Part shown: piece by piece, positions 1-64,000 of the stretch
Layout: every line of letters begins with the position of its first letter
Position numbering within the stretch: position 1 is the first letter of the stretch
Assembly: GCA_963575745.1 (NCBI GenBank)
Contig: CAUYUJ010018736.1
Span: 62,001 to 126,000, forward strand
Origin: Prorocentrum cordatum
Taxonomy: Eukaryota; Sar; Dinophyceae; Prorocentrales; Prorocentraceae
DNA length: 64,000 bases
Direction: 5' to 3'
Program-made: the position numbers and the translations under genes
Notes under the pieces: model-generated
Database searches by the model: none
The model's input: the letters and a program-made list of their open reading frames with translations, nothing else
What the model was told of the DNA's origin: nothing

Positions 1-114
1 TTACTATGAGTCGGAATGTTGGTAGGTGCTCGGTGTTCTCAACTTCAGTCGAGCTGGAAGCTCTACGAGTCTCCCGGCGGTAACCAAGGTTGACGGTTTA
101 CCGCCGGCGTCCAG
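1..114 (+). mobile_element. A-type hairpin unit, 3' end only
   Basis: This is the 3' end of an A-type unit whose start lies before the window. It shows the subterminal sequence GAAGCTCTACGAGT, then stem CCGGCGGTAA, loop and TTACCGCCGG, then the CAG end at 112-114. The sequence after 114 (TCCGAAGCGCTGG) is again A-type body, so this copy lies inside another A-type unit. Confidence 0.75.
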
Positions 115-440
115 TCCGAAGCGCTGGAGAGCTAGTTGGCAAGAAAAATCTCGACGGAACTTTTGGTGACTTTTGCTCGGTTGAAAATTTGGTTCTCGAA
201 ATTTGACCATTCGTTAGAGCTCTAGTATTTTTTCCCGTGATATTCGATCTTATTCCCGCTCGCCATCTTGATCTCAGCTCGATCGGGTGAATATTACTGT
301 CAAAAAGCACTGTGGCGAGATCGGTCGTTTCGAGTCATCTTGATACGCGCTGACGATTTTCTGAACATAACTCGAGCTTCAGGGCTACAGAGCTGGTAAG
401 CACACATATCGCATTCAGAATCATCAGAATCGAGAGGTCT

Positions 441-877
441 CAGCTCGGCTTCCGTGGCTGTTCGGGTTCTTTGGGATCCAATCTCTCAAAGCGTCATTCC
501 GATGTTCTCTATCCGATAGGGGTTGATCTCGCAGCGTGTCTCGGAGTCCAATACGTTCCCGTAGAACGTGCTCCAGAGGCCTCGCGAGCGTGCCCCAGAG
601 GCCTCGCGAAGCTTCCCGGGCAGCGAGCGCCCACGCGTGCAGGCACGCGTGGAAGCGTCGCTCTCTGCCTTTCAAGAGCGCGCCAGGCGAGCTGTCCAGC
701 GCCACAACGCATTTTTGCAAGTACCCTGTGCAACGCTCCAGGAGCTACCCCCGCACGTGCGCACGGCGTCTGGAGCGCTCTGAAGCCAGCGCAGGGGCAC
801 GCGCGGCGCTAGGGCCACCGCCCAGGTCGCTGGCGCGACGAGACGCTTGCACGCGCCTCTCTGGCGTGGCTATCCAG
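441..877. other. GC-rich foreign segment inside A-type body
   Basis: The 177-bp repeat breaks off after GAGAGGTCT at 440 and resumes at CTAGGTCTGC (878). The intervening 437 bp are GC-rich, with palindromic stretches around 630-650 (GCGTGCAGGCACGC). The palindrome resembles part of 9700-9760 (CGTGCCTGCACGCG), so the segment may be a second repeat family or captured host DNA. Open frames on both strands here reflect GC richness. I recognise no protein. Confidence 0.5.
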
Positions 878-1498
878 CTAGGTCTGCAAACCTATTCGTA
901 TTATTCAAGTCATCTTGACAGGAACTCTCGGTTTTTTGTACTTAACTCGAGCTGTAGGACAGCTACAGAGCTGATATTTACAGAAACCGATTCAGAATCA
1001 TCAGTTGCGTTTGTCTGTCGAATTCAGAGCTCTGAACTCGGTCTGCTGCCCGATCTAGAATTGCGAAACTATTCGTATTGTTCGGGTCATCTTGAGGAGT
1101 GCTCTCGGTTTCCTCCATTCAACTCGCGCTGAGGGGAGCTACAGTGCCGGTACTTACAGGAATCGATTTCAAGACATGAGACGCGTCCGCCTGTCGAATC
1201 CAGAGCTCAGAACTCGGTCTGCTGCCCGAATTAGGTCTGCGAAACTACTTTATTGTTGGAGTCATCCTTAGAGGTGCTGTCAGTTTTCTGCACTCAACTC
1301 GGGCTGTAGGGGGGCTGCATGGCTGGTAATGACAGGAGTCGACTCGCAGACATGGGACGCGTCCGCCTGTCGCATTGAGAGGTCACAAAATATTTACTAT
1401 GAGTCGGAATGTTGGTAGGTGCTCGGTGTTCTCAACTTCAGTCGAGCTGGAAGCTCTACGAGTCTCCCGGCGGTAACCAAGGTCTACGGGTCTCCCGG

Positions 1499-1536
1499 CG
1501 GTAGCCATTTCGGCTCAAGTAACGTGTCGGCTCAAG
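1499..1536 (+). other. Tandem dinoflagellate spliced-leader relicts
   Basis: Positions 1501-1519 read GTAGCCATTTCGGCTCAAG, which differs from the dinoflagellate trans-spliced leader (as I recall it) only by C for T. A second, degenerate relict ending TCGGCTCAAG follows at 1520-1536. Tandem relicts are expected when a trans-spliced mRNA is reverse-transcribed, inserted, transcribed and spliced again. The left edge merges with the target hairpin arm (CGGCGGTA), so the exact 5' boundary is ambiguous. Confidence 0.85.
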
Positions 1537-1630
1537 GTCACGGAGCCGCTGACTTTGTCCTGCCTGGGCTACCTCCGCCAAGGCCAGCGGTAGTGATCAG
1601 CAGAGCCTGAGGAGCATATCGTAATTCTTC

Positions 1631-3034
1631 GTGCAAGTATTTGGGACCACGTCGTACGACACACCCGAGTCGAGACAAGCTTTGTTGGAAGCAATTGGAT
1701 TGGGGCGCTGGAACGAGACAGTTGCTCAGTGGCATCAGAATACAAGTCAAGATCTTGACTGCCCATTGACGCCTCGAGAGGATCGTGGGGATCATTTCGA
1801 TTACTTGGATCAATTTGAACCTTGGGACGCTGCTGATTTAAGATCCTTGGAGCGTGCATCAGGGAAACGACAGCGTGAAGACGACAAAGCATTTCTTAAT
1901 AAGTGGGGTATTCCATCACAGATTTCAGAAGCAATAATGTCGGGTGCATCCTCTTCGGTTGATGCAAATATGAACGCTGCTATGGACACAAATAAAGAAA
2001 ACAAGAGACCGAGGAATGGAGGTGATATTCAAAAACAACGTGAGGAGATGATGAAAACTGCCACCACTGGGTTTGAGAGGTTCGTCATGGACCATTTCTT
2101 CAAAGCAGAGGATAGCAAGGAGGAGATTTTACAGACCATTCAGAACACGAACAATCATATCAAAGCCGTGGAGAGTACATTGCAGAAGCACGATGACAGA
2201 GCTAACAAGATGGAGGAGAGGATGAATAAGTTTGAAGAGGCCCTGCGTCAAGTACATAATGGAAGTGGTGCTGGATCAGATGTTTCTCGTACTACTGATG
2301 GTGGTGGTATTGGAGGCGGTGGGCCGCCTGGATTATCTCCCAGTTCGCGTTTCCAGGACTTCAAACCGACATACATTGAGTTGAAAGGGTGGGTGACGAA
2401 TTGGTCAGATCATGGCGCGCGGGCAGAGCAACTTCTAACGTGGGGTGATTGCCAAAAACTTATTGATAATTGTTTGGAGCGATGCAATCAACTCGAGAAG
2501 GACGCAGTGGATCGTGAAACAACTGAACGTATCAATTCGGGCAGGTATATGTTTGGCAGTGTTAAGATCAGTTTCAAGCCCGATACGAGTAGGGACCTGC
2601 TCTGGACGATTAAAAAGAAGTGGGATGCAATCATTAGGAATACGGTTGATGGGCACAATGGTCTACCTTTACCTGCAGTCTTGACTGAGGGCCTTGCGAT
2701 TCAGTTCCCAGGATCAAATTTACGTGTTCAAATCGAGTGCGCACCTTGGAAAAGGGATCACGTTAAAGCTGTGGCGAGGTTTTGCGGTGCGTTCAGGACG
2801 ATGACGCAACAGCACGCTCAGATCGAAGTGAGAGGAGAAATTGGACCACCGCGATCGTTGATATGGACCGTCGCCAAGGGTGCTTTGCGTCCCATCAATA
2901 TCGCCACATTCACTTCAGCTCGTAATACTTGGGAGGTGCACGAGCCACAGTGGCAGCAGGTTGTCAGTGCTTTTCCTGCGGTGGCGGCTGTCACTAAGCA
3001 GATGCTAGAGAGTGAGGTCAACAGACGCCAATGA
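1631..3034 (+). CDS. LINE 1 ORF1 (Gag-like nucleic-acid-binding protein)
   Basis: The frame is open from 1625, after a TAA at 1622-1624, to TGA at 3032-3034. The first ATG is 1937 (codon 103 counted from 1631), so the N-terminus is uncertain. Similarity to the ORF1 of copies 2 and 3 (ERAS.KRQ; FL.KW.IP) starts upstream of that ATG. About codons 150-215 form a charged heptad-like helix (EEILQTIQNTNNH to EERMNKFEEALRQ), probably a coiled coil. A Gly-rich linker (GGGIGGGGPPG) follows, then a C-terminal domain with GWV.NW, W(K/R).H and EVRGE.GPP, shared by all three copies. Position and plan resemble LINE ORF1 proteins that coat the element RNA. I cannot assign an RRM or zinc knuckle by eye. ORF2 follows in the same frame. 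Confidence 0.75.
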   Translation: MQVFGTTSYDTPESRQALLEAIGLGRWNETVAQWHQNTSQDLDCPLTPREDRGDHFDYLDQFEPWDAADLRSLERASGKRQREDDKAFLNKWGIPSQISEAIMSGASSSVDANMNAAMDTNKENKRPRNGGDIQKQREEMMKTATTGFERFVMDHFFKAEDSKEEILQTIQNTNNHIKAVESTLQKHDDRANKMEERMNKFEEALRQVHNGSGAGSDVSRTTDGGGIGGGGPPGLSPSSRFQDFKPTYIELKGWVTNWSDHGARAEQLLTWGDCQKLIDNCLERCNQLEKDAVDRETTERINSGRYMFGSVKISFKPDTSRDLLWTIKKKWDAIIRNTVDGHNGLPLPAVLTEGLAIQFPGSNLRVQIECAPWKRDHVKAVARFCGAFRTMTQQHAQIEVRGEIGPPRSLIWTVAKGALRPINIATFTSARNTWEVHEPQWQQVVSAFPAVAAVTKQMLESEVNRRQ

Positions 3035-6000
3035 CAAAAACGATATTGGAGCAAGGGACTTCGTATCGGAACATGGAATGTAGGTAATTCGGGTGTTTCC
3101 AACTCACGTGGGACCGAGGTTCTAACATCTCTGAGGAAGATGGGAGCCTCTTCAATTTTCGGTTTGCAAGAGTGTGAGTTCTTTGACTCAGCTGAATTAG
3201 ATAGACTCGGTTGGCATTTTAAACCTTCCAGGGATAGACGTGCAGGCTTGTTGTATGCCCATGGGTGGGCCCAGCTCCTGCGCGAGTGTGTCACAGACTG
3301 CGATAGATTTGTCTTGGGTGTGTTTGGAACGGAGGCGTCTCAGGTGATCATATGTTCGGCTTATTTTCCACATCATGATCGTGATCAGTGTGATCTTGAA
3401 TCGGCGGAAATGCTGGGGGAGTTGGAGGGTCAGATCCGTCTCTTGAAGCAGAAATATCGTCAGGCCAGCTTTTGTTTGCTTGCGGATGCCAATGTTGAGT
3501 TGCCACCACTTGTTCAGCTTGAGGTTGCAGGTCAGGGTTATGCTGCCACTGGGACGGGTACGAAATCATGGAGGAGGACGGGATCTGAAGGGAAGGCGGA
3601 GAGGGAGAGGAAGGATAGGAGGCAGATATTGACGGATAACTTGCTGACCTTTATGCAGACTTGGGGTTTGTTAGCTGCCAACACCTTCGATCGTCGTCGC
3701 CCGACCTGGGAGCCCTGGGGACAGGAGCGGAATCGTTCTCGGACTAGATCGATGAGGAGAGTCTTAGACTATGTGATGGTACCGATGGGGTGGGAGGTGC
3801 AGGAGTGTAAGATCGATTTCAAGTATCGCTGCGGTGGAACTCATAATCGTAGTAGACTTGCTGATCATGCTCTAGTTATGTGCACAGTACGACAGCCCAG
3901 TCCTGACAGGACTGATTGGACGGTCGAGCGTGTGCATAGGGAACCTTCTTTGGTGGGATGGCGGGCTCAGACGTATGCGGACGAGATGATAGGGAGGGAA
4001 AGGGTTGACCTCGAGTTTTGCGGTGCCGTGTTTGCTGGATGTGGTTCCCCTCCAGCTGTGTCGACACGACCGCAGGACGTGACAGTGACCGCTCCTGTCA
4101 TTTTGAAAGCATTCACGCAGGAGGATGTGGATTACTCCACGACCTCAGCTGCCCGGCCTCGGGCGCCTTCTCGCCCGCCCGAGCTCACCCGTCTCGAGGA
4201 GCGGATTCGGTCCCTTCAGAATGGTCCAGAGAAAAAGAGACTCAGAGCAGCTGCCAATGTTTGGAGGAGACAGTATCGGCGTGATCTTCTTGAATGGGCT
4301 GTACCCCCGACCCGTCGTAAGATTCGGCATCGTATCAAACATGTGGTGGTTGATGGATGGGAGACGGAGGATAGATATATCTTGAAGGAGAAGTTGGAGG
4401 AGCATGTTAAGGGGAAGGTGACATCACAGCGTAGGAGGGAGGAGAACTGCAACTTGATGGAGGGAATCAGGAGGAAGGCGGAGGAGGAGATCAAGGGTGG
4501 CCAGATCATTCGAAGTATTACGATGTCGATATGTTGTGCAGCGAGAGCTCGTCTTCGAACGCGACGGGCAACAGGACCTGATCGCGTACCTTGTGAAATG
4601 CTCAAGCTTCTCCCATGGTGCACAGTTCGGCACATCCAACAGATCTTTGACTCTCTTCTGAGGCTGGCTGTCCAGTACCCTGTTCGATGGAGGGACATTC
4701 TCATTGCATACATGCCTAAACTAAAAGGGATCACGAACTTGGCGGATGCCCGACTCTTGTGCTTACAGAATAGCATAACTCGCTGGTTCTCGGCGTGCGT
4801 AGTTATCCTGGTTGAGCAGCATGTGGAGGAGTCTAAGCTTTTTCACCCTCTGGGCCTCTATGGGTTCCGTCAGGGTCACAGCACATCCCATATCACGAGT
4901 AGCCTTACCAATATGTGCATGCACGGGGACAAGTGGGGGAAGCGTGAGTGTCTGTACGTTGCGGACATGGACATATACCAGGCCTTTGACAACTGCACGA
5001 TACAGAATGTCCATAAGAGTCTTGAGCATGCACGTGTCCCTGCGTATTTACAGCACGCGTTTCTGGATCCGTTATCGCATAGCACGGGCTGCCTCTACTA
5101 TGACGGGTTGGAGATTGATAACATCCAGTGGGACACCTGTATTAGGACTGGAGGCCCAGAAGGGCCCTTGGGCTTTAACCTCATTATTGCTGCCATGTGG
5201 GGTGACGTTATTCACAATTGGGACGTTCAGGGCATGGGGTATGCGGTAGATTTCGGTACGGAGCATCGGTCGGTGGTGAATCATTTTATCTGGGCAGATA
5301 ACGTGTACCTCGTCAGTCGTAGCCGTGAGGAGCTTACCCGTATGGTAAGAGACTTGACACTTCCACTGTACAACTTCTCCATGCGATGGAAACCCACATC
5401 GCTGAAGTACATGGTGTGCGGAACTCCTGCTATCTTGGATGAGGACGGGAATATTCCGCGTTCGATGGATCTCAAAATACCGATCTTCTCAGATGCATGT
5501 GACGGGAGGAATGTAGTGCAGCAGATTGATGAGTTATGTTATCGTCGGGTTGTTTCTATGGACGTACTGGGCACGCAGCTGCATAGTGAATATAACTGTT
5601 CTGTACATCGTGATGTTTCTTTTCGCCTTGACTGTGCTCGTCGCGCATTTTACTCTCAGGCAGGGTATTTCAGGTCACATTGTATTCCTCTCAAGGATAA
5701 GCTGCGGAGATACCAGGACAGAGTCCAGAGCTTGGCGCTGTATGGTATGGAGACCACCACTGCAGATTCTTATACTCTTTCGTTTCTCCATTCATTCGAA
5801 GGGAAATGCCTGAAGATGATGATCTCTTCTCGGAAAGGCCCGACGGAAACGGAGCAAGCTTATCAGCAGAGGAGATATCGTGTCGCACGGGAACGTTTCT
5901 TGAAGGCTGGGTATTCTTCTCTTGTCCAGCGTTATCTGATATTGCACTGGAATTTCGCAAAAGACATTGCATGTTTTGCAAAGGGCATGATAGTTGAGAA

Positions 6001-7024
6001 AGTCATTGACTTGAAGGATACGGAGAGGACATGGCGCGATTCCCGTATGGCATGTTTATGTTTTGGACCGTACACTGACCGCACTCGTACACTTATGAGC
6101 GAGACGATGAGACACTTTGGCAACTGGTCAGAGGCATCTTCTTACAAACGTCGCTGTCGAGGTACGGAGAGTATTGGACAGAGGTCATGGCAATATACAT
6201 TGGCTGAGTTTTTCGGAGATGATTGGTGGATTCATTTTGCAGGCTCCCAGCTTGGATTTATGCAATACGTCACACACCTTTGTACTCAGAGCATGCTTCA
6301 ATGTTTCCAGGAGGTGTCGACGTGCGGACCTGTGGGTTTGCCCGCATATTTGGCGCCCTCTGAGCATGGTGAAATTCAGGTGAGCACGGATGATAGTCCG
6401 ATGGCTGCTGAGAAACTTGCAAAGCGCATCGCTCTTCATAATATGAAAGCAACCCGTTGGAACCTGGAGGCCCCTGGAATCCCTCTGGAGGTGGTGGGTG
6501 ACTCGCTTCTCGTTGTTAGCTGGGCTACGGGACGGTGGCGTGCAGATAATAAATCATATGCGGATAGAATATCAAAAATAATCAATACGCTTGATGGGCT
6601 TTGTAGCAGTTATAATATACGACCTCCAGCGCCGGGTATGGATCTTATTCGTCATGATTTTCGGGAGTGGAATACTCGTGCCGACGTTCTAACACACCAG
6701 GCCCGAGAGGGCCAGATTTCTAGTTCTGAATGTAGTCCGTATACACATGATTATGAGACAGAGTTTTACGTTGCTGCTGCTATTCGGGCTGGTTTCGATG
6801 GCGGCGTGTCGTCTGAGGGATGTGGGTGCGGTTGCTGGATTGACATAGGCCTCAAACCTCGATATTGGGATCGACGGGACCCCGCTCAGCTGATATGGAA
6901 GTCAGTTTTTGAGAGGGCTTGGCTTATTTCTCCGACCACAACTGTTACTGATACAGAACTCAGTGCTTTGGAGTGCATCGTGACTGCACTCCCACAGGTA
7001 GTTCTATGGTTATCACAGACTTGA
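3035..7024 (+). CDS. LINE 1 ORF2: APE endonuclease, reverse transcriptase, permuted RNase H
   Basis: The frame continues from ORF1 through a single TGA (3032-3034). The first ATG is 3140, but the endonuclease motif GTWNVG (Asn codon 3077-3079) lies upstream, so an ATG start would lose a catalytic residue. Numbering from 3140, the endonuclease shows QEC (E11), DAN (D116, N118) and ADH (D242, H243). The reverse transcriptase has ATGPD near the fingers, motif A D609 to D617 (ADMDIYQAFD), motif B RTGGPEGP and motif C WADN (718-721). A thumb/connection region with VLGTQL and ALYGMET follows. The C-terminal RNase H segments come in the order GDS (D1121), NTRAD (D1182), FDGG (D1220), TELSALE (E1273). 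This is the replicase of the element: it nicks the target, reverse-transcribes and probably removes RNA. No frameshift or stop was seen. Confidence 0.88.
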   Translation, partial: QKRYWSKGLRIGTWNVGNSGVSNSRGTEVLTSLRKMGASSIFGLQECEFFDSAELDRLGWHFKPSRDRRAGLLYAHGWAQLLRECVTDCDRFVLGVFGTEASQVIICSAYFPHHDRDQCDLESAEMLGELEGQIRLLKQKYRQASFCLLADANVELPPLVQLEVAGQGYAATGTGTKSWRRTGSEGKAERERKDRRQILTDNLLTFMQTWGLLAANTFDRRRPTWEPWGQERNRSRTRSMRRVLDYVMVPMGWEVQECKIDFKYRCGGTHNRSRLADHALVMCTVRQPSPDRTDWTVERVHREPSLVGWRAQTYADEMIGRERVDLEFCGAVFAGCGSPPAVSTRPQDVTVTAPVILKAFTQEDVDYSTTSAARPRAPSRPPELTRLEERIRSLQNGPEKKRLRAAANVWRRQYRRDLLEWAVPPTRRKIRHRIKHVVVDGWETEDRYILKEKLEEHVKGKVTSQRRREENCNLMEGIRRKAEEEIKGGQIIRSITMSICCAARARLRTRRATGPDRVPCEMLKLLPWCTVRHIQQIFDSLLRLAVQYPVRWRDILIAYMPKLKGITNLADARLLCLQNSITRWFSACVVILVEQHVEESKLFHPLGLYGFRQGHSTSHITSSLTNMCMHGDKWGKRECLYVADMDIYQAFDNCTIQNVHKSLEHARVPAYLQHAFLDPLSHSTGCLYYDGLEIDNIQWDTCIRTGGPEGPLGFNLIIAAMWGDVIHNWDVQGMGYAVDFGTEHRSVVNHFIWADNVYLVSRSREELTRMVRDLTLPLYNFSMRWKPTSLKYMVCGTPAILDEDGNIPRSMDLKIPIFSDACDGRNVVQQIDELCYRRVVSMDVLGTQLHSEYNCSVHRDVSFRLDCARRAFYSQAGYFRSHCIPLKDKLRRYQDRVQSLALYGMETTTADSYTLSFLHSFEGKCLKMMISSRKGPTETEQAYQQRRYRVARERFLKAGYSSLVQRYLILHWNFAKDIACFAKGMIVEKVIDLKDTERTWRDSRMACLCFGPYTDRTRTLMSETMRHFGNWSEASSYKRRCRGTESIGQRSWQYTLAEFFGDDWWIHFAGSQLGFMQYVTHLCTQSMLQCFQEVSTCGPVGLPAYLAPSEHGEIQVSTDDSPMAAEKLAKRIALHNMKATRWNLEAPGIPLEVVGDSLLVVSWATGRWRADNKSYADRISKIINTLDGLCSSYNIRPPAPGMDLIRHDFREWNTRADVLTHQAREGQISSSECSPYTHDYETEFYVAAAIRAGFDGGVSSEGCGCGCWIDIGLKPRYWDRRDPAQLIWKSVFERAWLISPTTTVTDTELSALECIVTALPQVVLWLSQT

Positions 7025-7307
7025 TTGTTGCAGTTTTCTTAATTCATTGCTGCTTCCTCATACTATTATATACTCAGCTTCGCTGGGACTTCTCTCTTTT
7101 CTTTTGCATGTTTAGTTGACTGCACTTTGATTCATTTCTGTGTGCGTTTGCTCGTTCGCTCATATTTGTGATTGATGATTCATCGCAGCTTCGCTGCTCT
7201 GGGTTGTCTTGACTTTAGGTTCGAATAAGAGCTTTCGCTTCCTGATGACACCTGACCTCGTGCTTGCTCGTGGCCCTAGGGCCAGTAGGAGCCTCGCAAA
7301 GCCGCAA
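7025..7307 (+). other. LINE 1 3' UTR
   Basis: This is a pyrimidine-rich non-coding tail in which the hairpin-like CAGCTTCGCTG occurs twice (about 7076 and 7186). It ends CAAAGCCGCAAAA directly before the target CCAAGG. In LINEs the ORF2 protein normally recognises the 3' end, so the repeated short hairpin is a candidate recognition element (inference). Copies 2 and 3 do not obviously share it. Confidence 0.5.
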
Positions 7308-7340
7308 AACCAAGGTTGACGGTTTACCGCCGGCGTCCAG

Positions 7341-8217
7341 TGCGGCGTTCCGCGCTTGGCTTCGCTATCTGGGTTTTGGACGCTTACAAGTGGAAGCTAC
7401 CAAGTGTTTTTAATTCGAGCTGCAGGGCAGCTACACAGCTAGTAAGCAAATCTATCGCATTCAGAATCATGAGGCGCGTTTGCCTGTTGACTCCAGAGGT
7501 CTGAACTCGGTCTGCTAGCCGAGCTAGGTCCGCAGTCCTATTCGTATTATTCGAGTCATCTTGACAGACGCTCTAGGTTTTCTGTACTTAACTCGAGCTG
7601 TAGGGCATCTTCAGAGACTATAGTCACATAAATCGATTGGAAATCATCAGGCGCGTTCCTCTGTTGTATCGAGAGCTCTGAACTCGGCATGTTGCCCGAG
7701 CTAGGTTTGCGAAACTATTCGTATTATGCGAATCATCGTGAGAAGTGCTCTCGATGTTCTGCACTCAACTCGTGCTGGGGGAGGGCTACAGTGCTGCGGG
7801 TCACAGAAATCGATTTGCACAGATCAGGCGCGTTCGTTGGTCGATTCCAGAGCTCAGAACTTGGTCTGCTGCTCGAAACAGGTCCGCGAAACTATTGTAT
7901 TATTCGAGTCATCCTGAGAGATGCTGTGGGTTTTCTGCACTTAACTCGGGCTGTAGGGGGGCTGCAGGGCTGGTAATCACATGAGTCGATTCGCAGACAT
8001 TAGACGCGTCCACCTGTCGCATTGAGAGGTCTGAACTCGGTCTGATACTCGAACTGGGATGCGAAGCTGTTTTTTTGTTAGAGTAATCTTGAGAGGTCTG
8101 AAATCGCTTGGGCTGAAATGTAGTCGTTCTCTGGTTTCTTTCCCACACTATCTACTGTCAGGAAGCTCTACGAGTCCCCCGGCGGTAAGAAAGGTTGACG
8201 GTTTAGCCGGCGCCCAG
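7341..8217 (+). mobile_element. A-type unit, 3' part with damaged hairpin
   Basis: After the CAG end at 7340 the sequence reads GGGTTTTGGACGCTTACAAG (from about 7370), a leader also seen at 32840, then 177-bp-type monomers. The subterminal GGAAGCTCTACGAG is at 8161-8174. The right stem arm has lost bases (GTTTAGCCGG), so this hairpin cannot pair fully. It ends CAG at 8217. No 5' terminus is visible. Confidence 0.65.
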
Positions 8218-9485
8218 TAATTCCGGCGCGCTGGAGAGCTAGTTGGCAAGAAAAATCTCGACGGAACTTTTGGTGACTTTTGGTCGGTTGAAAATTCCGT
8301 TCTCGAAATTCAACCATTCGTTAGAGCTCTAGTATTTTTTCCCGTGATATTCGATCTTATTCCCGCTCGCCATCTTGATCTCAGCTCGATCGGGTAGCTT
8401 TTACTGCCCAAAAGCACTGTGGCGGGATCGGCCGTTTCGAGTTATCTTGATACGCGTTGTCGGTATTTTCCACTTAACTCGAGCTGTAGAGCAGCAACAG
8501 AGCTGGTAAGCACACCTATCGCACTCAGAATCATTAACCGCGTTCGCCTGTTGAAGCTAGAGGTCTGAACTCGGTCTGCTAGCCGAGCTAGGTGCGCAAA
8601 CCTATTCGTATTATTCGAGTCATCTTCACAGACGCTCTCAGTTCTCTGTACTTAACTCGAGCTACAGGACAGCTACAGAGCTGGTAAGCACACCTATCGC
8701 ATTTAGAATCATTACAAGCGTTCGCCTGTTGGATCTAGAGGTCTGAACTCGGTCTGCTAGCCGAGCTAGGTCTGCAAACCTATTGGTATTATTTGAGTTA
8801 TCTTGATAGACGCCCTCGGTTCTCTGTACTTAACTCGAGTTACAGGACAGCTACAGAGCTGGTAAGCACGCCTATCGCATTCAGAATCATTAGGCGCGTT
8901 CGCCTGTTGAATCTAGACGTCTGAACTCGTTCTGCTAGCCGAGCGAGGTCCGCAAACATATTCGTATCATTTTGGTCATCTTCATAGACGCCCTCGGTTT
9001 TCTGTACTTAACTCGAGCTCTGGGGCAGCTACAGAGCTCATAGTCACAGAAATCGATTGGGAATCATCAGACGCGTTCGTGCGTCGAATCGAAAGCTCTG
9101 GACTCGGCCTGCTGCCCGAGCTAGCTTCGCAAAACTATTCGTATTGTTCGAGTTATTCTGAGAAGTGCTCGGTATTCCGCACTTAACTCGTGCTGGGGAG
9201 GGCTACAGTACTGCTGGTCACGGAAATCGATTCTGAGATATCAGACGCGTCTGTCTGTCGAACCCAGAGCTCGGAACTCGGTCTGCTGCTCGAACTAGGT
9301 CCGCGAAACTATTGTATTATTGGAGTTGTTCGTTTTTTTTTGTTCGAGTCATCTTGAGAGGTCTGAAATCGCTTGGGCTGAAAAACTAGTCGTTCTTTGG
9401 ATTTTGTTTCACATCCCTACGAGTCAGGAAGCTCTACGAGTCCCCCGGCGGTAACAAAGGTTGACGGTTTACCGCCGGCGCCCAG
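8218..9485 (+). mobile_element. A-type unit, body and 3' end
   Basis: It resumes at TAATTCCGGCGCGCTGG, the sequence normally about 45 bp inside an A-type unit. It then contains about six 177-bp-type monomers and a full hairpin ending CAG at 9485. The start is best explained as host sequence resuming after a nested unit, not as a 5' truncation. Confidence 0.65.
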
Positions 9486-9840
9486 TAACTCGTAGAGCTT
9501 CCCTCAGCAAGTTATTGCTGGAAGCTTAAGAGTAATTCCGGGGAGCTGGGGAGCTAGTTTCCCGGAGAGCTCCCTGAGAGCTAAAGGGTTTAAGATTAGA
9601 AGCCGGACGGTGGTGGTGCCCGCCAGGAGCTCTTTTCCGGCGGTCCAGAATTCCCGCAGCAGGTCGTTCGAGCCGGCAACGTGTCCGGGCGAGCGTCCGG
9701 TAAGCTTCCGCGCGTGCCTGCACGCGTACAGGCACGCTTGGAAGCGTTCCTGGCAGCGCATCAGCAGCGCTGCAGCGGGTCGCTCAGAGCTGCCCAGGAA
9801 AGATTTCGGGTCCCCGAGGGTGTCTTCGCTCTTCGGGTTT
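9486..9840 (+). mobile_element. 5' end of an A-type unit with a GC-rich variant leader
   Basis: The intact 5' terminus TAACTCGTAGAGCTTCCC is at 9486. After about 60 bp the normal body is replaced by about 280 bp of GC-rich sequence (9560-9840) with CGTGCCTGCACGCG palindromes, ending CTTCGGGTTT. The continuation TTGGACGCTACCAAG appears at 12801, after the nested unit 9841-12800. A comparable leader occurs at 32773-32880, so this looks like an A-type subfamily and not a one-off insertion. Confidence 0.55.
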
Positions 9841-9868
9841 TACTCGTAGAGCTTCCCTTAGCAAGTTA

Positions 9869-10265
9869 TACCTCGTAGAGCTCTTCGGCATCGGTGAGCT
9901 AGAGGAATTCCGGCGCGGGGTGGAGCTAGTTGACTCACCCGGCCAGAACGGACAAAGTGATAACTTTTGGGTAGTTTTGCAATTTTTTGGAAGATATTTG
10001 ACCATTCATTTTAAGAAAGCAGATTTTTCGCACCTGTAGACGATTATGAGGGCCTCAGCGTCTTGATATAAGCTCTCTAGATGCACTTTTACTGTCAAAA
10101 CACTTGGCGAAACCAACTCTATGTCGACGTGAAAAATCATGTTTTCTCGTTTTCGAGAAACGCTTCCAGAAGCCCTCTCGTATGATTCTGAGCACTCTTA
10201 CGCGTGTTAGGAGCTCTACGAGGTTCCCGGCGGTGACCAGATTGACGGTTCACTGCCGGCGCCAG
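9869..10265 (+). mobile_element. Complete B-type hairpin unit (397 bp)
   Basis: It starts TACCTCGTAGAGCTC. It ends with GAGCTCTACGAGG, then the stem CCGGCGGTGA and its near-complement (here with one mismatch, TCACTGCCGG), then CCAG. It is non-coding. The empty site (AAGTTA^TTGCTGG) is reconstructed from its flanks and matches intact A-type units. Confidence 0.85.
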
Positions 10266-10333
10266 TTGCTGGAAGCTTTAGAGTAATTCCGGAGCGCTGG
10301 AGAGCTAGTTGGCCCGAAAAAGAAGAACTGAAC

Positions 10334-11382
10334 TAACTCGTAGAGCTTCCCTTAGCAAGTAATTGCTGGAAGCTAAGAGTACTTCCGGCGCGCTGGAGAG
10401 CTAGTTGGCAAGACAAATCTCGACGGAACTTTTGGTGACTTTTGGTCGGTTGAAAATTTTGTTCTCGGAATTTGACCATTCGTTAGAGCTCTAGTATTTT
10501 TCCCGTGATATTCGATCTTATTCCCGCTCGCCATCTTGATCTCAGCTCGATCGGGTGAATATTACTATCGAAAAGCACTGTGGCGGGAACGGCCGTTTTG
10601 AGTCATCTTGATATGCGCTGACGGTTTTCTGAACATAACTCGAGCTCTAGGGCAGCTACAGAGCTGGTAAGCACAGCTAATGCATGCAGAATGATCAGGC
10701 GCGTTCGCTTGTTCAACCCAGAGGTCTGAACTCGGTCTGCTAGCCGAGCTAGGTCTGCAAACCTGTTCGTATTATTCGAGTCATCTTGACAGAAACTCCC
10801 GGTTTTCTGCACTTAACTCGAGCTGTAGGACAGCTACAGAGCTGATATTTACAGGCACCAATTCAGAATTATCAGTTGCGTTTGTCTGTCGAATCCAGAG
10901 CTCTGAACTCGGTCTGCTGCCCGATCTAGAATCGCGAAACTATTCGTCTCGTTCGAGTCGCTTGCGATATGCTGTCGGTTATCTGGACTTAACTCAGGCT
11001 GTAGGGAGGCTGCATGGCTGGTAATCACTGGAATCGATTTGGAGACATCAGGCGCGTCCGCCTGTCGAATAGAGAGCTCTGAACTCTGTCTGCTGCCCGA
11101 ACTAGGTCCGCGAAACTATTTCTATTCTTCGAGTCATCCTCAGAGGTGCTCTCGGTTTTCTGCACTTAACTCGGGCTGTAGGGGGGCTGCAGGGCTGGTA
11201 ATGACAGGAGTCGATTCGCAGACATCAGACGCGTCCGTTTCTCGCATTCAGAGGTCCAAAACTATTCACTATAAGTCAGATTGTTGGTAAGTGCTGTCTG
11301 TTTTCTCAACTCAAGTCGAGTTAGGAAGCTCTACGAGTCTCCCGGCGGTAACCAAGGTTGACGGTTTACCGCCGGCGCCCAG
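10334..11382 (+). mobile_element. Complete A-type hairpin unit (1049 bp)
   Basis: It starts TAACTCGTAGAGCTTCCC and carries four to five 177-bp-type monomers. It ends with inverse GAAGCTCTACGAGT, an intact 10-bp-stem hairpin and CAG at 11382. The flanks rejoin as GAACTGAAC^TTTTCACAAC, matching A-type body. Confidence 0.85.
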
Positions 11383-11409
11383 TTTTCACAACTTTTGCTC
11401 GGTTGAAAA

Positions 11410-11806
11410 TACCTCGTAGAGCTCTTGAGCGAAGAGCTAAGAGGAATTCCGGCGCAGAGTAGAGCTAGTTGGCGGACCCGGCCAAAAGAGAGGATGTGGT
11501 AACCTGGGGTCGGTTTTTGTCTCTGTATGCAAAATTTTGAAATTCGTTTTGATAACGAATATTTTTCTCACGTGTACTGGGTTATGCCGCGTCTGCCAGT
11601 AAATTCTCAGGTCTGTAGCTGCAGTATTACTATCGAAAGTCTTGAGGGAACCGACTTTGGATGAAAACCAAAAACTCGTGTTTTTTCGAGTTTTTCTGCT
11701 CTTGCTTCAGAAGCTTCCTCATGTGTTCGGAGAAGCGCTGTGCAACACAGGAGCTCTACGAGGTGCCCGGCGGTAACCTGGTTGACGGTTTACCGCCGGT
11801 TCTCAG
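11410..11806 (+). mobile_element. Complete C-type hairpin unit (397 bp)
   Basis: It starts TACCTCGTAGAGCTC like B, but its body differs (ACCTGGGGTCGG, GGGTTATGCCGCG). It ends GAGCTCTACGAGG, stem CCGGCGGTAA/TTACCGCCGG and TTCTCAG. The flanks rejoin as GTTGAAAA^TTTTGTTC, a site also used by the inverted B unit at 31466. Confidence 0.85.
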
Positions 11807-12800
11807 TTTTGTTCTCAAAATTTGACAATTCGTTTGAGCTCTAGTATTTTTTCCCGTGATATTCGATCTTATTCCCGCTCGCCATCTTGATCTCAGCTCG
11901 ATCGGGTACCTTTTGCTGCCAAAAAGCACACTGGCGGGATCGGCCGTTTTGAGGCATCTTATCACGCGCTGTCGGTATTTTGTACTTAACTCGAGCTGTA
12001 GGGCAGCTACAGAGCTGGTAAGCACACCTATCGCATTCAGAATCATCAGACGCGTTCGCCTGTTGAATCTAGAAGTCTGAATTCGGTCTGCTAGCCGAGC
12101 TAGGTCCGCAAACCTATTCGTATTATTCGAGTCATCTTGACAGACGCTCTCGGTTTTCTGTACTTAACGCGAGCTGTAGGGCAGCTACAGAGCTCATAGT
12201 CACAGAAATCGATCGGGAATCATCAGGCGCGTTCGTCTGTTGATTCGAGAGCTCTAAAATCGGCCTGCTGCTCGAGCTAGGTTCGCAAAACTATTCGTAT
12301 TGTCCGAATCATCTTGAAAAGTGCTTTCATTTTCTGCACTCAGCTCGTGCTGGGGGAGGGTTACAGTGCTGCGGGTCACACAAATCGATTTGCACAGATC
12401 AGGCGCGTCCGTCGGTCGATTCTAGAGCTCGGAACTCGGTCTGCTGCTCGATTTAGATTTGCGAAACTATTGTATTATTCGAGTCATCCTGAGAGATGTT
12501 GTCAGTTTTCTGCACTTAACTCGGTCTTCAGCGGGGCTGCAGAGCTGTTAATCACATGGGTCGATTTGCAGACGTCAGACGCGTCCGCCTAGTGCATTCA
12601 GAGGTCTGAATTCGGTTTGATACTCGAACTGGATTGCGAAACTATTTGTTTTTTCTTAGAGTCATCTTGAGAGGTCTGAAATCGCTTGGGCTGAAAAAAC
12701 TAATCGTTCTCTGGAGTTTTTTCCCACACTATATGCTGTCAGGAACCTCTACGAGTCCCCCGGCGGTAACAAAGGTTGACGGTTTACCGCCGGCGCCCAG

Positions 12801-14271
12801 TTGGACGCTACCAAGATGGCAAGAAGAATCTCGACGGACCTTTTGCTGACTTTTGGTCAGTTGAAAATTTTGTTCTCAAAATTTGAACATTCGTTAGAGC
12901 TCTATTTTTTTCCCATGATATTCGATCTTATTCCCGCTCGCCATCTTGATCTCAGTTCGATCGGGTAACTTGCAAGGCCAAAAAGCAGGCGGGCGGGAAC
13001 GGCCGTTTCGAGTCATCTTGATACGCGCTGTCGGTTTTCTCAAGATAACTCGAGCTTCAGGACAACTACAGAGCTGGTCAGCACAGCTAATGCATTCAGA
13101 ATGATCAGGCGCGTTCGCCTGTTGAATCCAGAGGTCTGAACTCGGTCTGCTAGCCGAGCAGAGCTTCCCTTAGCAAGTTATTGCTGGAAGCTCAAGAGTA
13201 ATTCCGGGGAGCTGGAGAGCTAGTTGGCAAGAAAAATCTCGACGGACCTTTTACTGACTTTTGGTCGCTTGAAAATGTTGTTCTTAAAATTTGAACATTC
13301 GTTAGAGCTCTAGTATTTTTCCCATTATATTCGATCTTATTCCCGCTCGCCATCTTGATCTCAGCTCGATCGGGTAACTTTCAAGGCCAAAAAGCAGGCG
13401 GGCGGGAACGGCCGTTTCGAGTCATCTTGCTACGCGCTGTCGGTTTTCTCAAGATAACTCGAGCTTCAGGACAACTACAGAGTTGGTCAGCACCGCTAAT
13501 GCATTCAGAATGATCAGGCGCGTTCGCCTGTTGAATCCAGAGGTCTGAACTCGGTCTGCTAGCCGAGCTAGGGTCGCAAACCTATTCGTATTATCCGAGT
13601 CATTGTAGCAGACGCTCTCGGTTTTTCGTACTTAACTCGATCTGTAGGGCAGCCACAGAGCTGATAATCACAGAAATCGATTGAGAATTATCAGGCGCGT
13701 TCGTCTGTTGAATCAAGAGCTCTGAAATCGGCCTGCTCCCCGAGCTAGGTTCGCGAACCTATTGGTATTGTTCGAGTCATCTTGAGAAGTGCTCTCGGTT
13801 TTCTGTACTTAAATCGTGCTGGGGGAGGGCTACAGTGCTGCTGGTCACAGGAATCGATTTCGAGACATCAGGCGCGTCCGTTCGTCGAACCGAGAGCTCG
13901 GAACTCGGTCTGCTGCTCGAACGAGATCCGCGAAACTGTTGTATTATTCGAGTCATCCTGAGAGGTACTCTCGGTTTTCTGCACTTAACTCAGACTGTAT
14001 GGGGGGCTGCAGAGCTGGTAATCACAGGAATCGATCCGCAGACATCAGACGCGTCCGCCTGTCGCATTCAGAGGTCTGAACTCGGTTTCATACTCGAGCT
14101 CGATTGGAAAACTGTTCGTTTGTTTTGTTAGAGTCATCTTGAGAGGTCTATAATCGCTTGGGCTGAAAAACTAGTCGTTCTCTGAAATTCTTTTCCACAT
14201 TATATATTGTCAGGAAGCTCTACGAGTCCCCCGGCGGTAAGAAAGGTTGACGGTTTACCGCCGGCGCCCAG
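12801..14271 (+). mobile_element. A-type unit with internal partial duplication
   Basis: It resumes TTGGACGCTACCAAG and runs through A-type body. At about 13159 a 5' terminal sequence lacking its first bases (CAGAGCTTCCCTTAGC) starts a second, nearly parallel copy that ends with a hairpin at 14271. The flanks at 13158 and 14272 do not rejoin, so a recombination or deletion rather than a clean insertion is likely here. Confidence 0.6.
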
Positions 14272-15520
14272 TGGACGCTACCAAGTTGGCAAGAAAAATC
14301 TCGACGGAACTTTTGCTGACTTTTGGTCGGTTGAAAATTTTGTTCTCGGAAGTCAACAATTCGTTTGAGCTCTAGTTTTTTTCCCGTAATATTCGATCTT
14401 ATTCCCGCTCGCCATCTTGATCTTAGCTCGATCGGGTGAATATTACTATCGAAAAGCACTCTGGTGGGATCGACCGTTTTGAGTCATCTTGGTACGCGCT
14501 AACGGTTTCCTGAACATAAGTCGAGCTTGAGGACAGCTACAGAGCTGGTACGCACAGCTAATCGGTGTAGAATGATTTGGCGCGTTCACCTGTTGAATCC
14601 AGAGGTCTGAACTCGGTCTGTTAGTCGAGCCAGGTCTGGAAACCTATTCGTATTATTCGAGTCATCTGATAATAACTCTCGATTTTCTGTACTTAACTCG
14701 AGCTGTAGGACAGCTACAGATCTGGTTAGCACAGCTCATCGATGTAGAATGATTAGGCGCGTTCGCCTGTTGAATCGAGAAGTCTAAACTCGGACTGTTT
14801 GCCGAGCTAGGTCCGCAAACCTATTCGTATTATTCGAGTCATCTTGCAAGAAACTCTCGGTTTTCTGTACTTAACTCAGCTGTAGGACAGCTGCAGAGCT
14901 GATATTTAGAAAAACCGATCCAGAATCATCTGTTGCGTTTTCTGTAGAATCCAGAGCTGTGGACTCGGTCTGCTGCCCGATCCAGAATCGCGAAACTATT
15001 CGTATTGGTCGAGTCGTCTTGAGAAGTGCTCTCGGTTTTTTCCCTTAACTCGCGCTGAGGGGGGCTACAGTGCTGGTGGTCACAGGAATCGATTCGAAGA
15101 CATCAAGCGCGTTCGTCTGTCGAATCCAGAGCTCGGAACTCGGTCTGCTGCCCGAATTAGGTCTGCGAAACTACTGTACTTTTCGAGTCATCCTGAGAGG
15201 TGCTGTCGGTTTTCTGCACTTAACTCGGGCTGTAGGGGGGCTGCAGGGCTGGTAATGACATGAGTCGATTCGCAGACATCAGACGCGTCCGCCTTTCGCG
15301 TTCAGAGATCAAACAATATTTACTATAAGTCGGAATATTGGTAGGTGCTGTCGGTTTTCTAAACTTCAGTCGAGATAGGAAGCTCTACGAGTCTCCCGGC
15401 GGTAACCAAGGTTGTGCGCCAGTGATCAGTGGGCTGAGCTTTGTTTACCCAGCGGTAACGAACACACCAGACAGCATCGAGCCTCCGTGGGGAGAGTGAG
15501 GCTAACATCTTTCGTTTCGA

Positions 15521-16849
15521 TTGTATACCATCATTTTCGAAGCAACGGCGATTGTTGAGCCTGAACACGTTTCAGAGCACCAGCGACGGGACAAGATTTT
15601 CATTCAACGACAAGAGGAGAAGCGACGTCGATTGGAGGATCAGCAGTTTTTGCAGAAGTGGAGTATCCCGACTGACATTGTAGGAAATATGGCCCTCAAT
15701 GATGCAGCATCGACTCCAATGGCAGCAGCAGCAGCAGCTCCAACAGACAGGACACCTGCCAATGGTCGTCGCCGACGGAGGGCAGAGGAGGAGGGAGAGG
15801 ACGCAGAAAGAGGAAAGGCAGGCATGGATGGACTGGATGAGTCGATCAGTTCCGATGGAGAGCAGTTTGATCCAGAGAATTGGCAGCAACAGATGTTCAA
15901 CATGAATAAAGCAATTAGCAAAAACACACGTAAGACGGAGCGTAAGGTCAAGAGTTTGCAAAACGAGGTGGGAAACATTCAGAGACGTCAAGATGAGGCA
16001 GATATTAAGATGAATGATTTGCAAAAGCAGTTTACAGAGTTCAAAAGGGAGGCGGGAAAGAGTGGGAGTATTGCATCAGGATCGACGGGAACGGGCACCA
16101 CCCCGAACTTAGCATGGGGGATGGCAAAAGGATTGGGTAAAGGAGCTCAGGGCGCATGGAGTGCATCGAAGATTAAAATCAAAGGATGGGTTGTTCATTG
16201 GAAAGACCCCCCAATGCGTACGGCAGAAATGTTGACACCATACGATGCGGAGAAACTGGTTGAGAATGCCATGGCCACTTTATCGGATGATTTGAGGCAG
16301 AGGATCGATCATAAAGCCAGCTTGGAGATGATGGGAGCATATACCGATAATCAGGGCCGTCAAAACACTCGTTCACTTATTTCAAAAGTGAGTTTGATTG
16401 CAACGCGAGGTACTGATTCGAGTCAGTTGTGGGAGATCAAACGTAACATTGATCCTCATGTTCGAGTGTTGCCTGAAGGACCGCTCATCACGGGTATGAC
16501 GTCAAAGCCAGATACTTTCACAGGAGGAAACGTCAGGTGTGTGATTGAGAGTGCACCGTGGAAACAGCCACACATTGCCAAGATCGGTCAGTTCAAAGAG
16601 ATCTGGAAACATCGTCAAATGTACCAGGATGCCGCCAATGTTGCCCAGAATGTTCCAGAGGTGAGGGGAAAAGCAGGGCCTCCAGCGACGGAGATTCTCA
16701 CGATCGCACCCGACAGCCAGACTCGCCCAGTGTCGCTGGCGGAGTGGACGGAGAGAGCAGGCTGGACGATTCACAATGATTCGATGATGACCCTGATGCC
16801 GACGTTCACAGCGGCAAAGTTCAAAGCAGACCTCGAGGCCCTAGCCTGA
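15521..16849 (+). CDS. LINE 2 ORF1 (Gag-like)
   Basis: The frame ends at TGA 16847-16849 and has no ATG before 15689; 15521 is a TTG. Conservation with LINE 1 (FLQKWSIPTDI versus FLNKWGIPSQI) lies upstream of the first ATG, with the codon differences mostly synonymous, which points to a non-AUG start. The features are a basic/acidic N-terminal region (RRRRRAEEEGEDAE), a helical segment around KNTRKTERKVKSLQNEVG, and the shared C-terminal domain (KGWVVHW, SAPWKQPHI, EVRGKAGPP). A role as RNA-binding chaperone is inferred from position only. Confidence 0.72.
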   Translation: MYTIIFEATAIVEPEHVSEHQRRDKIFIQRQEEKRRRLEDQQFLQKWSIPTDIVGNMALNDAASTPMAAAAAAPTDRTPANGRRRRRAEEEGEDAERGKAGMDGLDESISSDGEQFDPENWQQQMFNMNKAISKNTRKTERKVKSLQNEVGNIQRRQDEADIKMNDLQKQFTEFKREAGKSGSIASGSTGTGTTPNLAWGMAKGLGKGAQGAWSASKIKIKGWVVHWKDPPMRTAEMLTPYDAEKLVENAMATLSDDLRQRIDHKASLEMMGAYTDNQGRQNTRSLISKVSLIATRGTDSSQLWEIKRNIDPHVRVLPEGPLITGMTSKPDTFTGGNVRCVIESAPWKQPHIAKIGQFKEIWKHRQMYQDAANVAQNVPEVRGKAGPPATEILTIAPDSQTRPVSLAEWTERAGWTIHNDSMMTLMPTFTAAKFKADLEALA

Positions 16850-19800
16850 CGGGGCCACTCCAGATGTGATCTGAAAGGAAGTTTGATGAGTTGGAACGTC
16901 TGGAGGGCAGGTAGAGACAAAACAACTCAAGTTTTACAACGAATTCAAATGCATGGGAGAAGTGTGGCTTTGGTAGGCCTCCAGGAGTGCCTGCACCTCA
17001 CACACAGTATCATTTCAAAGGAGGGATGGAGATTGTTGCGTAGTAAAGACAAGCTAGCGGGTTTCATGTTCCGAGCGAGTGTTCCTATTAGATACACAGA
17101 CAACCAGTCAAATCGGGTTGTGCTCATCGTAGTCGGCAAAATCATCGTTGTCTCGGCCTACTTTCCACATGAGGAGAGAAGGAATGCGGTGGCAGAGTTC
17201 AATGCCCTAGCCAACTTGGTGAGGTCGAAGATTCAGGCAGCACGTATGCAGTTTGAGTAAGAAGGGGGGAAAGATTTTGAGGTGGCCATCTTGACAGATG
17301 CGAATGTTGAGTTGCCTGCACATGTACGGGGTGAAGGAGGAAAGGAGGTCACTGGAGGAGGTGTACGTACGGACTTGCAGGTGGGACAGGCGGTGGGAGG
17401 CTTCGAGACGGAGAGGACGAGGAGGAAAAGGAGGATGCGTGAAGCCCTAGTCGACCTTATTGTTGTGCTGGACCTTGTGGCGTCGAACACGTTTCGGGAA
17501 AGGCTTCCAACGCATTTTACTCGTGCACAGAAGGTACCGCAGGTGCTCGATTATATTCTTGCTCCGGCGTGGTGGGGGAAAGCTCGAGTACAGTGGCAGG
17601 ACGTCAGGGACACAGGTAATGAGACGTCGGACCATGCAGCGGTGTTGCTGGAGTTGCCCGTATCGATCCGCCCGGCCCCGAGAGTAAAAATGAGACGACC
17701 CGTGCACCCCAAATGGGAGCCAGAGACCGAGCCAGGCCGCAGATTGTTCTCAGCCCAGAACTACGACAGGTTAGTGACGGAGCGGGGGGAGGGAGACTAC
17801 GTGCCACCAGGTAAGTTGTCCGAGGTGATGCTAGGCGCGGCGGAGGGGATCCCGACGAAGCAGATGATTCGAGAGGTTCCTCAGAAGTCAGAGAAACACA
17901 AAGCCCTGGAAAGAGCCAAAAGGTTGAAACAATGGGAGGACGAGGAGGAGAGGAAAGAAATAAACCGACAGTTGCGAAAGGAAAAGAATGTCCTAAAGTG
18001 TGCCATGCTTAAGTATGCCAGCAGATCAAAGAAGAAATCCAGGACCGAGATGATCACTAAGTTAAACATCAATGGGAGGATGGAGGAGGATCAAACAAAA
18101 TGGAGTTCGGCACTGTATGAGCATACCAAGGGGAAGTTTACGAATGAGCACATCAGGAGGGAGACGGAGGAGGTGATGGAGGAGCTCAGGGACCAGGCCC
18201 ACACGGACACCGTCAGGTTGACTTTCGACTTTAGTGCGATGATGAATGCCAGATCCAGACTGTCGGTGGGCAAGCAGACGGGGGAGGACGGGATCACGGT
18301 TAGCATGCTGAAGACTCTAGGCTTCGGGAACCTTCAGGAGATATTTAAGACGTTTTCGGCCATATATGAGGGACGGGAGCCGACGCCAGAGGACTGGCGC
18401 AAGATAATACTCACGCTCATTCCCAAGAGTGAGAAGATTACGAGTTTGGAGGATACCAGAGCGATTGCAGTTTCTTCATGCTTAACTAAGTGGTATTCGC
18501 TTTCCCTGGTTGTGGTCCTGGAGAGGTTCCTGGCCAAAAACTTGGATCCCGAGATGAATGTATATGGGTTTATGTCTGGGAAGAAAACGACGGAGGTCAC
18601 TTCGATGATTAAACATATCGGTAAACGTGCCTCGATTTGGGGGAAGGGACAGAGCTTTTGGCTCTGCAGTTGTGATATTCTGAAAGCGTACGATCACCTT
18701 CGACTTACGACATGTGTGAGAGCAATGAGAGTGCTGGGGGTTCCTTCTTCTTTTCAGTATGCTATCTTGGAGCCGATGCTGAGAAACACGGCGTCGGCAA
18801 ATTTCCAGAGTACCCAGTGCGAGACAGTGCCGTGGGACACCTGTGTTAGGACGGGAGGAGTTGAGAGCCCCATCTTATTTGTGCTTGTCACGATTGCGAT
18901 GATTGCCCCGACGATACACTCGTGGAAAGAGAGAGGCCTCGGATACAACATCGAGAGACCGAGGGCGTATGCAGATTCGATCGAGGCTAAAGTTGGAGCC
19001 AGTTCTCGCGCGATCGAAGGCTCCCAGGAGATGGAGGTCCATCAGAGTCTCAGTCATGCGATATGGGCGGATAACTTTTTCATTTTTGCCCAAGGTGATC
19101 GACAGGAGGGTAAGAAGATGATTTCCACGATGATGCAGGAACTTACGATATCGATACGAGAATGGGGCTTCGAGTGGAAGCCCAGTTCGATTGAGTTAGC
19201 GACGTTTGGAGTTGACTTTGAGGCAGAGGCGTTGGAGATCCCAATCCCGACCAAATCTTTTGAGCAAGGACCGAAAAGACAGAGATCAGAGATCACATCT
19301 TTGGATTCAGCTGCGAGAGTAACCCCGTTGACAGGACATACACCGCTTCCTCATCCTTCTATGCCAGTGTCACAATCACTTCTTCATTCACAGTTGGCAG
19401 AGCCGCAATCACATCTTCATTCGACATATCAGACAGCTACGCTGAGCAACATATCCGACAGCTACGCTGAACAGACATATCAGACAGCTACGCTGAATAG
19501 AAATATACCCGGCCAAAAGGCTTCAAGCGCAGACTCCGTGACAGCCATCACGGTGCCCGATCTCTGCACTGAGACAGCACCAACGACGTTTTCTTATGCA
19601 CATTTGCCAATGTCAGTGCCAGATGTTCACTCTCATGTGCCTTCGTCGTCGTTAATAAGAGTGCCTGTTGTTCTTTCGCAGTTGCCTGCAAAAACGGATT
19701 CTCTTCATTCTCGTGTGTCTTCGTCGTCGTGGATAAGAGTGCCTGTTGCCTCAGCTTGTAGTGTGCAGCCTGTTGCCTCAGCTTGCAGTGTGCACGAATT

Positions 19801-21397
19801 GTCTGAGCATGCGGGTGCTGGCGCGTTTACCGGCTTGGTGGAGACACTCTTCGTTCCGCGAGTGCAGGAGATTACTTTTCTGGGTGTGCGGCTGCACACT
19901 CGAATGAGGACGCACTTGGATGTGCAGTATCGGATCCAGAAAGCTCAGCATGCGTTCTTTCAAGACATGAGCTTGTATCGATGTCGGTCGGTCCCGTGGG
20001 CGGTGAAATGGGAGAAGTATGTGAGCAAAGTACAGGGCACTTTCTTGTATAGCGTTGAAGGATCGAGTATCGACAAATCGGCATTGCAGGATATTCATAA
20101 GTTTGAGGGGCGTTGCTTGATAAAAATAGTTGGTGTACGAAAAAGGATTGATGAATCATGGTTCAGCTTCAATGTCAGAGCCTATAACTTTGCCAGGGGG
20201 AAATTTCGTGAAAAACATCCCAGCCTGGTAGAGTTGTACTTGCAAAAACAATGGGAGTGGAATAAGGATTGTTGCTCGTTCTTGAAGACGGCGGACATCG
20301 CGACAGATGCGGTTGGCAGTCAACAGAGTTGTGGAGCTTGGCGAGAATCATCAAGTGTGTGCCACAGTTTCATGACTGCGAGGTTGGCGATGTTCCATGG
20401 TATGAAACGTTGGACAGAGAGACGTGATTTGTACAATGAAGCGATCAGGGTGCTGAGTAAAAATTGGAAGAACCCAGAGGTGTCAGAAAAACGACGGAGG
20501 ATTGATTGCCAGGCAATAGGCCAGACATCATGGCACGCTACATTTGAAAGTTTTCGGGGAGATGAGTATTGGAAACACTTGACACATGATGAGGAGACGC
20601 GGAAAGCATGGATTGAACATATCAAACAGAGGACGGGACTTGCATTCGATCGACATTTTAAGCAGGAGAAAGAAAAACGGGTGGGACCTAACACTTGGGA
20701 GGAGGAGGAGGCACCAACACGGGCGGAAAATACAAAGCAGGCCAAGAGACTCGCACATGTTTTCGCGACGATGACGGACTGGTGGGAGTACGAACAGGGG
20801 ATTGCACGAGGGCTGCCAGTGGAGATCCAGGGAGATAACATGGCCACGATTAAGTGGTTAAACGGGGAGTGGAAGATCCACAACCGAACATATGCCAGAC
20901 AGATTGCCGAAATACAAAATGAGTTTCACGAGTTGCATGAGGAGTTTAACGTTGTCGGAGCCACGGTCGGAGGAGACATAGGGAAGCATGTCTATCGGGA
21001 GGGAAATCTGAGGGCTGATGAATTAACTCACATTGCACGCATCAGAGATATAGAGTATGATAGGACTCACGAGCTACAGGAGTATGACCTCTACGCCCTG
21101 CGGGGCGCTTTCGACGGTGGAGTCGATAAGGATAAAGCAGGAGCAGGTTGGTGGCTGGAGGGATTGATCAAAGCATCGGCATCTCATTCAATATATGGGA
21201 GCTTCGCCTTTCTGGATAGACCACAGTGGGTGCTGATCAAATCGAAGGCGTTTGGCCTTCCCCCTCAATATTCTGCCATGAACACTGAATTCGATGCTTT
21301 ATCGAGCCTCTGCGAGGCCATCTTTAGTGTAACCCGTAACTTCGCCCGTAGGGTTAGGCTGAAGAAACGAACTGTGGCTGCTTTTGGCAGCCGTTAG
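16850..21397 (+). pseudogene. LINE 2 ORF2: endonuclease, reverse transcriptase, permuted RNase H; one internal TAA
   Basis: The frame continues from ORF1 through TGA (16847-16849); the first ATG is 16883. A TAA at 17258-17260 interrupts the endonuclease between QEC (Glu codon 16985) and DAN (Asp codon 17297). The rest is open in the same frame to 21397, so one nonsense change (or a second leaky stop) separates it from intact. Further marks are SDH at 17627-17635, motif A Asp codon 18674 (CDILKAYD), motif B RTGGVESP and motif C WADN at 19064-19075. RNase H segments follow as GDN (20834), RAD (21017), FDGG (21113) and TEFDAL (Glu 21287). A Ser/Thr/Pro-rich stretch of about 200 residues, absent from copies 1 and 3, sits between palm and thumb (about 19268-19865). 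Confidence 0.85.
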
Positions 21398-21451
21398 ACA
21401 GATCGCAAAAGGCAAAAAAACCAAGGTTGACGGTTTACCGCCGGCGCCCAG

Positions 21452-22521
21452 TAATTCCGGGGCGCTGGAGAGCTAGTTGGCAAGAAAAATCTCGACGGAC
21501 CTTTCGCTGACTTTTGGTCGGTTGAAAATTTTGTTCTCGAAATTCAACAATTCGTTTGAGCTCTAGTATTTTTTCCCGTGATATTCGATCTTATTTCCGC
21601 TCGCCATCTCAATCTCAGCTCGATCGGGTACCTTTTACTGCCAAAAAGCGTCCCGGCGGGATCGGCCGTTTCGAGTCATCTTGATACGCGTTGTCAGTAT
21701 TTTGTTCTTAACTCGAGCTGTAGGGCAGCTATAAAGCTGTTCAGCACACATATCGCATTCAGAATCATCAGGCGCGTTCGCCTGTTGAATCGAGAGGTCT
21801 GAACTCGGTCTGCTAGCCGAGCTAGGTCCGCAAACCTATTTGTATTATTCGAGTTATATTGACAGACGCTCTCGGTTTTCGGTACAGAACTCGAGCTGTA
21901 GGGCAGTTACAGAGCTCATAGTGACAGAAATCGATTGGGAGTCATCAGGCGCGTTCGTCTGTTGAATCGAGAGCTCTGTACTCGGCCTGCTGCCCGAGCT
22001 AGGTTTGCGAAACTGTTCGTATTCTCCGAATCATCTTGAGAAGTGCTCTCAATTTTCTGCACTGAACTCGTGCTGGAAGAGGGCCGCAGTGCTGCTGGTC
22101 ACAGAAATCGATTTGAACACATCAGGCGCGTCCGTCCGTCGAACCCAAAGCTCGGAACTTGACCTGCTGCTCGAACTAGGTTCGCGAAACTATTGTATTA
22201 TTCGAGTCATCCTGAGAGATGCTGTCGGTTTTCTGCATTTAACTCGGGCTGTAGGGGGCTGCAGGGCTGGTTGTCATATGAGTCGATGCGGAGACATCAG
22301 ACGCGTCCGCCTGTCGCATTCAGAGGTCTGAACTCGGTTTGATATTCGGACTATGTTGCGAAACTGTTTGTTTTTTTGTTAGAGTCATCTTGAGAGGTCC
22401 GAAATCGCTTAGGCTGAAAAACTAGTCGTTCTCTGGGTTTTTTCTTACATTATGCACTGTCAGGAAGCTCTACGAGTCCCCCGGCGGTAAGAAATGTTGA
22501 CGGTTTACCGCCGGCGCCCAG
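21452..22521 (+). mobile_element. A-type unit, body and 3' end
   Basis: It resumes TAATTCCGGGGCGC after the hairpin that holds LINE 2, contains the usual monomers, and closes with hairpin and CAG at 22521. The loop reads AAGAAATGTTGACGG. Its 5' terminal sequence is not adjacent, as expected for host sequence resuming after a nested unit. Confidence 0.65.
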
Positions 22522-22889
22522 TTACAGAAACCGATTCAGAATCATCAGTCGCGTTTGTCTGTCGAATCCAGAGCTCTGAACTCGGTCTGCTGCGCGATCC
22601 AGAATCACGAAACTGTTCGTATTCTTCCAGTCATCTTGAGAGCTACTGTCGGCGTTCTGCACTTAACTCGGGCTGTAGGGAGGCTGCAGGGCGGGTAATC
22701 ACAGGAATCGATTCGGAGACATCAGACGCGTCCGTCTGTCGCATTCAGAGGTCTGAACTCGGTCTGATACTCGAGTTGGGCTGAAAAACTATTCGTTCTC
22801 TGCAATTTTTTTCGACATTATATGTTGTCAGGAAGCTCTACGAGTCCCCCGGCGGTAACAAAGGTTGACGGTTTACCGCCGGCGCCCAG
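22522..22889 (+). mobile_element. A-type unit, 3' third
   Basis: It begins in mid-monomer (TTACAGAAACCG), which intact units carry after GATAT, and ends with an intact hairpin at 22889. It is probably the right half of a unit interrupted by the preceding copies; its left half was not located with certainty. Confidence 0.6.
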
Positions 22890-23022
22890 TACCTCGTAGA
22901 GCTCTTCGGCATCGATGAGCTAGAGGAATTCCGGCGCGGGGTGGACCTAGTTGGCCCAGCCGGCCGAGGCGGACAATAACTCGTAGAGCTTCCCTTAGTA
23001 AGTTATTGCTGGAAGCTACGAG

Positions 23023-24039
23023 TAACTCGTAGAGCTTCCCTTAGCAAGTCATTGCTGGAAGCTAAGAGTAATTCCGGCGCGCTGGAGAGCTAGTTGGCAA
23101 GAAAAATCTCGACGGAACTTTGGGTGACTTTTGGTCGGTTGAAAATTTCGTTCTCGAAATTTAACCATTCGTTAGAGCTCTAGTATTTTTTCCCGTGATA
23201 TTCGATCTTATTCCCGCTCGCCATCTTGATCTCAGCTCGATCGGGTGTATATTACTATCGAAAAGCACTCTGGTGGGATCGGCCGTTTTGAGTCATCTTG
23301 ATGCGCGCTGACGGTTTTCTGAACATAACTCGAGCTTCAGGACAGCTTCAGAGCTGGTAAGCACAGCTAATCGATGTAGAATGAAGAGGCGCGTTCGCCT
23401 GTTGAATCCAGAGCCTGAACTCGGTCTGCTAGCCGAGCTAGGTCCGCAAACCTATTCGTATTATCAGAGTCATCTTGACAGGAACTCTCGGTTTTCCGAA
23501 CTTACCTCGAGCTGTAGGACAGCTACAGAGCTGATATTTACAGAAATCGATTCATAATCGTCAGTCGCGTTTGTCCGTCGAATCCAGAGCTCTGAACTCG
23601 GTCTGCTGCCCGATCTACAATCGCAAAACTATTCGTATTGGTCGAGTCATCTTGAGAAGTGCTCTCGGTTTCCTTCACTCAACTCGCGCTGAGGGGGGCT
23701 ACAGTGCTGGTGGTCACAGAATCGATTTCAAGACATCAGATGCGTCCGCCTGTCGAGTCCAGAGCTCTGAACTCTGCCTGCTGCCCAAACTAGCTCCGCG
23801 AAGCTATTCGTATTGTTCGAGTCATCCTCAGAGGTGCTGTCGGTTTTCTGCACAGAACTCGGGCTGTAGGGGAGCTGCAGGGCTGGTAATGACAGGAGTC
23901 GATTCGTAGACATCATACGCGTCCGTCTGTCGCATTTCACTTTAAGTCAGGCTGTCGGTTTTCTCAAATTAATTCGAGCTAGGAAGCTCTACGAGTCCCC
24001 GGCGGTAACTAAGGTTGACGGTTTACCGCCGGCGATCAG
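23023..24039 (+). mobile_element. Complete A-type hairpin unit (1017 bp)
   Basis: It starts TAACTCGTAGAGCTTCCC and ends with hairpin plus GGCGATCAG at 24039. The insertion site is in front of T within GAGTAATTCC, the same site where several other units have landed. Confidence 0.82.
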
Positions 24040-24116
24040 TAATTCCGGCGCGCCCCAGAGCTAGTTGGCAAGAAAAATCTCGACGGAACTTTTGATGACT
24101 TTTGGTCGGTTGAAAA

Positions 24117-25173
24117 TAACTCGTAGAGCTTCCCTTAGCAAGTTGTTGCTGGAAGCTAAGAGTAATTCCGGGGCGCTGGAGAGCTAGTTGGCAAGACAAA
24201 TCTCGACGGACCTTTTGGTGACTTTTGGTCGGTTGAACATTTTGTTCTCGAAATTCAACAATTCGTTTCAGCTCTAGTATTTTTTCCCATGATATTCGAC
24301 CTTATTTCCGCTCGCCATCTTGATATCAGCTCGATCGGGTACCTTTTACTGCCAAAAAGCAGGCAGGCGGGATCGGCCGTTTCGAGTCATCTTGATACGC
24401 GCTGTCGGTTTTCTGAACATAACTCGAGCTTCAGGACCTATAGGGCCAGTAAGCACAGCTAATCGATGTAGAATGATCAGGCGCGTTCGCCTGTTGAACC
24501 CAGAGGCCTGAATTCGGTCCGCTAGACGAGCTAGGTTCAAAAATCTATTCGTATTATCCGAGTCATCTTGACAGACGCCCTCGGTATTTTGTGCTTAACT
24601 CGAGCTGTAGGGCAGCTACAGAGCTCATAGTCACAGCAATCGATTGGGAATCATCAGGCGCGTTCGTCTGTTGAATCGAGAGCTCTGAACTCGCCCTGCT
24701 GCCCGAGCTAGAATCGCGAAACTATTCGTATTCTTCGAACCATCTGAAGAGGTACTGTCGCTTTCTAAACTTAACTCGGGCTGTAGGGGGCTACAGTGCT
24801 GCTGGGGACAGCAATCGATTTGGAGACATCAGGCGCGTCCACCTGTGGAGCCAGCGCTCGGAACTCGGCCTGCTGCCTGAACTCGGTCCGCGAACCTGTT
24901 CGTATTGTTCGAAACTATTCGTTTTGTTTGAGTTATCTTCAGAGGTGCTGTTGATTAGCGCGCGTAACGTGCTGTAGCAGAGCTACAGAGCACGTGCAGA
25001 AGACAATCCAGAAGCATCAGGGGGCGTTCGGCTGTTGCATCGAGAGGTTTGAAATCGCTTGGGCTGAAAAACTATTCGTTCTCTGCAATTTATTTTATAC
25101 ACTATATTTTGTCAGGAAGCTCTACGAGTCCCCCGGCGGTAAGAAAGGTTGACGGTTTACCGCCGGCGCCCAG
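24117..25173 (+). mobile_element. Complete A-type hairpin unit (1057 bp)
   Basis: It starts TAACTCGTAGAGCTTCCC (with GTTGTTGCTGG after) and ends GGCGCCCAG at 25173. The reconstructed empty site TTGAAAA^TTTCGTTCTCG is found uninterrupted at about 23140. Confidence 0.85.
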
Positions 25174-26575
25174 TTTCGTTCTCGAAATTCAACCATTCGT
25201 TAGAGCTCTAGTATTTTTTCCCATGATATTCGATCTTATTACCGCTCGCCATCTTGATCTCAGCTCGATCGGGTACCTTTTACTGCCAAAAAGCAGGCAG
25301 GCGGGATCGGCCGTTTCGAGTCATCTTGATACGCGCTGTCGGTTTTCTGAACATAACTCGAGCTTAAGGACAGCTACAGGGCCAGTAAGCACAGCTAATC
25401 GATATAGAATGGTCAGGCGCGTTCGCCTGTTCAACCCAGAGGCCTGAACTCGGTCTGCTAGCCGAGCTCGGTTCAAAAACCTATTCGTATTATCCGAGTC
25501 ATCTTGACAGACGCTCTCGGTATTTTGTGCTTAACTCGAGCTGTAGGGCAGCTACAGAGCTCATAGTCACAGAAATCGACTGGGAATCATCAGGCGCGTT
25601 CGTCTGTTGAATCGAGAGCTCTGAACTCGCCCTGCTGCCCGAGCTAGAATCGCGAAACTATTCGTATTCTTCGAACCATCTGAAGAGGTACTGTCGCTTT
25701 CTAAACTTAACTCGGGCTGTAGGGGGCTACAGTGCTGCTGGGGACAGCAATCGATTTGAAGACATCAGTCGCGTCCACCTGTGGAAGCCAGAGCTCGGAA
25801 CTCGGCCTGCTGCCTGAACTCAGTCCGCGAACCTGTTCGTATTGTTCGAGTCATCCTGAAAGATGCTATCGGTTTTCTGCACTCAACTCGGGCTTTAGGG
25901 GAGCTGCAGGGCTGGTAATCACAGGAATCGATTCGGAGACATCAGACGCGTCCGTCTGTCGCATTCAGAGGCCTGAACTCGGTCTGATACTCGAGCTGGG
26001 TTTAGGAAACTATTCGTTTTGTTTGAGTTATCTTCAGAGGTGCTGTTGATTAGCGCACGTAACTCGGGCTGTAGCAGAGCTACAGAGCTCGTACAGAAGA
26101 CAATCCAGAAGCATCAGGGGGCGTTCGGCTGTTGCATCAAGATCTGAAATCGCTTGGGCTGAAAAACTATTCGTTCTCTGCAATTTATTTTCTACATTAT
26201 ATATAGTCAGGAAGCTCTACGAGTCCCCCGGCGGTAAGAAAGGTTGACGGTTTACCGCCGGCGCCCAGTGTGACAACTTTTGGGTGGTTTTGCGAAAATT
26301 TGAAAGATATTTGACCATTTATTTTGAAAAAGAAGATTTTTACGCCGAGCATTTATGAACTTCTCTCTGACAGCAGCTCAGCTCTCTGGATGCATTTTTG
26401 CATGAGTTGACTTCCGGGAACTGAGCGAATATGAGCATCGAAAAAATCGAATTTCAAGATTTTCGAAAAATCTCCATTTTTTGATTCTGTGTCGATTCTC
26501 TGCGCTCTTACTAGTGAGAGGAGCTCTACGAGGTTCCCGGCGGTGACCAGGTTGACGGTTCACCGCCGGCGCCAG

Positions 26576-27582
26576 TTCTGGCGCGCTGGAGAGCTAGTTG
26601 GCAAGAAAAATCTCGACGGAACTTTTGGTGACTTTTGGTCGGTTGAAAATTTTCTTCTCGAAATTCAACAATTCGTTAGAGCCCTAGTATTTTTTCTCGT
26701 GATATTCGATCTTATTCCCGCTCGCCATCCCGATCTCCGCTCGATCGGGTGAATATTACTGTCGAAAAGCACAGTGGCGGGATCGGCCGTTTTGAGTCAT
26801 CTTGATACGTACTGACGGTTTTCTGAACATAACTCGAGCTTTAGGACAGCTACAGAGCTGGTAAGCACAGCTAATCGATGTGGAATGATCAGGCGCGTTC
26901 GCTTGTTGAATCCAGAGGTCTGAACTCGGTCTGTTAGCCGAGCTAGGTCCGCAAACCTATTCGTATTCTTCGAATAATATTTACAGGAACTTTCGGTTTT
27001 CTGTACTTAACTCGAACTGTAGGACAGCTACAGAACTGATATTAATAGCAAGCAATTCAGAATCATCAGTTGCGTTTGTGTGTCGAATCCAGAGCTCTGA
27101 ACTCGGTCTGCTGCCCGATCTAGAATCACGAAACTATTCGTATTGATCGAGTCATCTTGAGAAGTGCTCTCGGTTTTCTTCACTCAACTCGCGCTGAGGG
27201 GGACTTCAGTGCTGGTGGTCACAGGAATCGGTTTGAAGACATCAGGCGCGTCGGCCTGTCGAATCCAAAGCTCTGAACTCTGTCTGCTGCCGAACTAGGT
27301 CCGCGAAACTATTCGTATTCTTCGAGTCACCCTGAGAGGTGCTGTCGGTTTTCTGCGCATAACTCGGGGTGTAGGGGGGCTGCGGGGCTTGTAATCACAG
27401 AAGTCGATTCGCAGACATCAGACGCGTCCGGCTATCGCATATCGCATTCAGAGGTCATAAAATATTCACTATGAGTCGGAATGTTGGTAGGTGCTGTCGG
27501 TTTTCTCAACTTAAGTCGAGCTAGGAAGCTCTACGAGTCTCCCGGCGGTAACCAAGGTTGACGGTTTACCGCCGGCGCCCAG
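26576..27582 (+). mobile_element. A-type unit, body and 3' end
   Basis: It resumes TTCTGGCGCGCTGG after the B-type unit, carries the monomers, and ends with an AACCAAGG-type loop hairpin at 27582. That loop type is the one occupied by LINEs 1 and 2, and here it is empty. Confidence 0.65.
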
Positions 27583-28617
27583 TGACTCGTAGAGCTTCCC
27601 TAAGCTATTTGCTGGAAGCTTAAGAGTAATTCCGGCGCGCTGGAGAGCTAGTTGGCAAGAAAAATCTCGACGGAACTTTTGGTGACTTTTGGTCGGTTGA
27701 ACATTTTGTTCTCGAAATTTGAACATTCGTTAGAGCTCTAGTATTTTTTCCCGTGATATTCGATCTTATTCCCGCTCGCCATCTTGATCTCAGCTCGATC
27801 GGGTGAATATTACTATCGAAAAGCACTGTGGCGGGATCGGCCGTTTCGAGTCATCTTGATAAGCGCTGACGGTTCTCTGAACATAACTCGAGCTTTAGGA
27901 CAGCTACAGAGCTGGTAAGCACAGCTAATCGATGTAGAATGATTAGGCGCGTTTGCCTGTTGAATCCAGAGGTCTGAACTCGGTCTGTTAGCCGAGCTAG
28001 GTCCGGAAAGCTTTCGTATTATTCGAGTCATCTTGACAGGAACTCTCGGTTTTCTGTACTTAACTCGAGCTCTAGGACAGCTACAGAGCTGATATAGAAA
28101 CCGATTCAGAATCATCAGTTGCGTTTGTGTGTCGAATCCAGAGCTCTGAACTCGGTCTGCTGCCCGATCTAGAATCGCGAAATTATTTGTATTGGTCGAG
28201 TCATCTTGAGAAGTGCTCTCGCTTTTCTTCACTCAACTCGCGCTGAGGGGGGCTACAGTGCTGGTGGTCACAGGAATCGATTTGAAAAGATCAGGCGCGT
28301 CGGCCTGTCGAATCCAGAGCTCGGAACTCGGTCTGCTGCCCGAACTAGGACCGCGAAACTATTCTATTGTTCGAGTCATCCTGAGAGGTGCTGTCGGTTT
28401 TCTGCACTTAACTCGGGCTGTAGGGGGGCTGCAGAGCTGGTAATGACAGGATTCGATTCGCAGACATCAGACGCGTCCGCCTGTCAGAGGTCAAAAAATA
28501 TTCACTATGAGTCGGACTGTTGGTAGGTGCTGTCGCTTTCTCAATTTAAGTCGAGCTAGGAAGCTCTACGAGTCTCCCGGCGGTAACCAAGGTTGACGGT
28601 TTACCGCCGGTGCCCAG
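27583..28617 (+). mobile_element. Complete A-type hairpin unit (1035 bp)
   Basis: It starts TGACTCGTAGAGCTTCCC immediately after the CAG of the previous unit. The usual GCAAGTTATTGCTGG leader hairpin is shortened. It ends GGTGCCCAG at 28617. Adjacent head-to-tail placement could come from insertion next to an existing end or from rolling-circle read-through. Confidence 0.75.
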
Positions 28618-28923
28618 TTTGGGTGGTTTTGCGAATTTTTGAAAGATATTGGACAATTTATTTTGAGAAAGCAGATTTTTCGCACCTGTAGTTGGTTTTG
28701 CCGCGTCTGCCAGTGAAATTTTCAGGTCTGTAGGTGCAGTATTACTATCAAAAGACTAGGGGGAACCGATCTTGAGTAAAAGCAGAAAAACGTGATTTTT
28801 TTAAGAGTTTTTTCTTTCTTGCTCCAGAAGCTTTCTCTCCGTGTTCCGACGGTCGCCGTGCAAGGAAAGAGCTCTACGAGGTTCCCGGCGGTAGCCAGGT
28901 TGACGGTTTACCGCCGGTTCCAG
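28618..28923 (+). mobile_element. B/C-type unit, 3' part
   Basis: It resumes in mid-body (TTGGGTGGTTTTGCGAA). The start matches B and the end matches C (GTTTTGCCGCGTCTGCC), so it is a mosaic. It closes with CCGGCGGTAG/TTACCGCCGG and TTCCAG at 28923. Confidence 0.65.
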
Positions 28924-29317
28924 TACCTCGTAGAGCTCTTCCTCAAAGAGCTAAGAGAAATTCGGCCGCAGGGTGAAGCTAGTTGGCCGGCCCGACGAAA
29001 AGAGAGAATATGGTTACCTGGGGTCGGTGTTTTTCACTTCATGCAAAATTTTGAAGTTCGTTTTTAGAAGTGAGATTTCCATTCCCTGCAGTGAGCTATG
29101 GCGCACCTGCTGGTAAATTTTCTATAGCTCTAGGTCAGTATTACTATCAAAACACTTGGAGGAACCCATTGTATGAAAACCGAAAAATCGTAATTTTTCG
29201 ATTTTTTCGGCTCTCGCTTCAGGAGCTCCCTTCACGTGTTCGGAGGAGCGCTGTGTAAGAAGAGAGCTACGAGGTGCCCGGCGGTAACTTGGTTGACGGT
29301 TTACCGCCGGTTCCGAG
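28924..29317 (+). mobile_element. Complete C-type hairpin unit (394 bp)
   Basis: It starts TACCTCGTAGAGCTC and ends with stem CCGGCGGTAA/TTACCGCCGG and TTCCGAG, in place of the usual CAG, at 29317. It lies directly after the previous CAG. Confidence 0.78.
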
Positions 29318-29976
29318 TTGGTCAACCCGGCCCGGGCGGACAACGTGATGACCTGGGGTCGGTTTTTCGAAGATGACGAGGGATATTGAAATTCGTTTTG
29401 TATATTTGAATTTTTATTCTATGCAGTGAATTACGGCGCTTTCGATGGTGCAATTATGGCGGTTTCGATGGTGCAATCCTCAGGGCTCTAGCTGCATTAT
29501 TTCGATCAAAAGACTAGGGGGGAACAAACAAAACAATATTTCTTTGTTTTTCAAGCTTGTTTTCAGAAGCATTTCTCTGCTGTTATCAGGGAACTGACTT
29601 GGTCTATTCAGAGCTGCAGGGTGGAGCTAGTTGGCTGGCCTAACGAAAAGAGAGAATGTGGTAACCTGGGGTCGGTGTTTTTCACTTTATGCAAAAGTTG
29701 GAAGTTAGTTTTTAAAAGTGCCATTTATATTCCCTGTAGTAAGTTATGGCGCACCTGCTGGTGATTTTTTTATGGCTCTAGGTTCAGTAATACTATCAAA
29801 TCACTTGGAGGAACCCACTGTATGAAAACCGAAAAATCGTTTTTTTTTTTTTTTCGATTTTTTTCGGCTCTCGCTTCAGAAGCTTCCTTCACGTGTTCGG
29901 AGGAGCGCTTTGTAAGGAGAGAGCTCAACCAGATGCCCTGCGGTAACTTGGTTGACGGTTTACCGATGGTTCCCAG
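29318..29976 (+). mobile_element. Degenerate C-type copies with decayed hairpin
   Basis: Two partial C-type bodies follow each other, with GACCTGGGGTCGG at about 29350 and AACCTGGGGTCGG at about 29665. The terminal hairpin is mutated (CCTGCGGTAA versus TTACCGATGG) and ends CCCAG at 29976. The decay suggests older copies. Confidence 0.55.
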
Positions 29977-31391
29977 TTGGCAAGAAAAATCTCGACGGAA
30001 CTTCGGTCCGCGAATTGTTCGAGTCATCCTGAAAGATGCTGTCGGTTTTCTGCAGTTAACTCGGGATGTAGGGGAGCTGCTCACAGGAATCGATTCGGAG
30101 ACATCAGACGCGTCCGCTCGTCGCATTCAGAGGCCTGAACTCGTTGATACTCGAGCTGGGTTTAGGAAACTATTCGTTTTGTTTGAGTTATCTTCAGAGG
30201 TGCTGTTGATTAGCGCACGTAACTCGGGCTGTAGCAGAGCTACAGAGCTCGTACAGAAGACAATCCAGAAGCATCAGGGGGCCTTCGGCTGTTGCATCGA
30301 GAGGTCTGAAATCGCTTGGGCTGAAAAACTATTCGTTCTCTGCAATTTATTTTCTACATTATATATAGTGAGGAAGCTCTACGAGTCCCCGGCGGTAAGA
30401 AAGGTTGACGGTTTACCGCCGGCGCCCAGTTGGCAAGAAAAATCTCGACGGAACTTTTGCTGACTTTGGATCGGTTGAAAATTTTGTTCTCGAAATTTGA
30501 ACAGTTCTTAGAGCTCTAGTACTTGTTTCTGAGCCATTCGATCTTATCCCCGCTCGCCATCTCGATCTCAGATCGATCGGGTGAATATTACCATCGAAAA
30601 GCACGGTGGCGGGATCGGCCGTTTTGAGCCATCTTGATTTGCACTGACGGTTTTTCTGAACATAACTCGAGCTTTAGGACAGCTACAGAGCTGGTAAGCA
30701 CAGCTAATCGATGTAGAATGATTAGGCGCGTTCGCCTGTCGAATCCAGAGCTCCGAACTCGGTCTACTAGCCGAGCTAGGTCCGCAAACCTGTTCGTTTA
30801 TGTCATCTTGATAGAGGCTCTCGGTTTTCTCACTCAACTCGAGCTGTAGGACAGCTACAGCTGATATTTACAGAAACCGATTCAGAATCATCAGTTGCGT
30901 TCGTCTGTCGAATCCAGAGCTCTGAACTCGGTCTGCTGCCCGATCTAGAATCGCGAAACTGTTCGTATTGGTCGAGTCATCTTGAGAAGTGCTCTCGCTT
31001 TTCTTCACTCAACTCGCGCTGAGGGGGGCTACAGTGCTGGTGGTCACAGGAACCGATTTGAAGACATCAGGCGCGTCTGCCTGTTGAATCCAGAGCTCGG
31101 AACTCGGTCTGCTGCCCGAATTAGGTCTGCGAAACTATTGTATTGTTCGAGTCACCCTGAGAGGTGCTGTCGGTTTTCTGCACTTAACTCGGGCTGTAGG
31201 GGGGCTGCAGGGCTGGTAATGACAGGAGTCGATTCGCAGACATCAGACGCGTCCGCCTGTCGCATTCAGAGGTCAAAAAATATGTCGGAATGTTGGTAGG
31301 TGCTGTCGGTTTTCTTAACTTAAGTCGAGGTAGGAAGCTCTACGAGTCTCCCGGCGGTAACCTAGGTTGACGGTTTACCGCCGGCGCCCAG
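29977..31391 (+). mobile_element. Two A-type units, the first internally deleted
   Basis: 29977-30429 jumps from GACGGAACTT directly to CGGTCCGCGAATTG, skipping most early monomers, and ends with a hairpin at 30429. 30430-31391 starts TTGGCAAGAAAAATC and runs through normal monomers to an intact hairpin at 31391. Confidence 0.6.
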
Positions 31392-32772
31392 TTCCGGCGC
31401 GCTGGAGAGCTAGTTGGCAAGAAAAATCTCGACGGAACTTTTGCTGACTTTTGGTCGGTTGAAAACTGGCGCCGGCGGTGAACCGTCAACCTGGTCACCG
31501 CCGGGAACCTCGTAGAGCTCCTAGCACGCGTAAGAGTGCTCAGCATCAAAAGAGAGGGCTTCTGGAAGCATTTCTCGAAAAATAGAAATCACGTTTTTTT
31601 TCATGTCGACATAAAGTTGGTTCCGCCAAGTGTTTCGATAGTACAAGTGCATCTAGAGAGCTCATATTAAGACGCAGAGGCCCTCATAACCTTCTACAGG
31701 TGCGAAAAATCTGCTTTCTCAAAATAAATGGTCAAATATCTTTCAAATATTCGCAAAACCGCCCAAAAGTTGCCACATTGTCCGCCTCGGCCGGGTGGGC
31801 CAACTAGCTCCACCCCGCGCCGGAATTCCTCTAGCTCATCGATGCCGAAGAGCTCTACGAGGTATTTTGTTCTCGAAATTTGAACATTCGTTAGAGCTCA
31901 AGTATTTTTTCTGTGATATTTGATCTTATTCCCGCTCGCCATCTTGATCTCAGCTCGATCGGGTGCATATTACTATCGACAAGCACTGTGGCGGGATCGG
32001 CCGTTTCGAGTCATCTTGATACGCGCTGACGGTTTTCTGAACATAACTCGAGCTTCAGGACAGCTACAGAGCTGGTAAGCACAGCTAACCGATGTAGAAT
32101 GATTAGGCGCGTTCGGCTGTTGAATCCAGAGGTCTGAGCTCGGTCTGTTAGCCGAGCTAGGTCCGCAAACCTATTCGTATTATTCGAGCAATCTTGACAG
32201 GAACTCTCGGTTTTCTGTACTTAAGTCGAGCTGTAGGACAGCTACAGAGGTCATATGTACAGAAACTGATTCAGAATCTTCAGTTGCGTTTGTCTGTCGA
32301 ATCCAGAGCTCTGAACTCGGTCTGCTGTCCGATCTAGAATCGCGAAATTATTCGTATTGGTCGTGTCATCTTGAGAAGTGCTCTCGGTTTTCTTCACTCA
32401 ACTCGCGCTGAGGGGGGCTGCAGTGCTTCTTGTCACAGGAATCGATTTGAAGACATCAGGCGCGTCCGCCTGTCGAATCCAGAGCTCGGAACTCGGTCTG
32501 CTGCCCGAATCAGGTCTGCGAAACTATTCTATTTTTCGAGTCACCCTGAGAGATGCTGTCGGTTTTCTGCTCTTAACTCGGACTGTAGGGGGGCTGCAGG
32601 GCTGGTAATGACAGGAGTCGATTCACAGACAGCAGACGCGCCCGCCTGTCGCATTCAGAGGTCAACAAATATTCAATATGAGTTGACATGTTGGTAGGTG
32701 CTGTCGGTTTTCTCAACTTCAGTCGAGCTAGGAAGCTTTACGAGTCTCCCGGCGGTAACCGCCGGAGCCCAG
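31392..32772 (+). mobile_element. A-type unit carrying an inverted B-type unit
   Basis: It starts TTCCGGCGCGCTGG and is interrupted at GTTGAAAA (31465) by the inverted B unit. It resumes TTTTGTTCTCG at 31865. Its terminal hairpin has lost the loop (GGCGGTAACCGCCGGAGCCCAG-like region at 32751-32772), so this end can no longer be a LINE target. Confidence 0.72.
31466..31864 (-). mobile_element. Complete B-type unit, inverted (399 bp)
   Basis: On the minus strand it reads TACCTCGTAGAGCTC through to GGCGCCAG. Both host flanks are present, and joining 31465 to 31865 restores GAAAATTTTG exactly. This gives precise termini and shows that insertion orientation is free with respect to the host unit. 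Confidence 0.88.
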
Positions 32773-32948
32773 TTCCGAGCGCTTCTGCGGGCTCGCCAGG
32801 AAGGCTTTCCGGTGTGTGCCCTCTTTGCTCTCCGGGTTTTGGACGCTACCAAGTGGACGCTAACAAGTGGACGCTACCATTCAGAAAACCGTGAGCGCGT
32901 ATCAAGATGACTCGAAACGGCCGATCCCGCCACAGTGCTTTTCGATAT
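32773..32948. other. Rearranged A-subfamily leader and inverted fragment
   Basis: 32773-32880 resembles the GC-rich leader of 9560-9840 and repeats the short motif GGACGCTA(C/A)CAAGTGG about three times. 32881-32948 is an inverted piece of A-type body (GCACTGTGGCGGGATCGG on the minus strand). No terminus lies between the two parts. Confidence 0.5.
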
Positions 32949-34093
32949 TAACTCGTAGAGCTTCCCTTAGCAAGTTGTTGCTGGAAGCTTAAGAGTAATT
33001 CCGGCGCGCTGGAGAGTTACTTGGCAAAAAAAATCTCGACGGACCCTTCATTGACTTTTGGTCGGTTGAAAATTTTGTTCTCGAAATTCAACAATTCGTT
33101 TGTGCTCTAGTAGTTTTTCCCATGATATTCGATCTTATTCCCGCTCGTCATCTTGATCTCAGCTCGATCGGGTATCTTTTACTGCCAAAAAGCACACGGG
33201 CGGGATCGGCCGCTTCGAGTCATCTTGATGCGTGGTGACGGTTTTCTCAAGATCACTCGAGTTTCAGGACAGCTAGAGAGCTGGTAAGGACAGCTAATCG
33301 ATTCAGAACGATCAGGCGCGTTTGCCTGTTGAACCCAGAGCTCTGAACTCGGTCTGCTAGCCGAGCTAGGTCCGCAAACCTATTCGTACTATTCGAGTTA
33401 TCTTGACAGACGCTCTCGGTTTTCTGTACGCAACTCGAGCTATAGGCCAGCTACAGAGCTCATACGTACAGAATCTGATTCAGAATTATCAGTGGCCGTT
33501 GTCTGTTGAATCGAGAGCTGTGAACTCGGTTTGCTGAATCGCGAAACTATTCGTATTATTCGAGTCATCCTGAGAGGTGCTGTCGGTTTCCTGCACTTAA
33601 CTCGGGCTTTAGGGCTGCATGGCTGGTAATCACTGGGATCGATTCGGAGACATCAGGTGCGTCCGGCTTTCGATTCCAGAGCTCCGAACTCTGTCTGCTG
33701 CTCGAGCTAGATCCGCGAAGCTATTCGTATTGTTCGAGTTATCCTTAGAGGTGCTGTCGGTTTCCTGCACTTGACTCGGGCTGTAGGGGTTGCAGGGCTT
33801 GTAATCACATGAATCGATTCAGAGACATCAGACGCGTCGGCGTGTTGCCAAACTATTCGTATTGTTCGAGGCATCTTTACGGGCGTAGCTCGGGCTGTAG
33901 GAGAGCTACAGAGCTCGTACAGAAGACAATCCAGAAGCTTCAGGGCGTTCGGCTGCTGCATCCGAGAGGTCTGAAATTGCTTGGGCTGAAAAACTTTTGT
34001 ATCAGTGTATTTTTTTCGACATTATGTGTTGTCAGAAAGCTCTACGAGTCCCCCGGCGGTAGCGAAGGTTGACGGTTTACCGCCGGCGCCCAG
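32949..34093 (+). mobile_element. Complete A-type hairpin unit (1145 bp)
   Basis: It starts TAACTCGTAGAGCTTCCC and ends GGCGCCCAG at 34093. The left stem is CCGGCGGTAG and the right TTACCGCCGG, so the last stem pair is altered. Confidence 0.8.
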
Positions 34094-34266
34094 TAATATC
34101 CAACCGATCAAGCAGAGATCAAGATGGCAAGCGGGAGTTCAACAAATATTGACTATGAGTCGGAATGTTGGTAGGTGCTGTCGGTTTTCTTAACATAAGT
34201 CGAGCTAGGAAGCTCTACGAGTCTCCCGGCGGTAACCAAGGTTGACGGTGTACCGCTGGCGCCCAG
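34094..34266 (+). mobile_element. Short A-type remnant
   Basis: About 40 bp of inverted body sequence (CAAGATGGCAAGCGGGA) is fused to the last part of an A-type unit and a hairpin whose right arm is mutated (TACCGCTGG). It closes at CAG 34266. Confidence 0.5.
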
Positions 34267-34313
34267 TAATTCGTAGAGCTTCCCTGTGCAAGTTATTGCT
34301 GGAAGCTTAAAAG
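34267..34313 (+). mobile_element. 5' end of an A-type unit
   Basis: It starts TAATTCGTAGAGCTTCCC and reads into GCAAGTTATTGCTGGAAGC. It is then interrupted at AAAAG by the B/C-type unit that carries LINE 3. Its continuation is most likely the body at 40758. Confidence 0.65.
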
Positions 34314-34705
34314 TACCTCGTAGAGCTCTTCGGCATCGATGAGCTGAAGGAATTCTGGCGCGGGGTGGAGCGAGTTGGTCGACCCGGCCAGAAAGGACAA
34401 AGTGACAACTTTTGGGTGGTTTTGGAACAAATTGAAGGATGTTTGCCAATTCATTTGAGAAAGCAGATTTTTCGCAGCTGTAATGGGTTATGCCGCGTCT
34501 GTCAGTAAATTTCCCAGGGCTATAGGTGCAGTATATTAATCGAAAAACTTGGAGGAACCGACGTTAGCTAAAAACAGAAAAACATGATTTTTCGATTTTT
34601 TTCCTCGCTCCAGAAGCTTTCTTCATGTGCTCCGACGATTGCTGTGCAAGAAAAGAGCTCTACGAGGTCCCCGGCGGTACCTCTACGAGGTCCCCGGCGG
34701 CCCCC

Positions 34706-34728
34706 GGCTCAAGACATCTCGGCTCTAG
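34706..34728 (+). other. Spliced-leader relicts of LINE 3
   Basis: GGCTCAAG, the 3' end of the dinoflagellate spliced leader, is directly followed by a 15-nt degenerate relict ending GGCTCTAG. LINE 4 has the same 8 + 15 nt pattern, which supports common descent by repeated trans-splicing and reinsertion. Confidence 0.75.
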
Positions 34729-34842
34729 GGCTCCTGGATCCCACAGGAGCTCAGGGGGTGTCGGCGCCGCGGGGAAGCCGCGCGGCGGCCATCGCTGCCA
34801 TCGACGAGTACGGCATCTTCCAGGCAAGCCAGGCCGCCTGCT

Positions 34843-36456
34843 TTGTGTGCTGTAATTGTTGTTTTGTTTGTCGTGTGTGCAAAGACGGACGGGTACGACT
34901 TTTCAGTGCTTGCGAGACGTTTCCAGCTGGAGGATATTTCCCCGACTGTACCATATTTGCAGTACTCACAGGATTACGGACAGAGACCAGATTCTGCTGT
35001 TGAGAGGGCATCTCGGAAGAGGCAAATTCAGGATACCGAGCAGATTGTACGTGACCTTCCATTGGACGGGAGATTGAATACTGCCGACTCCACACCAGAT
35101 AGTGATAGCCATTGTGTTGTCCCACCTTCATTTGTGAATATGAATACAGGACTCATGAATATGATGCAGACTCCTTCCAACGCAGCTGTGGCGGGAGCTA
35201 CAACCAACGGAGGGCGTGCGGGAGGGGTTCCAGTAGGTCAGGTCAGTCCTGGAGGTCAAGGATCTGGAGGCGCTCCTGTTGTTCCTAGAGGCCCAGCTCC
35301 ACAAGGTGCTCTAGGGGGACCCCCAGGTATGCCCACGGAGGCACAACAGGCGGCGGCCCAAGCGGCTGTTGTCCCTGAAGGTGCTGGGGAGCGTCATGGT
35401 ATGCAGGGTGTTAGCGACGACGCCCAACGAAATGTCAATCATCGTGTCAACGGTCCTCACGAGGCACTCTTGGGAGAACTCGAGGAGAAGCGAAAGAAAC
35501 TCAGTGTGGTCTCGGACGAGGCCCCATCCTGGTTCAAGGCCTTCGCGGAGCTCAACGTGCTTGAGAGCAAAGTTAGGCAACAAGAAAACGTCGAAATCAG
35601 GGCCGATATTCAGAGCATCTCGAATCGTCAGGAGGCCTCAGACATCAGGATGAACAACTTGGAACGACAGATGCAGGATCTCAAGAAGAACCCCAGTGTG
35701 ATATCAGGTGCAGCCTCGACTACGGCACCTTCCTACGGAGTGGGCCCACCAGGACTCTCAGGACCCTCCAGTTTCAGTCCCAGCTATGTGGAGCTCACAG
35801 GCTGGACAGACTGGAATGGGACAGCGGTTGCACGTTCGGCCAGTATGATGAGAGACACGGACGCTGCACAATTCATCACTAATTTGAAGACGGCCATCGC
35901 CGCAGAGGATGAAGCTAGGATCGACTACGAGGGCACATTACGTATGAATGGAAGTAGAATGATGTTGAGTACGATCAAAATCAAATTCATTGTAGGAACC
36001 GACTCTTCGACATTATACAACGTGAAGCGTGCTTTTGATGATGCTTTAACTCCGAATCCCCAAAGGAATGCGGCTCAGGTTTCGAGGTCACCTCCAGATA
36101 ATGACAGCATGTTCCAGGGCATGTTACAACGACCCAGTCGGGTCCGCGTACGCATAGAGGACCCACCTTGGAAACGTGATCATATCGGGGCTGTGGGGCG
36201 CTTCTATGGGACATACCGCGAGTGTACCAACAGTGAGGCTATGGAGATCAGGGGGGAGACAGGATCGGGACCCAACGGACGGAGCACAATGTGGACCACG
36301 CCGCAGGACCCTCAGCATCGACCCGTGGAACTGGCATCCTTTCGTATCAATACGGGGTGGACAGTGGACCGCGAGATCTGGGAGGGGGTACTTATGCGAA
36401 GTGGTGTGACGACTACATACGACACATTTGTTACGAATCTTGCCGGCAGGACGTGA
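34843..36456 (+). CDS. LINE 3 ORF1 (Gag-like)
   Basis: The frame is open from 34729 to TGA 36454-36456. The first ATG is 35139, yet ERASRKRQ (matching ERASGKRQ of LINE 1) lies upstream of it. A Gly/Pro/Ala-rich region (codons about 125-175) precedes a helical segment (ELNVLESKVRQQ to NNLERQMQDL). The shared C-terminal domain follows (ELTGWTDWNG, PPWKRDHIGAVGRF, EIRGETG). The role as element RNA-binding protein is inferred. The start coordinate is the first possible near-cognate codon reported here (TTG) and should be treated as approximate. Confidence 0.7.
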   Translation: MCAVIVVLFVVCAKTDGYDFSVLARRFQLEDISPTVPYLQYSQDYGQRPDSAVERASRKRQIQDTEQIVRDLPLDGRLNTADSTPDSDSHCVVPPSFVNMNTGLMNMMQTPSNAAVAGATTNGGRAGGVPVGQVSPGGQGSGGAPVVPRGPAPQGALGGPPGMPTEAQQAAAQAAVVPEGAGERHGMQGVSDDAQRNVNHRVNGPHEALLGELEEKRKKLSVVSDEAPSWFKAFAELNVLESKVRQQENVEIRADIQSISNRQEASDIRMNNLERQMQDLKKNPSVISGAASTTAPSYGVGPPGLSGPSSFSPSYVELTGWTDWNGTAVARSASMMRDTDAAQFITNLKTAIAAEDEARIDYEGTLRMNGSRMMLSTIKIKFIVGTDSSTLYNVKRAFDDALTPNPQRNAAQVSRSPPDNDSMFQGMLQRPSRVRVRIEDPPWKRDHIGAVGRFYGTYRECTNSEAMEIRGETGSGPNGRSTMWTTPQDPQHRPVELASFRINTGWTVDREIWEGVLMRSGVTTTYDTFVTNLAGRT

Positions 36457-39400
36457 CGGTGCAGAGGTGCCAGTCGGGCTGGTGGCCCCACAGCCCAGCA
36501 TAGGCTAGGCACCCAGAATCTTATGAAACAAGGGGCTACAGCAGATCGGGGATTTGCTTGCATGAGGGCACTTCTTTCTCACGGCTGTGAAGTGTTCTGT
36601 TTACAGGAGTGTGAACACTTACCGTCCAATTCAATTCAGCTGCTTGGCTGGCATCTAGTTTATCCAAGTGACAGGAAGGCTTCCATAGCTTTGAGGGGGA
36701 AGTCTTGTCACAACATAGTTCGCTCTTGGAGTAATCATGCTCGTCTTGCTATTGTGTGCTTGCGTCATCCGTGTATCTTTCTTGTCTCTGCGTACTTTCC
36801 GAACAGATCGGGGAATCGTTCATTGGAGGTGGCTTTTGAGACGCTGAAAACAATCGAAACAACTTATCGGAGGTGTAAGGAGGAATGCAGATACACATGT
36901 GAGCTTGTGATTGCAGGGGATTTTAATGTTGAGCTTGCGCCCGACATCACCTGTTCAGGAGGCACGGTGACTGGAGGTGCTGTGCAGATTCTCGACGGGA
37001 GGGGATATGGGAATGATACGGAGGATAGACGGTGGGAGGAGGACATGTGGCGATCTCAGCTGCAGGAGTGGCTGTGTCGGATGCGCTTGCTGGCAGTCAA
37101 TTCTCTTGGCTCGCCGTACTCTCGGCAGCCGACTTTCGTGCATCGTGCGAATAATGCTCGACGCAAGTCTGGGGCGAAGACTATTGCGCCAAAAGTGCTT
37201 GACTATCTCATGGTCCCACAATCCTGGGAGGGTGACTTGGTTGAATGCCGAACGGATTGGATCCCAGAGACCCCGACTACCAACTTCTCGGATCATGCCT
37301 GTGTCTACGCCGAGTTCCATATGCAGAACCCTCAGGTCACGAAATATCAAGGCCCCCCTAGCCACCACACAAGCCACAAAGAGTTCCAATCGTATCGGGA
37401 GGAGGCCCAATTTCAGGTCCTGGCGGACGTCCAGATCCCGACGGTGCCCCCACAACGTCTTGCTGAAACGATTGCTGGACATGCGTTACCGCTCCTCACG
37501 GTGAGGGCCCCCAGGTACTCTCGAGGGCTCCCGCCGAGTAGGACTCCTCAGCATGCCGAGCTGGAGGTACAACTCAGAGAGGCACGTGCTAGGAAGGACA
37601 GAGCGTTGGCTCGGGACCTTCGACGTCGCATCAGACCGCTTGCGCGGGAATATCGCCGACGGAAGGTGGAGTGGGAGGCGCTACCATCTAGGAAGGGGAG
37701 GAGGACACGTGTGACGGAGTTGAGGGTGACGGACACTGGGGGAGGGGATATGGGGCCTACGACTATGATGACGGAGGACAGGGAACTGTGGGCGGAGGAG
37801 GTGGAGCGATATGCTGTGCAGAGTATGACTTGTGATGGCTCCAGAGCCCACAATCGGGAGCTTGTGTCCACACTGCGTCGCCATGCATCTCAATCAACAG
37901 CCTCTTCGGACAACACACTTACGATTACACACTCTACTATTCTGCAGGCGCGGAGCAGGCTCCGAACAGGACGGGCCTGTGGGCCCGACGGCATCTCGGT
38001 TGAACTTCTCAAGTCTCTTTCGTGGAGGTCAGTGCGTTCTATTGGTAAGGTTTTCTCTGATATTTTCAACGGGCTTCGCCCGACGCCAAGGGAATGGCAG
38101 GAAGTATACCTAACACTTATGCCGAAAACGAGCAAACTGGAAACATTGCGACAAACAAGGAACCTGCTTGTCGGAAATACCTTGGCCAAGTGGTATCTCA
38201 CGTGTGTGACGATTTTACTGGAACGATGTGTGGAACCCTTCATGAGTGATATGGCGGTTTACGGTTTTACCAGCGGACGACGTTGCTGGGAGATTTCATC
38301 GGCCATGAAATGTATTGCACAACATGCTTCCACATGGGGGCGAGATCAAACGGCGTGGCTCCTCAGCTGTGACATCGAGCGGGCGTTCGATGCTGTGACG
38401 TTGCCGACAGTCTCGAGAGCGATGACGGCCCTTGGGATCAGTGCACGGTTACAGTATGCGTTATTGGAGCCTCTCTCATCTACTTCATGCACGGTGCTGT
38501 TTGAAGGAGTGACAATCCCCAATGTGCAGTGGGATAGGTCGCTCCGTACTGGGGGTACCGAATCACCTATCGCGTTTACTATTGTCACTATTGCTATGTG
38601 GCGTGATGTGATTGCTCGCCTGGATCAGCGCGGTGTCGGAGTCGAGATGCCATGCCATGATGATCATTGTCGGTATGCACGTTGGAATCATGCTCTCTGG
38701 GCTGACAATATTTTTCTGGCCGCCAGGTCAGCATCGGAGGCGCAGGTAGCGGCCGCTGCCTTCACTACTGCTCTCAGGGATTGGGGGATGGAGTGGAAGG
38801 AGGAGAGTCTAGAGATGCTGGTGTGTGGTACTCAGTACACCGATACGGTCACGGTTCAGATTGGCTCGCGGATTGTTCCTTTCAAGCATGTTGAGAGTTT
38901 GAATGTGCTGGGGTATCAGATTCCCAGAAGTTTCACTTCTATCCACACGGATGTGCAGGAGCGCGTCCAGCAGGCCCGAAGGGCATTCTTTGCGCAGGTG
39001 CAGTATTTTACGTGCAGGGCGCTGCCTCTGGTGAAGAAGTTTCGTCGATATCAATCGACTGTGCAGAGCCGTCTTTTATATGCAGCAGAGGCCATCACGA
39101 TTGACAGTGAGTGTGTGAGGGTTATCCATGCGTTCGAGGGTATGTGTCTTCTGAGAATGTCAGGGAGGAGGAAGCCAGGAGATGTGGGGTGGGAGGTATG
39201 GCGGCCAGCTGCACTGACACGAGTCAGGACAATCTTCTGCGATGGGGGTTTCCCGTCGGCTGTGCAGATGCTGTGTTGGAAGAGCTGGGGCATGATGCGC
39301 TCCACGAGGCAATATTTACTATCTTTGGAGGAGGACAGGACGGCAAGGACGGAGGTTGAGGTGGAGGGATCAACGACTCAACGTGCTAAACGTGTTCGCT

Positions 39401-40619
39401 TTGCGGATGGACGGGGGGAGGATGTACCTGCAGCGACTGTGATGGAGGTGGAGGGGAGGATTACGGATATGGAGAGGCGGCTGGAGGATCTTTGCTCGCA
39501 GGTCGCCTGTTCCATTGCCCGCTCACAGCCGATGCCCTCTGGAGAGGGAGCTGCCCACACTCTCAGAGACGAGAGCCACTTGCCGTCTCAAAGGGGAGGA
39601 GGGCCTTTCGAGACTCCCGACGTGCGCTTACGATGTACAATGTTGGCTGGGTCACGGCTCGCGACACAATAACAGAGGTTCTACGACAACACGGCAACAG
39701 GGCCTTATCTAGTTCGGGCAAGCGGCTTCGTGGAGGCCCTGTGTCTGTGGGCGGTCGGTCTTGGCAGTTCCCCTACATTCAGTTCTTTGGGGAAAAGTGG
39801 TGGGAGTCTGTACGGGGCGATTGGGTTCAGTTCTTGGAGGTATGGAAGCAACTCCTTACACAATACAACAAAACTAAGGTCTATGATTACTTTGTGGTGT
39901 CTTGGAAGGGCTCTTCTAATGGACCTCGAGGCTCCCCTGAGGCTCGAGAGAAGGCCGATACTGAGGCGGTCGACATCGCGACCAACCCTCTGCACCCCAA
40001 GTACGACCCCAAAGAGTCCGCCAAGCTTGCAATCCGTTATGCTATGATCCAGGAACGTGCGACTGTGTGGGATATATCCTCAGAGGGTTTTGCTGCTGAG
40101 TTCAAGGGTGACTCATTACTTATCTGCTCCTGGCTACAGGGGAAATGGAGATGTGAGAGTCGTGGCTACTGCAAGAGGACAGCTGCCATGATTGATTGTA
40201 CCTTTGAGCTCGCTGCGTGTTTCAATCTGAGGCCTGCTGCCTTGGGACGCGAAATATGGAGACATGAATTCAGGGAGGACAATACACGAGCGGATGAATT
40301 GACGCATGAGGCCAGATGTGGCCGCACATTCTACAGAACTCATTGTTATCTATATCCATTCGAAACTTATCTCTTACCGTTCGCTATCAGGGGAGGCTTT
40401 GATGGCGGGGTTGACCAGCAAGGATCAGGATGTGGTTTCTGGCTTCAGATCGGCTTAATCAATACTCAGTGCAATCCCAGTGAGATAGGCATCGCTTCCG
40501 CGAGAACCGTGGGCCCCTTCCCTGCTGGGCATGAGTTTGCTGTTTCTAGTGCCGTGCCCCTCGTTTGGAGGGATGTGGCCGAGGCCGCGTGGCTCCTCGA
40601 AGGAGCTACAGTCACATAA
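36457..40619 (+). pseudogene. LINE 3 ORF2: endonuclease, reverse transcriptase, permuted RNase H; frameshifted
   Basis: The frame continues from ORF1 across TGA (36454-36456). The motif LGTQN (Asn 36517) precedes the first ATG at 36523. The endonuclease has QEC (Glu 36607), GDFN (Asp 36919) and SDH (Asp 37291). The reverse transcriptase has GPDG, motif A Asp 38371 (CDIERAFD), motif B RTGGTESP and motif C WADN (38698-38709). The first frame stops at 39670. The homologous continuation (RAFRDSRRALT...) is in another frame from about 39600, so an indel occurred near 39590-39605. The RNase H part has GDS (40110), TRAD (40293) and FDGG (40401), and then TAA at 40617, just before the expected catalytic Glu (CELSAAE). 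The truncated copy at 43767 reads GAA at that codon. Confidence 0.83.
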
Positions 40620-40757
40620 TGTGAATTGTCGGCAGCCGAAGCGCTGCTCAGCGCTGCCCGTGTGCTTCTGCGGGGCCGGTCCTCGCCCAGCTGCACTCAG
40701 CTGGGAACGCGAGTCCAAACAAACAAACCAGGTTGACGGTTTACCGCCGGTTCCCAT

Positions 40758-41927
40758 TTCCGGGGCGCTGGAGAGCTAGTTGGCAAGAAAAATCTCGACG
40801 GACCTTTTGCTGACTTTTGGTCGGTTGAAAATTTTGTTCCAGGAATTCAATCATTCGTTAGAGCTCTAGTATTCTTTCCCGTGATGTTCGATCTTATTCC
40901 CGCTCGCCATCTTGATCTCAGCTCGATTGGGTACCGTTTACTGCCAAAAAGCGTCCAGGCGGGATCGGCCGTTTCGGGTCATCTTGTCACGCGCTGTCGG
41001 TTTTCTCAAGATAACTCGAGCTTTGGGACAGATACAGAGCTCGTAAGCACAGCTAATCGATTCAGAATGATCAGACGCGTTCGCCTGTTGAACCCAGAGG
41101 TCTGAACTCGGTCTGCTAGCCGAGCTAGGTCCGCAAACCTATTCGTATTATTCGAGACATCTTGACAGACGCTCTCGATTTTCCGTACTTGGCTGGAGCT
41201 ACAGGACAGCTACATAGCTGATACGTACAGAATCTGATTCAGAATCATCAATTGCCGTTGTCTGTCGAATCCAGAGCTCTGAACTCGGTCTGCTGCCCGG
41301 TCCAGAATCGCGAAACTATTCGTATTGTTCGAGTCATCTTGAGAGATGCTGTCGGTTCTCTGCACTCAACTCGGGCTGTGGGGGGGCTGCATGGCTGGTA
41401 ATCACTGAAATCGATTCGGAGACATCAGGTGGGTCCGCCTTTCGAATCCAGAGCTCTGAGCTCTGTCTGCTGCCCGAACTAGGTCCGCGAAACTATTCGT
41501 ATTGTTCGAGTCATTCTGAGAGGTGCTGTCGGTTTCCTGCACTTAACTCGGGCTGTAGGGGCTGCCTGGCTGGTAATCACAGGAATCGATTCAGAGACAT
41601 CAGACGCGTCCGCCTGTCGCATGCAGAGGTCTGAACTCGGTCTGATACTCGAGCTAGATTCGCGAAACTATTTGTATTGTTTGAGTGATCTCGAGAGGTG
41701 CTGGCGATTTACGCACGTAACTCGGGCTGTAGGAGAGCTACAGAGCTCGTACAGAAGACAATCCAGAAGCATCGGGGGCGTTCGGCTGTCACATTGGAGA
41801 GGTCTGAAATTGTTTGGGCCGAAAAATTATTTTTTCAGTGTATTTTTTTTCGACATTATATGTTGTCAGGAAGCTCTACGAGTCCCCCGGCGGTAACGAA
41901 GGTTGACGGTTTACCGCCGGCGCCCAG
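40758..41927 (+). mobile_element. A-type unit, body and 3' end
   Basis: It resumes TCCGGGGCGCTGG after the LINE 3 host unit and closes GGCGCCCAG at 41927. It is probably the remainder of the unit opened at 34267; the rejoined length (47 + 1170 bp) is normal for A-type. Confidence 0.7.
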
Positions 41928-43464
41928 TTGGCCCACCCGGCCGAGGCGGACAATGTGGCAACTTTTGCGTGGTTTTGCGAATAACTCGTAGAGCTTCCCT
42001 TAGCAAGTTATTGCTGGAAGCTTGAGTAATTCCGGGGCGCTGGAGAGCTAGTTGGCAAGAAAAATCTCGACCGACCTTTTGCTGACTTTTGGTCGGTTGA
42101 AAATTTTGTTCTCGAAATTCAACCATTCGTTAGAGCTCTAGTATTTTTTCCCGTGATATTCGATCTTATTCCCGCTCGCCATCTTGATCTCAGCTCGATC
42201 GGGTACCTTTTACTGCCAAAAAGCACACAGGCGGGATCAGCCGTTTCGGGTCATCTTGTCACGCGCTGTCGGTTTTCTCAAGATAACTCGAGCTTTAGGG
42301 AAGCTACAGAGCTGGTAAGCACAGCTAATCGATTCAGAATGATCAGGCGCGTTTGCCTTTTGAACCTAGAGGTTTGAACTCGGTCTGCTAGCCGAGCTAG
42401 GTTCGCAAACCTACTCGTTATTCGAGTCATCTTGGCAGACACTCTGGATTTTCTGTACTTAACTCGAGCTACAGGACAGCTACAGAGATAATACGTACAG
42501 AATCTGATTCAGAATTATCAGTGGCCGTTGTCTGTTGAATCCAGAGCTGAACTCGGTCTGTTGCCCGATCTAGAATCGCGAGACTATTCGTATTGTTCGA
42601 GTCATCTTGAGAGATGCTGTCGGTTCTCTGCACGCAACTCGGGCTGTGGGGCGGCTGCATGGCTGGTAATGATTCGGAGACATCAGGTGGGTCCGCCTTT
42701 CGAATCCAGAGCTCTGAACTCTGTCTGCTGTCCGAACTAGGTCCGCGAAACTATTCGTATTGTTCGAGTCATTCTGAGAGGTGCTGTCGGTTTCCTGCAC
42801 TTAACTCGGGCTGTGGGAGGGGGGCTGCAGGGCTGGTAATCACAGGAATCGATTCAAAGACATGACGCGTCCGCCTGTCGCATGCAGAGGTCTGAACTCG
42901 GTCTGATATTCGAGCTAGGTTTGCCAAACTGTTCGTATTGTTCGAGTCATCGTGCTGTCGATTTACGCACGTAACTCGGGCTGTAGGAGAGCTACAGAGC
43001 TCGTACAGAAGACAATCCAGAAGCATCGGGGGCGTTCGGCTGTTACATTGGAGAGGTCTGAAATTGTTTGGGCCGAAAAACTATTTTTTCAGTGTAATTT
43101 TTTTCGACATTATATGTTGTCAGGAAGCTCTACGAGTCCCCCGGCGGTAACGAAGGTTGACGGTTTACCGCCGGCGCCCAGTATTTGAAGGATATTCGAC
43201 CATTTATGTTGAGAAAGCAGATTTTTCGCACCTGTAGACGATTATGAGGGCCTCTCCGTCTTAATATGAGCTCTCTAGATGCACTTTTACTATAAAAACA
43301 CTTGGCGAAACTAACTTTATGTCGACATGCAAAACATCATGTTTTCCCTTTTTCGAGAAATGCTTCCAGAAGCCTTTTCTTTTGATGCTTAGCATTCTTA
43401 CGCGTGCTAGGAGCTCTGCGAGGTTTCCGGCGGTGACCAGGTTGACGGTTTACCGCCGGCGCCA
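41928..43464 (+). mobile_element. B-type unit interrupted by an A-type unit
   Basis: It starts TTGGCCCACCCGGCC (internal B sequence) and is cut at TTTTGCGAA (41981). It resumes TATTTGAAGG at 43182. The hairpin CCGGCGGTGA/TTACCGCCGG is followed by CCAT instead of CCAG. Confidence 0.75.
41982..43181 (+). mobile_element. Complete A-type hairpin unit (1200 bp)
   Basis: It starts TAACTCGTAGAGCTTCCC and ends GGCGCCCAG at 43181. The empty site GCGAA^TATTTGAA is restored from the flanks and seen uninterrupted at about 43515. Confidence 0.87.
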
Positions 43465-44230
43465 TTGGCCCACTCGGCCGAGGCGGACAATGTGGCAACT
43501 TTTGGGTGGTTTTGCGAATATTTGAAAGATATTTGACCATTTATTTTTAGAAACCAGATTTTTCGCACCTGTAGTGGGTTTTGCCGCGTCTGCCAGTAAA
43601 ATTTTCAGGTCTGTAGGTGCAGTATTTCTATCGAAAGACTTGGGGGAACCAACGTTAAGTAAAAGCAGAAAAACGTGATTTTTTGAGTCTTTTCTTTCAC
43701 GCTCCAGAAGCTTTCTCTCCGTGTTCCGACGATCGCCGTGCAAGAAAAGAGATCTACGAGGTTCCCGACGCATGAGGCCAGATGTGGCCGCACATTCTAC
43801 AGAACTCATTGTTATCTATATCCATTTGAAACTTATCTCTTACCGTTCGCTATCAGGGGAGGCTTTGATGGCGGGGTTGACCAGCAAGGATCAGGATGTG
43901 GTTTCTGGCTTCAGATCGGCTTAATCAATACTCAGTGCAATCCCAGTGAGATAGGCATCGCTTCCGCGAGAACCGTGGGCCCCTTCCCTGCTGGGCATGA
44001 GTTTGCTGTTTCTAGTGCCGTGCCCCTCGTTTGGAGGGATGTGGCCGAGGCCGCGTGGCTCCTCGAAGGAGCTACAGTCACAGAATGTGAATTGTCGGCA
44101 GCCGAAGCGCTGCTCAGCGCTGCCCGCGTGCTTCTGCGGGACCGGTCCTCGCCCAGCTGCACTCAGCTGGGAACGCGAGTCCAAACAAACAAACAAACAA
44201 ACCAGTTTGACGGTTTACCGCCGGTTCCAG
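43465..44230 (+). mobile_element. B/C mosaic unit with a truncated LINE in its hairpin
   Basis: The body starts TTGGCCCACTCGGCC and changes to C-type at about 43570. The left hairpin arm is cut at GGTTCCCG (43767) by a 5'-truncated LINE 3 copy. The right side resumes with the loop (GTTTGACGG) and TTACCGCCGG and ends TTCCAG at 44230. Part of the left arm is missing, so the insertion deleted a few target bases. Confidence 0.75.
43767..44201 (+). pseudogene. 5'-truncated LINE 3 copy (RNase H end only)
   Basis: The sequence is nearly identical to 40299-40727. It encodes the FDGG and CELSAAE segments and reads GAA where LINE 3 has TAA (40617), so it derives from a sister with an intact C-terminus. 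Its tail has more CAAA repeats (about five) than LINE 3 (about three), typical of target-primed reverse transcription of a repetitive 3' end. The microhomology G/GACGCATG at the 5' junction fits incomplete reverse transcription. Confidence 0.88.
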
Positions 44231-45371
44231 TAATTCCGGGGCGCTGGAGAGCTAGTTGGCAAGAAAAATCTCGACGGACCTTTTGGTGACTTTTGGTCGG
44301 TTGAAAATTTTGTTCTCGAAATTCAACCATTCGTTAGAGCTCTAGTATTTTTTCCCGTGATATTCGATCTTATTCCCGCTCGCCATCTTGATCTCAGCTC
44401 GATCGGGTACCTTTTACTGCCAAAAAGCGTTCCGGCGGGATCGGCCGTTTCGGGTCATCTTGTCAGGCGCTGTCCGTTTTCTCAAGATAATTCGAGCTTT
44501 AGGACAGCTACAGAGCTGGTAAGCACAGCTAATCGATTCAGAATGATCAGGCGCGTTCGCCTGTTGAACCCAGAGGTTTGAACTCGGTCTGCTAGCCGAG
44601 CTAGGTCCGCACACCTATTCGTATTATTCGAGTCATCTTGACAGACGCTCTCGATTTTCTGTACTCAACTCGAGCTACAGGACAGCTAGAGAGCTGATGC
44701 GTACAGAATCTGATTCAGAATCATCTTTGGCCGTTGTCTGTTGAATCCAGAGCTCTGAACTCGGTCTGTTGCCCGATCTAGAATCGCGAAACTATTCGTA
44801 TTGTTCGAGTCATCTTGAGAGATGCTGTCGGTTCTCTGCACTCAACTCGGGCTGTGGGGGGGCTGCATGGCTGGTAATCAGGTGCGTCCGCCTTTCGAAT
44901 CCAGAGCTCCGAACTCTGTCTGCTGCCCGAACTAGGTCCGCGAAACTATTCGTATTGTTCGAGTATCCTGAGAGGTGCTGTCGGTTTTCTGCACTTAACT
45001 CGGGCTGTAGGGGGGGCTGCAGGGCTGGTAATCACAGGAATCGATTCAGAGACATCAGACGCGTCCGCCTGTCGCAGGCAGAGGTCTGAACTCGGTGTGA
45101 CACTCGAGCTAGGTTTGCCAAACTATTCGTATTGTTCGAGTTATCTTGAGAGGTGCTGTCGATTTACGCACGTAACTCGGGCTGTAGGAGAGCTACAGAG
45201 CTCGTGCAGAAGACAATCCGGGGCGTTCGGCTGTTACATCGGAGAGGTATGAAATTGCTTGGGCTGAAAAACTATTTTTTCAGTGTAATTTTTTTGACAT
45301 CATATGTTGTCAGGAAGCTCTACGAGTCCCCCGGCGGTAACGAAGGTTGACGGTTTACCGCCGGCGCCCAG
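44231..45371 (+). mobile_element. A-type unit, body and 3' end (1141 bp)
   Basis: It starts TAATTCCGGGGCGC, has about five monomers, and ends with an intact hairpin (loop CGAAGGTTGACGG) at 45371. Confidence 0.65.
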
Positions 45372-46515
45372 TTGGCAAGACAAATCTCGACGGACCTTTT
45401 GGTGACTTTTGGTCGGTTAAAAATTTTGTTCTCGAAATTCAACCATTCGTTAGAGCTCTAGTATTTTTTCCCGTGATATTCGATCTTATTCCCGCTCGCC
45501 ATCTCGATCTCAGCTCGATCGGGTACCTTTTACTGTCAAAAAGCGTCCCGGCGGGATCGGCCGTTTCGAGTCATCTTGATACGCGCTGTCGGTTTTCTCA
45601 AGAGAACTCGAGCTTCAGGACAGCTACAGAGCTGGTAAGCACAGCTAATCGATTCAGAATGATCAGGCGCGTTCGCCTGTTGAACCCAGAGGTCTGAACT
45701 CGGTCTGCTAGCCGAGCTAGGTCCGCAAACCTATTCGTATTATTCGAGTCATCTTGACAGACGCTCTCGGTTCTCTGTACTTAACTCGAGCTACAGGAGA
45801 GCTACATAGCTGATGCGTACAGAATCTGATTCAGAATCATCAGTGGCCGTTGTCTGTTGAATCGGGAGCTCTGAACTCGGTCTGCTGCCCGATCTAGAAT
45901 CGCGATACTATTCGTATTGTTCGAGTCATCTTGAGAGATGCTGTCGGTTCTCTGCACTTAACTCGGGCTGTAGGGGGGCTGCATGGCCGGTAATCACTGG
46001 AATCGATTCGGAGCAAAATGCGCGTCCGCCTTTCGAATCCAGAGCTCCGAACTCTGTCTGCTGCCCGAACTAGGTCTGGAAAACTATTCGTATTGTTCGA
46101 GTCATCCTGAGAGGTGCTGTCGGTTTCCTGCTCTTAACTCGGGCTGTAGGGGGGGCTGCAGGGCTGGTAATCACAGAAATCGATTCAGAGACATCAGACG
46201 CGTGCGCCTGTCGCATGCAGAGGTCTGAACTCGGTCTGATACTCGAGCTAGGTTTGCCAAACTATTCGTATTGTTCGAATCATCTTGAGAGGTGCTGTCG
46301 ATTTACGCACGTAACTCAGGCTGTAGGAGAGCTACAGAGCTCGCACAGACGAGAATCCTGAAGCATCGGGGGCGTTCGGCTGTTGCATGGTTTGAAATTG
46401 CTTGGGCTGGAAAACTATTTTTTTCGGTGTAATTTTTTTCGACATTATATGTTGTCAGGAAGCTCTACGAGTCCCCCGGCGGTAACAAGGTTGGCGGTTT
46501 ACCGCCGGCGCCCAG
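45372..46515 (+). mobile_element. A-type unit, body and 3' end (1144 bp)
   Basis: It starts TTGGCAAGACAAATC. The loop variant AACAAGGTTGGCGG carries A to G in the otherwise constant GGTTGACGG. It ends CAG at 46515. Confidence 0.65.
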
Positions 46516-46824
46516 TTGAAATTTTTGGGTGGTTTTGCAATTTTTTGAAAGATATTTGACAATTCATTTTGAGAAAGCAGATTTTTCGCACCTGTAAACG
46601 ACTATGAGGGCCTCTCTGTCTTAGTATGAGCTCTGTAGGCGCACTTTTACTATCAAAACACTTGGCGGAACCATCTTCATGTCGACACGAAAGAATCAAT
46701 TTTTCTTTTTTCCGAGAAATGCTTCCAGAAGCTCTCTCTTTCGACTTCGAGCACTCTTACGCGTGAAATGAGCTCTGCGAGGTTCCCGGCGGTGACCAGG
46801 TTGACGGTTTACTGCCGGCGCCAG
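46516..46824 (+). mobile_element. B-type unit, 3' part
   Basis: It resumes TTGAAATTTTTGGGTGG in mid-body. It ends with stem CCGGCGGTGA and a mismatched right arm (TTACTGCCGG), then GCCAG at 46824. Confidence 0.65.
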
Positions 46825-47642
46825 TAATTCCGGGGCGCTGGAGAGCTAGTTGGTAAGACAAATCTCGACGGACCTTTTGCTGACTTTGGGTCGGTTGGAA
46901 ATTTTGTTCTCGAAATTCAACCATTCGTTAGAGCTCTAGTATTTTTTCCCGTGATATTCGATCTTATTCCCGCTCGCCATCTTGCTCTCACCTCGATCGG
47001 GTATCTTTTACTGCCAAAAAGCACACGGGCGGGATCGGCCGTTTCGAGTCATCTTGTCACGCGGCGACGGTTTTCTCAAGATAACTCGAGCTTCAGGACA
47101 GCTACAGAGCTGGTAAGTACAGCTAATCGATTCAGAATGGTCAGGCGCGTTCGCCTGTTGAACCCAGAGGTCTGAACTTGGTCTGCTAGCCGAGCTAGGT
47201 CCGCAAACCTATTCGTATTATTCGAGTATTCTTGACAGACGCTCTCGGTTTTCTGTACTCAACTCGAGCTACAGGACAGTTACAGAGCTGATACGTACAG
47301 AATCCGATTCAGAATCATCAGTGGCCGTTGTCTGTTGAATCGAGAGCTCTGAACTCGGTCTGCTGCCCGATCTAGAATCGCGATACTATTCGTATTGTTC
47401 GAGTCATCTTGAGAGATGCTGTCGGTTCTCTGCACTTAACTCGGGCTGTAGGGGGGCTGCATGGCCAGTAATCACTGGAATCGATTCGGAGACATCAGGC
47501 GCGTCCGCCTTTCGAATTCAGAGCTCCGAACTCTGTCTGCTGCCCGAACTAGGTCCGCGAAGCTATTCGTATTGTTCGAGGCATCCGCATTGGGGGCGTT
47601 CGGCTGTTGCATCCGAGAGGTTTTAAATTGCTTGGGCTGAAA

Positions 47643-47677
<35 letters not shown>

Positions 47678-47759
47678 CTCCCCGACATTATATGTTGTCA
47701 GGAAGCTCTACGAGTCCCCCGGCGGTAACAAAGGTTGACGGTTTACCGCCGGCGCCCAG
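46825..47759 (+). mobile_element. A-type unit with internal deletion and poly(T)
   Basis: It starts TAATTCCGGGGCGC. A jump at about 47585 (GGCATCCGCATTGGGGGCG) shows a deletion of about two monomers. A run of 33 T replaces the usual short T-run just before the 3' terminal region. The hairpin is intact and ends at 47759. Confidence 0.65.
47645..47677. repeat. Poly(T) run (33 nt)
   Basis: It is an uninterrupted T tract in the T-rich segment that in other A-type units is only 5-8 T long (compare 41845). Microsatellite expansion or an assembly/sequencing artefact could each explain it. Confidence 0.8.
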
Positions 47760-47945
47760 TTATTCCGGGGCGCTGGAGAGCTAGTTGGCAAGAAGAATCT
47801 CGACGGACCTTTTGGTGACTTTTGCTCGGTTGAAAATTTTGTTCTCGAAATTCAACCATTCGTTAGAGCTCTAGTATTTCTTCCCGTGATATTCGATCTT
47901 ATTCCCGCTCGCCATCTCGATCTGACTTCGATCGGGTACCTTTTA

Positions 47946-49220
47946 CTGGGCGCCGGCGGTGAACCGTCAACCTTTGTTACCGCCGGGGGACTCGTAGAGC
48001 TTCCTGACAACATATAATGTCGAAACAAATACACAGAAAAAAATATTTTTCAGCCCAAGCAATTTCAAACCTCTTGGATGCAACAGCCGAGCGCCCCCGA
48101 TGCTTCTGGATTGTCTTCTGTACGAGCTCTGTAGCTCTCCGACAGCCCGAGTTACGTGCGTAAATCGATAGCACCTCTCAAGATGACTCGAACAATACGA
48201 ATAGTTTGGCAAACCTAGCTCGAGTATCAGACCGAGTTCAGACCTCTGCATGCGACAGGCGGACGCGGCTGATGTCTCTGAATCGATTCCTGTGATTACC
48301 AGCCCTGCAGCCCCCCCTACAGCCCGAGTTAAGTGCAGGAACGCGACAGCACCTCTCAGGATGACTCGAACAATACGAATAGTTTCGCGGACCTAGTTCG
48401 GGCAGCAGACAGAGTTCGGAGCTCTGGATTCGAAAGGCGGACGCGCATGATGTCTCCGAATCGATTCCAGTGATTACCAGCCATGGAGCCCCCCTAGAGC
48501 CCAAGTTAAGTGCAGAGAACCGACAGCATCTCTCAAGATGACTCGAACAATACGAATATTTTCGCGATTCTAGATCGGGCAGCAGACCGAGTTCAGAGCT
48601 CTGGATTCAACAGACAACGGCCACTGATGATGCTGGAGCAGATTCTGTACGTATCAGCTCTGTAGCTGTCCTGTAGCTCGAGTTAAGTACAGAAAACCGA
48701 GAGCGTCTGTCAAGATGACTTGAATAATACGAATAGATTAGCGGACCTAGCTCGGCTAGCAGACCGAGTTCAGACCTCTGGGTTCAACAGGCGAACGCGC
48801 CTGATCATTCTGAAGCGATTAGCTGTGCTTACCAGCTCTGTAGCTGTCCTAAAGCTCGAGTTATCTTGAGAAAACCGACAACGCGTATCAAGATGACTCG
48901 AAATGGCTGATCCCGCCCGTGTGCTTGTTGGCAGTAAAAGGTACCCGATCGAGCTGAGATCAAGATGGCGAGCGGGAATAAGATCGAATATCACGGGAAA
49001 AAATACTAGAGCTCTAACGAATGGTTGAATTTCGAGAGCAAAATTTTCAACCGACCAAAAGTCGTCGTTTACCGCCGCTTTACGGTTGACGGTTGACGGT
49101 TTACCGCCGGCGCCCAGTCAGCAAAAGTTCCGTCGACATTTTTCTTGCCAGCTAGCTCTCCAGCGCGCCGGAATTACTCTTAAGCTTCCAGCAACTAGCT
49201 AAGGGAAGCTCTACGAGTTA
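47946..49220 (-). mobile_element. Complete A-type unit, inverted
   Basis: On the minus strand it starts TAACTCGTAGAGCTTCCC at 49220 and ends GGCGCCCAG at 47946. Joining the flanks restores CTTTTACTGCCAAAAAGC. It contains a 56-bp mini-insertion at 49062-49117; without it the unit is 1219 bp. Confidence 0.87.
49062..49117 (+). mobile_element. 56-bp hairpin-only mini-insertion
   Basis: Only the 3' hairpin end of a unit is present (TTTACCGCCGCTTTACGG, then GGTTGACGG, the right arm and GGCGCCCAG). Its flanks rejoin exactly as CCAAAAG^TCAGCAAAAG. It is a direct insertion into the inverted unit, so a sequence with no 5' terminal repeat was mobile. Confidence 0.75.
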
Positions 49221-49977
49221 CTGCCAAAAAGCACACGGGCGGGATCGGCCGTTTCGGGTCATCTTGTCACGCGGTGACGGTTTTCCTAAGATAACTCGAG
49301 CTTTAGGACAGCTACAGAGCTGGTTAGCACAGCTAATCGATTCAGAATGATGAGGCGCGTTCGCCTGTTGAACCCAGAGGTCTGAACTCGGTCTGCTAGC
49401 CGAGCTAGGTCCGCAAACCTATTTCTATTATTCGAGTCATCTTGACAGACGCTCTCGGTTTTCTGTACTTAACTCGAGCTACAGGACAGCTACAGAGCTG
49501 ATACGTACAGAATCTGATTCAAAATCATCAGTGGCCGTTGTCTGAATCCAGAGCTCTGAATTCGGTCTGCTGCCCGATCTAGGTCCGCGAAACTATTCGT
49601 ATTGTTCGAGTCATATTGAGAGATGCTGTGGGTTCTCTGCACTCAACTCGGGCTGTAGGGGGGCTGCATGGCTGGTAATCACAGGAATCGATTCGGAGAC
49701 ATCAGACGCGTCCGCCTGTCGCATGCAGAGGTCTGAACCCGGTCTGATACTCGAGCTAGGTTTGCCAAACTATTCGTATTCTTCGAGTCATCTTGAGAGG
49801 TGCTGTCGGTTTATGCACGTAACTCGGGCTGTAGGAGAGCTACAGAGCTCTTACAGAAGACAATCAAGAAGCATCGGGGGCGTTCGGCTGTTGCATCCGA
49901 GAGGTCTCAAATTGCTTGGGCTGAAAAACTATTTTTTCTGTGTAATTTAAGCTTGACGGTTTACCGCCGGCGCCCAG

Positions 49978-51124
49978 TTGGCAAGAACAATCTCGACGGA
50001 CCTTTTGCTGACTTTTGGTCGGTTGAAAATTTTGTTCTCGAAATTCAACCATTCGTTTGAGCTCTAGTATTTTTTCCCGTGATATTCGATCTTATTCCCG
50101 CTCGCCATCTTGATCTCAGCTCGATCGGGTACCTTTCACTGCCAAAAAGCACACGGGCGGGATCGGCCGTTTCGAGTCATCTTGGTACGCGGTGACGGTT
50201 TTCTCAAGATAACTCGAGCTTCAGGACAGCTACAGAGCTGGTAAGCACAGCTCATCGATTCAGAATGATCAGGCGCGTTCCCCTGTTGAACCCAGAGGTC
50301 TGAACTCGGTCTGCTAGCCGAGCTAGGTCCGCAAACCTTTTCGTATTATTCGAGTCATCTTGACAGACGCTCTCGGTTTTCTGTACTTAACTCGAGCTAC
50401 AGGACAGCTACAGAGCTGATGCGTACAGAATCTGATTCATCATCAGTGGCCGTTGTCTGTTGAATTAAGAGCTCTGAACTCGGTCTGCTGCCCAATCTAG
50501 AATCGTGAAACTATTCGTATTGTTCGAGTCATCTTGTGAGATGCTGTCGGTTCTCTGCACTTAACTCGGGCTGTAGGGGGGGCTGCGTGGCTGGTAATCA
50601 CTGGAATCAATTCGGAGACATCAGGCGCGTTCGCTTGTCGAATCTAGAGCTCCGAACTTTGTCTGCTGCCCGAACTAGGTCCGCGAAGCTCTTCGTATTG
50701 TTCGAGTCATCCTGAGCGGTGCTGTCGGTTTCCTGCGCTTAACTCAGGCTGTAGGGAAGGCTGCAGGGCTGGTAATCACAGGAATCGATTCAGAGACATC
50801 AGACGCGTCCGCCTGTCGCATGCAGAGGTCTGAACTGGGTCTGATACTCGAGCTAGGTTTGCCAAACTATTCGTATTCTTCGAGTCATCTTGAGAGGTGC
50901 TGTCGATTCACGCACGTAACTCGGGCTTTAGGAGAGCTACAGAGCTCGTACAGAAGACAATCCAGAAGCATCGGGGGCGTTCGGCTGTTGCATCCCAGAT
51001 GTCCGAAATTGCTTGAGCTGAAAAATTATATTTCTGTGTATTTTTTTCGACATTATGTGTTCTGAGGAAGCTCTACGAGTCCCCCGGCGGTAACAAAGGT
51101 TGACGGTTTACCGCCGGCGCCCAG
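49978..51124 (+). mobile_element. A-type unit, body and 3' end
   Basis: It starts TTGGCAAGAACAATC, has the full set of monomers, and ends with an intact hairpin at CAG 51124. Confidence 0.65.
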
Positions 51125-52225
51125 TTTTGTTCTCGAAATTCAACCATTCGTTAGAGCTCTAGTATTTTTTCTGACCATATTCGATCTTATTCGCGCTCGC
51201 CATCTTAATCTCAGCTCGGTCGGGTAAATATTTCTACAAAAAAGCATCGCGGCGGGATCGGCTGTTTCGAGTCATCTTGACACGCGTTGTCGGTATTTTG
51301 TACTTAACTCGAGCTGTAGGGCAGCTACAGAGCTCATCCTTACAGAAATCGATTGCGAATCATCAGGCGCGTTCGTCTGTTCCATCTAGAGGTCTGAACT
51401 CGGTCTGCTGCCCGAGCTAGGTCCGCGAAACTATTCGTGTTGTTCGAGTCATCTTGAGAGGTGCTGACAGTTTTCTGCACTTAACTCGGGCTGTAGGGCG
51501 GCTACAGGGCTCATTCTCGCAGGAATCGATTCGGAGACATCAGGCGCGTCCGCCTGCCGAATCCAGAGCTCGGAACTCGGTGTACTGCCCGAGCTAGGTT
51601 TGCAAAACTATTCGTATTCGTCGAGTCATCTTGAGAGGTGCTGTCCGTTTTCTGCACTTAACTCGAGCTGTAAGGGGGCTGTAGGGTTGGTAATCACTGG
51701 AATCGATTCGGAGACATCAGTCGCGTCCACCTGTCGCATTCGGAGCCCTGAACTCAGCCTGCTGCCCGAGCTAGGTCCGCGAAACTATTCGTATTGTTCG
51801 AGTCATCTTCAGAGGTGCTGTCGATTTTCTGCACTTAACTCGGGCTGTAAGGGGGCTGCAGGGCTGGTAATCACAGGAGTCGATTCGGAGACATCAGGCG
51901 CGTCCGCCTGTTGCATTCAGATGTCTGAACTCGGTCTGATACTCGAGCTAGATTCGCGAAACTGTTTGTATTGTTCGAGTGATCTTGAGAGGTGCTGTCG
52001 ATTTTCGCACGTAACTCGGGCTGTAAGAGAGCTACGGAGCTCGTGCGCACAAAAAACGATCCAGAAGCATGAGGGGCGTTTGGCTGTTGCATCGAGAGGT
52101 CTGAAATCGTTTACGATGAAAAACTATTCGTTCTCTGCAATTTTTTCTCGACATTATATACGCTCAGGAAGCTCTGCGAGTCCCCCGGCGGTAAGGAAGG
52201 TTGACGGTTTACCGCCGGCGCCCAG
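51125..52225 (+). mobile_element. A-type unit, divergent subfamily
   Basis: It starts TTTTGTTCTCG. Body variants (TTTTTTCTGACCATATTCG, AAGCATCGCGGCGGG) recur at about 59995, marking a subfamily. Five monomers are exactly 177 bp apart, with GAACT at 51396, 51573 and 51750. It closes at 52225. Confidence 0.68.
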
Positions 52226-53219
52226 TTCCGGGGCGCTGGAGAGCTAGTTGGCAAGAAAAATCTCGACGGACCTTTTGGTGACTTTTGCTCGGTTGAAAAT
52301 TGTGTTCTCGAAATTCAACCATTCGTTAGAGCTCTAGTATTTTTCCCGTGATATTCGATCTTATTCCCGCTCGCCATCTTGATCTCAGCTCGATCGGGTG
52401 AATATTACTATCGAAAAGCACTGTGGCGGGATCGGCCGTTTTGAGTCATCTTGATACGCGCTGACGGTTTTCTGAACATAACTCTAGCTTTAGGACAGCT
52501 ACAGAGCTGGTAAGCACAGCTAATCGATGTAGAATGATTAGGCGCGTTCGCCTGTTGAATCCAGAGGTCTGAACTCGGTCTGTTAGCCGAGCTAGGTCCG
52601 CAAACCTATTCGTACTCTTCGAGTCTTCTTTACATGAAATCTCGGTTTTCTGTACTTAACTCGAGCTGTAGGACAGCTACAGAGCTGATATTTACAGAAA
52701 CCGATTCAGAATCATCAGTTGCGTTTGTCTGTCGAATCCAGAGCTCTGAACTCGGTCTGCTGCCCGATCTTGAATCGCGAAACTGTTCGTATTGGTCGAA
52801 TCATCTTGAGAAGTGCTCTCGGTTTTCTTCACTCAACTCGCGCTGGGGGGCTACAGTGCTGGTGGTCACAGGAATCGATTTGAAGACATCAGGCGCGTCC
52901 GCCTGTCGAATCCAAAGCTCGGAACTCGGTCTGCTGAATTAGGTCTGCGAAACTACTGTATTGTTCGAGTCATCCTGAGAGGTGCTGTCGGTTTTCTGCA
53001 CTTAACTCGGGCTGTAGGGGGGGCTACAGGGCTGGTAATGACAGGAGTCGATTCGCAGACATCAGACGCGTCCGCCTGTCGCATTCAGAGGTCAAAAAAT
53101 ATTCACTATAAGTCGGAATGTTGGTAGGTGCTGTCGGTTTTCTCAACTTAAGTCGAGCTAGGAAGCTCTACGAGTCTCCCGGCGGTAACCAAGGTTGACG
53201 GTTTACCGCCGGCGCCCAG
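52226..53219 (+). mobile_element. A-type unit, first of a near-identical pair
   Basis: It starts TTCCGGGGCGCTGG and ends CAG at 53219. From about 52340 it matches the next unit almost base for base, including an unusual short monomer (CGCTGGGGGGCTACAG). Confidence 0.7.
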
Positions 53220-54263
53220 TAATTCGTAGAGCTTCCCTTAGCAAGTTATTGCTGGAAGCTAAGAGTAATTCTGGCGCGCTGGAGAGCTAGTTGGCAAGAA
53301 AAATCTCGACGGAACTTTTGGTGACTTTTGGTCGGTTGAAAATTTTGTTCTCGAAATTTGACCATTCGTTAGAGCTCTAGTATTTTTTCCCGTGATATTC
53401 GATCTTATTCCCGCTCGCCTTCTTGATCTCAGCTCGATCGGGTGAATATTACTATCGAAAAGCACTGTGGCGGGATCGGCCGTTTTGAGTCATCTTGATA
53501 CGCGCTGACGGTTTTCTGAACATAACTCGAGCTTTAGGACAGCTACAGAGCTGGTAAGCACAGCAAATCGATGTAGAATGATTAGGCGCGTTCGCCTGTT
53601 GAATCCAGAGGTCTGAACTCGGTCTGTTAGCCGAGCTAGGTCCGCAAACCTATTCGTACTATTCGAGTCATCTTTACATGGAATCTCGGTTTTCTGTACT
53701 TAACTCGAGATGTAGGACAGCTACAGAGCTGATATTTACAGAAACCGACTCAGAATCATCAGTTGCGTTTGTCTGTCGAATCCAGAGCTCTGAACTCGGT
53801 CTGCTGCCCGATCTAGAATCGCGAAATTGTTCGTATTGGTCGAATCATCTTGAGAAGTGCTCTCGGTTTTCTTCACTCAACTCGCGCTGGGGGGCTACAG
53901 TGCTGGTGGTCACAGGAATCGATTTGAAGACATCAGGCGCGTCCGCCTGTCGAATCCAAAGCTCGGAACTCGGTCTGCTGAATTAGGTCTGCGAAACTAC
54001 TGTATTGTTCGAGTCATCCTGAGAGGTGCTGTCGGTTTTCTGCACTTAACTCGGGCTGTAGGGGGGGCTGCAGGGCTGGTAATGACAGGGGTCGATTCGC
54101 AGACATCAGACGCGTCCGCCTGTCGCATTCAGAGGCCAAAAAATATTCACTATAAGTCGGAATGTTGGTAGGTGCTGTCGGTTTTCTCAACTTAAGTCGA
54201 GCTAGGAAGCTCTACGAGTCTCCCGGCGGTCACCAAGGTTGACGGTTTACCGCCGGCGCCCAG
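53220..54263 (+). mobile_element. Complete A-type unit (1044 bp), second of a near-identical pair
   Basis: It starts TAATTCGTAGAGCTTCCC and ends GGCGCCCAG at 54263. The left stem arm reads CCGGCGGTCA, with one unpaired position. After it, B-type sequence resumes at TGGTAACTTTTGGG. Confidence 0.8.
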
Positions 54264-54572
54264 TGGTAACTTTTGGGTGGTTTTGCAATTTTTTGAAAGA
54301 TATTTGACAATTCATTTTGAGAAAGCAGATTTTTCGCACCTGTAAACGACTATGAGGGCCTCTCTGTCTTAGTATGAGCTCTGTAGGCGCACTTTTACTA
54401 TCAAAACACTTGGCGGAACCATCTTCATGTCGACACGAAATAATTATTTGTTCTTTTTTTCGAGAAATGCGTCCGGAAGCTCTCTCTTTCGACTCCGAGC
54501 ACTCTTACGCGTGAAATGAGCTCTGCGAGGTTCCCGGCGGTGACCAGGTTGACGGTTCACCGCCGGCGCCAG
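54264..54572 (+). mobile_element. B-type unit, 3' part
   Basis: It resumes TGGTAACTTTTGGGTGG and ends with the paired stem CCGGCGGTGA/TCACCGCCGG and GCCAG at 54572. Its left part (up to GACAAAG) was not located. Confidence 0.68.
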
Positions 54573-55706
54573 TTCCGGGGCGCTGGAGAGTTGGTAAGAA
54601 AAATCTCGACGGACCTTTTGGTAACTTTTGGTCGGTTGAAAATTTTGTTCTCGAAATTCAACTATTCGTTTGAGCTCTAGTATTTTTTCCCATCATATTG
54701 GATCTTATTCCCGCTCGCCGTCTTATCTCAGCTCGATCGAACACCTTTTACTGCCAAAAAGCAGGCAGGCGGGATCTGCCGTTTCGAGTCATCTTGACAC
54801 GCGGAGACGGTTTTCTCAAGATAAATCGAGCTTCGGGACAGCTACAGAGCTGATAAGTACATCCAATCGATCCAGAATGATCAGGCGCGTTCGCCTGTTG
54901 AACCCAGAGGTCTGAACTCGGTCTGATAGCCGAGCTAGGTCCGCAAACCTATTCGTATTATTCGAGTTATCTTGACAGACGCTCTCGGTTTTCTGTACTT
55001 AACTAGCTACAGAGCTAATGCTTACAGAATCTGATTGAGAATCATCAGTGGCCGTTGTCTGTTGAATCCAGAGCTCTGAACTCGTCACGAAGCTATTCGT
55101 ATTGTTCGAGTCATCTTGAGAGACGCCGTCGGTTCTCTGCACTCAACTCAGGCTGAGGGGCTGCATGGCTGGTTATCACTGGAATCGATTCGGAGACATC
55201 AGGCGCGTCCGCCTTTCGAATCCAGAGCTCCGAACTCTGTCTACTGTCTGAACTAGGTCCGCGAAACTATTCGTATTTTTCGAGTCGTCCTGAGAGGTGC
55301 TGTCGGTTTCCTGCACTTAACTCGGGCTGTAGGGGGGCGGGGCTGCAGGGCTGGTAATCACAGGAATCGATTGAGATACATCAGGCGCGTCCGCTTGTTG
55401 CATGCAGAGGTCTGAACTCGGTCTGATTCTCGAGCTAGGTTTGCCAAACTATTCGTATTGTTCGAGTCATCTTGAGAGGTACTGTCGATTTACGCACGTA
55501 ACTCGGGCTGTAGGAGAGCTACAGAGCTCGTACAGAAGACAATCCAGAAGCATCGGGGGCGTTCGGCTGTTGCATCCGAGAGTCTGAAATTGCTTGGGCT
55601 GAAAAATTATTTTTCGTCGATTTTTTTTTCGACGGTATATGTTGTCAGGAAGCTCTACGAGTCCCCCGGCGGTAAGAAAGGTTGACGGTTTACCGCCGGC
55701 GCCCAG
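54573..55706 (+). mobile_element. A-type unit, body and 3' end
   Basis: It starts TTCCGGGGCGCTGGAGAG with a small deletion (GAGAGTTGG for GAGAGCTAGTTGG). Several monomers are shortened. The hairpin is intact and ends at 55706. Confidence 0.65.
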
Positions 55707-56699
55707 TTGGCTCGAAAAATCTCGACGGAATTTTTGGTGACTTTTGCTCGGTTCAAATTTTTTTCTCGAAATTCAACAATTCGTTAGAGCTCTAGTATTT
55801 TTCCCGTGATATTCGATCTTGTTCCCGCTCGCCATCTTGATCTCAGCTCGATCGGGTGAATATTACTATCGAAAAGCACTGTGGTGGGATCGGCCGTTTT
55901 GAGTCATCTTGATACGCGCTGACGGTTTTCTGAACATAACTCGAGCTTTAGGACAGCTACAGAGCTGGTAAGCACAGCTAATCGATGTAGAATGATTAGG
56001 CGCGTTCGCCTGTTTAATCCAGAGGTCTGAACTCGGTCTGTTAGCCGAGCTAGGTCCGCAAACCTATTCGTATTATTCGAGTCATCTTGACAGGCACTCG
56101 CGGTTTTCTGTACTTAACTCGAGCTGTAGGACAGCTACAGAGCTGATATTTACCGAAACGGATTTATAATCATCAGTTGCGTTTGTCTGTCGAATCCAGA
56201 GCTCTGAACTCGGTCTGCTGCCCGATCTAGAATCGCGAAACTATTCGTATTGGTCGAGTCATCTTGAGAAGTGCTCTCGGTTTTCTTCACTCAACTCGCG
56301 CTGAGGGGGGCTACAGTGCTGGTGGTCACAGGAATCGATTTGAAGACATCAGGCGCGTCCGCCTGTCGAATCCAGAGCTCGGAACTCGGTCTGCTGCCCG
56401 AATTAGGTCTGCGAAACTACTGTATTGTTCGAGTCATCCTGAGAGGTGCTGTCGACTTAACTCGGGCTGTAGGACTGCAGGGCTGGTAATGAGGAGTCGA
56501 TAGACTGCAGGGCTGGTAATGACAGGAGTCGATTCGCAGACATGAGACGCGTCCGCCTGTCGCATTCAGAGGTCAAAAAAAATCACTATGAGTCGGAATG
56601 TTGGTAGGTGCTGTCGGTTTTCTCAACTTAAGTCGAGCTAGGAAGCTCTACGAGTCTCTTGGCGGTAACCAAGGTTGACGGTTTACCGCCGGCGCCCAG
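55707..56699 (+). mobile_element. A-type unit with a 48-bp internal duplication
   Basis: It starts TTGGCTCGAAAAATC. At about 56470-56535 the segment GACTGCAGGGCTGGTAATGA occurs twice with a shortened monomer between. The left stem arm is mutated (CTTGGCGGTAA), and it ends at CAG 56699. Confidence 0.65.
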
Positions 56700-57036
56700 T
56701 TGGTCGACCCGGCCAGAAAGGACAAAGTGGTAACTTTTGGGTGGTTTTGCAATTTTTTGAAAGATATTTGACAATTCATTTTGAGAAAGCAGATTTTTCG
56801 CACCTGTAAACGACTATGAGGGCCTCTCTGTCGCAGTATGAGCTCTGTAGGCGCACTTTTACTATCAAAAAACTTGGCGGAACCATCTTCATGTCGACAC
56901 GAAAGAATCAATTTTTCTTTTTTCCGAGAAATGCTTCCAGAAGCTCTCTCTTTCGACTCCGAGCACTCTTACGCGTGAAATGAGCTCTACGAGGTTCCCG
57001 GCGGTGACCAGGTTGACGGTTCACCGCCGGCGCCAG
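56700..57036 (+). mobile_element. B-type unit lacking its 5' 65 bp
   Basis: It starts TTGGTCGACCCGGCC and ends with the paired stem CCGGCGGTGA/TCACCGCCGG and GCCAG at 57036. Confidence 0.7.
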
Positions 57037-57375
57037 TTGGTCGACCCGGCCAGAAAGGACAAAGTGACAACTTTTGGGTGCTTTTGCGAATATTTGAAAG
57101 ATATTTGGCCATTTATTCTGAGAAAGCAGATTTTTCGCACCTGTAAACGACTATGAGGGCCTCTCTGTCTCAATATGAGCTCTCTAGGTGCACTTTTACT
57201 ATCAAAACAGTTGGCGAAACCAACTTTATGTCGACCTGAAAAAAAATCATGTTTTCTCTTCTTCGAGAAATGCTTCCAGAAACCCTCTCTTTTGATGCTG
57301 AGCACTCTTACGCCTGAAAGGAGATCTACGAGGTTCCCGGCGGTGACCAGGTTGACGGTTCACCGCCGGCGCCAG
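57037..57375 (+). mobile_element. Second B-type unit with the same start point
   Basis: It starts at the identical internal position, TTGGTCGACCCGGCC, which follows GAGCTAG in complete units. Two successive units beginning at one point suggest a preferred insertion site (GCTAG^TTGG) in a B-type host, used repeatedly. It ends at 57375. Confidence 0.7.
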
Positions 57376-58615
57376 TTCCGGGGCGCTGGAGAGCTAGTTG
57401 GCCAGAAAAATACATCGTAGAGCTCTTCGGCATCGATGAGCTAGAGGAATTCCGGCGCGGGGTGGAGCTAGTTGGTCGACCCGGCCAGAAAGGACAAAGT
57501 GGTAACTTTTGGGTGGTTTTGCAATTTTTTGAAAGATATTTGGCAATTCATTTTGAGAAAGCAGATTTTTCGCACCTGTAAACGACTATGAGGGCCTCTC
57601 TGTCTTAGTATGAGCTCTGTAGGCGCACTTTTACTATCAAAACACTTGGCGGAACCATCTTCATGTCGACACGAAAAAAAATGTTTTTTTTTTTCTCTTT
57701 TTCGAGAAATGCTTCCAGAAGCTCTCTCTTTCGACTCCGAGCACTCTTACGCGTGAAATGAGCTCTACGAGGTTCCCGGCGGTGACCAGGTTGACGGTTC
57801 ACCGCCGGCGCCAGTCTCGACGGACGGACATTTTGAGGAATTTTGGTCGGTTCAAAATTTTGTTCTCGAAATTCAACAATTCGTTAGAGCTCTAGTATTT
57901 TTTCCCGTGATATTCGATCTTATTCCCGCTCGCCATCTTGATCTCAGCTCGATCGGGTACCTCTAACTGCCAAAAAGCGTCCAGGCGGGATCGGCCCTTT
58001 CGGGTCATCTTGTCACGCGCTGTCGGTTTTCTCAAGATAACTCGAGCTTCAGGACAGCTACAGAGCTGGTAAGCACAGCTAATCGATTCAGAATCATCAG
58101 GCGCGTTCGCCTGTTGGACCCAGAGGTCTGAACTCGGTCTGCTAGCCGAGCTAGGTCCGCAAACCTATTTGTATTATTCGAGTCATCTTGACAGACGCTC
58201 TCGAATTTCTGTACTTAACTCGAGCTGCAGGACAGCTACAGAGCTGATGCGTACAGAATCTGATTTAGAATCATCAGTGGCCGTTGTCTGTTGAATCTAG
58301 AGCTCTGAACTCGGTCTGCTGCCCGATCTAGAATCGCGAAACTATTCGTATTGTTCGAGTCATCTTGAGAGATGCTGTCAGTTCTCTGCACCCAACTCGG
58401 GCTGTGGGGGGGCTGCATGGCTGGTAATCACTGGAATCGATTCGGAGACATCAGGTGCGTCCGCCTTTCTAATCCAGGGCTCCGAACTCTGTCTGCTGCC
58501 CGAACTAGGTCCGCGAAACTATTCGTATTATTCGAGTCATCCTGAGAGGTGCTGTCGGTTTCCTGCACTTAACTCGGGCTGTAGGGGGGCTGCAGGGCTG
58601 GTAATCACAGGAATC
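57376..58615 (+). mobile_element. A-type unit interrupted by B; 3' end lost
   Basis: It starts TTCCGGGGCGC and is cut at CCAGAAAAA (57410). It resumes TCTCGACGG at 57815 and runs through the monomers to CACAGGAATC at 58615. There it is fused to 37 bp of unrelated sequence (58616-58652, starting ATGGCCGTCC). No terminal hairpin is present. Confidence 0.68.
57411..57814 (+). mobile_element. Complete B-type hairpin unit (404 bp)
   Basis: It starts TACATCGTAGAGCTC and ends GGCGCCAG at 57814. The flanks rejoin as AGAAAAA^TCTCGACGG, the normal A-type sequence. It is slightly longer than other B units because of a T-run at about 57680. Confidence 0.87.
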
Positions 58616-58652
58616 ATGGCCGTCCCCGTCGCTGGCATGTGCTGGACCTACA

Positions 58653-59877
58653 TAACTCGTAGAGCTTCCCTTAGCAAGCTATTGCTGGAAGCTTAAGAGT
58701 AATTCCGGGGCGCTGGAGACTTAGTTGGCAAGAAAAATCTCGACGGGCCCTTTGGTGACTTTTGGTCGGTTGAATTTTTTTTTCTCGAAATTTTTCAATT
58801 CGTTTGAGCTCTAGTATTTTTTCCCGTGATTTCCGATCTTATTCCCGCTTGCGATCTTGATCTCAGCTCGATCGGGTACCTTTCACTGCCAAAAAGGACA
58901 CGGGCGGGATCGCCCGTTTTGAGTCATCTTGTCACGCGCTGTCGGTTTTCTCAAGATACTTCGAGCTTCAGGACAGCTACAGAGCTGGTAAGCACAGCTA
59001 ATCGATTCAGAATGATCAGGCGCGTTCGCCTGTTGAACCCAGAGGTCTGAACTCGGTCTGCTAGCCGAGCTAGGTCCGCAAACCTATTCGTATTATTCGA
59101 GTCATCTTGACAGACGCTCTCGGTTTTCTGTACTTAACTCGAGCTACAGGACAGCTACAGAGCTGATACGTACAGAATCTGATTCATAATCATCAGTGGC
59201 CGTTGTCTGTCGAATGCAGAGCTCTGAACTCGGTCTGCTGCCCGATCTAGAATCGCGAAACTATTCGTATTGTTCGAGTCATCTTGAGAGATGCTGTCGG
59301 TTCTCTGCACTTAACTCGGGTTGTAGGGGGGCTGCATGGCTGGTAATCACTGGAATCGATTCGGAGAGATCAGGCGCGTCCGCCTTTCGAGTCCAGAGCT
59401 CCGAACTCTGTCTGCTGCCCGAACTAGGTCCGCGAAACTATTCGTATTGTTCGTGTCATCGTGAGAGGTGCTGTCGGTTTCCTGCACTTAACTCGGGCTG
59501 TAGGGGGGGCTTCAGGGCTGGTCATCACAGGAATCGATTCAGAGACATCAGACGCGTCCGCCTGTCGCATGCAGAGGTCTGAACTCGGTCTGATACTCGA
59601 GCTAGGTTTGCCAAACTATTCGTATTGTTCGAGCCATCTTGAGAGGTGCTGTCGATTTACGCACGTAACTCGGGATTGTGGGAGAGCTACAGAGCTCGTG
59701 CAGAAGACAATCCAGAAGCATCGGGGGCGTTCGGCTGTTGCATCCGAGAGGTCTGAAATTGCTTGGGCTGAAAAATTATTTTTTCTGTGTAATTTTTTTC
59801 CGACATTATATGTTGTCAGGAAGCTCTACGAGTCCCCCGGCGGTAACAAAGGTTGACGGTTTACCGCCGGCGCCCAG
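58653..59877 (+). mobile_element. Complete A-type hairpin unit (1225 bp)
   Basis: It starts TAACTCGTAGAGCTTCCC and carries six monomers. It ends GGCGCCCAG at 59877, and the hairpin is fully paired. Confidence 0.83.
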
Positions 59878-61458
59878 TTCCGGCGCGCTGGAGAGCTAGT
59901 TGGCAAGAAAAATCTCGACGGACCTTTTGCTGACTTTGGGTCGGTTGAAAATTTTGTTCTCGAAATTCAACAATTCGTTTGAGCTCTAGTATTTTTTCTG
60001 ACCGTATTCGATCTTGTTCCCGCTCGCTATCTTGATCTCAGCTCGATCGGGTAGATATTACTGCAAAAAAGCATCGCGGCGGGATCGGCTGTTTCGAGTC
60101 ATCTTGATACGCGTTGTCGGTATTTTGTACTTAACTCGAGCTCTAGGGCAGCTACAGAGGTGATTCTTACAGAAATCGATTGCGAATCATCAGGCGCGTT
60201 CGTCTGTTCCATCTAGAGGTCTGAACTCGGTCTGCTGCCCGAGCTAGGTTCGCGAAACTATTCGTCTTGTTGAAGTCATCTTGAGAGGTGCCGACAGTTT
60301 TCTGCACTCAACTCTGGCTGTAGGGAGGCTACAGTGCTGGTAATCACAGAAATCGATTCAAAGAGATCAGGCGCGTCCGCCTGTCGAATCCAGAGCTCTG
60401 AACTCGGCCTGCTGCCCGAGCTAGGTCCGCAAAAATTCGTATTGTTCGAGTCATCTTCAGAGGTGCTCTCGATTTTCTGCACTTAACTCGGGCTGTAAGG
60501 AAGCTGCAGGATTGGTAACCACAGGAATCGATTCGGAGACATCAGGCGCGTCCATATTTCTTGATATGCCTGGGGTGGGTTCTCACGGTTGGGTTCTCAC
60601 TCTGCTTTGACAGTCCATTTTGTATGCCTCCGTATCTTCTGGGTTCATTGCGTGCTTGGGACATTCAGTTTCTATTTCAGACTCTCTTTCAGTACATATA
60701 TCCGTCTTGGTTGCTACTTATGTTCAATGGGTTTCATGGGACTTAATGGAAGATTTCTTCACTTCTTACTTACTTCAGACCTTGGGACCATATGCCCTCA
60801 AGTTTGGCTTCAAGAGTTACTCAAGTCACTCAAGATATGGTTGATCAATTTGGGCATCCTCCATTATCTTGCATTACGTTTCCCATTTTTCTCATCTTCA
60901 TTCAAAGCAAGAGAGACCTTGTGGTGGGATTCATTTGGGACATCGGACAGTCTGTCATTCATGATTTCTTTCAGTATCATGGGTTTCAATCCTGGGCTGG
61001 GCTTCACCTTTCCTCCGCTTCCTCCCTCTCCCGCCTCTCCTCCCGCTTCCCTCTTTCTCTACCGTGCGCATTTGGCGTATTGGTGGCTTCTCAGGTTTGT
61101 GTTTTGGGAGAACCGACCTTTCAAGGCGCTTCATCATCATCATCATCATCATCATTCAGATGTCTGAATTTGGTCTGATACTCGAGCTATATTCGCGAAA
61201 CTATCTGTATTGTTCGAGTGATCTTGAGAGGTGCTGTTGATTTTCGCACGTAACTCGGGCTGTAGGAGAGCTACGGAGCTCGTGCGCGCAGAAAACGATC
61301 CAGAAGCATGAGGGGCGTTTGGCTGTTGCATCGAGAGGTCTGAAATCGTTTAGGCTGAAGTATTCGTTCTCTGCATTTTTTCGACATTATATATGCTCAG
61401 GAAGCTCTACGAGTCTCCCGGCGGGAAGAAAGGTTGACGGTTTACCGCCGGCGCCCAG
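59878..61458 (+). mobile_element. A-type unit carrying a foreign 0.6-kb insert
   Basis: It starts TTCCGGCGCGCTGG and shares subfamily variants with 51125-52225. It is interrupted inside a monomer at 60553, resumes CATTCAGATGTCTG at 61153, and closes at CAG 61458. Confidence 0.75.
60554..61152. other. Unrelated 599-bp insert ending in (CAT)8
   Basis: The composition is unlike the surrounding repeats (T-rich; C-rich at 61010-61050). On the plus strand the insert ends with eight CAT triplets that merge with the host CATTCAG. About eight host bases (GCCTGTTG) are missing at the site. Long open frames in two plus-strand frames overlap each other, and neither has recognisable motifs. It may be a retroposed sequence with a microsatellite tail, or captured host DNA. 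Confidence 0.55.
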
Positions 61459-61758
61459 TCTTTGGCTACATCCGCCAGCTCGGCAATTGAGTCTGAGGCA
61501 GGATCGTGCCCAGCGGGGTAGAAGGAGGAGAATGAGGAGGAGGAGGAGGAGAAATATTGAGGAGAGGGAGGAGAGGGAGGAGAGAAGCAGAGGGAGGAGG
61601 AGGAGAATAAGCAGGAAAAGAAGGAGGAGGAGGAGGAGGAGAAGAGGGGCCTCCGGCTCCTCCTCCCCATCTCCCTCCGTCTTATCCTCTTCATCCTCAG
61701 CGTCGTCCTGGTTCTTCTTACACCTCCATCTCCTCCTCCTCCTTTCTGGCTGAGGGAA
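61459..61758. other. Purine- then pyrimidine-rich stretch between units
   Basis: This non-repeat sequence lies between the CAG end at 61458 and the next 5' terminus at 61759. It has a (GGA)-rich block at about 61515-61640 and a (CTC)-rich block at about 61650-61745, which could form triplex or slipped structures. It may be a remnant of the original host locus. Acidic or Arg/Ser-rich translations are low-complexity artefacts. Confidence 0.5.
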
Positions 61759-62912
61759 TAACTCGTAGAGCTTCCCTTAGCCAGTTATTGCTGGAAGCTT
61801 TAGAGTAATTCCGTGGCGCTGGAGAGCTAGTTGGCAAGAAAAATCTCGACGGACCTTTTGCTGACTTTTGGTCGGTTGAAAATTTTGTTCTCGAAATTCC
61901 TCAATTCGTTTGAGCTCTAGAATTTTTTCCCGTGATATTCGATCTTATTCCCGCTCGCCATCTTGATCTCAGCTCGATCGGGTACCTTTTACTGCCAAAA
62001 AGCGTCCAGGCGGGATCGGCCGTTTCAAGTCATCTTGATATGCGCTATCGGTATATTGGACTTAACTCGAGATACAGGACAGCTACAGAGCTGGGAAGCA
62101 CACCTTATCGATCCAGAATGATCAGGCGCGTTCGTCAGTTGCATCCAGAGGTCTGAACTCGTTCTGCTAGCCGAGCTAGGTCCGCAAACCTATTCGTATT
62201 ATTCGAGTCATCTTGACACGCGCTCTCGGTTTTCTGTACTTAACTCGAGCTATATGACAGCTACAGAGCTGATACTTACAGAAAACAAATCAGAGTCATT
62301 AGTCGCGTTTGTCTGTTGAATCCATAGCTCTGAACTCGGGCTGCTGCTCGCTCTAGAATCGCGAAACTATTCGTATTGTTCGAATTATCTCGAGAGGTGC
62401 TGTGGGTTTTCTGTACTTAACTCGGGGTGCAGGGAGGCTGCAGTGCTGGTAGTCACAGGAATTCATTTGGAGACATCAGACGCGTCCGCCTGTCGAATCC
62501 AGAGCTGGAACTCGGTCTGCTGTCCGAACTAGGTCGCGCAACTATTCGTATTGTTCGAGTCATTCTGAGATGCTGTCGGTTTTCTGCACTTAACTCGGGC
62601 TGTAGCGCGGCTGCAGGGCTGGTAATCACAGGCGCGTCCTGTCGCATTCAGAGGCCTGAACTCGGTCTGATACTCGAGCTAGGTTTGCTAAACTATTCGT
62701 ATTCTTCGAGTCATCTTCAGAGATGGTATCGGTTTACGCACGTGACTCGCGCTGTAGGAGAGCTACAGAGCTCGTACAGAAGACAATCCAGAAGCATCGG
62801 GGGCGTTCGGCTGTTGCATCGAGCGGTCTGAAATCGCTTGGCTGAGAAACTATTAGTTCTCTGCAATTGTTTTTCAACACTATATATTGTCAGGAAGCTC
62901 TACGAGTCCCCC

Positions 62913-62935
62913 GGCTCAAGAAATCTCGGCTCAAG
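62913..62935 (+). other. Spliced-leader relicts of LINE 4
   Basis: GGCTCAAG is followed by the 15-nt relict AAATCTCGGCTCAAG. The spacing is identical to that in LINE 3. Confidence 0.78.
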
Positions 62936-63000
62936 GCGCTTGACATTTGATCCCCTCTGCCTGGGTAACCTCCAGTGGGATCGAGTGCGCGTCAGGGAGT

Positions 63001-63170
63001 CACACGTTTGTCGCCTAGAGTGATATTGCACTGCCATTCATCTGACACGTTTGATCGCCTTGAGTGGTCTTCAATTGATTTGTTTCACACGTTTGTCGCC
63101 TAGAGTGATATTGTGCTGCCATTCATCTGACACGTTTGATCGCCTTGAGTTGTTCTCAATTGATTTGTTT
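63001..63170 (+). repeat. Direct duplication, 2 x 85 bp, in LINE 4 leader
   Basis: CACACGTTTGTCGCCTAG begins each copy (63001 and 63086), with only a few differences. Tandem copies in a 5' UTR of a LINE can act as promoter or ribosome-entry modules (family knowledge from other LINEs; not shown here). Confidence 0.85.
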
Positions 63171-63209
63171 TGCTTTGTGCTTCCGAGGCAGTCTCTGCCA
63201 TCATTCGTT

Positions 63210-64000
63210 ATGCCACACGTGCGGAGTGCAAGTGCTCGCATTATGCGTCGGGCGCTGGCTGTTCAAAACGGATACTGTGTGCATCTACCTATTCGTTTGC
63301 CTCTGGATGGTTTGGTGCCACCTACGTGTCTCCCACCACCAGGGCTGGAGCGGGCGACTGCCGATTTGGTTCTAGATTATTTCTTGTTGCGCGATCCACC
63401 TGTTGTTAAACGCAGTTTGGAGGAGGAGGAGGAGGAGGAGGCTGACATTAAGACTGTTTCGGAGAATCTTTCTTGCCGTATGCAGGCTTCTGAATCGCTG
63501 GTTGATGTAGATATTGGAGTGCAGGCTTCTGAATCGCTGGTTGATGTTGGAGTGCAGACGGTTGATGTTGCGGACTTTCAATGTGAAGTCGGCTGTCAGA
63601 CAGATAGTGTCGTTGGGATGGAGGGAGGAGCTTCAGGAGTTCTTCTTGGGAAAGTGACTGTGGCGGCGGAGGAGGAGCTGGAGGCACCCTCGAGTGCGGA
63701 GTCTTCTCCGAACGTGCAGTCTGATTCTGATAGCCGCGCCCTGTCAGGAGCGTCCCAGGGGTGTCTGAATCGTCCCGTCACGCTCAATGAGGTATCGAAG
63801 GAGTCGCGCCAGAGGACTCGAGGGAGAGATCGTGACAAGGTCAAGGGGACATCGACGTGCTCTCAGGCCACCATTGCCGATGTCAAAGCGTGGATTGACG
63901 CTGTTGCCAGCATCAACGAGTTGAATGCGATCCAGTATTTAAAGAGCGGAATGGATTTGTTTGATAAGCTGGTGACAGAACGTGGGTTCCCTACAAAGAA
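63210..64000 (+). CDS. LINE 4 ORF1 (partial, runs off the window)
   Basis: ATG at 63210 opens a frame of 263 codons with no stop to 64000. Unlike copies 1-3 there is an ATG near the start, in a leader that also contains other open codons upstream. Seen in the translation are a basic N-terminus (VRSASARIMRR), a run of seven Glu (63420-63440), the repeated ASESLVDV, a Ser/Glu-rich middle, and a helical end (WIDAVASINELNAIQYL). I recognise no domain. Position directly behind the spliced-leader relicts argues for ORF1. It does not visibly resemble the ORF1 of the other copies in this part. Confidence 0.6.
   Translation, partial: MPHVRSASARIMRRALAVQNGYCVHLPIRLPLDGLVPPTCLPPPGLERATADLVLDYFLLRDPPVVKRSLEEEEEEEADIKTVSENLSCRMQASESLVDVDIGVQASESLVDVGVQTVDVADFQCEVGCQTDSVVGMEGGASGVLLGKVTVAAEEELEAPSSAESSPNVQSDSDSRALSGASQGCLNRPVTLNEVSKESRQRTRGRDRDKVKGTSTCSQATIADVKAWIDAVASINELNAIQYLKSGMDLFDKLVTERGFPTK

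Follow-up and report, generated by a model that had tools for sequence, protein, structure and literature searches.

The dinoflagellate Prorocentrum cordatum very probably harbors L1-like, APE-type LINEs that form one site-specific family and, as read from sequence, normally insert into a hairpin close to the 3′ end of HINE-like elements, which are abundant and non-autonomous. In the window, by which we mean the entire 64,000-nt stretch analyzed here (contig CAUYUJ010018736.1, positions 62,001 to 126,000), five insertions, namely c1, c2, c3, a truncated copy and c4, share one insertion point, the top of the hairpin stem. The relevant features are as follows:

1475..1483, + strand: 5′ copy of the c1 target duplication AACCAAGGT (hairpin loop)
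1484..7307, + strand: LINE copy c1, in the hairpin loop
1499..1519, + strand: spliced-leader relict at the 5′ end of LINE c1, 19/21 bases as in dinoSL
1522-1536: older, decayed leader relict behind the first one in c1
1625..3034, + strand: c1 ORF1 frame, stop to stop, ending in TGA
3035..7024, + strand: c1 ORF2, in the same frame as ORF1
7308..7341, + strand: 3′ copy of the c1 duplication, followed by the remaining loop, the right arm of the stem and the host-unit tail
15404..15414, + strand: 5′ copy of the c2 target duplication AACCAAGGTTG
15415..21418, + strand: LINE copy c2, second lineage
34680..40726 (boundaries approximate), + strand: LINE copy c3 of the third lineage, inserted in a hairpin of family B
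43767..44200, + strand: c3-lineage copy truncated at its 5′ end, in a different hairpin of family B
62913..64000, + strand: insertion c4, with relict spliced leaders at its 5′ end fused to the left hairpin arm

The preliminary description had placed all five in one orientation inside one hairpin. Strand and position held for each of them, but the hairpins are of three related types, with the loops CCAAGG (c1 and c2), CCAGG/CCAGT in a second element family (c3 and the truncated copy) and GAAAGG (c4). The loop duplications reported for the first two copies were exact in both cases (9 bp at 1475-1483 and 7308-7316; 11 bp at 15404-15414 and 21419-21429) and thus mark c1 and c2 as real insertions, while no duplication was found at c3, c4 or the truncated copy; at the 5′ junction of c3, the left arm is present as a repeat. 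Joining the flanks of c1 recreated an uninterrupted hairpin found at 42-118 (98.7% over 77 bp, no gaps), those of c2 one located elsewhere in the window (97.5% over 79 bp, no gaps) and those of c3 a variant hairpin (91% over 69 bp, 2 gaps), with no spanning match for the truncated copy among the matches listed. The truncated copy is an insertion separate from c3: LINE end and 3′ flank of the two are near-identical (493/510), whereas their upstream host DNA is 82% identical over 282 bp. Copy c4, previously described as a LINE, has LINE-like ends; the 3′ end (L046) falls 642 nt past the window, again at the top of the stem, and resembles the c1 tail. As LINE ORF matches were absent from c4 and the 6 kb beyond, it is perhaps a short non-autonomous element. 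A tblastn search of the window with the LINE ORFs (E 1e-3) gave no further LINE coding matches.

An in-frame UGA separates ORF1 from ORF2 in c1. ORF2 encodes an APE-type endonuclease, a reverse transcriptase with a WADN motif and an RNase-H-like C-terminus, the last assigned by eye and from weak matches only. In c2, a TAA stop lies inside the endonuclease at 17258, and the ORF2 frame of c3 is broken near 39.6 kb. Reverse transcriptases of c1, c2 and c3 matched RVT_1 with E-values of 8.5e-9, 1.5e-9 and 4.3e-12, respectively, and comparison of the reverse transcriptase profile with L1 ORF2p gave 6.6e-14. For the endonuclease, a low-confidence structural model (pLDDT 44.7) had Tdp2 (E 1.1e-4) and the TRAS1 endonuclease (1.7e-4) as best Foldseek matches, followed by the R1Bm and L1 endonucleases (4e-4 to 6e-4), with a Foldseek probability of 1.0 for Tdp2, TRAS1, R1Bm, L1 and APE1; the Pfam EEP score was under the cut-off. 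The LINE is of the APE type and L1-like. The ORF1 model, also of low confidence, comprised a coiled coil plus alpha/beta domains and had no match in the PDB at E 0.001. Downstream of the UGA, RNA structure did not significantly exceed that of shuffled sequences (z of -1.1, -1.0 and -0.2). Clear relatives of c1 in the protein database were P0005 (99%) and P0006 (52%) among three matches; c3 had a single match, P0008 (63%), and c2 none. Viral, GTDB, phage and plasmid collections, which hold few eukaryotes, contained no relatives. Other LINE lineages at the hairpin share 28-31% ORF2 identity with c1 and yet use the same site, so the old target choice proposed earlier is plausible.

The DNA that receives these LINEs consists of units that fall into two families; subterminal inverted repeats are particular to each family, and the 3′ ends are constant. 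Representative examples are:

9869..10265, + strand: complete family-B unit, 397 bp, inserted in a family-A unit at A^T
41982..43181, + strand: complete family-A unit, 1200 bp, with 177-bp central repeats, inserted in a family-B unit at A^T
53176..53220, + strand: intact target hairpin with stem CCGGCGGTAA / TTACCGCCGG, loop CCAAGGTTGACGGT and tail CGCCCAGT

The inverted repeats match at 15/15 bp within one family-A unit; those of family B span 14-17 nt and agree at 88-93% within one unit and at 16/16 between neighboring units. The hairpin has a stem of ~10 bp and lies 7-8 nt from the unit end; its loop sequence varies from copy to copy. Terminal sequences read TAACTCGTAGAGC... and ...GCCGGCGCCCAG, and many units lack the 5′ end. 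Among 13 element starts located in foreign flanks, four rejoin to uninterrupted host sequence. The underlying test was passed by 6/65 real joins versus 7/2000 random joins. The six passes amount to four starts, since 24118 accounts for two of them and 32950_34266 had no match other than its own position; 57412, which rejoins with gaps, was left out of the four. All four restored sites show insertion at A^T, a picture that a 1-bp T duplication would equally produce. An initial reading of the units as 5′-truncated, based on constant 3′ ends and variable starts, was partly replaced by nested insertion with restored empty sites. Neither a Rep/helicase nor, at gathering scores, ribozymes or other Rfam families were detected in the window.

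Canonical Helitrons insert at A^T without duplication and carry 5′ TC and 3′ CTRR ends. The units share the insertion site but end in TAACTCG/TACCTCG and CCAG, without the TC and CTRR termini. HINE or DINE-1 elements, according to the excerpted text of PMC4067079, have subterminal inverted repeats of 12-15 bp, one close to the 5′ end and the other 38-60 bp away from the 3′ end, along with a palindrome ~8-35 bp from the latter end and, in some copies, tandem repeats; they prefer insertion at TT. Inverted repeats, 3′ palindrome and tandem repeats of this kind recur in our units, which differ from that partial account in using A^T rather than showing a TT preference and in having no autonomous partner in the window. 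In their anatomy, the units resemble non-autonomous Helentron/HINE elements.

To survey the genome, the end of c1 ORF2 served as a probe against the window's own 4.13-Gb assembly. This yielded 142 scored c1-lineage copies with 92-100% identity over the probed region; for 49 of them, the listing gave a 1329-residue open frame (flagged with a stop in one case). The family looks young and numerous. We read the 3′ flanks of 60 of the 142 copies, a non-random pick from the c1 lineage alone that may include repeated loci. The right arm of the hairpin stood at the LINE end in 51 of these, six more started with a loop or diverged hairpin, and only three (L072, L094 and L099) ended in unrelated DNA. 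The expectation that copies elsewhere would mostly be flanked by hairpin-like sequence was therefore borne out for the c1 lineage, and the opposite pattern, most copies in unrelated flanks, was not seen there. Since three of the 60 lie in unrelated DNA, specificity for the hairpin is not absolute; at one such site, C20972 (L072 and L110), GCCTCCCAGGCC is present on either side. In 20 copies inspected at the 5′ flank, the left arm was found in 15, unrelated sequence in one and unreadable sequence in four (15/16 readable). Starting instead from the hairpin, 18 exact loops on other contigs had the left arm upstream in 16 cases and LINE coding DNA directly upstream in two (L032 and L045), L045 being a c3-like copy at the hairpin. 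The pattern AACCAAGGTTGACGGTTTACC occurred 5,305 times in the 4.13 Gb versus zero times for the reversed control, and 17 stretches picked regardless of repeats (153,541 bases, some N) contained neither LINE nor hairpin. A diverged WADN LINE on contig C6 (L002+L026) occupies another site, between copies of GGACGCTTACAA. The proposed dedicated niche is thus not used by every WADN LINE.

Several other explanations deserve consideration. Uniform insertion would produce the observed placement with a chance of ~3e-8 for three junctions and 9e-11 for four. A LINE with a weak ACCA-like preference in hairpin-rich DNA fares better, as 16 of 65 ACCA sites in the window fall within hairpins and p is therefore 0.004 for four of four, which is not negligible. 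Such a local coincidence is nevertheless extremely improbable, given that the 51 of 60 sampled copies at the hairpin come from many contigs and that 29 of the 51 hairpin loops lack ACCA (GAAAGG, CAAAGG and similar); the k-mer control weakened the chance or weak-motif reading and the genome sample rejected it. One old insertion might also have multiplied as part of the unit that hosts it, whether through rolling-circle transposition, segmental duplication or unequal crossing-over. The c1 flank is indeed near-identical to the end of a neighboring unit, and three sampled pairs (L078/L083, L061/L064 and L101/L103) share their printed flank, so that each pair may represent one locus. Variable 5′ junctions (9- and 11-bp duplications, deletions and arm repeats), protein identities to c1 of only 28-31% among the lineages, the many downstream sequences and several loop types behind the sampled copies, and the near-identity of c3 and the truncated copy in host flanks that are 82% alike all make this hitch-hiking unlikely in the extreme, if less so than coincidence.

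Another account assigns the hairpin half to the LINE, as a 3′ tail that its copies share and that the reverse transcriptase uses. A form of GGTTGACGGTTTACCGCCGG does follow all 51 hairpin-borne copies. However, the 5′ side holds left arm and loop, along with duplications, intact hairpins reappear once the flanks are joined, and the copies at unrelated sites (L072, L094 and L099) end right behind a GCAAA-type tail without the hairpin; we consider a shared tail very improbable. The remaining alternative, in which the units are an ordinary satellite and the LINE is satellite-specific, comparable to LINEs of telomeric or rDNA repeats, carries more weight but is still unlikely. It accords with the head-to-tail arrangement of units containing 177-bp tandem repeats, the missing 5′ ends of many units and the lack of a detectable Rep/helicase in the window. 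Against it stand the family-specific subterminal inverted repeats and invariant 3′ ends of the two sets of units, as well as the four of 13 starts that rejoin to intact host at A^T. This transposon anatomy of the host units supports the suggestion in the preliminary description that one transposon parasitizes another.

For a LINE specific to the hairpin of HINE-like elements, we propose that the mRNA would be trans-spliced and that UGA readthrough would join ORF1 and ORF2. The endonuclease would nick the bottom strand at the top of the stem, beside the conserved GGTTGACGGTTTACCGCCGG half, and the freed 3′ end could prime reverse transcription off the A-rich RNA tail. Top-strand cleavage may vary in position, falling inside the loop or ahead of it, and the cDNA may often be joined by its leader end to the left arm via a shared CGG (CCCCCGG|CTCAAG). 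Many dispensable target copies would offer the LINE a safe and renewable niche. A bolder version, which we regard as possible but doubtful, envisages a guild of anciently diverged dinoflagellate LINEs whose niche is the termination hairpin of rolling-circle transposons. Their endonuclease would read the extruded hairpin or cruciform and nick the stem-loop boundary rather than recognize sequence alone, with fresh rolling-circle hairpins as continual landing pads and several LINEs stacked per loop.

LINEs that target transposons are already known, if seldom described. Tx1L of Xenopus, an APE-type LINE of the L1 group, has its target inside Tx1D, a transposon with terminal inverted repeats. Our LINE is similar in being of the APE type with a target in another transposon; host and target transposon type differ, Tx1L is not known to carry a spliced leader, and the target here is the 3′ hairpin of rolling-circle-like units. 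TRAS/SART elements are likewise site-specific APE-type LINEs, and our low-confidence endonuclease model has TRAS1 and R1Bm among its fold matches. To our knowledge, no LINE that targets the end hairpin of a rolling-circle transposon has been described, and a literature search covering titles and abstract openings returned none. The excerpted text of PMC4640811 lists the R1 clade, Tx1 clade and Keno as site-specific APE-type LINEs and names RNA genes, spliced leader exons, transposons, microsatellites and telomeric repeats as targets, a list in which the Helitron hairpin does not appear. As in those groups and TRAS/SART, repetitive DNA would be targeted here by a specific endonuclease. With one selfish element serving as the landing pad for another, the system offers a natural setting for asking how an APE endonuclease acquires target specificity and whether DNA structure is read.

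Many of the LINEs bear a relict spliced leader at the 5′ end. Dinoflagellate retrogenes also bear DinoSL relicts, for example a truncated CTCAAG followed by a 15-nt relict, in the excerpts of PMC12014239 and PMC6050394. The relicts described there resemble ours, including this truncated form, but mark the 5′ ends of host genes rather than of LINEs. As the driver of dinoflagellate mRNA retroposition is called unknown in the excerpt of PMC6050394, with LTR elements favored, leader-bearing LINE copies bear on what drives this process. Within the window, a dinoSL match with ≤3 mismatches was present only at the c1 5′ end and no relict was seen at that of c2; in the sampled copy L107, the relict retains 20/21 bases.

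Five insertions interrupt hairpins in the window: LINE copies of three diverged lineages (c1, c2 and c3), a 5′-truncated copy of the c3 lineage and c4, an insertion with LINE-like ends. This part of the preliminary description was upheld, while an identical loop sequence at every 3′ junction was not found, as the loop sequence that begins where c1, c2, c3 and the truncated copy terminate on their 3′ side is ACCAAGG, ACCAGG or ACCAGT.

Insertions interrupting hairpins in the window
1484–7307: LINE copy c1
15415–21418: LINE copy c2
about 34680–40726: LINE copy c3
43767–44200: 5′-truncated copy
from 62913: insertion c4

The loop duplications reported earlier for c1 and c2 were confirmed as target duplications of 9 bp and 11 bp, respectively, and the rejoined flanks correspond to intact hairpins at 42–118 (98.7%, no gaps) for c1 and 53147–53225 (97.5%, no gaps) for c2. 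The joined c3 flanks correspond to 28855–28921 (91%, two gaps); for the truncated copy, no spanning match was present among the matches listed. Neither c3 nor the truncated copy has a target duplication. The left hairpin arm is present twice at the 5′ junctions of c1 (1484–1504) and c3 (34680–34700), as if second-strand synthesis had slipped or switched template. A tblastn search with the copies' ORFs (E 1e-3) revealed no further LINE coding DNA in the window.

The interrupted targets are rolling-circle-like units of two families, which fill the window as a long mass, mostly head-to-tail and mostly 0.3–1.5 kb in length. A loop plus right-arm pattern (up to three mismatches) matched 35 times, 34 on the plus and one on the minus strand, versus zero matches in shuffles, and a looser script found 46 unit ends.

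Termini of the target units
Family A: start T-AACTCGTAGAGCTTCC; end GGAAGCTCTACGAGT plus 44 nt that contain the hairpin and finish in CCCAG, before a T
Family B: start T-ACCTCGTAGAGCTCTT; AAGAGCTCTACGAGGT precedes the hairpin

Repeats pair inside a single unit (15/15 in family A; 14–17 nt at 88–93% in family B), and both seem to have changed together in each family. Units hold central 177-bp repeats, and many lack the 5′ end. Nested insertions could be restored at four of 13 element starts in foreign flanks, all four at A^T and excluding a passing join that matched only itself; the rejoining test passed for 6 of 65 real versus 7 of 2,000 random joins. Given also their central repeats, the units come close to HINE/DINE-1 elements as described in PMC4067079, apart from the target dinucleotide.

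Beyond the window (C17887:62001–126000), we surveyed the c1 lineage across the assembly (4,128,499,153 bases, 21,875 contigs) using 271 aa from the end of c1 ORF2. This yielded at least 142 scored matches, a lower bound because these were scored among 5,627 first-look candidates. The 3′ flanks were taken for 60 of the 142, comprising the best 20 rows besides the window's own, 20 stepped over rows 22–110 and 20 from rows 115–141; every match reaches the query end, and duplicate loci are included. The right hairpin arm follows the LINE end in 51/60 flanks, with loops that we counted as CCAAGG-type (20), GAAAGG-type (18), CAAAGG-type (6), CCAGG (2) or other (5). By our reading, three flanks are unrelated to the hairpin (L072, L094 and L099), L048 has a diverged hairpin and L059 has the loop followed by other DNA. 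In L047 and L063, the loop precedes GGCTCAAGG, with which a further leader-tagged insertion begins, and in L078 and L083, probably one locus, it precedes c3-type LINE sequence; in all four, a single hairpin loop holds two insertions, the second immediately following the first. The printed flanks are identical within the pairs L061/L064 and L101/L103. The earlier expectation of hairpin sequence behind most copies elsewhere was therefore borne out for this lineage.

Twenty copies whose frames span 1329 residues were examined on the 5′ side: the flank contains the left arm in 15 (L113 and L115 are probably one locus) and unrelated DNA in one (L110), and the 5′ end was unreadable in four (L116, L118, L125 and L126). 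By our reading, 12 of these 15 have a leader relict of the GGCTCAAG type close to or exactly at the junction, which in several reads CCCCCGG|CTCAAG. On contig C20972, GCCTCCCAGGCC borders the off-target copy at either end (L110, L072). Starting instead from 18 exact loops fetched from assembly pattern matches (L028–L045), the left arm lies upstream in 16 and LINE coding DNA in two, one with 47% identity to c1 across 199 aa (L032) and one c3-like, with 85% DNA identity to the truncated copy over 367 bp (L045). At C6:41730, which has an A-rich end other than the arm, no LINE match occurs within 3.1 kb.

Reverse transcriptases usually carry YADD or FADD (xADD) as the catalytic motif. Here it reads WADN in five aligned proteins (ORF2 of c1, c2 and c3 and database relatives P0005 and P0006), in the relative P0008 and in a 5′-truncated LINE on contig C6 (about 25.46–27.99 kb; L002, L026). 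In tblastn pieces, the C6 LINE shares 26–34% identity with the lineages of the window. It is bordered on each side by GGACGCTTACAA rather than a hairpin and may have a target of its own. Hairpin insertion, previously ascribed to WADN-signature LINEs, thus holds for most sampled c1-lineage copies but is not general to the class, because the C6 LINE sits between GGACGCTTACAA copies. GGACGCTTACAA also occurs in the window at 7378.

The reverse transcriptase matches RVT_1 and L1 ORF2p. Catalytic-type endonuclease motifs were identified by eye, and a low-confidence model matched the folds of Tdp2 (best), TRAS1, R1Bm and L1 enzymes. ORF1 and ORF2 share a reading frame, with just one TGA between them, in c1 (3032–3034, then CAA), c2 (16847–16849, then CGG) and c3 (36454–36456, then CGG); c2 has an additional stop and c3 a break. 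This single in-frame TGA, together with the absence of any ATG from there to the first endonuclease motif in c1 and c3, suggests stop-codon readthrough. UGA-CGG is given as a type II readthrough context in PMC3542737. Nothing special was found in RNA structure downstream of the TGA.

At the other end of the elements, c1 (1499–1536), c3 (34700–34729) and c4 (62916–62936) carry two dinoflagellate spliced leader (dinoSL) relicts of different age in their 5′ ends. The relict CGGTAGCCATTTCGGCTCAAG at 1499 has two mismatches to dinoSL (zero expected), and L107 also carries a leader relict. These relicts suggest a dinoflagellate as host, and in our judgement the size of the assembly agrees with this. 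Because newer and older relicts occur together at LINE 5′ ends, the transcripts appear to have been trans-spliced ahead of retrotransposition. Insertion c4 has leader relicts at its 5′ end and a c1-like tail at its 3′ end, which is reached 642 nt downstream of the window's end, at ...CGCAAAGTCCGCAAAAAAAGAAAGGTTGACGG (L046:1–642). As c4 matches neither the LINE ORFs nor other window copies, it is perhaps a short, non-autonomous element, ~1.7 kb in length (62913–64000 plus L046:1–642). An open frame in c4 resembles no other ORF of this analysis.

Judged from sequence, the junctions fit target-primed reverse transcription, since the 3′ point is constant beside the conserved half GGTTGACGGTTTACCGCCGG and the 5′ points vary: a first nick at the stem top would be followed by a loosely placed second cut. 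Loops vary across the sampled flanks; the stem and GGTTGACGG are nearly invariant. Transposon-targeting LINEs are already on record in PMC4640811, as is Tx1L through a title cited in PMC8869645. The LINE described here is of that kind; its specialisation on a rolling-circle hairpin, with leader-tagged copies, is new within the literature searched.

Within the array, the stretch at ~47953–49118 is seemingly reversed, with the hairpin on the minus strand and a flipped AT skew, and the unit end at 49955–49978 has other sequence in place of the left arm. The GC content is ~50% in the window and 54–67% in N-free random stretches of the assembly.
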